A stretch of 40,563 nt of DNA. It comes from a virus. The stretch's first letter is position 1. Each line of letters starts with the position of its first letter. A program made the translations under genes and the position numbers. The DNA lies in the IMG/VR virus record IMGVR_UViG_3300032246_001241, positions 1 to 40,563 of that record. One strand, 5' to 3'. Positions 1-40,563 of the stretch are shown here, piece by piece. Under the pieces are notes generated by a model. The model was not told the origin of the DNA. It ran no database searches and saw only the letters and a program-made list of their open reading frames with translations.

Positions 1-3000
1 ATGTACCAGAAGTAGAAACAGACTGAATACCATTGTTATCTAAACGAAGGTTTTGAGCGTTGTTAGCACCAATTTGGAATGGGTGGTCGGTAGTACTTAA
101 GCTATAAGGATTGGCACTATAAGAAATACGGACAGTGCCAGTGAAATCAGGAGAAGTAAACATAGTTGCTTTAGACTCATTAGTTACGTTACCAAGACCA
201 ACCATTGCTTTTGTAATACCAGTCACAGTGCCAGTGAAATCAGGAGAAGTAAACATAGTTGCTTTAGACTCATTAGTTACGTTACCAAGACCAACCACAG
301 ATTTAGGAATGGTTGTAGTAGTCCCTAAAGTTCCATCAGCAGCATTAGTTACATATCCCGCTACAGTCAATTTTTTGATAAGTACGTCAGACGAAGTACT
401 TCCAATTGCTACGTCTCCACCATAAGTATTTACATTTAGTGTTCCACTTGCGACGGGGCCAGATAACGCTTGAATTCCATTGTTATCCATACGAACGTTA
501 GAACCATTGGTCATTCCAATTTGAAGTGGGTGGTTATTTGAATCTAAAGTGTATTGAGTAGTGGATGCAAGGTAAAGTCTCAAGGTAGAAGGCATCTCTA
601 TACCAGATGTAGCATTTATAGTTATGGTTTTATTATTAGTTGTTTCGGTGATAACCATGGATGTGTCATTAAATTTAAAGCTTTCAGCAGTAAAAATAAC
701 ACGTTCTAAAGTTGTAATTTGGTCTGAGAATGGACCCCAAACAAATTTAGTACTAGCAATTCGAATAGTTGAAGGGCTATCTGAGTCAGCAGCCTCATCA
801 AAAATACCTGAAATGACTGCAGCATACTGCGGTGTTATCGTTATCTGACCATTTGTAGTATTAATATTTGATGCATTGGCAGATAGTTCAAACCCAGAAG
901 CTCTATCGCCAGTAGTGAGTTTTAAAGTAGAACTTACATTCCTATAAGTATCTGTAATATATTTATATTGGTACTGCCCACTAGATAGAGTAGTTGTATC
1001 GCGATCAGCATCCGGGAAAGGCACATAAGTTGCTGTAGAGTCATACATGCCGAGCGACGGACGAGTTGTCATAGTTTTGCTAAAAGTATTATTTCTAAAC
1101 CCGATGTAGTCAAAATAATCTAAGTGAGCAGACTGACTTGTCAGATTTATATCCAGCCACGTCTTACTACCTTCGATTGACGCCTGAGCAGGATTATAAC
1201 TGATAAGATCATCAGTGCTACCATACCAGCGATTAGTCTCTAAGTATGAACCATAAAAAAAGTTAGATGCAGTAGATAAATAAGCATTATCAGCAATATA
1301 ACCAATTGAAACGGAGTCAGTAAGTTTTGTAGCAGAAACTACACCATTACCGTCATGCTTTAATAGCCAACCCGGAATATCAAGATAGATATCGGCACTA
1401 GTTGCAAAGTTAGTAGGGTCTGCTGCTTCGTAAGCAGCTTTTATGCTTTCACCATCAATAATGATTAAATCTGTTTTATACATAGCTGGAATATCTACTC
1501 CAGTCTGTTCATTGTCTAGATATGCCAGCATATAAGTATTAGCATTGCTTAGAAGATACTTATTTACTCCGGCATCCCACTGAGCTTTTGTTGCAGTAGA
1601 TAAAACACTGGATATGGCAGTAGTAGATCCGTTACCATACCTAAGTCTTATAGCAGATAAATCTAGTGCAGCTTCATATACTTTATATACGGAATTAGAC
1701 CTAGCTTGATGAGAAGTTAGAGTTAAAACTTGACCCGCTGGAGTAGAAGTTCCATTAGCAGTTATATAAAAATAGTTAGTAGACGGTGCAGGGCTAGTTA
1801 AAACAGTAAAAGTATATCCGGACGTGCCGTCTGCTATTGTATGAGGAGAGTGTGTAGTAGTGCTGTATGTTGCATCAACATCTAGAAATACTGTATCTCC
1901 AGCAGAAAATCCGTGTGATGTACTATTTACTTTTAAGTAATACCCCCCGGTGGTATAACTTTCTATGGAAGTTATAGTTTTAGCTACTGGAACATAATAA
2001 GGGAATAGGCTTATACCAAAATATAGACTTCTACCAATATCAAAAATTCCGTAGTCGTCACCCGCGGCATAATCAATTGTTGCAGTCAAATATGTAGATA
2101 ATCCACTGCTAGACCAAGTAAGTTTTCCACCATAAACACTATCACTTTGATAAGGAGTTGCTATATCTAAGGTAGCTAAAGTTAACCCAGTGCCAGCAGA
2201 CCAAGAAGTTGTAGCGGTTTGTAGTACATTGTCAACATCTTTATACTCAAAGCTGGGATTTTCAATTATATTTATATCTTCTGCTGAAACATAAGTAACA
2301 CCTTGATTAGAAAAATATCCATAATCAAATTCAGACTTTGAGTAATCTCGAAGATAAAGACCGGCAATATCTTTTATAGCAAGAATAGAATAGCCAGAAA
2401 TTTGATCAACCGTTACGTCAGATCCGGCACTATAATATTTATAAGTTGTATCACTTACGTCTACAATTATTGAAGAGTTGGTGTTAAAACTAGAATCTTC
2501 AACAACCCTAACTTTAATGTAATCCCCTACAGAATAATTGTGCGCCGCAACAGTTATTGTTGCAATTTCAGAATCTCTAGATGCAGACAGTACGCTAATT
2601 TGTTCATCTATATAAGATTTAAAAAGACCGACGTAAGTACCGGAGGTAACTCCGTCGTCTGTTAATCCTAGATCAGAACTTTCAAGAAGAGTTCCATAAA
2701 TTACATAATCTCCAAAAGTTCTTTTGACTAAAGGTTGGCTAATATTCCAATAACCAATAGTGCCAGAGTAAGCATTAATATCCCCACGAACGTAGACGTT
2801 AGCAAACTCAGAGTTTCCGTAACCATCAATTCTCCAACCAGATACTCCTGGAAGATAATTTAAACTGGAAATAGATTTATTATCTAAAATTACATCTTCA
2901 CCAATTTCACTAGATCCAATAGCATTTGCGGCAATAGAAGTGACGTAGTTTCTATTATTTAATTTAGTAACATCTTCATTCATAGCTCTTAAATAATCAG

Positions 3001-3037
3001 AGAGCTCTTTACTCCTTTGTATGCGTCTATTTGCCAA
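1..3037 (-). CDS. Tail-fibre-like minor tail protein, 3' end cut by window edge
   Basis: The frame stays open from a TTG at 3037 to the left edge, giving about 1012 codons with no stop. I prefer TTG 3037 because GGAGGTGG lies about 6 nt upstream and the protein then starts MANRRIQRSKEL. The first in-frame ATG (2983) has no well-spaced ribosome site. The TTG start overlaps the upstream gene by 11 nt. Residues 50-100 contain a 'LPGVSGWRIDGYGNSEF' segment like that of phage minor tail and fibre proteins that precede receptor-binding regions. Two beta-repeat copies of the family shared with other genes lie near 2400-2580 and 1740-2000. Toward the left edge come repeated shaft modules ('VGLGNVTNESKATMF' twice, and 'RxDNNGIQ' twice). 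It is the last tail gene in the window and probably forms a receptor-contacting fibre, but the C-terminal tip is not visible. Coding is certain; the exact role is inferred. Confidence 0.85.
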   Translation of the reverse strand, partial: MANRRIQRSKELSDYLRAMNEDVTKLNNRNYVTSIAANAIGSSEIGEDVILDNKSISSLNYLPGVSGWRIDGYGNSEFANVYVRGDINAYSGTIGYWNISQPLVKRTFGDYVIYGTLLESSDLGLTDDGVTSGTYVGLFKSYIDEQISVLSASRDSEIATITVAAHNYSVGDYIKVRVVEDSSFNTNSSIIVDVSDTTYKYYSAGSDVTVDQISGYSILAIKDIAGLYLRDYSKSEFDYGYFSNQGVTYVSAEDINIIENPSFEYKDVDNVLQTATTSWSAGTGLTLATLDIATPYQSDSVYGGKLTWSSSGLSTYLTATIDYAAGDDYGIFDIGRSLYFGISLFPYYVPVAKTITSIESYTTGGYYLKVNSTSHGFSAGDTVFLDVDATYSTTTHSPHTIADGTSGYTFTVLTSPAPSTNYFYITANGTSTPAGQVLTLTSHQARSNSVYKVYEAALDLSAIRLRYGNGSTTAISSVLSTATKAQWDAGVNKYLLSNANTYMLAYLDNEQTGVDIPAMYKTDLIIIDGESIKAAYEAADPTNFATSADIYLDIPGWLLKHDGNGVVSATKLTDSVSIGYIADNAYLSTASNFFYGSYLETNRWYGSTDDLISYNPAQASIEGSKTWLDINLTSQSAHLDYFDYIGFRNNTFSKTMTTRPSLGMYDSTATYVPFPDADRDTTTLSSGQYQYKYITDTYRNVSSTLKLTTGDRASGFELSANASNINTTNGQITITPQYAAVISGIFDEAADSDSPSTIRIASTKFVWGPFSDQITTLERVIFTAESFKFNDTSMVITETTNNKTITINATSGIEMPSTLRLYLASTTQYTLDSNNHPLQIGMTNGSNVRMDNNGIQALSGPVASGTLNVNTYGGDVAIGSTSSDVLIKKLTVAGYVTNAADGTLGTTTTIPKSVVGLGNVTNESKATMFTSPDFTGTVTGITKAMVGLGNVTNESKATMFTSPDFTGTVRISYSANPYSLSTTDHPFQIGANNAQNLRLDNNGIQSVSTSGT
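132..297 (-). repeat. Tandem 93-bp repeat inside the fibre gene
   Basis: A stretch of about 72 nt starting near 132 recurs almost perfectly starting near 225, a period of 93 bp or 31 codons. It encodes VGLGNVTNESKATMF followed by TSPDFTGTV twice. A second, more diverged repeat pairs about 26-115 with 472-560 (HPFQIG...LDNNGIQ against HPLQIG...MDNNGIQ). Such repeats are typical of trimeric fibre shafts and can change in number by recombination. Confidence 0.9.
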
Positions 3038-6000
3038 CTTTATCCACCTCCCAGTCTGTAACTAGGGTCAAATCAATTTCTTCCGGAAACGCAGGACTAT
3101 TTGGAACTGAAACCTTGATATTGTCAATCCTTCTAAGGATAACGTCTTTTCTAGGTTCTAGTACGCTAGCTAATCTACTATTAATGAATCCAGACTCGTC
3201 GTCAACTATAAGCTGACACCAATCTCCAGGATTATAAGATCCAATAACTGGAGGCAAAGATCCATTAACTCTAATTATAAAGTCACCCTGAGGAGGCCTA
3301 GATTGATATAAAAATCTTTTAGCAGTTAGATAGAAATCTGCTTCTGAATCATAGTTACCCCAGTTATCTTTATTAACAGTTATAACTAAAGGATTATATT
3401 GAGTAGGCCAGTCAATTTTTTCAGCTCTATCTAGGATAGGCCAGCCAGCCTCAAGAAGACCACCATCCGCGGCTCCAGAAAATCGCGCCATAGAGTTTGG
3501 ATCTCCGGCACCATTATTACCGGAAACAAACATTCTTGTAGCAGCGTTTTCAGCACTCTCACTCAAGCTAACATTCTCTACGTTTCCAGGATGCTCAAAT
3601 GTAATTTTATCAGCACCAAAAGCATAAGGAGGAGCAACTTCACCTACAGGAAGAACCCCATTTGGTTTAGTAGCTAAGTACTCTTTAAGTGTTACAGGAG
3701 TTATAGGTATTAAAACAAATTTACGTTTAAAAGTACTTACACCGCTTGAAGCATCTAAAGTACAATCTATTCGATAATTAAAGCCATTTACTGAGTTGCT
3801 GTACTGCTCCATATGAGCATCAAGAGTGACCATATCGCTACCACGAACAATGGTGTTTGGGTAGAAATTACCGGTATAAGTAGTGCCATCAAAATCTAAT
3901 CCACCAATATTTGCATTGTTGGGAAACTCTCCATAGCTTCTAGAAAATACAACTGGGGTTATAGATACATAAGGAGCATTTATTGCTGTACCGTTAGGAC
4001 TCAAAGCTTGCATAGCAATACCGCTTGAAGCTACGTAAGCAGAAGTTTCTGCACTTGAGATCTCAAAATAGCTATTAGTTCTAGCAGTTACAGTTGCAGC
4101 ATTTAAATTATAAACTGCAGGGAGTACACCTTTTATAGTTATTCTATCATTTGTAGAAAAACTATTGGTAGCCGTAAATCTTACAGTTCCGGAAGTTGGA
4201 AAAGTAATATTTGTAATAGTTCCAGATGTAGGAATACTGGAAATGGTATTAGTAACTTTATAACTAAAAGTATCAGCATCTATTTTTGTAATTAAAACTG
4301 GGGAACTGTCAGTTGGATAATATTTGGAGTATGCTGTACCTGGAAGTACAAGTTTTACTAAATCTTGATTAGAAAAACCATGCCCTGGAGAGTATAGAGT
4401 GATAGTTTTTGTACCAGAAACAGCAGAAATACCGTAAACAGTCTGAGCGGTAATTGATTCAGAATAGTCTAGATAAGCAGATGCATACAATCTAACGTAA
4501 GCAAATGGAGCCCCGGTTGAAGTGCTGGATGCGGTTGCCCCGTCTATATCAACTTTTACTTGACTATTTGATGCAACACTTATTTTACCTTTGTCATTTA
4601 ATCTAGCAGCGTTTCCCCCGGTAAATCCAACAACGGTAAGCATTTGTCCTGTAGAAAAAGGTAAGCTAGTTCCATTGTAAGTTAGTTGAGTCGTAGTTGC
4701 AGATCCAGAAGTAAGAGCTTTAGCATCTGAAACCAGCATTGCAGTAGAAACTGCCTTACCATAGTTCGGGCTGCTCAAAGTTTGCACCTCTATGGTTGAT
4801 GCATTAGTTAGACCTTCAACATAAACTTCAAACCATTTAACAGTTGAACCTGGATTGCTAACTGCAGTAATAGTGTAAACATTGCTCCACGCAAGACTTT
4901 TAGCAAAAACATTACCGGCATTAAGTCTGTTAATTTTTGTAACAGTAACTTTAGACCCAACTATATAGTAATGCTCAGCAACTGTTGTAAATCTTATAGT
5001 TCCAGATTTCTTATTTGAAGTATTTTTTGTAAACTGATATTTAGATATCTGAGCAACTCCTGATGTTGGTGCAGTAGTTACTCCAGTTCTAAAATTAGTA
5101 AGAGTATAAGTAAAACTATTATTATCTACAGATTGAATAGTGGCTCTATATCCATTGTTGTCATAATCTTGAAAAGCTGTAGGAAACACTAAATCAATAG
5201 AGTCTTCAACACTGAATTGATGATTAACACTTCTAACTGTAACCACATTGTTTTGACAACTCACACCAGAAATAGTCGGGTTATACTTCAAACTTTGCTG
5301 ATCCAACTGAGCACTGGTTCTTGAAACCGTTCCAGTAGTAGGTTTATATTTTTCATCTCCAGCCGCGTACTTAGCTGAGTTTCTTGCCAAAGCTCTATAA
5401 GTAAATGAATCTCTTGTTGGAGAAACAGTTCCAACTTTGTAAGAACCATCAGCAGCAGTAACTCCAATAGCTACATTTATAGAATCGCCAACATTAAATT
5501 TAACTGGGACTTGAGTTTTTATTCGTACTGTAGATCTTTTATCAGTTGCATCGGCGGCATACCCAAATACTTTGTAGTCAGTTACAGTGTAAACTCCGTC
5601 TGGCTCACCCATAGGTCCGTATTCTGGAAGATCATATCTAAATATATTTTGACCCTTAACCCTACCCGTTACACCGGCGGCCGTAGCCGTTTTATTTCTA
5701 GTAATATTGTCATCTATGGAGTAAGTAACATAACTTGAACCATCTAAAGGTCCTTGTATTGAATCAATTATTTTAAATGAACCATTTAAAAAAGTAAGTG
5801 AGCCAGTGAATCCGGCTACAGTAAGCATATTGTCATTAACAAAACTATTATTTTTACTAGTGTATAAAGTAGCTATTCCGGCAAGTGTAGAGTAGTGAGT
5901 AATTTTTGTACTAACTACGTTGGTATCAGGATCAGTATTAGAGACAGCACTTACTTTATGGAATCCGTTATAAAGTGGTTGGCTCCAACCAGCTCCGTCT

Positions 6001-7919
6001 ACACCAGTAACATACACATACATATCAGTTCTAAGAGGAGTTTCCTCTGAGATACCTAATTCTATTTCAGTTAGTGCATTTGCATAATTTATGGTATTTG
6101 TGCCAGCTAGCGTAGTAAAAGTCGTTTGCTCTGCTAGATAAGTGGTACCATCTTCTTTTGTAGTAGACACCCCAGTAAGCTCATATGAAACAGTTTTTTT
6201 AGCGGCATCCACGGATGTGAGAACAACTCCTCCTCCATCTCCATTTGTTAAAGCAGTGTACATATAACTATCATTAACATCTTTTTTAGTGTCACCGGCA
6301 AGGCTAGTGGTTATAGTATCTCCTTTAACAAAAGGAAAAGTTCTACTCTTACTTAAAGATAATTGAAGAGTGACTATGAAAAGACTTTTATCAGCATTAT
6401 AAGATCTCTTAGCCGAAGTCACGCCATATGGTTTAGTAGTTTTTAAAGCCCTAGTAGCTACTTCATATTTATTGGTGTATATATTAGTAGATGCAATAGC
6501 TACCTGAGAAACAACTCCTGGAGATCCTGAAGCAGTGTTCACTCCCGCGTAAGCAGTAGCTGAGTTTGATGTATACCCACCGGCAATAACCGATCCATAA
6601 GGATTAGCTATTTTAAATGTAGTTCCGTTTGCAAATGTTACAACTTGATTTATTACGTTATATTTATTATTATTTGAATTTTTTACGGTTACATAATCGC
6701 CTACAGAGAAAGTATTTGTTCCGGTGTATGTAATTAGAGAAGAGGTAGATGTAGCATTTGTAATAGTAACAGATCCACGAGGATTAGTTATTGCATAAGT
6801 AAATGTATTATTGTTAGTTACGCTAAGTATTTTAACATTTGAAAAATTAAAATAGTTGTATCCACCAAAAGTTGGAACACCGGTGATAGTCACTTTACTG
6901 CCATATTTTAATTTAAATAAGTCATTTGTGTCTACTACGTCAACAACTACAGTTGCAGTAGTTGCACTAGCAGATACTTTAGTTATATTGTAGGCAGGAA
7001 CAGTTACACTAAAAGTATTACTGCTAGGAGTATCAAAAATTAAACGATTACCATCTACGCTCTCGTCTACATTTCGTATATCTACGTTTTGACCCGGCAC
7101 CAAATCATGGTTAGTAGACGTAGTTAGGGTTACAACCCCCCCACTAGCAACTTTATTAGTAATTTCATATGGAATCTTAACTCCTGGAGTAATAATCTCA
7201 TTAGCAAATTGAGTGTCAATAAAGTCTTGAGCAGCCTCCTTCATCAACTCTTTTAGATATTCGTAGGTATCAACTCGTACAGAAATACTCACGTCTGTAT
7301 AAGTTCCAGATGGAATATTTGGAATAGTTATGGCAAATTTAGTTGTTGTTGGGGTAGTAGAAGAAGACAGCGGGTAGTATCCGTTGTATTGAATCAAATC
7401 AGATCTAGTAAAGCTAACGTAAACGGTGTTTAGATTTCCATAGTCATCTAAAACTTTAATAGGAATTTTTAAGTTTATATTGCTAGTATTTTGCAAAGAA
7501 ACTATAGCTGGAAGATCTTTTGTTTGTTTAAATACGTTAGCCGTAAATTGATAAGAATAGGTTTTCCAGATAATACGATGCTTTAAATAGCTAGTAAACT
7601 CCGAAGCAGTGACGTTTAAAGATCTTCCAAAAAGATCATAAGTTCTACCCCAAATAATACCGCCCCACATACAAACGCCATCACGAACAACGTAAAGAGC
7701 AGATTTTCCTGGAAGCAAAGAGTTGTATAGATCAAGATCTTTAGTCTGCTTATTGATAGAAATTTTCCCATCAAAACTTCCTGAACCCTTTAAAGTTCTT
7801 TCATAGACAACGTCTTCAAAAGGGATCTGAGCAAGAATTTTATTAGACACAATATCAACGGCATAGTAGGTGTACTTAGCTGCTGTAGCAGACGTACCTA
7901 TTGGATATGCTTCTGTCAT
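3027..7919 (-). CDS. Giant Gp37-like minor tail protein with about 12 inserted beta-repeats
   Basis: 1630 aa, ATG start with GTGAGGT upstream. Residues 1-250 begin with a compact tail-protein fold ('VYERTLKGSGSFDGKI', 'GGIIWGRTYD'), and the last 320 residues ('VSLSESAENAATRMFVSG', 'YNPGDWCQLIVDD', ending 'VDLTLVTDWEVDKVGK'-like) resemble the C-terminal part of the siphovirus ReqiPepy6 Gp37-like minor tail protein. I expect such proteins to be nearer 500-600 aa. Between them, roughly nt 3990-7170, lies a chain of about 12 degenerate beta-rich repeats with the pattern 'T/S-x-H-x-[FL]-x-x-G-D-x-[VI]-x-[VI]' then 'T-F-T-Y-x-[VIL]-T-N'. The gene follows the Dit-like gene by 32 nt, the usual place for a baseplate-hub or tail-tip protein. 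The repeat region is rich in Thr, Ser and Asn and is probably surface-exposed. Family assignment is from motif memory and was not searched. Confidence 0.8.
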   Translation of the reverse strand: MTEAYPIGTSATAAKYTYYAVDIVSNKILAQIPFEDVVYERTLKGSGSFDGKISINKQTKDLDLYNSLLPGKSALYVVRDGVCMWGGIIWGRTYDLFGRSLNVTASEFTSYLKHRIIWKTYSYQFTANVFKQTKDLPAIVSLQNTSNINLKIPIKVLDDYGNLNTVYVSFTRSDLIQYNGYYPLSSSTTPTTTKFAITIPNIPSGTYTDVSISVRVDTYEYLKELMKEAAQDFIDTQFANEIITPGVKIPYEITNKVASGGVVTLTTSTNHDLVPGQNVDIRNVDESVDGNRLIFDTPSSNTFSVTVPAYNITKVSASATTATVVVDVVDTNDLFKLKYGSKVTITGVPTFGGYNYFNFSNVKILSVTNNNTFTYAITNPRGSVTITNATSTSSLITYTGTNTFSVGDYVTVKNSNNNKYNVINQVVTFANGTTFKIANPYGSVIAGGYTSNSATAYAGVNTASGSPGVVSQVAIASTNIYTNKYEVATRALKTTKPYGVTSAKRSYNADKSLFIVTLQLSLSKSRTFPFVKGDTITTSLAGDTKKDVNDSYMYTALTNGDGGGVVLTSVDAAKKTVSYELTGVSTTKEDGTTYLAEQTTFTTLAGTNTINYANALTEIELGISEETPLRTDMYVYVTGVDGAGWSQPLYNGFHKVSAVSNTDPDTNVVSTKITHYSTLAGIATLYTSKNNSFVNDNMLTVAGFTGSLTFLNGSFKIIDSIQGPLDGSSYVTYSIDDNITRNKTATAAGVTGRVKGQNIFRYDLPEYGPMGEPDGVYTVTDYKVFGYAADATDKRSTVRIKTQVPVKFNVGDSINVAIGVTAADGSYKVGTVSPTRDSFTYRALARNSAKYAAGDEKYKPTTGTVSRTSAQLDQQSLKYNPTISGVSCQNNVVTVRSVNHQFSVEDSIDLVFPTAFQDYDNNGYRATIQSVDNNSFTYTLTNFRTGVTTAPTSGVAQISKYQFTKNTSNKKSGTIRFTTVAEHYYIVGSKVTVTKINRLNAGNVFAKSLAWSNVYTITAVSNPGSTVKWFEVYVEGLTNASTIEVQTLSSPNYGKAVSTAMLVSDAKALTSGSATTTQLTYNGTSLPFSTGQMLTVVGFTGGNAARLNDKGKISVASNSQVKVDIDGATASSTSTGAPFAYVRLYASAYLDYSESITAQTVYGISAVSGTKTITLYSPGHGFSNQDLVKLVLPGTAYSKYYPTDSSPVLITKIDADTFSYKVTNTISSIPTSGTITNITFPTSGTVRFTATNSFSTNDRITIKGVLPAVYNLNAATVTARTNSYFEISSAETSAYVASSGIAMQALSPNGTAINAPYVSITPVVFSRSYGEFPNNANIGGLDFDGTTYTGNFYPNTIVRGSDMVTLDAHMEQYSNSVNGFNYRIDCTLDASSGVSTFKRKFVLIPITPVTLKEYLATKPNGVLPVGEVAPPYAFGADKITFEHPGNVENVSLSESAENAATRMFVSGNNGAGDPNSMARFSGAADGGLLEAGWPILDRAEKIDWPTQYNPLVITVNKDNWGNYDSEADFYLTAKRFLYQSRPPQGDFIIRVNGSLPPVIGSYNPGDWCQLIVDDESGFINSRLASVLEPRKDVILRRIDNIKVSVPNSPAFPEEIDLTLVTDWEVDKVGK
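3990..7170 (-). repeat. Array of about 12 degenerate beta-repeats in the minor tail protein
   Basis: Approximate limits; residues about 250-1310. Copies recognisable by eye include TLTTSTNHDLVPGQNVDI, TGTNTFSVGDYVTVKN, VPVKFNVGDSINVAIG, RSVNHQFSVEDSIDLVF, TLYSPGHGFSNQDLVKLV and FTATNSFSTNDRITIKG. Most are followed 30-45 residues later by a 'TFTY/TFSY-x-x-TN' strand. Copies are diverged, so the array is not a recent DNA duplication. Confidence 0.75.
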
Positions 7920-7951
7920 CTAGACCTCACGTAATTGTCGTTGTATCTATT

Positions 7952-9904
7952 CTAACCGATCCAGCCGGAACGGTATTGGACAACCACTTTTGTAGTCGTA
8001 TCTGATACCGAAGTATCCTGCGTTTGAACTCGAATTGAATTAGTTCCTGGAACTAGCCTTAACCAATCTATATTTGCATCTAAAATAGAACGCCCGGCAT
8101 CAGCTATATCTCGATATTTGACAGTCTGATTGTAAGTATCAATTACAGCAGTATCAGCATTTAATAGAGTAGCCGTAGAGCTAGACACACTGGTAGCCGA
8201 CAAATCAGCACCAGATGATGCGTATGTAAAAGTATTTGTAGTAACTGAAGTAACAGTTGCTGGATTATCATTAAAAGATCCATAACCGCTAATAGAAATG
8301 CTGACAGTATCTCCTACAAATAACCCGTGACCAGTTGAGTTTGAGGTAGTTAAAGTTGCCACATTGCTAAACCTAGATACATAACCAATATCTACAGAAT
8401 AACCTGCCGGTCTTAACTGTTTAACTAATTTTATAGAAGTTGAATTAGTAAGATTTTTTATATAACTTCCACTAGCCATCGGGCCAGTTAAAGTTATAAC
8501 TGTAGGTACAGAAGTGTTGCCTAAGTTAGTTATGCTTGCGCTTGAGTAGGCTAAAGTTGCTTTTCCTGTAGAGGCTACATAAGTTCCAGCCGTAGCTCCA
8601 TCCGTTTCAAACCAAGTACCGTTAGGATCTACTGCACGAACAATTACTCGGGAAGTAGAAGAAGCTGTATTATATCCTGAAGGATTTACCCCAGAAATAG
8701 TTACATAATTTCCTACAACAAAAGTATTAGTTGCGTAATACCTACGAATTCCAAGTCCCTGAGAGACGTTGGTAATATATCCAGAAGTTTTATACGAAAA
8801 AGGCGTAGCAGAAAAGTACCCATCAGTTGCTTCATAGTTCCACCCATATTTAACTGGATCTCCAGCACGAAGTTGAATGCTGAAATCTATACGTCCACGA
8901 GCATTTTTAACATCCATAGTTGGCTGACCGACCATAAAGACTTTAGAGATCTTTACAGGTCCTTCATCTACAGCTAGAGTTCCACCTAAATAGACTAAAG
9001 GAGAAAGCGCAGATATTAGTTTAGATCTTGCAGCAGTTATATAATCTGGATGTGGAGGGAGAATAGATCCTTCAAGAGTTATAGTTCTAGCTTTCCAACG
9101 CCCACGAACATCATATGAACCATCATCTAAACCACGTGCGATATCTGGAACGTCAGCATCTGGAAGAGTCCACCAACCTTTAATATCGGTGCAAACCCAA
9201 ACAACGTTATTTTCATCTATTGTGTTAAGCACAAGCCCGTTGATGTTGATGTCCGCATTCAGCTTAAGTCCGCTAATATACGGAGTAGGCATCTTACGTA
9301 GAGCAGCACTAACTATTGTATTTTCTAGTGCCTGTTTTGAACCTGTAAGAGCTGTAGAGTCTTGGGTCTCAATTTGAGTTTGAATTGTGCTAGGAACCTG
9401 ATTAAAATCTTCATAGAATTCTTGAATGTAAGCGCTCTGCTCAAATAAGATAGCGTCTAGATAAAAACTAGTAATAGTGCTAGACGTAGTTGGAGTGAAA
9501 GAAACTTTAGCTTTTACAGCAGTATCTGGAATAGTTGCAGCAAGAACCGTGTCTCCGATTCTATACCAAACCCCGTCTGCTGGAACATTTAGAGCTGCAG
9601 TTGAAGATAAAACAGAAGAGTTACTTGAGTTATACCAAGTAGTAGTCATAGTAATAGATCCAGTAGTAGATCCAGAAGCTATTTTTAAATAAGCAGAAAT
9701 AGAGTAGTCTTTGGATTCATCTATAGTTACGTAGTCTGTAAGGATTACACCAGTTGACGTCGACGTTACGGAAGATACTTGTAAGCAAGAAGTTCCAATA
9801 AATCCATCAGTAGTGATTCTTGCAATAGATGCGGTGGATAGGGCTGACCAGCCGGTAGAATTTGTTCTAAACGAGGCATTAGGAATTAAGTTTGTACGTG
9901 TCAT
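7952..9904 (-). CDS. Dit-like distal tail protein with N-terminal CBM-like domain
   Basis: 650 aa. Its ATG overlaps the tape-measure stop by 1 nt (TAATG), so translation is probably coupled. Residues 1-155 ('NLIPNASF...GW', 'SISAYLKIASG', 'FYLDAILFEQSA') look like a carbohydrate-binding jelly-roll module of the CBM4/9 type. Residues about 190-360 match a distal tail (Dit) core: 'ISGLKLNADININGLVL', 'GRWKARTITLEGSI', 'DFSIQLRAGDPVKYGW'. Two copies of the shared beta-repeat follow (nt about 8560-8770 and 8165-8370). The final 60 residues ('DANIDWLRLVPGTNSIRVQ') close the Dit fold. The first gene after the tape measure usually encodes the Dit or first minor tail protein that joins tube and tip. 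The CBM-like part could bind host surface sugars. The Dit call is fairly secure; the sugar role is inference. Confidence 0.82.
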   Translation of the reverse strand: MTRTNLIPNASFRTNSTGWSALSTASIARITTDGFIGTSCLQVSSVTSTSTGVILTDYVTIDESKDYSISAYLKIASGSTTGSITMTTTWYNSSNSSVLSSTAALNVPADGVWYRIGDTVLAATIPDTAVKAKVSFTPTTSSTITSFYLDAILFEQSAYIQEFYEDFNQVPSTIQTQIETQDSTALTGSKQALENTIVSAALRKMPTPYISGLKLNADININGLVLNTIDENNVVWVCTDIKGWWTLPDADVPDIARGLDDGSYDVRGRWKARTITLEGSILPPHPDYITAARSKLISALSPLVYLGGTLAVDEGPVKISKVFMVGQPTMDVKNARGRIDFSIQLRAGDPVKYGWNYEATDGYFSATPFSYKTSGYITNVSQGLGIRRYYATNTFVVGNYVTISGVNPSGYNTASSTSRVIVRAVDPNGTWFETDGATAGTYVASTGKATLAYSSASITNLGNTSVPTVITLTGPMASGSYIKNLTNSTSIKLVKQLRPAGYSVDIGYVSRFSNVATLTTSNSTGHGLFVGDTVSISISGYGSFNDNPATVTSVTTNTFTYASSGADLSATSVSSSTATLLNADTAVIDTYNQTVKYRDIADAGRSILDANIDWLRLVPGTNSIRVQTQDTSVSDTTTKVVVQYRSGWIG

Positions 9905-12900
9905 TATTTAACTGCTTTCAATCCTAGTTTTGTAATTTCTGCATTTAGAGCAGAATTAATTTTACCTACATCTCCAGTAGCCAAAACTTTTTGTCCTGCA
10001 ACAGTGTTAGATATGATAGCGTAAGCAATTGCCTTATTTGTGTTTTCCGCAATAAGTGATCCATAACCATCAAATTTAGCTGCAGTCTCACCCATCTTAA
10101 CGGCTGCATCAAAAACTTGAGTGCTGGCAGTTTTAAGAGCTTTTTTTCCTTCGGTGTCACTTACACTAGCTGCATCAACAATTTTATTGTCAGTTGTAGT
10201 TTTTGTTGCTCCGGCGATATCAAGTATTCTTTTCATGCCACCTTTGTCTTTTACAAAATCTTTAGCACTTACTTTTTTGCCATCAACTTCTATTTGTAAT
10301 TTATCAAGAAACGCGTCAAAAGCTGCTTGACTAAAATACTGTCCGGCTACGTTATAACCTTCTTGCGTTGCACCTTCCTTACCATATTTCATAATACTGC
10401 CGTATAGAGGATTTTTATCTTTTTTATAACTATCTAATTGCGAAGCAGTGTATGTTTTACCCAAATAGAAACGAGTTTTCATTATTTCCCTACTTATTGT
10501 TCCGCCTACAACACCTGTTGCTGCTTGAGCAAGAGCACTTATTGAGTTTGCAGCATTATTTTGACCGGTAATTCCTTTAAAGTCTACCTTTCCATTTCCA
10601 GGATTATATTTATAATCTTTGCCTCCTACACTTGTGAGCAGTTCACCAAGACCTACTTTTGCAGCTTCGGCATCTTTTTTAGGAATTTTTATAGCGTTAA
10701 TTTCACTTAGTGCATAAGCTTCACCTCTACCACCTAAACCTCGAGCTATATCTTCATATTTAGAGTTTTTTGTGGTATCTCTATAAGTATTTGACGTGGC
10801 AGAAGTTGCAGGATTAAGTCCTCCATTATCTGTAGGAACTGGAATTTCTTTTGTTGCGGCTGTAGTAACAACTTTCAAAAGAGCTTTATAGGAATCGCTA
10901 GTTATTTTACCTTTATCGTTATAAACCAATGTTTTTTGAATATCTTTTATAGCATCTTTTCCAATTATTCCTTGGAATGTGTCTTTTAATCCAGCTAATA
11001 CGCTCTTTTGAGATCCTTTTGTAATACTAGCAAGGGATCCAAGTGCTCCTGCAATAGAATCAGTACCTAGAGTTGTCTTTTCACTGATTTTAGAGACAGA
11101 ACTTAGTACGTCCCTATCAATATATTTACTTTTAGAAAAATCATAAGCTCGCTTATTAGTTAGTGCAAATGCTTCTAGTGCTTTTTGACCTTCATCTTGA
11201 CCAAGAGCGCTACCCTGAGCTACCCTAGCAAATTGACCTGAAGCCAACGCCTCTGCCGCAAATTTATTACCTACAAAGCCAGCCTGAGCAGCTTTAGCAC
11301 CAAAATCTTGAATTTCATTTAAATTCTCAACTGCCATATTTGCAGTTACGATCCTAAATTCTTTAATTCCTTTGGCACGTTCAGCTTCCGCAGCCATAAT
11401 TCCGTCAACAATGGTTCCACCAATAGATAGCAGACCACCAACAACCATACCGCCAGGTCCAAACATGGATGCAACTCCACCAAGCGCTTGAGTGGCCATA
11501 CCAACGGGACCCATGGTACCAGTACCCATGCCAACTAAACCGCTCACTGCCATGGCTCCCATACCCACTCCACCGGCAACTGCACCTTTACCCATGCCGC
11601 TAAACAAACCTTTTATACCGGCTCCAGCAGCTTTAAGTCCAGACTTACCTCCGGTAAGTACTAAGTTAGGGTTAGCTCCACCTTTAAACCCAGGTTGGCC
11701 ATAAGCACCAGCATCATTCATATTTACAAATGGAGCTTTGTATGAACCGTTTTCAAATCCGGTTCCATTTAAAAGTTCTTGGTTGGTTATAGTTCCACTA
11801 CTTCTCATAGCTTCTCTATTTATTTTCAACTGAGCAGTCAATTGCTTCAGTTGCTCTTTTTCCATGCCTTGTCTCTCAGCAAGAACAACTATTCTGTCAG
11901 AAAGTTGCTTGGCTTGAGCAGCATCTAGCTGCATTAGATGAGTACTCTCTTGAGTCTGCTCATTAAATAGGGTTGCAGTTCTAGAGTTAGAAATCATTTG
12001 AAGTTCCAGCTGAGCTAAACGATCTTTAGCAAAACCAGCTTCTCTACCCATTGCCAAAAGTTTTTGATTGTTAGCTGTTGCAGAAGCTCTTTTAACTTTT
12101 TGCCAGAATGTCTCTCCTGCTTGTCCAGCAAGCTTCATTTCTCGACCAAACGCTTGATGCGCTTGCTGAGCAGCTCTGGCTTTCATGACAGAGACTCCCA
12201 TAATGTTGGCGGCTTTAGCTAGATACCCTAAAAGAATTTCAAGACCTTTTTTAGCTAATAAAAATACTGCACCAAGAGCAAGCATAGGTCCATGTAAAGC
12301 TCCAAGGAATCCTAGTATTGTTTTTACAATAGGTGAATTTACAAAATTAGCAAATGCATCAAAAATTACTCTAAGAGAGTTAAAGAATGAATTAAGTGTA
12401 CCTTGATCACCAAAAGCAGCCAAAATCTTTGCCATGTCAACTAAAATGGTTGCAATTTGCGTACCTACTGCTTGACCATTTTCAAGAATTTCTTTTACAT
12501 AAGGGACAGCTTCCTGTAGTATATCCCAGAATGCTTTTGTATCTTTACTCCCAGCTAGATCTACAAAAATACCAAGAAATTTACCAATGGTAGTTAAAGC
12601 GGCTACAGCACCCTTAGTAGATCTTTCAAGCCAAGTACCAAATGATTTACTTCCAGTAAATTTTTCAAATCCCTGAGTTACCCTGTCAATAAAATCAAGT
12701 AAAACTCCACCAGCACCACTCTTAGGACCGCTAGGAAAAGTTGCTTTAATAATATTTTTTATTCCATCAAATACCGTGCTAAATGCTTTTCCAAGACGTG
12801 CAGCTACATCTCCAGCAAGAGCAAACATTCTCTGAAGGCTGCCAGTAAAACTGCCCACTTTAACTTTTTTATCAAGATTTGCAAGATATTTATCTACCCA

Positions 12901-14094
12901 GTCAGCAAAAACTTTTGTGATCGGAGCCGAAGCATGAAGAAGAGTAATAAGAATGCCAAAAGATGATTTTAAAGCTCCACCAAAACTTTTAATAATTCCA
13001 GTAGAACTTTTAAAGAAACCAGCTAGTTGCTGTAGATTTTGAGGATTTTTAAATGCACTTGCAAAAGTCTTAGTTGCATCTCCCATTGCAGATGCAACCT
13101 GCTTTAATCCAGTTTTAAATATCGGGAAACCATATTTCATAACTGTATTAATTGCGTCTGTAAGTTTAGGTATAAATCCTTCAGCAACTTCTTTTTTAAG
13201 TTGCTGCATTTGCGGTCTAAGAGCAACTACAAACTTTACAAATTCTAGTTGTACATCGGATAGAGCTGCCAAAGGTTGGTATGCATTTGTAGCTGTAATA
13301 CCTTTTTTAACAGCGCGGAAAGATTCTTCGCTCTTGTGCTTAGTCTCACGAAGATTTAGGTCTGCTTGTTTAAAAGCAAGTTCTGTTTGACGACGTAAAC
13401 GGTTATCTGGCGGAAGATCCTGAACACGTGCTAACGCTTCACGTGCAGATTCAAGTTTGAGGGCGGCGTCTTCCTGAGACAAAGCAGCTTCTTCAGCGGC
13501 AAACTTTAACCCAATATATTCTTGGGCAGCAGCACGGAAAGTATCATTTAAGGCAGTTTGAGACTGCCAGACTGTATTAATTGCATTGGAAACACCTGCC
13601 ATAGCAACTTTTACGCCGACAAATCCAACCCCAACCGAAGCCATAGCACCACCAAGTGCTACTGCTGCAGGAGCTGCGGCTCCAAGTACTCCTACAACAG
13701 ATAAAAGACCTCCAGCTAGATCTCCAATGGTTCCGGCTATAGTTCCAAAAGCTGCTTGCATTTTAAGCCCAGTACGCTGCAGTTTCATAAAACGATCTGC
13801 TGCCATTTCAGCAGGGCCTTTAATCTTATTCAAAGATGAAGAAGCAACGTTTATGGCTCGATTAAGTTGAAAAAATTGATTTTCACCTTTTTCTACACCG
13901 CGAAGAACACCAACTTCAAAACCTTTTCTAAAGTTTTCAGAAAATTTCCTAGTTATGTCTTCTTTAAAAAGTTTGTCATAACCACGACCAGTTTGTTGCA
14001 ACCTTCTTCTAAATGCTTCAAGCTGCACATCAGCTTTTTTAGTATTGGCTCCTACTTCAATTTCGGCTTCACCGATTTTATTTACACCAACCAT
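9904..14094 (-). CDS. Tape measure protein
   Basis: 1396 aa. It sits immediately after the tail chaperone genes and has a perfect AAGGAGGTGA ribosome site 9 nt before its ATG. Composition is typical of tape measures: an N-terminal helical region rich in Lys, Arg and Gln, a hydrophobic Ala/Gly/Val block at residues about 115-170, a coiled-coil-like stretch at about 195-260 (AAEEAALSQEDAALKLESAR), several hydrophobic segments in the middle (about 540-640), and a long Gly/Met-rich hydrophobic block near 855-945. The C-terminal 350 residues are Lys/Thr-rich and presumably partly processed or DNA-proximal. Using about 0.15 nm per residue, the tail would be about 200 nm long. The protein sets tail length and is ejected at infection. 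No lysozyme or peptidase motif was recognised within it. Confidence 0.93.
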   Translation of the reverse strand: MVGVNKIGEAEIEVGANTKKADVQLEAFRRRLQQTGRGYDKLFKEDITRKFSENFRKGFEVGVLRGVEKGENQFFQLNRAINVASSSLNKIKGPAEMAADRFMKLQRTGLKMQAAFGTIAGTIGDLAGGLLSVVGVLGAAAPAAVALGGAMASVGVGFVGVKVAMAGVSNAINTVWQSQTALNDTFRAAAQEYIGLKFAAEEAALSQEDAALKLESAREALARVQDLPPDNRLRRQTELAFKQADLNLRETKHKSEESFRAVKKGITATNAYQPLAALSDVQLEFVKFVVALRPQMQQLKKEVAEGFIPKLTDAINTVMKYGFPIFKTGLKQVASAMGDATKTFASAFKNPQNLQQLAGFFKSSTGIIKSFGGALKSSFGILITLLHASAPITKVFADWVDKYLANLDKKVKVGSFTGSLQRMFALAGDVAARLGKAFSTVFDGIKNIIKATFPSGPKSGAGGVLLDFIDRVTQGFEKFTGSKSFGTWLERSTKGAVAALTTIGKFLGIFVDLAGSKDTKAFWDILQEAVPYVKEILENGQAVGTQIATILVDMAKILAAFGDQGTLNSFFNSLRVIFDAFANFVNSPIVKTILGFLGALHGPMLALGAVFLLAKKGLEILLGYLAKAANIMGVSVMKARAAQQAHQAFGREMKLAGQAGETFWQKVKRASATANNQKLLAMGREAGFAKDRLAQLELQMISNSRTATLFNEQTQESTHLMQLDAAQAKQLSDRIVVLAERQGMEKEQLKQLTAQLKINREAMRSSGTITNQELLNGTGFENGSYKAPFVNMNDAGAYGQPGFKGGANPNLVLTGGKSGLKAAGAGIKGLFSGMGKGAVAGGVGMGAMAVSGLVGMGTGTMGPVGMATQALGGVASMFGPGGMVVGGLLSIGGTIVDGIMAAEAERAKGIKEFRIVTANMAVENLNEIQDFGAKAAQAGFVGNKFAAEALASGQFARVAQGSALGQDEGQKALEAFALTNKRAYDFSKSKYIDRDVLSSVSKISEKTTLGTDSIAGALGSLASITKGSQKSVLAGLKDTFQGIIGKDAIKDIQKTLVYNDKGKITSDSYKALLKVVTTAATKEIPVPTDNGGLNPATSATSNTYRDTTKNSKYEDIARGLGGRGEAYALSEINAIKIPKKDAEAAKVGLGELLTSVGGKDYKYNPGNGKVDFKGITGQNNAANSISALAQAATGVVGGTISREIMKTRFYLGKTYTASQLDSYKKDKNPLYGSIMKYGKEGATQEGYNVAGQYFSQAAFDAFLDKLQIEVDGKKVSAKDFVKDKGGMKRILDIAGATKTTTDNKIVDAASVSDTEGKKALKTASTQVFDAAVKMGETAAKFDGYGSLIAENTNKAIAYAIISNTVAGQKVLATGDVGKINSALNAEITKLGLKAVK

Positions 14095-14103
14095 GGCTAT
14101 GAC

Positions 14104-14113
14104 TCACCTCCTT
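14104..14113 (-). promoter_or_regulatory. Perfect Shine-Dalgarno of the tape measure gene
   Basis: AAGGAGGTGA on the minus strand, complementary over 10 nt to the usual anti-Shine-Dalgarno end of 16S rRNA, 9 nt before ATG 14094. It lies in the 26-nt gap after the chaperone stop and fixes the start. Confidence 0.85.
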
Positions 14114-14120
14114 CTTACAA

Positions 14121-14579
14121 TTAACCCATCGGCTCATCAAGAAGCCTTCCAAAAGGAAGTTCTCCGTCAAATACCGGGGTAGGTTCAATATATGGTTTTA
14201 CCGAAGCTTTTCTCGGATTGAAAGGCTCGATAATCTCTTCGGGCTCGAGAGCTTCCTCTGGAGCCTCTAGTGTACTTATGTCATCGAAATCAGGACTAAT
14301 TTCATCTTGACTTAGATACTTATACTCAGATCCATACAAAGAATCATAAATATTCTTTCTAAAGTTATCCTTGTAAATTGGCTCATATTCGCCAGAGTAT
14401 CTGAAGTCTTCTTCGAGGAAATAGTGAAGGACGTCAAGCATGTCACATGCTTCCATACTTGCAAGTTGCAGCCCGCTCACTAGTGCCTTTCCGTTGACGT
14501 ACGGCCAGAGATCAATCCCCCAACTTAGGAGACTGATGGCCGCTCTGTAGGGCGGCTTGAATACTCCTCGATGAGCCAC
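14121..14579 (-). CDS. Tail assembly chaperone, T portion (probably reached by -1 frameshift)
   Basis: 152 codons from a GTG at 14579. The frame is -1 relative to the preceding gene and overlaps it by 55 nt. This is the classic arrangement of lambda gpG/gpGT-type chaperones, in which a fraction of ribosomes shift to make a fusion. The N-terminal third is hydrophobic (AAISLLSWGIDLWPYVNG), then comes a helical acidic region (MEACDMLDVLHYFLEEDFRY), and the C-terminus is rich in Pro and Glu. The GTG has only a weak GAGA element upstream, so independent initiation is possible but unconvincing. The -1 frame carries a TGA at 14603-14601, so any shift must occur between 14600 and 14525. The position directly before the tape measure supports the role of holding the tape measure soluble during tail assembly. 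Confidence 0.75.
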   Translation of the reverse strand: MAHRGVFKPPYRAAISLLSWGIDLWPYVNGKALVSGLQLASMEACDMLDVLHYFLEEDFRYSGEYEPIYKDNFRKNIYDSLYGSEYKYLSQDEISPDFDDISTLEAPEEALEPEEIIEPFNPRKASVKPYIEPTPVFDGELPFGRLLDEPMG

Positions 14580-14600
14580 GAAGTGATCTCGGATAGAGTT
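14525..14600 (-). other. Window in which the chaperone -1 frameshift must occur
   Basis: The upstream stop in the -1 frame (14603-14601) and the zero-frame TAA (14527-14525) bound the shift. I found no standard X-XXY-YYZ heptamer in zero frame here. The GC-rich stretch around CGC CCT ACA near the end of the window is the least unlikely place. Confidence 0.4.
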
Positions 14601-14863
14601 TCAACTGAGACAATTTTTTCTGGATCTTCTTGCAGAGTCAAGAATCTTTCGTAGCTCTCTTTCAAAAGAACTTTAGCGAAAAATAGAGTAACTGCATCTG
14701 CATTTCGAGTAGCGTTATCGGATGAGCTAGCTGAGATAAGCTCCAGCATAGTTTTGCCTTGAATTTGCTTTACACATTGAAATTCCTGGCCATGTAGTTT
14801 GAACGAGATTGGTTCAGCATTTGGGTCCTGATCACCAGTACCAAAGTCTTTAAATCGAGTCAT
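14525..14863 (-). CDS. Tail assembly chaperone, G portion
   Basis: 112 aa, ATG start with AAGGATAACAA upstream. The pattern 'ISFKLHGQEFQCVKQIQGKTMLELI' at residues 19-44 followed by a helical region ('AVTLFFAKVLLKESYERFLTLQEDP') and a C-terminal 'ETLSEITSWLIEEY' is characteristic of actinophage tail assembly chaperones (the mycobacteriophage Gp24/25-type family). It lies two genes before the tape measure and overlaps the T-portion frame by 55 nt. It should bind the tape measure and tail tube subunits in the cytoplasm and be absent from virions. Confidence 0.88.
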   Translation of the reverse strand: MTRFKDFGTGDQDPNAEPISFKLHGQEFQCVKQIQGKTMLELISASSSDNATRNADAVTLFFAKVLLKESYERFLTLQEDPEKIVSVETLSEITSWLIEEYSSRPTERPSVS

Positions 14864-14885
14864 TTGTTATCCTTAGTTTGTATTG

Positions 14886-14917
14886 AATACTTGCGTATTT
14901 ATAGCTATTTAGCTATA
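14886..14917 (-). other. Two small adjacent hairpins before the chaperone gene
   Basis: Minus-strand TATAGCT-AAAT-AGCTATA (14917-14900, 7-bp stem overlapping the preceding stop codon) is followed at once by AATAC-GCAA-GTATT (14899-14886, 5-bp stem with a GNRA-type GCAA loop). No U-tract follows, so a simple terminator is unlikely. Confidence 0.35.
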
Positions 14918-15307
14918 GAATAAGTATAAATTATCTGTTAGATACCTATTTGGCTTGGTACCAGGATGATTGACTCTCTTTCTGTAAACAAAGACCGCAC
15001 CTTGCCTAAACTTCAAATAAGATTTTCTTTTTGGATCTATTACGTGTCGTTTTGTACCCTCATGGTGCATAAGAGCATATTTAACTGCCGATCCTATATA
15101 CATGTGTTGACCGTTAGCAGTTCTACTGTGACCATAAACTCGTATGGAGTTTCTAAGTCTTCCGGTTCTAACTCCAACCTGTCTTTTAGCTGCAACTTGA
15201 ACTCTTTTAGCTCTTCTTGAAAGTTCTCTCCCCACATCTTCTCTAGGGGAGTTTAAAAGATTATTTATTTTATTGTGATTTAGAGTCACTTTTATGGTTT
15301 TAGCCAT
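14909..15307 (-). CDS. HK97 gp10-like head-tail joining / tail completion protein
   Basis: 132 aa from ATG 15307, whose A is the last base of the upstream stop (TAATG), giving MAKTIKVTL. The frame is open further upstream to an ATG at 15448, but that extension lies wholly inside the preceding gene and has improbable Trp/Arg-rich composition, so I reject it. The protein is small and basic. The central pattern 'VGVRTGRLRNSIRVYGH...MYIGSAVKYALMHHEGTKRHVI' is the hallmark of the HK97 gp10 family: a TGRLRNSI segment, then an xGxxxxYAxxxHEGT segment. Members act at the head-tail interface or in tail completion. The gene lies between the terminator candidate and the chaperones, as expected. Confidence 0.85.
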   Translation of the reverse strand: MAKTIKVTLNHNKINNLLNSPREDVGRELSRRAKRVQVAAKRQVGVRTGRLRNSIRVYGHSRTANGQHMYIGSAVKYALMHHEGTKRHVIDPKRKSYLKFRQGAVFVYRKRVNHPGTKPNRYLTDNLYLFYS

Positions 15308-15810
15308 TATGGAACCGCCAGAGTTAGCTCCATAGTTACAACTTGAAAACCGCCTTCTATGTCGCCAGCTTCTACGGTAGCCATAACACCTAGCCCAAAG
15401 ATACCATCCCACATATCGAATGACTTCATAGAAGCCATTAATACCCAAGCATCAACCGCTGACAAGGTAGCACCTTGTTGAATTTTTTCACCTGTAGGCG
15501 GACGTCCATTCATGCCAACAGTGGGAACTTCACGGGCAATACTAATATTTACAATAGCTGTACGAGGGACGTTACAACGTTGAGGGGTGCTTACTTGATC
15601 TCCAGGAGATCCTAAATACATTTGACTAAAAGAAACCACTACCTGATCGCAATCAATAGCTGGATTACCCATTGTCCAGTACCTACGCTGAGGCAGAGGA
15701 ACATTGTATGACTGAAAGACGGTTTCAACTTTTTCAAGAATTCCGTCCATCATATCCTTGAGGTTTAATGCATCCTCAGAAAAATCACCAATGTTCACTG
15801 CCACAGACAT
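15307..15810 (-). CDS. Probable tail terminator / minor head-tail protein
   Basis: 167 aa. ATG is preceded by GTAGG only a few bases away, 2 nt after the previous stop. The sequence begins with an acidic helix ('DFSEDALNLKDMMDGILEKVETVFQSYNVPLPQRRYW') and continues as a mixed alpha/beta protein ('CDQVVVSFSQMYLGSPGD', 'IVNISIAREVP', 'FQVVTMELTLAVP'). This length, order and location (after the connector, before the gp10-like gene) fit the actinophage tail terminator family, which caps the tail tube. I recognise the general pattern but no diagnostic residues, so the role rests mainly on gene order. Confidence 0.7.
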   Translation of the reverse strand: MSVAVNIGDFSEDALNLKDMMDGILEKVETVFQSYNVPLPQRRYWTMGNPAIDCDQVVVSFSQMYLGSPGDQVSTPQRCNVPRTAIVNISIAREVPTVGMNGRPPTGEKIQQGATLSAVDAWVLMASMKSFDMWDGIFGLGVMATVEAGDIEGGFQVVTMELTLAVP

Positions 15811-15812
15811 AC

Positions 15813-16031
15813 CTACTTAACTTCTGGAGTTTCTTCTGCAGCAACTTCAGCCTCAGGTTCTACAGTAACTTCAGGTTTAACTTCTTCAACCTTGGCTTCT
15901 ACCTTTTTTACGACTGGTTTTGCAGTAACTTTACTTTCCTCCACCACTTTGGCAGCAGAAACTGTAGCTACAATACCATTTTCATCAACTACAATCATAT
16001 CGGCAGCAGTGAAATTTGTTTGAGCTGACAT
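15813..16031 (-). CDS. Small Val/Glu/Lys-rich protein of unknown function
   Basis: 72 aa, ATG start with GAAAGAAGG 5 nt upstream. Residues 1-25 form a short beta-like segment ('FTAADMIVVDENGIVATV'), and the rest is low-complexity charged sequence with Val-Glu, Lys and Pro periodicity ('KKVEAKVEEVKPEV'). It lies in the operon between connector and terminator candidate with tight spacing. The composition recalls the acidic Pro-rich tract in the major capsid precursor, but I see no alignable similarity. It may be a structural accessory; no function can be assigned. Confidence 0.75.
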   Translation of the reverse strand: MSAQTNFTAADMIVVDENGIVATVSAAKVVEESKVTAKPVVKKVEAKVEEVKPEVTVEPEAEVAAEETPEVK

Positions 16032-16045
16032 TTTTACCTTCTTTC

Positions 16046-17158
16046 CTAGTTATTTAACTTGATCTGGAGGTTTCCAGTCTCAAGCTCAGATACGGTCGTA
16101 ATACCGGCTACGGTCTTAGTTGCGTACAGAGTCCACGTGCCTGGGTCAATAAAGCCCAACACTGATCTTGCATCATTGTATGTAACTGTAAATGACACAG
16201 AACTATTTGTGTTATTTACAACTATATTGCTAGATGCAATATCTAAACTTTTACTTCCACCGGCACTACGTATAGTGACTACTGGAGTCCAACCTGCTTC
16301 GGTAAAGAAGACAGAAACATCTGCTCCAGTTTTTCCAACAGATGTCCAAGTAGCTGAAGTATTTTGAACTACGGATATATCAAAATTAGAATTTTCAGTT
16401 AAGACGGCTGTCTTTGGAGTATAGCGTCTAGCTCTCGGAGCATCCGGACTAAATACACGAGCACGAGCGCGGGCTTTGTCTGGATTAACAGATTTTAAAA
16501 ATAAATCAATGACGTACACACCGGTACGAAGATCGTCAATAAAGTCTTGCGAGTCTAGAAGTGTATAAGAAACACCTTGACGAGAGATAGATGTAATACG
16601 CTGTGGAAGCATACAGTCATCGTCTCCAGCCCAAAGTTTAGCAAACTCCATAGCAAGAGTACGAGCAGCCATTTTTCCAGCCATAGGAATCGGAGACCCG
16701 TAGGTGTAGGTCACTTCAACGTTGCAAGGAGTCCATGGAATACCAGCGGCAGCTTGAATGGTAGAGTGATCTACAAGGTAGTAAAGATCTGGGCTAATGA
16801 TCTCACCGTTCATATTTCTAACGGTGTGAATCTTAGTTACAGGACGTCCGCGCAGTTTGATTCTTGATTCGGGAGAAAGACCGTCGGACACAAGTTCTGT
16901 GTATTCATTAAAGTCAGCTACAGGAATATTGTAGAGCTGACCAGTAATTAAAGTTCCATAATAGTTTCTAGAAGATGGTCCAAGGCGATAAGCTCGTTTA
17001 GCGCAAACGTAACGCTCAGTTACAGTTGTTTCACCAGTAAACTTACGGCCAGACATAGTCCACATCAAATATGATGCAGTCTGGCAAGCCTCCTGAGCGA
17101 ACTCAGTGTTTGCATATGATCCAAGCTCTTCTGGTTGGACCCATAGTGAAGTTCCCAT
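16046..17158 (-). CDS. Head-to-tail connector (adaptor) with extra C-terminal beta domain
   Basis: 370 aa with AGGAGATATACT before ATG. Residues 1-220 have the actinophage head-to-tail adaptor pattern: 'FAQEACQTASYLMWTMSGRKFTG', a 'VTERYVC' strand, 'IHTVRNMNGEIISPDLYYLVDHSTI', 'CNVEVTYTYGSPIP' and 'ARTLAMEFAKLWAGDDDCMLPQRITSISRQG'. This adaptor joins the portal to the tail. Residues about 260-370 form an additional beta-rich, Ig-like domain ('TWTSVGKTGADVSVFF', 'DARSVLGFIDPGTWTLYAT') that does not look like the repeat family in neighbouring genes. The fused domain is probably exposed at the neck. The connector call is fairly secure; the role of the C-terminal domain is not known. Confidence 0.85.
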   Translation of the reverse strand: MGTSLWVQPEELGSYANTEFAQEACQTASYLMWTMSGRKFTGETTVTERYVCAKRAYRLGPSSRNYYGTLITGQLYNIPVADFNEYTELVSDGLSPESRIKLRGRPVTKIHTVRNMNGEIISPDLYYLVDHSTIQAAAGIPWTPCNVEVTYTYGSPIPMAGKMAARTLAMEFAKLWAGDDDCMLPQRITSISRQGVSYTLLDSQDFIDDLRTGVYVIDLFLKSVNPDKARARARVFSPDAPRARRYTPKTAVLTENSNFDISVVQNTSATWTSVGKTGADVSVFFTEAGWTPVVTIRSAGGSKSLDIASSNIVVNNTNSSVSFTVTYNDARSVLGFIDPGTWTLYATKTVAGITTVSELETGNLQIKLNN

Positions 17159-17181
17159 AGTATATCTCCTAGATATGAATT

Positions 17182-17225
17182 AAGCGGCGTGCTGGCATGT
17201 CTCGCACACCAAGGCACGCCGCCTT
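17182..17225 (-). other. Long GC-rich stem-loop between tail-tube and connector genes
   Basis: On the minus strand GCGGCGTGC (plus a G-U and an A-U pair) pairs with GCACGCCGC across a 21-nt interior, which can itself fold as TGGTGT/ACA-TG-CCA. No U-tract follows (TTAATTCATATC). It stands out from the A+T-rich surroundings and fills most of the 83-nt gap. A processing, stabilising or attenuating mRNA element is more likely than a simple terminator. Confidence 0.6.
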
Positions 17226-17241
17226 CATCATTTAGTGGTTA

Positions 17242-18786
17242 TTAAGAGGTTGGGTCCTCGTTTGACTTGATTACGCGGTCAACTGGCTGATCAGCGTTGT
17301 AGAGCAGGCTTCCAGGAACGTTGTATCCAGTTGTAGCTGCAGTACCAGCTACAGCTGATGAAACAGAAGCACCGTAAGGAACCGCAGTTGCAGTAATTGC
17401 AGTACCACGAGTTACCTGAGCAGTAGCTGAGACAGTTTCTGTAGCAGTTGTGCTTGAGATAGTTGCGGTAAAGGTATTTGTACCAGTTACTGTAACAGCA
17501 ACAGCGCTAATGTTGAATGCTGCGTTAGTTACAAAACCAGTTACTGTAACAAGCTGACCTGTAACCAGACCGTGGTTTGCAGCAGTGTAAGTACCGGTTG
17601 TACCAGCAGCAGTACATGACTGAATTGCAGCACGACGAGCAACAGAAACGCTAGTTCCAGTTGTACCAGAAAGAGCAGTAAATGTACCGTTGAAGATGCT
17701 ACGAGTAACAACAGCAGAAGAGCTGTTTACAGCAGTACTAGTTACAGAAGCAGCATTGACCTTAGCATAAGTGATATCGTTAGTTGACACTGTAGCTACA
17801 CCATAAGTACCATCAAATGCACTGTCACCAATTGAAACAATGATCCTGTCACCAACTACAACACCGTGACCAGACGCAAGTGTCAAAGTTACAGTAGAAG
17901 TAGTAGCAGCCTTGTTAGTTACTAGGTAAGTAGTATCTGCGTTACCGACTGTAATGCTGTCACCAACGCTGTAAGAGTGGCTAGCTGAAGTAACTAGAGT
18001 GATCGCACCAGCAGTTGTGATTGCTTCAGTAGATAGGCTGTAGTTAAGACCATCAAGTGAAGTAACAGCTGTGTAGTTAGGATTACCAAGTTCGGTAGTA
18101 CCTTCACCAGCGTAGTTCCAAGTGAAGAAACCGTTTAGACCAACTGGAGCCCAAGTAGCACGTGAGTAAGCATATGGACGTTCAGCAGCAGTCGGGAACT
18201 CCCAACGACCATCAATACCTGATGAGAAGTTAGTGTTTCCTAGACCGTAACCCTGGAATGTGTTAGCAAGAACACCATTCTCGATTACACGGTCACCAGA
18301 CTGACGTAGCTTAACAAATGGGAATACCCAGTGGAAGTAAGGACGTGTACCAGCACGCTTACCATCCTTGACAGCCCATGACCAAGCTTCGATAGCAACA
18401 CCGAAACCAGCTGGGTCATCGCCAACTGCAGGTGAAGCCCAACCTACTGATAGGTTGTTAGCTGAAGCAAAGGTTCCTACGTTCTTGCGAAGCAATAGAC
18501 CACCTGAAAGAAGTGCAGAAAGCTCAGGGTCTGGCTCACAGATAGCAAGTTCCATTGTGATTCTTTTTAGAGTGTCAGGAGACTTGAAAGTCACACAAAC
18601 GGCACCATTGGCACCCTTCTCGGTGATTTCATCGCCTTCTTCGTATTCTGGGGTGAATGACAGACGCATGAAAGCTGATGTAGTGTAGCTATCACCCGGA
18701 CCTGTTTGTAGATTGCCAGCGGCGTCCAAGCGAGTGACACGGATCGACACACCTTGGATGCTGGCTGCATATTCTTGAGTAGCCAT
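17242..18786 (-). CDS. Probable major tail tube protein with repeat-rich C-terminus
   Basis: 514 aa, AAGGAGAATAGCTA before ATG. Residues 1-225 show the pattern I associate with actinophage tail tube proteins: 'FTPEYEEGDEITEKGANG', 'SPDTLKRITMELAICEPDP', 'LLSGGLLL', 'VGDDPAGFGVAIEAWSW', 'PYFHWVFPFVKLRQSGDRV', 'ENGVLANTFQGYGLGN'. Residues about 255-475 hold three to four copies of the shared beta-repeat ('SHSYSVGDSITVGN', 'GHGVVVGDRIIVS', 'NHGLVTGQLVTVTGF'), rich in Thr, Ala and Val. Such C-terminal domains on tube proteins commonly decorate the tail surface. The location before the connector is earlier than in lambda-like gene order, so a head decoration role cannot be excluded. Confidence 0.72.
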   Translation of the reverse strand: MATQEYAASIQGVSIRVTRLDAAGNLQTGPGDSYTTSAFMRLSFTPEYEEGDEITEKGANGAVCVTFKSPDTLKRITMELAICEPDPELSALLSGGLLLRKNVGTFASANNLSVGWASPAVGDDPAGFGVAIEAWSWAVKDGKRAGTRPYFHWVFPFVKLRQSGDRVIENGVLANTFQGYGLGNTNFSSGIDGRWEFPTAAERPYAYSRATWAPVGLNGFFTWNYAGEGTTELGNPNYTAVTSLDGLNYSLSTEAITTAGAITLVTSASHSYSVGDSITVGNADTTYLVTNKAATTSTVTLTLASGHGVVVGDRIIVSIGDSAFDGTYGVATVSTNDITYAKVNAASVTSTAVNSSSAVVTRSIFNGTFTALSGTTGTSVSVARRAAIQSCTAAGTTGTYTAANHGLVTGQLVTVTGFVTNAAFNISAVAVTVTGTNTFTATISSTTATETVSATAQVTRGTAITATAVPYGASVSSAVAGTAATTGYNVPGSLLYNADQPVDRVIKSNEDPTS

Positions 18787-18802
18787 TAGCTATTCTCCTT
18801 AG

Positions 18803-19957
18803 TTAGTTAGTTAGAGTCAAGTCAACCTTGACACCTAGGTGGATGGATGTATCAAAGTAAACCGCAGCAGGGCGGGTAGCCTTGATTCTCATGTCATTTT
18901 GGTTTGAGCTGACAGATAGGCCTTGACCTAAACTATCATTTACAAGATCAGAGTCGCCGAGATAGACTCGTACTTCACCTGACGCGTAAATCCATTTGTA
19001 GCGGGTATCCGCTTTCATTTGAGCAGTTGCTCCAGTAGGGTTGCTTGACGCAATGTCTGCGTTAGTGACAGTGTATTTGATAGTTTTATCCGCAGTGTTA
19101 GCTAGGGTTTTCCAAGTTCCATCAAAAGGCACACCTAGACCAGTGACAATTACATAATCGTCTTGAGCAATTCCGTGGCTGTTAGCAGTAGTTAGAGTAA
19201 CTGTGTTGCTAGCTAGGACTCTGGTTGCTATGTTTACAACCGGACCATTACCTGAATAACCAGAACCGACTACTAGCGGAGTGCCACCAAAAGTTTGTAG
19301 GTGTTGGCGAGAACCTTTGTTAGGGTCATAGTAGTCAACCACCATTTGATTATATGAGCTAAGAACAGCGGCAGAGTCGCGAGTAAGGTGAATCCAGCCT
19401 TGCTCACCGGCAGAAGAGTACTGACCAATTTGATATTCAAGAACAGCTATTCCATGCTTAACTGAAATAGCTCCACCAGTTGCAGCAGTATCCACTACTA
19501 CACCCGCTGAGGTACGTCCTGGAAGAATAGTTACGCTAGAACCTTTTGAAAGATAAGAATTTACAAGGTCTGTACCTGTCCCTTGTAGAGTAACGGCACC
19601 GTCCCAAAGCTCAAGTTCACAAGCTTTCTGTGATACACCTTCTAGCTGACGTAGAACACGAGCCATACGTTCTTCACCAAGGAGACCTAGAGTAGATCTA
19701 TCATCTTGAACTTCAATAAAGAATGGGATGTGGCGGCTATATAGAGGTACAGTAGGGTTAGAGTCTACTGTAGCAACTGTATATGATGTGTAGTTAGCGT
19801 CTAATACTCTAACGTAGCTAGGGGTGGTGTCCCACCACTGATCAAATCCTCTAACCCATTTTTCTCCTGAAGTAGGATTAGTTGGAGGAAATATAGAAAA
19901 TAGGCCGAACGCAGAGGGTACGATAGCGGGGGCCTTAAAAGCTCCATCAAAAGCCAT
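18803..19957 (-). CDS. Virion structural protein, unassigned, with one beta-repeat
   Basis: 384 aa, AAGGAAAATAA before ATG. It directly follows the major capsid gene. The N-terminal half contains 'DDRSTLGLLGEERMARVLRQLEGVSQKACELELWDG' around residues 85-120, a helix-plus-strand stretch that resembles structural proteins encoded next to capsid genes in actinophages. Further on are 'GEQGWIHLTRDSAAVL' and 'QTFGGTPLVVGSGYSG'. One copy of the shared beta-repeat is inserted at nt about 19010-19250 ('NTVTLTTANSHGIAQDDYVIVTG'), after which the core resumes ('YKWIYASGEVRVYLGDSDLV'). The insertion therefore interrupts an older fold. It could be a capsid-associated, vertex or head-tail protein; I cannot decide from sequence alone. 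Confidence 0.65.
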   Translation of the reverse strand: MAFDGAFKAPAIVPSAFGLFSIFPPTNPTSGEKWVRGFDQWWDTTPSYVRVLDANYTSYTVATVDSNPTVPLYSRHIPFFIEVQDDRSTLGLLGEERMARVLRQLEGVSQKACELELWDGAVTLQGTGTDLVNSYLSKGSSVTILPGRTSAGVVVDTAATGGAISVKHGIAVLEYQIGQYSSAGEQGWIHLTRDSAAVLSSYNQMVVDYYDPNKGSRQHLQTFGGTPLVVGSGYSGNGPVVNIATRVLASNTVTLTTANSHGIAQDDYVIVTGLGVPFDGTWKTLANTADKTIKYTVTNADIASSNPTGATAQMKADTRYKWIYASGEVRVYLGDSDLVNDSLGQGLSVSSNQNDMRIKATRPAAVYFDTSIHLGVKVDLTLTN

Positions 19958-19992
19958 TTATTTTCCTTAAAGTCTATAAGTTTTTAGTTGGA

Positions 19993-20018
19993 GTACCCGG
20001 GGCCGAAGCCCCGGGCAC
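19993..20018 (-). other. UUCG-tetraloop hairpin just after the major capsid gene
   Basis: The minus-strand RNA reads GUGCCCGGGGC-UUCG-GCCCCGGGUAC, an 11-bp stem with one G-U pair and a C(UUCG)G tetraloop, among the most stable RNA loops known. It starts 11 nt after the capsid stop and is followed by CUCCAACUAAAAAC, not a U-tract. It may protect the capsid mRNA 3' end or partly attenuate transcription into the following genes. Confidence 0.75.
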
Positions 20019-20028
20019 ACCAGGATTT

Positions 20029-22077
20029 TTAGTACTCGATTGTTGCAGCAGTAACGCCACCAAGGACATCACGTAGAGCTGCAGCAGAACCGTTGACGTT
20101 GATGGTTGAGGTGATCTTTAGAGATTCAATACCAACCTTCGCTACGTTTTCAAATGTTTCTAGGAACATAATGTAGTCGTTAGTGCCAACAAGGGTGCTG
20201 TCACGAACGATACCTAGGTCTAGAGTACCGCCATCAAGGAAGATAAATGTACCTTCAGCGAATAGGTACCAAACTAGAGTGTTCGGGAAACCATTTAGTA
20301 GAGCGTTAGCACTCTGAGATGTGATCAGTGAGTTTGAGCTTGTGTCTGAGTCCATGTAAGGGACAACTGTTACGTTGACGTGCTCTAGATAGCCATTAAT
20401 TTCAGCTTTTGATAGATCTAGAGTACCGTCGCCTGGCATAGACAGAGTCAAGTCAGCTGCCATTGCATCGTAGAACCAAACAGGAATTACTGCCTGTAGC
20501 TGGGTGTCTGGAGCAATGCGGTGACGCTGACGATACGCAGTTGCAGCACGACGAACCTGTACCAAGAAGTCGCGACCAAAACCAAGCAAGCTAGAAGTGC
20601 TTACAGAGGTAGACTCTGTTGCGATTCTAGAGACAAGGTTCTGCTCAGCTTCACGAGCGTGCTGTACTAGAGCAAGTTCGTTGTGACGAGCAATCAACTC
20701 TGGGTAAGCACGAGTCATCAAGTTACCAAACTTCAACTGTAGAGTCATAGCATAGGTAGCCACTGTGTTCTCATATGATGAAGTGATTGTCAAGCTGGTC
20801 TTTGTTGAGGTGCTAGGAGCTAGATCGGTAGCAGCAGTCCACTGGCCTACGGCGTTGTCGTAAGCTAGTCTCGAAGTCGAGTCAGTGGTGCTGTTGCTGA
20901 AACCTAGAGCTAGGCTCGGTGGAGTGATGAATCGAATACCACCGCGGTCAGCCTGGAAGCGAGGCAAAGCATCGCGAACTGGACGAACGTTGGTTGAACC
21001 GATTGAGTAGATGTCATACTTTACTTCAAATGGAGCAGCGTGACCACCGGAAGCAACAAGGGCCTGTGGGCCTGCAACAGCTGCAATCTTAAGTGTGTTC
21101 TCTTCTGCATTTGATGATAGAGTACGTGACTCTGGGTAAGAGGTTGAGAAAGATGCAACGATGTGCTGCTCTCCATCTCCTCCGTTAACACGGCGAAGTG
21201 AGTGGAGACGCTTCTCCATAGCCACTGCTACCTCGCTCATGTCTTTAATTTCGCTGCCGGCTGTGTAGCCAGGAATGTCAGCACCAGCGGTAATTGCTAC
21301 CGGTGCTGGCTCTGAAACCTGAACTACAGGCTGACGGTCAGCTGGAGCCTCGAAAGGCTGTTCTGCTGTGGCGGTCACTGGGGCCTGCCCTTCCTGCTCT
21401 TTTGGAGCAATAGTTGTTTGTGCTGGTTCTTCAGTAGAGAACGCGGTGTCCTCTGCTGGGACCTCTGCCGGGACGTCTTCGACGACCTCAACTGGAGCCT
21501 CTTCTGATTCTGTTGCTGGGACGTCTTCGACGACCTCAACGGTTGGATTTTCATCGGTTGAAAGTTCAGAACCTTCTACCGCACTAGCAGACGCATCGAC
21601 AGATTCGGTGGAGTAAGTAGATTCAGTTGCCTTCTTCTTCTTCTCGTCATCCTCTTCCTCAGGAGTCTCGCCCTTTTCTTCTTCAGGAGTACCTTCTACA
21701 GGTTCTCCTTCCACAGGGGCTTCTTCTGGAGTTGCTGGAACTTCCTCTGCAGGAACTTCCTCAACTGGCATATCCTCTACAGGCATATCCTCAGCTGGCA
21801 TTGCACCATCCATATTCTCCTCGTCACTACCCTTAACGCGCATAGCAGCCTCGGCAGCTTGCTGTGCAAGCTCCTGGGCGGCCATCTCGCGACGCTTTGA
21901 TTCGCCTCTGCAGGCATCAAGCATATCGGCAAGTGACGTCATAGCGTCAACTGATTCAGCGGTAGGCTCTTGGCCTTCGACCGTCTCAAATTCACCAATG
22001 ATCTGATCCTGAAGAGCTGATAGTTGTTCATTATCTAGCTCTGACAGGCGATCTACCTGTGATTTAATGTGGTCCAC
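20029..22077 (-). CDS. Major capsid protein with fused scaffold-like N-terminus
   Basis: 682 aa. The start is GTG with AAGGAGG 4 nt upstream. Residues 1-80 are helical ('VDRLSELDNEQLSALQDQIIGEF', 'KRREMAAQELAQQAAEAAMRV'). Residues 85-255 are an acidic, Pro/Val/Glu-rich tract with internal repeats ('VEVVEDVPA' twice). From about 270 the protein has an HK97-type capsid composition: 'FEVKYDIYSIGSTNVRPVRDALP', 'RGGIRFITPPSL', 'YAMTLQLKFGNLMTRAYPELI', 'FLVQVRRAATAYRQRHRI', 'LVWYLFAEGTFIFLDGGTLDLGIVRDS'. The N-terminus probably acts as a built-in scaffold or delta domain removed by the protease encoded just upstream, since I see no separate scaffold gene. The cleavage point cannot be read from sequence. 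The strong ribosome site suits a high-copy protein. Confidence 0.9.
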   Translation of the reverse strand: MDHIKSQVDRLSELDNEQLSALQDQIIGEFETVEGQEPTAESVDAMTSLADMLDACRGESKRREMAAQELAQQAAEAAMRVKGSDEENMDGAMPAEDMPVEDMPVEEVPAEEVPATPEEAPVEGEPVEGTPEEEKGETPEEEDDEKKKKATESTYSTESVDASASAVEGSELSTDENPTVEVVEDVPATESEEAPVEVVEDVPAEVPAEDTAFSTEEPAQTTIAPKEQEGQAPVTATAEQPFEAPADRQPVVQVSEPAPVAITAGADIPGYTAGSEIKDMSEVAVAMEKRLHSLRRVNGGDGEQHIVASFSTSYPESRTLSSNAEENTLKIAAVAGPQALVASGGHAAPFEVKYDIYSIGSTNVRPVRDALPRFQADRGGIRFITPPSLALGFSNSTTDSTSRLAYDNAVGQWTAATDLAPSTSTKTSLTITSSYENTVATYAMTLQLKFGNLMTRAYPELIARHNELALVQHAREAEQNLVSRIATESTSVSTSSLLGFGRDFLVQVRRAATAYRQRHRIAPDTQLQAVIPVWFYDAMAADLTLSMPGDGTLDLSKAEINGYLEHVNVTVVPYMDSDTSSNSLITSQSANALLNGFPNTLVWYLFAEGTFIFLDGGTLDLGIVRDSTLVGTNDYIMFLETFENVAKVGIESLKITSTINVNGSAAALRDVLGGVTAATIEY
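21470..21540 (-). repeat. Direct repeat in the acidic linker of the capsid precursor
   Basis: The same 23 nt occur at 21470-21492 and 21518-21540, a 48-nt period encoding VEVVEDVPA twice, within the Pro/Glu/Val-rich linker. Identical DNA suggests recent local duplication. Confidence 0.8.
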
Positions 22078-22080
22078 TGT

Positions 22081-22088
22081 TCCTCCTT
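22081..22088 (-). promoter_or_regulatory. Strong Shine-Dalgarno of the major capsid gene
   Basis: AAGGAGGA on the minus strand just before GTG 22077. It decides this non-ATG start. The rest of the 143-nt gap (22078-22220) holds a weak 5-bp hairpin at 22153-22170 and a short AGCAT-C-ATGCT inverted repeat near 22118-22128. I see no convincing promoter. Confidence 0.7.
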
Positions 22089-22220
22089 AATAGGACAGTT
22101 GATGATGTCATATTTTGAGCATCATGCTAATCGGTTCAAGGTAAAGGGACTATCACGCATAGAAACGTGAAGGCACTCCACCTAGTTATTATTTTACATT
22201 AGTTTTTACTTGTTTATTAT

Positions 22221-25200
22221 TTAAGTTAGTAGTCTGAGCATTCTAGCCATGACAGACGAGATATCTGCCTGACTAAACAAGTCTCCACCACGCATAAATT
22301 CTGCAATGTCAGAGGTAGCTTGCTTGCCATCTTTTTCACCTAATTTTTTACCTACTCTATCGACCATATTTGTCATAAGGTTTTTTAGGGCAGGAGGTAA
22401 GTCGCTAAACCTAAGTTTGGCGTTTTCGTCTCCAAAAGGAAGAGGTAGATTTCCAATAACCTCTCCCAATTCCTTTGACGCTGCACGAACATTCTCTAAA
22501 GAAGGTCCGGTCAGAGATTTACTATCAATTCGATCAAGCAAGTCTAGAAGACCCTGACCAGCTTTAGCTGCTTCAGAGTAATCTCCAGTCTTATATACTT
22601 TTTCTACTTTGCTTACTTCGTTAACTACATTTTGAAGACCGGATGTTCCAAGATCTAGTTTTAGTCGAGCTAAAACGTCTTGAAAACGTCCGGTGTAGTC
22701 ACGCGGCTGATTGATTCCAGGAGTAAATTTGAAGCCCTCTTCTTCAGGGTTTCCTATAACTTCTTTTGCACCATCTGTCGGTACAGGAACGTTATCTTCA
22801 CTTACTGGAGCCGGAGCTTCCTCCGGAACGGATCCATCAGCCGCTAATGCTTTTCCCAGGCTATCCTTAATAGAAAGTACACGAGCCTTAGCTTCGTCTG
22901 CACTAGCTAGTAGAGCCTTAACAGTAATTCTAGAACGAAGATCTTCTGCACTTGCAGTTACTGCATCTTCGGAATGAGCCTTCCATTCCTCCGGGACGAG
23001 GTGACGAACGTTCAACTTACCGGCCATCTTAATGATGTGCTTACGAACATTTGACTTGTGACTTTCTTTTGCACGTCCATAAGCATGAATAGCAGCACGA
23101 AGATCTTCTACGTTTTGAATAGGGAATGATCCGTCTGGAAGAGCTTTACCTTCTTTAGCCAACTTCTCACGTTCAGCACGAGGAATGTAGGCCAGCTCAC
23201 CATCACGAACTCTAGCTGACAGCTCAGCAATCTTTGCTGCATACTCATCAGTGGAAGCCTTTGTAGACTTACCAGACTCGATAAAGTTTAGGTTCTGAAG
23301 TCTTTCAATGTGAGCATTGAGCTCTGCAGTTGGGTCTGCTTTCATTCTAGCTAGAGGTAGAGCACCAGCAGCTACTAGAGCCATAACAGCACCTGAAGCA
23401 ACACGAGCACGAGCAATAGGGAATCCTGGAACGTTTACCTGACATACAGCAACAAGTTCTAGTCCACCACGGATAGGTCTCCAGTCACCAGAAGGAGCTG
23501 AAGCACGAAGTGCACGAATCTGCTCCGGCTGAGCGCTCGGGCGTAAAGCTCCAGCTACCCAGATGCCATAGGAATCTTCACCTGCGTGAACGTCTGCGAT
23601 GGCAGATGCAGTATCGTCATAGTGCTTAACTGCTTCGGCAGCACTAGCTTCCAATGAAGCATGTCCACCAGCAAGAGTTAGCTGACCTACTGGAACGTCT
23701 TTACCGTTTTCGGTTCTAACTACTCCAGTGTGGAAGTAAGCGTATCCACTCTTACTACGTGGTGGTTTTGTTCCATATGCCAAACCGATGTGGTCAACAT
23801 TCCAAGCCGCAATGTGGCCAAATACTCTACCGTTGTCATCAACAGTGATAGGAGTGGCCTTAGACAGATTAGGGTTGTCAAACCATTCAGTAGGCGGAAC
23901 GACTGGGATCGCACCGGCAATAATGCCACAAGCAATTAAAGCCTGAACATTGGCAGCGTCCGAGTCATCTTGGTAGATGCCATCGGCAATCATAGTATCC
24001 TCCTGTTGGATGTTTGTTGGGGTTTCAACGAGTATTTTACATTCTTGAAATGCTGGTTTTGGTACAATTGTAACAGCCATTACACGTGCTTTATTTATAG
24101 AAAGTTTGCTCTTTCCTAGATCCTCGCTGCCTTCAGAAGCTTCAGGCTTGATCTCTTTTGCCTCAAACTGATCTAGATCAGCTGATACACCTTTTATAAA
24201 TCCATTTTCAATAAGTCTTTGAGCTTCACGACCATAAGGACTAGTGTCAAATACTCCATAAGCATTTCCAATACCCTGAGGAGTACGTTCCATGTGGTCA
24301 ATACGTCCAACTACTACAGATCCCATATGACCTTCAGCAGTTTTCATCTGCCACAGCAGCGGCAGTGGAAGTTCACGAATAGATAAAGCACCACGAATAA
24401 ACGAACGTCCATCTCCAGATTCCATTTCTTCAGGAATAACTAAAGGAATTTTAAACTTAAGACCTTCGGTAACAAGTCCAGAAGCAGCTGTAAGCCCGAC
24501 TCTAAGTTTTGCATCAGCTGCTCTAGCTAATACTTCAGATTTAACAATAATATTGTCTGTGGATTCGATTAACTCTGTGCTAAAGACATTTCTTCCACCA
24601 CGCTTGTGGCCATAGATCTGACGGTGCTTTTTGTCACCGGTCCACATGCCAGTAACTTCTTTGTGACGTAGGGCACAGTAACCCTTGGCACGTGGCCCAA
24701 GGTACTTACCTAGGTGACGTACACAACGAGTCCAATCTCCTCCAGTACCCCATCTAATCTTTAGACCGCCCTTACCGACTGTCCAATAGTGACGAAGTTC
24801 TTCTGCCTTACCCTTGTTACGATCAAGCCCACCGGCAGAAATTAGAGGATCAGGCCCCCACAAAACAGTTAGCAAATGATCAATATCCATAAGAACTGAA
24901 GCAGTAACAGGCTTAGAAGATTCATCAACTTGAAGAAGAACGTCATTTAAAGTTGCTTTATCTAGAGGAACTACTGGCGGTGGAGTAGCTGACTTAAAAT
25001 CATTTAAAACGCTAGGATCGCGGACCCACTTACCTTCTTTGCGAACGTAAGTCATAGGCTTAGGTGATGTAGAACTTTCTGGAACAATAGCTACTAGGTT
25101 TAAAACTGCACGAGGATCATCCTGAGCAACTACAGCGAGGTAGATAGGCTTGACGTCAGATGTCTTTGGAGTCATCTCTACGCCTTTTTCCTTAGGTGCA

Positions 25201-26765
25201 GCTTCAGTAGCAGCAACTACAGGCTTGGCCCAAGAATCATCTTCATTTTCTGACTGAGTCTTTTTAGGTTCGTTTACAGACTTAATCCATTTTTGTAGAA
25301 GCGGGTGGTCGTACGCTAAAACATCGCTACTTTCTTGTACTTCAGATTCATTAGCCGCTGAACTCTGGATACCGTGAGCAGGACCTTCTCCGGCTGCAGC
25401 ACGCTGAGAGTCTACCCAACCGGCCCAATCGTAAAGAAGGTTGTGTAGATCGTTAGAAGTCATTGCAGGAAGATCACCCTTGATGTGAGCCTGAGGCTTA
25501 TCAATCGGTGAGCGCGGACGTCCAAGAATACCTGATGTGTCTAGAGGATGAGAATAATCTCCTAGAGGTGGAGTTTTATACTTAGCTCTTTCGGCAATAG
25601 CTTTTTGTTCCTCAGTTGCACCACTTGGAGCGCTACCACCCTGAGGAGCGAACTTGCCTCCGTAATCTCTAGACTGGCGTTGTGCATTCTGAGCGCGTTC
25701 TTCTGGAGTATATCCGTCAGATCCAATTGGATCTTCTCCAGCAGCAATAAGAGATCTATCTATAGCAACCAGGTCTAATTCCTGGTAGGCCTCTGCTGCA
25801 AGCATAGCTTCATCAAAATCAATGTCAGAAATTGATACGCATTTGTATGGGTTTTGTTGAAGTCTAGCTGATATAATAATTGCAGAGTCTGGATCGATAG
25901 ATATGTGAGTCTTATCTACATTGTCATAGTCAGCATCAAGCTCACGGTCATAATCCCAAATAGTCCCATTCATATTACCAATGTTGTCCCACTGACCGTC
26001 ATCCCAAACGTAGACGTCGCCAGTTTGTACTACTTTATATAGGCGATCAATACCAGAGCCATCCATTCTTACTCTGGCAATAAAGTCTGGAGCTGAGAGA
26101 GGATCTAAATACATAGACTTAGTGAAGTCTTCTAGATCGGAATCATAATTACGTTCTGGAAGATAAGAAGTCAACTCAGATTCGGCATATGCGTCAGCAG
26201 TCAGAGCTTTATTTTCACGTTCAACGATAGCCTGAGCCCAACGCCATGCGGTGTCTCCACCCCACAAGGCCCACGCGATTCGTCCGTTGCTTGGGAAGCC
26301 GTCTTCTCCAGGCTTCCAACCCTTACCTTTTTTGTCAACTTCGTGACGAGGGAAGTATTTAGCAATGTGGCGAACCTTTTGCAGTCCGATCTGTCCACCC
26401 TTAGCAAGGATACGAGCAGTGTTCATGCCAACAGGTGTACCGCCACGGTGGTGTTCTTTATGCCACTCAAGTGCTTTTTTGGCCTCTGCCTGGGCACCCT
26501 TTGGGATAGTGTAAAGTCTATTAGCTGAGGCAAGTATCTTCATGTCAAGATCTGATAGAGCTCCGGACACTAATTCTAGAACGTTAGAAGAGAACTCTTC
26601 TTCAGAAAGTTCCCAGTCTTTAGAGGAGGAAAGGGCTTCAGAGAGTCCAATCTGAACTACAAGATTGACATCTGTATCAATTACAACACCGCGGTTCTCG
26701 TAGGTAAATAGAGCCAATGACCCATCCCTACCAGAGAATGTGGGGGTGTTTTCCGATTCAAACAT
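22221..26765 (-). CDS. Capsid maturation protease within a large multidomain protein
   Basis: 1514 aa, GGAGGA 10 nt before ATG. Residues about 85-190 hold a module with 'KVRHIAKYFPRHEVDKKGKGW' and 'FPSNGRIAWALWGGDTAWRWA'. Residues 660-720 hold 'GLKIRWGTGGDWTRCVRHLGKYL', then 'GYCALRHKEVTG'. Both are modules I associate with actinophage capsid-protease or portal-neighbour proteins. The protease core is at about 780-905: 'GRSFIRGALSIRELPLPLLWQ', catalytic His813 in 'EGHMGS', 'VGRIDHME', Ser861 in 'KGVSADLD', and 'ARVMAVTIVPKPAF'. A further conserved region (about 930-1140) includes 'VFGHIAAWNVDHIGLAYG' and 'GLELVAVCQVNVPGFPIARAR'. The C-terminus is helical and may be scaffold-like. Two 'Q-[SP]-RDY-x-G-[KR]-F' motifs flank the core (near residues 365 and 1353). 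It probably cleaves the capsid precursor and perhaps the upstream giant protein. It is far larger than an HK97-type protease. Confidence 0.85.
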   Translation of the reverse strand: MFESENTPTFSGRDGSLALFTYENRGVVIDTDVNLVVQIGLSEALSSSKDWELSEEEFSSNVLELVSGALSDLDMKILASANRLYTIPKGAQAEAKKALEWHKEHHRGGTPVGMNTARILAKGGQIGLQKVRHIAKYFPRHEVDKKGKGWKPGEDGFPSNGRIAWALWGGDTAWRWAQAIVERENKALTADAYAESELTSYLPERNYDSDLEDFTKSMYLDPLSAPDFIARVRMDGSGIDRLYKVVQTGDVYVWDDGQWDNIGNMNGTIWDYDRELDADYDNVDKTHISIDPDSAIIISARLQQNPYKCVSISDIDFDEAMLAAEAYQELDLVAIDRSLIAAGEDPIGSDGYTPEERAQNAQRQSRDYGGKFAPQGGSAPSGATEEQKAIAERAKYKTPPLGDYSHPLDTSGILGRPRSPIDKPQAHIKGDLPAMTSNDLHNLLYDWAGWVDSQRAAAGEGPAHGIQSSAANESEVQESSDVLAYDHPLLQKWIKSVNEPKKTQSENEDDSWAKPVVAATEAAPKEKGVEMTPKTSDVKPIYLAVVAQDDPRAVLNLVAIVPESSTSPKPMTYVRKEGKWVRDPSVLNDFKSATPPPVVPLDKATLNDVLLQVDESSKPVTASVLMDIDHLLTVLWGPDPLISAGGLDRNKGKAEELRHYWTVGKGGLKIRWGTGGDWTRCVRHLGKYLGPRAKGYCALRHKEVTGMWTGDKKHRQIYGHKRGGRNVFSTELIESTDNIIVKSEVLARAADAKLRVGLTAASGLVTEGLKFKIPLVIPEEMESGDGRSFIRGALSIRELPLPLLWQMKTAEGHMGSVVVGRIDHMERTPQGIGNAYGVFDTSPYGREAQRLIENGFIKGVSADLDQFEAKEIKPEASEGSEDLGKSKLSINKARVMAVTIVPKPAFQECKILVETPTNIQQEDTMIADGIYQDDSDAANVQALIACGIIAGAIPVVPPTEWFDNPNLSKATPITVDDNGRVFGHIAAWNVDHIGLAYGTKPPRSKSGYAYFHTGVVRTENGKDVPVGQLTLAGGHASLEASAAEAVKHYDDTASAIADVHAGEDSYGIWVAGALRPSAQPEQIRALRASAPSGDWRPIRGGLELVAVCQVNVPGFPIARARVASGAVMALVAAGALPLARMKADPTAELNAHIERLQNLNFIESGKSTKASTDEYAAKIAELSARVRDGELAYIPRAEREKLAKEGKALPDGSFPIQNVEDLRAAIHAYGRAKESHKSNVRKHIIKMAGKLNVRHLVPEEWKAHSEDAVTASAEDLRSRITVKALLASADEAKARVLSIKDSLGKALAADGSVPEEAPAPVSEDNVPVPTDGAKEVIGNPEEEGFKFTPGINQPRDYTGRFQDVLARLKLDLGTSGLQNVVNEVSKVEKVYKTGDYSEAAKAGQGLLDLLDRIDSKSLTGPSLENVRAASKELGEVIGNLPLPFGDENAKLRFSDLPPALKNLMTNMVDRVGKKLGEKDGKQATSDIAEFMRGGDLFSQADISSVMARMLRLLT

Positions 26766-26848
26766 CTAAGTAAAATCCTCCATAATGGATGGTAACGTCA
26801 GCGTAGGCAAATATAACGCTTGTACGCAGTTCTATTCTATCAGTACTA

Positions 26849-27043
26849 CTATTTAGTGTCTTTTTTACGGTTCATTTCTTCAATGAATTTTCTACCGTAA
26901 GCATCTCGGATCTTGTCGTTTAAACCAATATATGGTTTAAGCTCTTCCAAAGTTGCAGTTTTTAAATTGATATAAATAGTTTCTGGCTTCTGCTCAGGAT
27001 CAAATGTGTCCGTTACTATTTGCACAATATTATCAATGCTCAT
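26849..27043 (-). CDS. Small hypothetical protein
   Basis: 64 aa, ATG start with AGAAGG upstream. The sequence is mixed: a hydrophobic N-terminus ('MSIDNIVQIVTDTF'), a beta-like 'KPETIYINLKTATLEELKPYIGL', and a basic helical end ('YGRKFIEEMNRKKDTK'). It lies between a small acidic gene and the protease in the same direction. I recognise no family. The good ribosome site and compact spacing make a real gene likely. Confidence 0.7.
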   Translation of the reverse strand: MSIDNIVQIVTDTFDPEQKPETIYINLKTATLEELKPYIGLNDKIRDAYGRKFIEEMNRKKDTK

Positions 27044-27094
27044 TAAATACCTTCTATTCTAACTATTATTATTATATAGTCTATTTACAATCTA

Positions 27095-27466
27095 TTAGTT
27101 GACTGAATAGTCTTCTTCATCGTCATCTTTTGGGTCTAGGTCTGACCACTTTGGAGCATTATCGGAAAAAGATACTATCTCTGGATCTAGTCCATAAATA
27201 GAAGCTATAGCAAAAAGAACCGTATAGGCTGAACTTACGCTTTTAAGCAACTCTGGACCGGACGGTGGAATAAGAAAAGTGCCGTCTGATTTGGATCTTA
27301 TGGAATCTATAAATCGCTCTATCTGAAAAATTATGTGATCGCCATCACCTGATCCATTCCCCATAAGGTATGGGGGACGAGGAGTCCAGGTTATCTCTAC
27401 TCCTTCTATAATGAAGTTCCAAATTTCAGACCATTCATCATACGGGTATTCTAGTTCTTCATCCAC
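27095..27466 (-). CDS. Hypothetical acidic protein
   Basis: 123 aa starting at GTG 27466, 2 nt after the stop of the giant gene, with GGGAG inside that gene's end. N- and C-termini are strongly acidic (MDEELEYPYDEW at the start, DPKDDDEEDY near the end). The middle has 'EGVEITWTPRPPYLMG', a Ser/Lys segment and a hydrophobic helix ('SSAYTVLFAIASIYGLDP'). Coupled translation with the giant protein is likely. No domain was recognised. The acidic character could suit a small partner or chaperone of the upstream protein, but that is only a guess. Confidence 0.75.
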   Translation of the reverse strand: MDEELEYPYDEWSEIWNFIIEGVEITWTPRPPYLMGNGSGDGDHIIFQIERFIDSIRSKSDGTFLIPPSGPELLKSVSSAYTVLFAIASIYGLDPEIVSFSDNAPKWSDLDPKDDDEEDYSVN

Positions 27467-27468
27467 GA

Positions 27469-29238
27469 TTACTTATTCTCCCAGTTCAATAACGACATCA
27501 ATAGACCGATGCCAAAAGCTTTTAGATCCCAGTCGGTATTATTAGAATGATCCATTCCTTCAATTCCAGTAATTAATTTAGGATCAATTTTAGTTGTCAT
27601 GGTGGCATCAGTATACCAAATGCCAGTAGCTATATCCATATGAGCATCACTAAACAACGTAGTGTTTTTGCCTTTTCCAGTTTTAACCGTAACGCCCTTA
27701 GGAGTAGAGAAGCTACCAGGAGAAGTAAATAGATCCTGCATTGTAGTAGTTATAACTTCGGCACTGTGATTATGCGGACTGAAGGTAGCAAACTTACTGG
27801 TTGAACGAGGATATACCTTCACAGTATAAGGATCTGCCACCTTTGCCCCAGAGAAGGATTCTTCTACCCAATTTCCATAAAGTTCCATTGACGGAATGAT
27901 ATTATTGTTGTCAGATGCTTTAATTCTGTCATAAGAGAAAGCGTGCTCTAAAGCTGCAATATCATGGTTGATCATCTGGAAGAAATGCCAAACTTCGTGT
28001 AAGTAGTCATCAGTTGATTTTCCACGGAAGAATCCTCCATCTCCCTGCTCTTTTTTCCATCTCAATGAATTTATTAAATTTTTATTTTTCCAGTGCTGTG
28101 TAAATCGCGCACGTGCGTCGGAGATTTGAACCCCTAGTTTTCCACCCGTACTAGCTAGGTACTCCATTCCAGCTAGAATAATATCTTTAGGAATAAAACT
28201 AAGAGTTTCTTCTAGATTTTTAATAAGATTTTTATTCATATCTATTCTAATATCTTGGAATTTTTCATTAACATTAACATATTTGTAGTCTTTATACTGA
28301 TTAAAGAACTGATGTGCAGGCACCGAGTCGAATTCAACTCCAGCCTTTTCCATCTGAGATTTAATATTTTTACCAATTATAGAGTGATACTTTTCTACAA
28401 AATCTTCTGCTTTTGGAGAAGTTCTGAGCCGATCTCTTAGCTCTTTTATCTCAGCTGCTTTTTGAGCAAAATCTGACATGTCAATTTTGCCTGTTTGAAT
28501 TGCCCACTTGGTAAGCATACTTAGAATAGTGTCAGGTCCTTCATGTGCCCAAGTAACGTCTACTAAAGTCTTTCTTTCTTCTACTTCTTTAGTTAGTTTT
28601 CCGCTCCTGTTTCTAGTTCTTTGTAGTACAGTTTTACCGGTATCAAAAGTAAACTCTGGATATGGAGTACTGTAATCGTAAGCAAGCTTATGAGAAAGAT
28701 CATCACCATACTCGACTAGAAGCATATTAAAAGTTTCTTCTGCATCAAAAGTATTTTTATCTTTACCTGACAATATGCTATTTTTAGAATTTTCTTTTTT
28801 GAAGCTTTGGAAAACCTCTTCTTTATCTTCGTAAGAAAGTCTATTAAAAGCATTTCTCATAAGATCCTGAGACATAGCCTTAAACTTACTTTCTGCTATA
28901 AGTATATTTAGTTCTGCAGTTCTAGCATCATTCTTTAGTTTTTTTCTATATTCTTCAGCAGTAAATCCTTCAGGGATAAGACCTTCAGATCTAGCTTGCT
29001 CATCTGAAATAGCTCTAGCATCATCTAGAATCATATGTCCTAGATCGATTATTTCATTTTTAATAGCGGTAGCCTGATCAGATGGAGCTACTGCATCTTT
29101 TTTAGGAGATCCTTCGATATTTATTACAGGACCGTCAGTCGCTATGCTTATATCATTTTTAACTTTTCCAGGTATAAACCCTATTCCGCTAGAAGCAATA
29201 TCTTTTGCTGCAGATGCAATGACCTGTTCTCTAGAATT
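27469..29238 (-). other. Polyprotein module: C-terminal domain with HEVWH motif
   Basis: 589 residues after tag 7. The first part is helical ('DARTAELNILIAESKFKAMSQ'). Near residue 4180 'DYLHEVWHFFQMINHDIA' contains HExxH (27985-27999), and about 70 residues later 'HNHSAEVITTTMQDLF' could supply a Glu ligand. A second peptidase is possible, but the Trp-containing motif is unusual and there is no family recognition. Confidence 0.5.
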
Positions 29239-32200
29239 TTCCCTATTTTGGCTAGGCTTGCTGTTATTTGGAATACCAAGTTTATCTAGCATAGTCTTAA
29301 GAAGATCTATAGCAGCTTTTTCTTTTCTTTCATCAACAGTATCAATCTGATTATTGATCCAATCAGCGACTTCTTTGTATCGGCCAATGCCATCTTCAGA
29401 CAACATCATTCCAGCATATGCTTCCGCTAGGTATTCTCCCTCATCAGTAGCTGCATAGTCACTTAGAGGATATTCAGTCATAAATCTACGAAGCGTATCT
29501 TTCGTAGCCTGATCGCTAAAATTAATAATTCCTCTTTGTTCAAGAACGTGGCCTATTTCGTGAGCAATTGTAGACTCTAGCTCTGTAGCATCTACCCTAG
29601 GATTTTCAGTGAGTTTAGGGTTAGGCTCATTATCTTCTTCGTTCAAAATTTGACCATTAACAAATAGGTGAGGGAAAGACAATCCAGCTAAGTTTCGGCC
29701 ACGAGTGCCGTCATCTCTAGTAAATGGTTTGAAAAAATCTTCTATATTAGGGTGAGTAACAATAACTTGAAGCTCTTTTACAGGGAACTTAAATTTAACT
29801 CTAGATAATACATCCGAAAGTTTATTTGCAAATTTAGCTACCCCAGCAGCTGTAGCAGCTCTGTACTCGGTATTTACATTTGTTTTACCATTTTTCTTAG
29901 TTGGATTAGTTATAAATCTAACAACTTTAATGGTCACATTATTATCTTTATTTATATAGATATCGTGATGAGAAAGCAACATATGCTCCTCATCATGTCT
30001 ATCAATTAAAGGAATTATATGCTTAACAAGATACTCTTGAGCATTAATAGATAGATCTTCACTACTAGCTCCATCTCCCTTAACAACGTTCATGTACCAC
30101 CTATAAATAGCATTTTTTTCAGCCATCGTTAAGTTATCAGTTTCTACATCTGCTGCTAACCACTCTGGCTTTGCATCAGGAAGAGGTCTAGTTCTCTGAT
30201 CACCGGCACCAGATAGAAGTGCTGTAATAAATGTTCTGTGTAGCTCGTTTAAAGAGACAGGTTCCTCGACTGAATTAGTTTGACCGGATCCTCCAGGAAG
30301 TTCATTTTCTTTAGCATCTAGTTTTTTCTTCTTTGCAAACTCAGAGATAACCCAGTCAGAGTTTTCTACGCTATCATCAACGTTGATAGACGGAATCTCT
30401 CTATTTTGTGATGGCCCAGTGTTACCCGGAGTACTCTTGTTAAATTCAATAAGATTGTCAAAAGCATTTTTATCTTTAAGAAGTTCATCTGATAAGTAAG
30501 AAAGTATTTTATCCACATTTTCAGCAATAAAAGTTTTTTGGTCAAGTACTTTATGAGAATCATCACTAATTACAGCTCTTACTAGTCTATTTTTTCCTGC
30601 TAGTAGAACTATCTCAGCTTCTTCAAAACAACCAAAACCAGTTCCAGGAATAGAAAGAACCTGATCAACGGGAATTATAGTTCCCATAAACATTCCTGCT
30701 CTGTGTTTTATTCCACTAGTAGCAAACTGGAAAGCACTGCCAGTAAGCCAAGACCATGATGACATAGGTCTTTGCAATACTTCAATATCTCCTACACCAT
30801 AACGTTCAACATCAATGTTCATTTTTAAAGCTTCTTCATCTACTCCAGTACCTCTGTAAAGGGTTAAATACTTTATTCCATAGTTTTTAAACCGATCCTG
30901 AGTAAGGTCGTACATAGTTTTTAAGAAATCTTTAAGTACTGTTCCGTATATTCCATAGTGATATTCCGCATTTTCTTTAATTTGATCCCCATACTGACCT
31001 TTAGGGAATCTCCACTCCGCCCATGATCCATCAGGCATTTTAAATACTTCAGTTGCAGCCATCTGAAGAGCGTGAGAAACCATATCATTACCGTTAGATG
31101 TTTCTGCCCACTGTGAAACAAGAATTGAAGCTACCTTTTCTTTTAGTGCTTCCATATCTTTTGGATTATCAAAAAATAATGTTTTTCTATCCCAATCGTC
31201 GTAATAATCATTTAAAAGAGCTTTGTAATCAATACTTTCATTATCATATTTATCTCCATAAGCCCCTTCCTCGTTAGGATCTAGATTATCTAATATTTCT
31301 CCTAAAGTTTCTAAACGTAATCCATCATATGGAGAGTCATCAGAGACATCTATTATTAGTACAATAGAGTTTTCATTCAAATTATCTATTCTACTTTGAA
31401 TAGCTTTTTTAACTATTTCTAAGGTATCTGAGGTTATTGAACTAAATCTATTACGTACAGTTTCACTAAGTGTTATGGCATAGTGAACCGCATCTAGCAT
31501 ATCTTTAGCGGAAGATAACATGTTTTCACTTATGTTTTTAGCAGTAATACTCTTTAATTTTTCTGGAGCATGTCCCATATGCCCAATTGGGCTATTGGCA
31601 TTAAAACTGTCAGGATCGTGCCAATAAGCAATATCATTAGGTCCGGGTTCTTTCTTTTCAGCCATAAGTTCATCTAAAAGATCTGATTGTATTTTGAGTA
31701 CATCTGTAAGTCCAGAAACATTGCTTGAATCTGAATTAGTTTTAGGATATAAAAGATCTTCATCATTAAATAAGTGGTATGGATTTATAAGAGATCCATC
31801 TTTAACATTTTCAAAGTTATATAAACTTCCATCCTTATTTAAAAATGCATCTCCAACCCCCCCGGCTCTCTCCATTTTAGTTGGATTTTTAAACTTTACA
31901 GTGCTAACGCCAACTACAACAGGCACATATTCTCTTCCAGCTATACGTGCAGCTTCAACCCTGTGATTCCCCTCTGCAATAAAAGCTTTTCCAGTAAGAG
32001 GGTTGTACCAAACTAGTACTGGCTCTAAATAACCAGTACCGTCTTCGAGGTCATGGGCTATAGAAGATGTACTGCTCTCCATATCTGCAAGATTGCCTTT
32101 CATTGTGGCAAGCTTTTCAGTCCTAACGTAACCCAGTGGATTACCGCCATTACCTATTCCATATATTTTGACACCTTCGCCAGTCCATTCAGTAATGTCT

Positions 32201-35200
32201 AAATTAGGGTCATTCTTATCTCTATAGGAATTATTTAAAGGAATTACTTCACGATATTCATTAAGAATAGATGGTTCTGAAGCACCTTCTCTATTTTGGT
32301 TAGGACCATAGTCAATCTCATCGCCATCAAGCTTAGGTTCTTCTACAGGAAGACCCTTCTCCTTAAGAAGATCGATCTGTAGTTGCTTAGATTCTAAAGA
32401 ATCGTGTACTTCTGGTTTTCCAGCATCTACAGAATTAGAAAAGGCTTTACCATACATGGTAAGAGTACTTGAGTGATTGACAGGTTTGCTATAGTGCTTA
32501 CGAGCTAAGTACAACATTGCTGTTGCAAGACCTCTACGCCTGTATTTATCATCAGTCAGTACCATACCAATATAAGCAGGAGAATTTGGATCTTTTCTAC
32601 TATCATCACTAACTTTTAATGTAGCTATCTGAAGACTTTTTGTCCCAAATTGATCAACATTTTCCATACCCTCAGGAGTAAAAAATTTCTCAAGGAACAT
32701 ACTCTTCATGTCATACACTACTGTAATTGCGGAATAATCTCCCACATCATTAGTTCTGATGTCAGTAAAGATTACATATTTTCTACCGTACTTATCTGTA
32801 AAGTTATCTGTGTAACGTACAAACCCAGTAAACTTTTTAGGTTTAGATTTACCTAAAGTAATTTGATTTGCTATAGTTTCAGTATTTGTTTCAGAGTCTG
32901 GGTTAGCTACAGTTATAAATTTATTGTACTCATGCCTTCTAGAGATTTTAGCTGCACTTATTTTTGATTTATCTCCAGAAGCTATTGCTTCCTCTACATT
33001 TTTATTTTCCCAGTCCATAATTTTTTGCTGCTGCTCATTAAATGGAGTACCATCGGGAAGCTGAGTATAGTCATAATTATAGATAGTATCCATGTCAATT
33101 TTACTATCATTAGGATCGAAAGGCTCAGGTAAATACTGACCCTCACGGTTCTGAGAAGGCTGGTTATTAGATAAAGCAGCCTTTGACTCATCATTTCTAT
33201 GAAGATCTGGGTTAGGGTCAATTGAAAGAGAAAATGCTCTACCAAAATTAGTTAGCATTTCTGAATGCTGAACTTCTTTTCCAGAACGCTTTCTTGCTAG
33301 GTAAAGGGCCGCAGTAGCTAATCCTCTTCTTAGGTATCTATCTGAGGTGTAAACCATACTAATTTTATTATTAAAGACATCTAGCATAGATACAGGAGTT
33401 CTATCCTCTGAATTATCTTGAAGATCCTGCACTGAGTTTTTACTCTTATCGTAGATCTTTACGTTTGACATACCAAGGCCGTTTACTACCTTGGTAACTA
33501 CCCAATACTGTCTACCATATTTATCAGTGAACTCATCAATATACTGAGTGCTCTGCTTGTATTCTGGTGAAAGATCTGCGTAAGGCTTGCCGGCACCGCT
33601 ATAGCTCATTCTAGAAGTATTTTCATCTAGAAGTCCCACCTGGTTTTCAATACTTTCAAGATTAGTGCCGGACTTTAAGTTTGGCTTAGCAGTATATCCC
33701 TGATAAATACGTCTTCTCTCATCGATACGTAGTTTTCTTTCAAAATTATCAGTTTCATTATCAATTGCATCTTTAAGAATATCCATTTGCTGCTGCTGAT
33801 AAACATTAAATGGAGTGCCATCAGGTAGCTTAGTGTAGTCGTAGTTGTAATACTTTTCTAGGTCAATGGTAGGATCCGTAGGATCAAAAGGTTCCTTCTT
33901 GGCTTTGTTTCTTTTAAAGAATCCTTCACGATTCTGAGAAGGAGCATTGTCTTCCTGTAGTTTTATAGATTTCTCGTTATTATGCAGATCAGGCTTACCA
34001 GGGTCAATGCTGTTAGAGAAAGCAAATCCCATGGTAGACAGGTGTTCTGAGTGGACTACCGGTATGCCTAGTCTCTTTTCTAGAGCAGCCACCATAGCTG
34101 TTGCCAGACCTCTTCTTTGGTAGTTGTAGCTAACTAACGCGCTTTGAATTTCAGATTTAGATGGATCCTCATAAATGTAACTTCTAAGTGCACCAACATC
34201 ACCGCTTGCAAGTACAGGCTGATCTTTTCTTATATAGTCTTCCGGAAGAGCCATGTTCTCATAGTTTTTTGCGTCGTAAGCAATTACAGTTTGACGTCCA
34301 GAGCTTTTATCTATATTTGTAGATAAATAATACTTTCTACCATATTTATCTGTGAATGTATCTACATATCTAGTGTAGGTAACTCCGCTAGCTTCATCGT
34401 AATACTCAACAGCAGGCTTATCGCTAAATTCTATTTGCTTGAGAATGCTTTCTCTTGTAGTAGAAGAGTTTTCATTAGGTTTAGCAATTATCTGCTGGTA
34501 AATAGTTCTTCTAAAGTTCTTTATATTTTTTAGAGCAGATGGATTGACATAGCCATCGCTACCTTTAAGAATATTTTTTAATCTTCTCTCTACCGCATCC
34601 ATCTGCTGCTGATCTTCAGAGTTAAACGGAGTTCCATCAGGCATTCTGGTGTAGTCGTAGTTGTAATACTCATCTAGATCGATTTGAGGGTTTCTTGGAT
34701 CAAAAGGCTCTGGTAGGTATTTAGGCTCTTCTTCTTTAGGAGCAGACTCTATCTTGTCAAAATACTTGTCAGCAGCCGGCCATAGGTTGCGTAGCATTTC
34801 TTCAGGCATACCTTCAGCAGTAGGCTTAGACATAAAGTTAGAAAGCTGCTCTCTGTCAGCAAACATCTTTAAGAAATTATCAACGTTGATAGGTAGGTCC
34901 CAGCCTACTGTCTTAATCCAGTCTGAGTTTCCATCATTGTCATCAATGTTTATAGGGTTTTCTCTGTTTTGAGACGGCTTGCTTTGTTCCTGAACTACCT
35001 GCTGGCCACTTGCTCGGTCAGTATCTAGAACCTTCCTACTATTTGCAAGTTGATCCACAACCTCAGCCTTGAGATTTTGAAGACTTTGATCTACAACTCC
35101 AGGGTATCCATGACTAATAGCAAAAGCTTCTCTAATCTCTCCACCTAAAACAACAACCTCACGCTCGTCGTAAGATCCAAATCCAGATCCGGAAAATGAA

Positions 35201-38200
35201 ATAATTTTGTCAGCCGGAATTACTGTAGCCATAACTATTGTATCTTTGCCAGAAGCTCTAGATGCAAAGCTACCAGCCTGATAGATATCAGTTGACCATG
35301 AAGACATCGGTCTCTGCTTAACATTAGATCTAAATATTCCAGTAGATCCTAGACTTTGAGAGGTTCCAGTAAGTTCTTTGGAAGTAGTTCCTCTGTATAG
35401 AACGAAACCATCTATTCCCTGATCCTTTAGTAGATCCTGGGTAGCATTGTACATTGCATGTAAGAACTGAGCATAAACGGTCCTGTGATCGTTAATTTCT
35501 TGATCAACTAATCCTTTTAGATAATTATTTAAATCTACTAAATCTTTTATTTCATAAGGTATGTATGACCTATCTCTGTACCTATCTAGATCATCGTCGG
35601 TAAGTGCCCCAGTAAAATTCCAGTCCGCTGTCGAGTTAGGATCCATAGCAAATATTTCTCTAGCTAAACTTTGCAAAGCATGAGACTTTAGGCTTCTATC
35701 ATTAGAAGATATTGCCCAGTTGTGAATCAAGTGAGATATCATTATCTTCTTTATATCGTCAACATCTTCTTGACTAGAACTTGAGTGCACTCTAAGGAAG
35801 AGCTCATCGTTTATAAATCTCACGATACTGTTTGAATTGGTGTCTCCCATTGTTTTAAGAACGGAATTTAAAAGCTCTTTATTTACAGTAATTATTGATA
35901 CATTTGAAAGACTATCGCTACCATTAGCATCGGTAACTAGAAGTTCTGTTCCTTCTTTTATATCTGACATATCTGCATTGAGGGCATTGTATATCCACAC
36001 AGGATTTCTTTGGCCTGGAAGTGGTGAATATGATGCTTGTCCAGAATTAAAGTCCATGTAATAGATAGCTAGACCGCCACCTTCTCTAAACAACGGATGT
36101 GTATCTACTTCTATAGAAGCTTTGAGTAGATCGTCAAACTTGGCATCTGGCATATAGTTGAGAAGTCTCATGGCTGTTACCTGCTTGAGAAACATGCTTA
36201 CTCCGAAATTGGTTTTTGATGCAAATATGTCAGACGGATCTTCATTAGAATTTACATTATTAATATCGCCATTTGCTAAAGCATCTGCTATAGCTGCAAT
36301 TGAAACTTGATCGGTAACTTGGGTAATATTTCTTTGATCGCCCTCACGGTTTTGGCTAGGGTTAGACTTTTCTTTAGCTGATTGAACGTCACCTAGATCA
36401 CGGATCTTATCGTCATAAACGTTACGAATTTGCTCTAGATCATCACCACTTGTAGTGGAATCTTCGTAAAGTGAGTTTAGTTTTTTAAGTTCATTGTAAA
36501 GTTCTTTAGCTGCAGCTTTGTAGACATTTTTGTCTGAACCAGGTTGATTTCTAAAGTTTTCAATTGCATTTTCAAGATTATTTTTAAAAGCACTTAGATC
36601 ATCTTCTAGATTTCCATTGTAAGCAGCATTTTCTACAGCTTCAGGAACTGCCGGAGCTTCAGGTGAAACTTTACCCCTATTAGAAATAATCCTTCTGATC
36701 TCAGACTCATCCTGAGTGTGGAATACATTATCTAAGGTGTATGACTCTTTAGAATTGTTAATGTTTACAATTCTAGGAGTACCATCTCTATCAATTTCAA
36801 GATTGTAACCCCACTCAATGAAGTCTGTTTTATCTCTAAGAGCTGTAGGATTAGGCTTTTTAAATATTTGTAGCTTTATCTTTTTAAGATTTCCATCATT
36901 ATCAACAACAACTAGACCATCTCCCTTATTGATTATCTTGCCATCAGCACCCCTGTGAATAGGGTTAACTTCGGCACCTTTACCTGAAGAATAATCATCT
37001 ATGTATTTTTCAAAATTATCTAGATAATCTCTACTAGACATTATCTTTTTAAAAGTTGTTTCTAAATCTACATAGCGAATGAAATCATCTATGTCTTCAG
37101 GGTTTAAAATCTTTGCTAACTGGTTGACCTTATCGTTTGCATCTTTCTTAGCAGCATCAGGGTCTTCAGTTCTCTTAACTCTGTGGAGGTAGTCGTAAAC
37201 TTTTTTAAGAGCTTCAAATAGTCTGTAACCATCTTCACGGGAAATTTTATCTGGAAGTTCTTCTCCAGGCTGCTCTTCAGGTTCTTCTTTAACTTCTGGT
37301 TCAGTAGACGGTTTAGACTTAGATTCTGGTTTAGTCTGAGCCGGCTTAGTTTTATTAGCTTTCTCAATATCCTTTTTATCTTTAGGACTAAAAGCGTAAA
37401 GCTTAGTAAGCATGTTAAAGTTATATGTAGATTCTTTTCCGTTAGGACCTCTTACGGTAAACTGAACAACTCTACCTAGACTATCTTTCTTAACTACAAC
37501 TCCAAGAGCATAGCCATCTGGACCATACAAAGTCCAGCCAACATCTACTTTTTCAGCTAAGTACTGCTTACCTGTATCTTTGGTTATTTGAGTAGGCCCA
37601 AGATCTTTAGGAGTCTCTACTGGAGTTGCAGGAGTTGCAGCAGGTTTTTCTGGCTCAGCTTTGACAGGTTCCTCTGGCTTTTCTTCAGCAGGTTTAGCAG
37701 CTTCAGCTTCTGCCTTTGCTTTAGCTTCTTCATCCCACTTTCTCTGTCTTTCAGCCATCTTAGCTTCTTGAACTGGAGCAGTAGCATCTGAATCCAATTT
37801 TGGATCATCACTGTTTGGTTTGAAAGCATCGTAGACCATCTTAGGGACATCGATCATGCTACCATTTTCATCTACGAAAAGGAAATACTTAATAGGTCCC
37901 CAAGACTTAACTGACTCGCCCTTTACATAGTCAACATCTCTAAGGTTTTGGCTCTTATGTCTACCGATAGCAAATCTGCTGTAAAGTTCACGGTAAGTCA
38001 TTACTTCACCATTCCAGCGAACTTTCTTGTCAAGGTGGGCTTTAATTTTGCCTAGTTGCATTGGAGATAGAGCATCAAAATCTAGAACTCCCCCAGCAGT
38101 CTCAATAACGTTTTTCTTAGGCTCTTCTGTAGGCTCGGCTGCAGGCTCTTCTATAACTGCAGGTTCTTCTGCAGCTTCTTCAATGTCAGATTCAGAAATG

Positions 38201-40563
38201 CCATCCTGTACTTCTACTTCTTTAAAGAGATCATCGAAGTTAAACTTTAGAGGGTCAGTTGGTTTTACAGACCCCTCTTTCATACCCTCGTTAGTAAGTG
38301 TATTGAGCTGCTTCATAGCGTCAGTTACTTCAGCAGATCTCTTAGATGCCGCTTTTCTTTCATTTTCATCTGTTGAAGAGTTTCTAGTATTGTCTAGAAT
38401 ATCTCTAAGCTCTGTAAGTTTTTCGTGCAATACTACAACAGGGAACTGCTCTAGTTCTTGTCTTAGACGCTTAGCTTCACGCTTTTTATTCTTTGCTCGG
38501 CTTGCAGCTTTATATTCTCTGTAAAGTTTTCCAGCCTCGGTCCAAGCATCTCGGTTAGCCTGACGTTCTTCCTCGGTAAGTTCTTTAGGCTCTTCTTTTA
38601 CCTGAGCTTCGGCTACAGGTTCGGCAGCAGGCTTAACGTTTGAGTTCTCGTCAGAGTAACGAGCTAGACCGGTTATTCCACCAAATTTATCTAAAAATTC
38701 TTCATCATTAACAAAGACATTATCGTAATACCCGCCCTGCGCACGGTTAGGTTCTTTAATTTCAAAAACTCTATTTCCGTTTTCATCGGTCTTAACGGAT
38801 ACAACTTGTGCATAGAAGTTAGGACTAGTTTCTTCGCTTTTAGTTCCCCTCCATCTAGTATTTGGAGGGAAGTGGCCGCCATACATTAGGTAGTCGCCAG
38901 ATTGAATTTGATCCAAAGATTCTAAAGGAATGTATTCGGATGTGTAAGGATTATTATTTCCACCATTTTCAGCTATTGCATTAGCCAACATTTTTCTGGC
39001 TTCTTCTACAGCTTTCTTCCAAGCTTCTGGATCATTAATATCTCCTGGAACCTCGGCATTTCTATAGTCAATAAGTCTACGTCTAGACATATCTTCTCGC
39101 CATTTGTTATTTAATAAGCTTATTCTCCAACCAGCAACTCTTCCCTTTTTGTTGTAGCTATTAGGCTCAATTGCTTCTTCATAATAAATCTCTACTCCAT
39201 AGCGAAGCCCATCTTTTACACGAACGTCAGGGTAGTCCGATTCGTGCTGGAATCCTTCTCCATTTATTACATATTTAGCGTAAAGTTCTCCCACACCGGC
39301 AGGGAGCATTTGTACGTCTTCTGGAAGTGGGTGGTTGTGCTCGCCTACTAGTTCTGCTGGACTAGTTGTAGGAGTGGCTTCTTCTTCAGCAAGCTGTTCT
39401 TTTTCATCCTCATCATTTAATTTAAAGAATTTAAAGCCATACTTATTTTCTAGTTCTTTTTCATTATCAAGTCTTCTTTGAAGTTCTTCTTTAGCTAGAT
39501 TTTCATCTTTATAGGCATCTATCATATCCCCAATGTGCGCTGCACTTCTTTCAGATGACCCTAGCATAATTTCATATTCGCCCCAGTTAGTTTGCTTAAC
39601 AAAGTATTTTCCAACTAGATCTTTAAACTCAGGATCCATATCACCCTCTAGACCAACATCTAGAGTTATTTTTTCTACTTTTCCGCGATTAACTAGATAT
39701 ATAGTATCTCCACGCTTTGGCTTATGGCCATCAGCTGTAACACCTTCAGTAGCATCTCTACGTGCAGGATCTTTCCAAATTTGATATTGCTGAGCTAACC
39801 ACTGCTTAGCTTTTGCTATAAGTTCAGGATCTTTATAGTACCCATAAAGATCTGCCCCTCTCCAATAACCGTCTTTGTCTTGGAATTTTACAGAGATGTG
39901 ATCTCTAGGGTAGTCGGTACTTCCCCAGTATCTAATCTCTCCCCAGAATTCAGCACCTTTCTTTGGAGCTGCCATATTTCCGCTACCATTGCGAGGCCTA
40001 GCCATATTCCAACCAAGAGCAATTTGACCATACTTATCTTTTTCCCAGTCGGCTGCAACATCTTGTAGATCTACGAAACTGTCATCAATTTTTTCTGGTT
40101 TGTTGGCAGGGCTAGGTGCAGTAGTTGGAGCATTGATACTTCTATATCTCTTAGCAAGTTCAACGTAAGACTGATTTATAAGATTTTCTAAAGCTGACTT
40201 GTCATTTTCATCGCCATCAACTTCAAAAGTTGCAACTGTATTACCCTTTGGATCTAGAATGGTAGCGGTCCACTTACCATCCTTGTTAGATATGATAGCT
40301 CCAAATGGAGGCTTCTTCACTAAATCTATTTTTTGATCTCTAGCTGCTTTCCATTTTCCGGTCTTAGGATCTTTTACAGCTCTCCAAATGTAGTCATCTC
40401 CAACTTTTCTAAAGAAGTGAGGAACTGTTCCGGGCAATTCTCCATCGTTATATTCTTCATTTCTTCTTGCAAGAATTCCTACAGTATGCTTGAACTCCAT
40501 TCTGAAGATTTCTGATTCAGAATCTCCTATATTCAATACTTCTGAAGGACCGTATTCATCTCC
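27469..40563 (-). CDS. Giant modular polyprotein of host-modifying enzymes, 5' end outside window
   Basis: At least 4364 codons with no internal stop. The frame is open to the right edge (first visible residues GDEYGPSEV), so a start drawn at TTG 40536 would be arbitrary; residue numbers here count from that codon. The N-terminal 1392 residues are unrecognised beta-rich blocks joined by Pro/Glu/Lys linkers. From there, seven PSQNRE-type hexapeptides (residues 1393, 1854, 2199, 2460, 2745, 3375, 3761) separate an ART, three GNAT-like modules, a ParB-like plus ART module, an HEIGH peptidase module and a C-terminal module with HEVWH. Other parts of the chain are Asp/Asn/Lys-rich and soluble, with no signal peptide or membrane segment visible. 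It lies in the capsid operon upstream of the protease. I infer a packaged or virion-associated effector polyprotein; direct cytoplasmic action is the alternative. Confidence 0.9.
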   Translation of the reverse strand, partial: GDEYGPSEVLNIGDSESEIFRMEFKHTVGILARRNEEYNDGELPGTVPHFFRKVGDDYIWRAVKDPKTGKWKAARDQKIDLVKKPPFGAIISNKDGKWTATILDPKGNTVATFEVDGDENDKSALENLINQSYVELAKRYRSINAPTTAPSPANKPEKIDDSFVDLQDVAADWEKDKYGQIALGWNMARPRNGSGNMAAPKKGAEFWGEIRYWGSTDYPRDHISVKFQDKDGYWRGADLYGYYKDPELIAKAKQWLAQQYQIWKDPARRDATEGVTADGHKPKRGDTIYLVNRGKVEKITLDVGLEGDMDPEFKDLVGKYFVKQTNWGEYEIMLGSSERSAAHIGDMIDAYKDENLAKEELQRRLDNEKELENKYGFKFFKLNDEDEKEQLAEEEATPTTSPAELVGEHNHPLPEDVQMLPAGVGELYAKYVINGEGFQHESDYPDVRVKDGLRYGVEIYYEEAIEPNSYNKKGRVAGWRISLLNNKWREDMSRRRLIDYRNAEVPGDINDPEAWKKAVEEARKMLANAIAENGGNNNPYTSEYIPLESLDQIQSGDYLMYGGHFPPNTRWRGTKSEETSPNFYAQVVSVKTDENGNRVFEIKEPNRAQGGYYDNVFVNDEEFLDKFGGITGLARYSDENSNVKPAAEPVAEAQVKEEPKELTEEERQANRDAWTEAGKLYREYKAASRAKNKKREAKRLRQELEQFPVVVLHEKLTELRDILDNTRNSSTDENERKAASKRSAEVTDAMKQLNTLTNEGMKEGSVKPTDPLKFNFDDLFKEVEVQDGISESDIEEAAEEPAVIEEPAAEPTEEPKKNVIETAGGVLDFDALSPMQLGKIKAHLDKKVRWNGEVMTYRELYSRFAIGRHKSQNLRDVDYVKGESVKSWGPIKYFLFVDENGSMIDVPKMVYDAFKPNSDDPKLDSDATAPVQEAKMAERQRKWDEEAKAKAEAEAAKPAEEKPEEPVKAEPEKPAATPATPVETPKDLGPTQITKDTGKQYLAEKVDVGWTLYGPDGYALGVVVKKDSLGRVVQFTVRGPNGKESTYNFNMLTKLYAFSPKDKKDIEKANKTKPAQTKPESKSKPSTEPEVKEEPEEQPGEELPDKISREDGYRLFEALKKVYDYLHRVKRTEDPDAAKKDANDKVNQLAKILNPEDIDDFIRYVDLETTFKKIMSSRDYLDNFEKYIDDYSSGKGAEVNPIHRGADGKIINKGDGLVVVDNDGNLKKIKLQIFKKPNPTALRDKTDFIEWGYNLEIDRDGTPRIVNINNSKESYTLDNVFHTQDESEIRRIISNRGKVSPEAPAVPEAVENAAYNGNLEDDLSAFKNNLENAIENFRNQPGSDKNVYKAAAKELYNELKKLNSLYEDSTTSGDDLEQIRNVYDDKIRDLGDVQSAKEKSNPSQNREGDQRNITQVTDQVSIAAIADALANGDINNVNSNEDPSDIFASKTNFGVSMFLKQVTAMRLLNYMPDAKFDDLLKASIEVDTHPLFREGGGLAIYYMDFNSGQASYSPLPGQRNPVWIYNALNADMSDIKEGTELLVTDANGSDSLSNVSIITVNKELLNSVLKTMGDTNSNSIVRFINDELFLRVHSSSSQEDVDDIKKIMISHLIHNWAISSNDRSLKSHALQSLAREIFAMDPNSTADWNFTGALTDDDLDRYRDRSYIPYEIKDLVDLNNYLKGLVDQEINDHRTVYAQFLHAMYNATQDLLKDQGIDGFVLYRGTTSKELTGTSQSLGSTGIFRSNVKQRPMSSWSTDIYQAGSFASRASGKDTIVMATVIPADKIISFSGSGFGSYDEREVVVLGGEIREAFAISHGYPGVVDQSLQNLKAEVVDQLANSRKVLDTDRASGQQVVQEQSKPSQNRENPINIDDNDGNSDWIKTVGWDLPINVDNFLKMFADREQLSNFMSKPTAEGMPEEMLRNLWPAADKYFDKIESAPKEEEPKYLPEPFDPRNPQIDLDEYYNYDYTRMPDGTPFNSEDQQQMDAVERRLKNILKGSDGYVNPSALKNIKNFRRTIYQQIIAKPNENSSTTRESILKQIEFSDKPAVEYYDEASGVTYTRYVDTFTDKYGRKYYLSTNIDKSSGRQTVIAYDAKNYENMALPEDYIRKDQPVLASGDVGALRSYIYEDPSKSEIQSALVSYNYQRRGLATAMVAALEKRLGIPVVHSEHLSTMGFAFSNSIDPGKPDLHNNEKSIKLQEDNAPSQNREGFFKRNKAKKEPFDPTDPTIDLEKYYNYDYTKLPDGTPFNVYQQQQMDILKDAIDNETDNFERKLRIDERRRIYQGYTAKPNLKSGTNLESIENQVGLLDENTSRMSYSGAGKPYADLSPEYKQSTQYIDEFTDKYGRQYWVVTKVVNGLGMSNVKIYDKSKNSVQDLQDNSEDRTPVSMLDVFNNKISMVYTSDRYLRRGLATAALYLARKRSGKEVQHSEMLTNFGRAFSLSIDPNPDLHRNDESKAALSNNQPSQNREGQYLPEPFDPNDSKIDMDTIYNYDYTQLPDGTPFNEQQQKIMDWENKNVEEAIASGDKSKISAAKISRRHEYNKFITVANPDSETNTETIANQITLGKSKPKKFTGFVRYTDNFTDKYGRKYVIFTDIRTNDVGDYSAITVVYDMKSMFLEKFFTPEGMENVDQFGTKSLQIATLKVSDDSRKDPNSPAYIGMVLTDDKYRRRGLATAMLYLARKHYSKPVNHSSTLTMYGKAFSNSVDAGKPEVHDSLESKQLQIDLLKEKGLPVEEPKLDGDEIDYGPNQNREGASEPSILNEYREVIPLNNSYRDKNDPNLDITEWTGEGVKIYGIGNGGNPLGYVRTEKLATMKGNLADMESSTSSIAHDLEDGTGYLEPVLVWYNPLTGKAFIAEGNHRVEAARIAGREYVPVVVGVSTVKFKNPTKMERAGGVGDAFLNKDGSLYNFENVKDGSLINPYHLFNDEDLLYPKTNSDSSNVSGLTDVLKIQSDLLDELMAEKKEPGPNDIAYWHDPDSFNANSPIGHMGHAPEKLKSITAKNISENMLSSAKDMLDAVHYAITLSETVRNRFSSITSDTLEIVKKAIQSRIDNLNENSIVLIIDVSDDSPYDGLRLETLGEILDNLDPNEEGAYGDKYDNESIDYKALLNDYYDDWDRKTLFFDNPKDMEALKEKVASILVSQWAETSNGNDMVSHALQMAATEVFKMPDGSWAEWRFPKGQYGDQIKENAEYHYGIYGTVLKDFLKTMYDLTQDRFKNYGIKYLTLYRGTGVDEEALKMNIDVERYGVGDIEVLQRPMSSWSWLTGSAFQFATSGIKHRAGMFMGTIIPVDQVLSIPGTGFGCFEEAEIVLLAGKNRLVRAVISDDSHKVLDQKTFIAENVDKILSYLSDELLKDKNAFDNLIEFNKSTPGNTGPSQNREIPSINVDDSVENSDWVISEFAKKKKLDAKENELPGGSGQTNSVEEPVSLNELHRTFITALLSGAGDQRTRPLPDAKPEWLAADVETDNLTMAEKNAIYRWYMNVVKGDGASSEDLSINAQEYLVKHIIPLIDRHDEEHMLLSHHDIYINKDNNVTIKVVRFITNPTKKNGKTNVNTEYRAATAAGVAKFANKLSDVLSRVKFKFPVKELQVIVTHPNIEDFFKPFTRDDGTRGRNLAGLSFPHLFVNGQILNEEDNEPNPKLTENPRVDATELESTIAHEIGHVLEQRGIINFSDQATKDTLRRFMTEYPLSDYAATDEGEYLAEAYAGMMLSEDGIGRYKEVADWINNQIDTVDERKEKAAIDLLKTMLDKLGIPNNSKPSQNRENSREQVIASAAKDIASSGIGFIPGKVKNDISIATDGPVINIEGSPKKDAVAPSDQATAIKNEIIDLGHMILDDARAISDEQARSEGLIPEGFTAEEYRKKLKNDARTAELNILIAESKFKAMSQDLMRNAFNRLSYEDKEEVFQSFKKENSKNSILSGKDKNTFDAEETFNMLLVEYGDDLSHKLAYDYSTPYPEFTFDTGKTVLQRTRNRSGKLTKEVEERKTLVDVTWAHEGPDTILSMLTKWAIQTGKIDMSDFAQKAAEIKELRDRLRTSPKAEDFVEKYHSIIGKNIKSQMEKAGVEFDSVPAHQFFNQYKDYKYVNVNEKFQDIRIDMNKNLIKNLEETLSFIPKDIILAGMEYLASTGGKLGVQISDARARFTQHWKNKNLINSLRWKKEQGDGGFFRGKSTDDYLHEVWHFFQMINHDIAALEHAFSYDRIKASDNNNIIPSMELYGNWVEESFSGAKVADPYTVKVYPRSTSKFATFSPHNHSAEVITTTMQDLFTSPGSFSTPKGVTVKTGKGKNTTLFSDAHMDIATGIWYTDATMTTKIDPKLITGIEGMDHSNNTDWDLKAFGIGLLMSLLNWENK
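29239..30396 (-). other. Polyprotein module: zinc metallopeptidase (HEIGH)
   Basis: 386 residues between tags 6 and 7. 'TIAHEIGHVLEQRG' carries HExxH at residues 3659-3663 (29548-29562). Downstream 'GEYLAEAYAGMM' offers a Glu as third zinc ligand, the gluzincin arrangement seen in phage and toxin peptidases. A beta-rich region precedes it. It could process the polyprotein itself or a host protein. Confidence 0.72.
30397..32286 (-). other. Polyprotein module: ParB-like domain plus ADP-ribosyltransferase 2
   Basis: 630 residues between tags 5 and 6. The first part has a ParB/Srx-like segment, 'YLEPVLVWYNPLTGKAFIAEGNHRVEAAR', with GNHR at residues 2856-2859 (31960-31971). The second part repeats the helical domain ('SQWAETSNGNDMVSHALQMAATEVF') and an R-S-E class ART: Arg3228 in 'LYRGTG', 'MSSWSW', and E3306-A-E3308 in 'CFEEAEIVLLAG'. 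Whether the ParB-like part cuts DNA, phosphorylates, or only binds is open. Confidence 0.72.
32287..33141 (-). other. Polyprotein module: GNAT-like acetyltransferase 3
   Basis: 285 residues between tags 4 and 5. It has the same order as the other two: EPFDPNDS, 'NYDYTQLPDGTPFN', 'FTDKYGRKYVIFTD', 'YRRRGLATAMLYLARKHYSK' and 'HSSTLTMYGKAFSNSVDAGKP'. The following tag is the variant PNQNRE. Confidence 0.7.
32350..34710 (-). repeat. Three tandem paralogous GNAT units
   Basis: Units begin at 34710, 33894 and 33126. Each opens with EPFDP, carries 'NYDYT-x-x-PDGTPFN', and has an RRGLAT loop. DNA similarity is visible across the opening 100 nt of each unit, showing descent by tandem duplication. Confidence 0.88.
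33142..33924 (-). other. Polyprotein module: GNAT-like acetyltransferase 2
   Basis: 261 residues between tags 3 and 4, paralogous to the modules on both sides: EPFDPTDP, 'NYDYTKLPDGTPFN', 'FTDKYGRQYWVVTK', 'YLRRGLATAALYLARKRSG', then 'HSEMLTNFGRAFSLSIDPNPD'. The shared N-terminal block and the HS-x-x-L tail are conserved, while the middle has diverged. Confidence 0.7.
33925..34959 (-). other. Polyprotein module: GNAT-like acetyltransferase 1
   Basis: 345 residues between tags 2 and 3. After a linker of about 85 residues it starts at EPFDPRNP (34710), then 'NYDYTRMPDGTPFN', a beta sheet with 'FTDKYGRKYYLST', and the acetyl-CoA-binding motif 'YQRRGLATAMVAAL' (RRGLAT) near 34100-34125. It ends 'HSEHLSTMGFAFSNSIDPGKP'. 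The RRGxAT loop is the GNAT pyrophosphate-binding signature. Acceptor substrate unknown. Confidence 0.7.
34960..36342 (-). other. Polyprotein module: ADP-ribosyltransferase 1
   Basis: 461 residues between tags 1 and 2. The C-terminal half has an R-S-E class ART layout: Arg1715 in 'LYRGTTSKE', 'MSSWSTD' near 1744-1749 as the S-T-S element, and E1791-R-E1793 in 'GSYDEREVVVLGG'. The N-terminal half is a helical domain with 'HNWAISSNDRSLKSHALQSLAREIF', also present ahead of the second ART. Such enzymes move ADP-ribose from NAD to Arg or other residues. Phage examples (T4 Alt, ModA, ModB) modify host RNA polymerase and ribosomal proteins. Substrate unknown here. Confidence 0.8.
36343..40563 (-). 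other. Giant polyprotein, N-terminal unrecognised third
   Basis: About 1400 residues before the first PSQNRE tag. Compact blocks alternate with low-complexity linkers (for example 'EEKPEEPVKAEPEKPAATPA' near 37650-37710 and 'KPESKSKPSTEPEVKEEPEE' near 37270-37330). Three blocks contain a similar small beta motif with 'G-D-x-[ILM]' (KPKRGDTIYLV near 39715, DQIQSGDYLMYG near 38900, KGDGLVVVDNDG near 36910). A helical block near 36380-36640 precedes the tag. No enzyme signature was recognised. It may anchor the polyprotein in the head or fuse to an upstream portal or MuF-like part beyond the window. Confidence 0.6.

Follow-up and report, generated by a model that had tools for sequence, protein, structure and literature searches.

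A giant gene beside the capsid genes of a phage encodes a series of enzyme modules whose joints carry one repeated hexapeptide, PSQNRE, and alignment with related phages indicates that this tag is constrained as a peptide and that a different peptide stands as a set at the same joints in a sister lineage. We infer that the giants are packaged and delivered polyproteins in which the tag is a sequence-specific joint signal, most likely a processing site, read by a dedicated and co-evolving factor; the best candidate for this reader is the HExxH module at the C terminus of the chain, not the capsid protease. We assign this reading a probability of roughly 45%.

The window, that is, the whole 40,563-nt stretch of DNA analysed here, is a virus record of 40.6 kb. 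The giant polyvalent-protein frame runs on its minus strand from 40563 to a stop at 27469 (27469..40563), comprises 4364 codons and is open at its 5′ end, where the contig end cuts off the N terminus. On the same strand, 3′ of the giant, lie two small ORFs, the gene for a protein of 1514 aa (22221..26765), part of which resembles S78 capsid maturation proteases, the 682-aa major capsid protein (MCP) with a fused acidic N-terminal region (20029..22077), head and tail genes, and a gene for a tape-measure-like protein, the tail and tape-measure names being assigned by eye and from the gene order of named relatives. Neither the protease protein nor the MCP of the window carries the tag. The preliminary description had proposed an open frame of at least 4364 codons in the capsid operon and a multi-enzyme effector gene beside capsid genes; the first is borne out by the length, the open 5′ end and the position directly upstream of the protease and MCP, adjoining the virion structural genes, and the second by this position together with the modules found.

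By its protease protein, the closest named phage is the lake phage DSL-LC01 (52%), whose predicted host is Actinomycetia (PMC10611076), followed by the Microbacterium phages Pumpernickel, Big4, Zooman, A3Wally and Cece (43–44%); judged by these similarities, the window phage is related to viruses of actinobacteria. A giant gene occupies the portal-to-protease region in four of four named relatives (DSL-LC01, 3289 codons; Pumpernickel, 2235; Cece, 1654; Arthrobacter phage Mimi, 2709). In a phage-collection search, the C-terminal 2963 residues of the frame had Bacillus phage SP-15 as their sole match and the N-terminal 1401 residues had none, and a PHROGs search of the frame gave two weak matches.

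The N-terminal third of the frame (aa 1–1401, 36361..40563, this and all following coordinates being on the minus strand) has neither a tag nor a domain at cutoff, and the enzyme modules follow from aa 1402 on. The first, ART1 (aa 1402–1862, 34978..36360), was assigned from a motif alignment. All 7 aligned sequences, window included, agree at the Arg, SxS and ExE positions, which we take to be the signature of an R-S-E class ADP-ribosyltransferase. In an AlphaFold model of ART1–GNAT1, pLDDT was at least 70 in 29 of the first 44 ten-residue blocks, the GNAT1 part being poor, and in the VIA structure comparison the best 14 of 265 rows with Z ≥ 2 were all ART structures, at modest Z scores of 5.1–6.0. 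The ART1–GNAT1 profile had a single match among PDB sequences, a non-ART protein (E = 0.079). A second ART, recognized by its similarity to ART1, follows a ParB-like motif (EGNHRVEAAR...PVVV) in the module at aa 2754–3383 (30415..32304): in five of five matching contigs, the ART1 query matches the same giant a second time, at 36–40% identity. The profile of the ParB/ART2 segment had no match among PDB sequences. The ParB-like assignment is motif-based, with a ParB_N match (E = 0.06, 13.8 bits versus a cutoff of 26.3) in one relative only, G006; the motif is kept in five sequences, and two further relatives, G007 and G008, have other sequence at that place.

Three GNAT-like modules lie between the two ARTs and share the motif RRGLATA, of which the frame has three copies. 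GNAT1 (aa 1863–2207, 33943..34977) scored 19.3 bits alone against Acetyltransf_1 (cutoff 20.7), and GNAT3 (aa 2469–2753, 32305..33159; segment searched, 32299–33159) had sub-threshold Pfam GNAT matches, with 15.7 bits against the same family. GNAT2 (aa 2208–2468, 33160..33942) had no Pfam match alone and was recognized by RRGLATA and by flanking motifs like those of GNAT1 and GNAT3. On the whole frame, Acetyltransf_1 reached 31.4 bits over two stretches. Two HExxH motifs close the series, HEIGH in a module with weak Peptidase_M78 similarity below cutoff (aa 3384–3769, 29257..30414) and HEVWH in the C-terminal module (aa 3770–4364, 27472..29256). Among seven segments, NCBIfam gave three sub-threshold matches; a BFVD structure search returned one uncharacterized phage protein; Foldseek of the ART1–GNAT1 and C-terminal models against the PDB gave nothing at E ≤ 0.001; and a MuF domain was absent from Pfam matches at E ≤ 1 in the window frame and in residues 1–2980 of the G004 homologue. 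The two ARTs, three GNAT-like modules, ParB-like segment and one or two HExxH motifs named in the preliminary description could thus all be located, with HExxH settled at two and the ParB-like segment standing as a motif only. By its sequence, the frame combines at least two disparate activities in one polypeptide (ART, GNAT and HExxH), as polyvalent proteins do.

Next, we located the tags in the translation of the window frame. PSQNRE occurs six times, at aa 1402–1407 (36343..36360), 1863–1868 (34960..34977), 2208–2213 (33925..33942), 2469–2474 (33142..33159), 3384–3389 (30397..30414) and 3770–3775 (29239..29256), and PNQNRE once, at aa 2754–2759 (32287..32304). Every module from ART1 onwards was found to be set off in this way, as had been claimed, with one variant copy; the claim does not extend to aa 1–1401, the tags being confined to the C-terminal two thirds. 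QNRE was observed seven times versus 0.034 expected from composition (at least one copy in 73 of 2000 shuffles), a count that rules out a chance repeat as the origin of the tags. The second tag is the only one that lies within a structure model rather than at its end; its ten-residue block has a pLDDT of 24 and the surrounding blocks 24–31. These values hint only weakly at a flexible linker, as much of GNAT1 in this shallow model scores just as low.

Five viral contigs (G001–G005) contain a close homologue of the C-terminal part, and in these the first giant is an open frame, stop to stop, of 5983 (G001), 6023 (G002), 6023 (G004) and 6256 (G005) codons, the frame of G003 being listed as 6023 codons; overall, tagged full-length first giants have open frames of 5983–6850 codons. 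G002 and G004 have the same coordinates, and their sequences are not identical. In the relatives, a second giant of 3236–3542 codons with the same tag lies directly upstream of the first, in a region outside the window. The second giant of G004 has RNase_T, UvrD helicase, ArdcN and MPTase-PolyVal domains, each above the Pfam cutoff, and the N-terminal part of its first giant has another RNase_T above cutoff. Both giants contain QxRDxxGRWxEMG near the N terminus (in G001, at about residues 38 and 223), a motif shared by many giants of the wider family and present, in a looser form, in the protease protein. A further HExxH motif, the third (HELGH or HEMGH), lies near residue 850–890 of the first giant in the relatives. 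A scan of genome contigs with the giant-2 profile found no relative.

Among the best 80 of the 198 related stretches that a protease-profile search yielded were three near relatives with a different tag, PS[PQ]KxE (L026, L028 and L031, referred to as G006, G007 and G008); a fourth near relative, L027, has no sequence upstream of the protease region. With class-specific search patterns, the two giants of each of G001, G004 and G005 gave 43 tags in total, and those of G006 and G008, together with the G007 fragment, gave 46. The patterns fix some positions, so that the invariance of Q3 and R5, and of P1, S2, K4 and E6, arises partly by construction. The final residue is Glu in 40 of the 43 QNRE-class tags and Ala or Val in the other three, one giant-2 tag of this clade reading PSQNR[AV]; Glu in 46 of 46 tags of the sister class is imposed by the pattern. 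A degenerate PAQNKE in G005 falls outside the pattern.

The two peptides stand at the same joints. In giant 2, all six G004 tags aligned with PSPKEE of G006; against G008, four aligned exactly, one within two residues and one had no counterpart. In giant 1, the nine G004 tags compared with PSPKEE of G006 gave four exact alignments, three within two residues, one misplaced by the alignment and one without counterpart. Within the sister class, tags outlasted their surroundings in giant 2 of G006 and G008 (tags 97%, flanks 43%, whole 62%) and in giant 1 of G006 and G007 (88%, 38% and 41%); in giant 1 of G006 and G008, tags reached only 55%, with half of the flank positions gapped. Between classes the order was reversed, giant 2 of G004 and G006 having 50% in the tags and 72% overall. 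From these alignments, the tags were concertedly replaced, lineage by lineage, in both giants. Because G006 is closer in core identity to the QNRE clade (giant 2, 72% with G004) than to G008 (62%), PS[PQ]KxE is probably the older tag and PSQNRE the derived one. SAPKEE, found in the QNRE clade (window, aa 1940–1945, 34729..34746), aligns where G007 and G008 carry a live tag and is probably a relic of an ancestral PSPKEE tag.

The codons of the tags bear on the level at which they are maintained. The 11 PSQNRE copies of G001 are written in 10 DNA versions, with both TCN and AGY serine codons in use, and the 19 tag copies of G006 in 15. One peptide encoded by differing codons within a genome therefore points to selection on the peptide, and this diversity disfavours a DNA-level repeat or recombination joint. 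The comparisons support the tag being a functional peptide, not a chance repeat. That related phages have different peptides at the same joints suggests a signal that is recognized by a factor of its own, for example a protease, which evolves along with it.

To find candidates for such a factor, we compared what changed with the tag. The capsid protease did not: for the bin that covers most of the protease domain (aa 751–900), the window is 93% identical to G006 and 89% to G004, and for the following bin (aa 901–1050) 87% and 85%, respectively. Since its domain should have changed on the switch branch had it read the tags, the capsid protease is disfavoured as the reader. When the two giants were divided into 100-aa bins, 9 of the 75 bins with data placed G006 nearer G008 than G004. 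Of the 58 bins that are conserved within the QNRE clade, six do so, and five of these six form one contiguous block, the C-terminal HExxH module; the sixth differs by 2 points. The stretch at aa 1801–2000 also departs, yet it is hypervariable within the QNRE clade too and was left out of the 58 bins. The small acidic ORF adjoining the C-terminal module (123 aa; window, 27095..27466) is likewise split by tag class, that of G006 being 51–52% identical to the QNRE clade, 69% to G007 and 57% to G008, and the bins around the HELGH module are unusually divergent as well. By these comparisons, the C-terminal module diverged on the tag-switch branch; its link to the tag rests on one inferred switch event and could reflect coincidental recombination.

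In the C-terminal module, HExxH, E437 and E500 are invariant in eight of eight sequences. Its model is poor (mean pLDDT 58); the structure rows include four zincin metallopeptidases over approximately residues 314–593 (Z 3.1–5.3), mixed with unrelated folds, and a profile search of PDB sequences gave 17 weak matches with no metallopeptidase among them. The HExxH motif and the weak zincin rows among unrelated ones make this module a candidate protease. Two other modules were considered as readers and are disfavoured: the giant of G006 has no HEIGH motif, yet it keeps 13 tags, and the ArdC–MPTase, as sole reader, is well conserved across the switch and also present in untagged G009. In favour of the C-terminal module as reader, a homologous HExxH module occurs, together with a HELGH motif (a motif match only), in L197, which has a third tag in both giants; against it, partial homologues occur in L042 and L200, in ORFs without a recognized tag.

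Together, these comparisons would fit the following scheme. The window frame would encode one member of a head-operon pair of polyvalent proteins synthesized as polyproteins, which may be packaged into the head, perhaps by way of the region at their N terminus, and enter the host together with the DNA. The tag would mark the joints at which the chain is cut or held, most likely as a processing site, and would be read by a dedicated factor co-evolving with it, for which the C-terminal HExxH module in the same chain is the candidate, possibly with the adjoining small ORF or the N-terminal HELGH module of the relatives. In the host, exonuclease, helicase, anti-restriction, ADP-ribosylating and acetylating units could then act on host or defence targets. 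In-chain cutting by a metallopeptidase is the best fit because the tags changed in concert, the capsid protease stayed unchanged and the HExxH block changed. Packaging and injection would be consistent with the known class of polyvalent proteins, for which processing by MPTase domains has already been proposed (PMC5512222).

The strongest rival, which we nevertheless consider unlikely, is docking without cutting: the tags would be cargo-loading peptides, and many weak sites would tether a flexible, uncut chain to the capsid interior, scaffold or portal. Inter-module peptides present in many copies in both giants and constrained as peptides would suit such a role, and a single binding partner would likewise force concerted replacement; however, by alignment the MCP alters little between tag classes (a comparison that leaves the portal and other head proteins aside), and the block that did alter is the HExxH module with the small ORF. 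Cutting by the capsid maturation protease, as proposed in the preliminary description by analogy with gp21 and T4 Alt, did not hold up well and seems quite improbable. Such an S78-like protease would cut the tags during prohead maturation at a loose Glu-ending motif, as the prohead proteases of T4, phiKZ and SPN3US cut after Glu in short motifs; PSQNRE and PSPKxE share their terminal Glu, and the giant and the protease are encoded in one operon. Against this, the protease domain is unchanged across the switch while the C-terminal HExxH block changed, a loose motif would permit drift within a genome whereas the tags stay uniform, and Glu is absent from PSQNR[AV] and not fixed at the end of RLSSG and GFDQA, tags of other lineages. 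The tag is, moreover, missing where the capsid protease would be expected to cut: in 12 loci of the wider family, none was seen in MCP or protease ORFs, and in a scan of plus-strand ORFs of at least 80 codons the tag pattern occurred in giants only in 11 of the 12, L042 having none. A loose QNRE pattern matched the protease ORF in 3 of the 12 loci, at a single site that is not a tag, PIQNVE, and a looser motif common to the tags and to MCP or protease could exist. A host factor, such as a host protease that reads the tags after injection, would account for concerted replacement at a change of host with the capsid protease unchanged, but it leaves the change of the C-terminal block on the same branch unexplained, and we regard it as very unlikely. 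Just as improbable are neutral joints spread or homogenized by linker recombination during module shuffling, given that identical peptides have different codons, that tags outlast flanks within a class and that from one class to the other they change all together, even though modules are gained, lost and exchanged at tags and repeated linkers would aid such exchange.

Repeated peptides of other kinds were found in more distant giants. G[FL]DQ[AD] occurs in two adjacent ORFs of L041 (3 + 2 copies), L043 (5 + 1) and L068 (7 + 2); IMDPP occurs in three copies in L039 and five in L079, L081 having the same pattern as L079; and NI[AE]PDAEG occurs four times, with two partial copies, across the two adjacent giants of L197. 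A distinct group with [RG]LSSG and close variants came from a helicase-based search, among the best 80 of its 182 stretches. In this group, the first giant has 15 copies in L122, 11 in L123, 13 in L126, 10 in L130, 8 in L131 and 13 in L136, with weaker occurrence in L132 and L133; a second-giant frame has three copies on the contig of L122, where it is possibly cut, and four in L130. L126 and L136, and L123 and L131, appear to be near duplicates. In L130, 14 of 14 copies start with G, and elsewhere in the group nearly all start with R; this appears to be a further concerted change. The other ORFs seen in the LSSG group are without the tag, MCP and protease not having been identified among them by search. 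Within the locus sequence examined, the G[FL]DQ, IMDPP and LSSG groups have no homologue of the C-terminal module, and a different reader would therefore be needed there. Most giants of the wider family are untagged, including G009, G010 and those of the four named phages, with only shuffle-level patterns and simple repeats.

It is possible, though on balance doubtful, that several phage lineages independently evolved private tag codes at the joints of injected effector polyproteins, each read by its own protease or packaging factor, encoded by the phage and switching when the tag does. If so, PSQNRE, PSPKxE, NIAPDAEG, G[FL]DQ[AD], IMDPP and [RG]LSSG would belong to orthogonal tag–reader pairs and would supply naturally orthogonal sites for proteolysis or docking, and effector modules would be freely exchanged within but not between tag classes. 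The tag also offers a handle on a stated open problem of polyvalent proteins, namely how a chain of many activities is split into working units: it predicts places for cleavage, and its reader can be traced by co-variation. It is, in addition, a simple computational mark by which module boundaries and new injected effectors could be found in phages whose hosts are uncultured.

Last, we compared the giants with known systems. The syntenic giants of DSL-LC01 (WJZ48510), Pumpernickel (gp82), Cece (gp68) and Mimi (gp77) are likewise large genes between portal and capsid maturation protease and have in common an N-terminal QxRDxxG[KR][FW] motif, with a helicase annotated in Mimi; unlike the tagged giants, they have shuffle-level patterns, PE/AP-rich repeats and, in Cece, a RIAEID repeat in place of a joint tag. 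In T4, an ART (Alt) and internal proteins are carried in the head, cut by gp21 C-terminal to Glu in a short motif, L/I-x-E, and ejected into the host (PMC9026906), and a corresponding cleavage would apply here; as described there, the T4 sites remove terminal propeptides from separate proteins, whereas the tag here is not in the MCP and the capsid protease is unchanged with the tag. Phages phiKZ and SPN3US package many head proteins processed by one prohead protease at a short Glu-ending motif, reported for SPN3US as A-x-E with one site ARE, but 13 of 14 SPN3US sites are described as removing N-terminal propeptides of separate proteins, not as dividing a multi-enzyme chain (PMC10052503, PMC9026906). 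The Dar proteins of phage P1 (DarA, DdrB, DarB and Hdf) are head-packaged anti-restriction proteins, some processed before packaging, that are co-ejected with the DNA; they are encoded by separate genes, DarA loses an N-terminal piece, and the accounts cited describe no inter-module tag (PMC12810830, PMC5512222).

The closest likeness is to the phage polyvalent proteins of Iyer et al. (2017; PMC5512222), which join many disparate domains in one chain, are encoded near virion genes, include ART, GNAT, ParB-like, ArdC-N and MPTase domains, and were proposed to be packaged, processed by MPTase and injected. Polyvalent proteins of 2 to 15 domains were described in that study, which corrects the initial impression that there was no described case with so many modules. 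We found no description of PSQNRE or comparable joint tags in the literature searched, which was chiefly open-access. The class itself is already known, and the repeated, lineage-specific and concertedly evolving joint tag would be the new element: the main text of PMC5512222 does not contain the word 'linker', and we found no repeated lineage-specific tag at joints described there, whereas here two adjacent giants, together of more than 9000 codons, share one common tag.

The tagged giant reported in the window is not the only one of its kind: directly upstream of it, and outside the window, lies a second tagged giant (giant 2; G001:C1:57113-66820, locus L015), which combines a DnaQ-like exonuclease, a UvrD helicase and an ArdC-MPTase with tags. 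The giant 2 gene is also present in the relatives G004, G005, G006 and G008. The ORF upstream of giant 2 (L015 1-1113; L120 2621-4828) carries a Dps-like GYHWN motif, recognized by eye.

In the QNRE clade, one tag of giant 2 has Ala or Val replacing the final Glu (PSQNR[AV]; G001 aa 785, G004 aa 784, G005 aa 786 and L117 aa 787). Within the window giant, SAPKEE (window 34729-34746) occupies the position of a live tag in the sister-clade relatives G007 and G008 and is probably a relic of an ancestral PSPKEE tag. Another repeated peptide, N[IVL]D.S.ENSDW[IV]-like, stands behind the tags that come after both ART modules, at aa about 1869-1885 and 3390-3405 of the window giant, just past tags 2 and 6.

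A small acidic ORF (window 27095-27466), whose sequences divide by tag class, adjoins the C-terminal HExxH module and might serve that module as inhibitor, chaperone or cofactor. When the C-terminal part of the window frame (2963 residues) served as query, the sole named-phage match was SP15_258 of Bacillus phage SP-15 (29%; L014 14305-15714), annotated as hypothetical; the match comprises two records of one and the same phage.

Last, the lake phage DSL-LC01 encodes the protease protein as three ORFs (L010 19992-24911), whereas the window has one 1514-aa ORF (22221-26765). Head-region ORFs of two other loci (L086 6124-9930 and L197 12652-15927, the latter from the phage with the third tag, NIAPDAEG) contain repeat arrays, KRNADAKAYGQG and GAWDTGKNGTG; these arrays are dense, whereas the joint tags are sparse.
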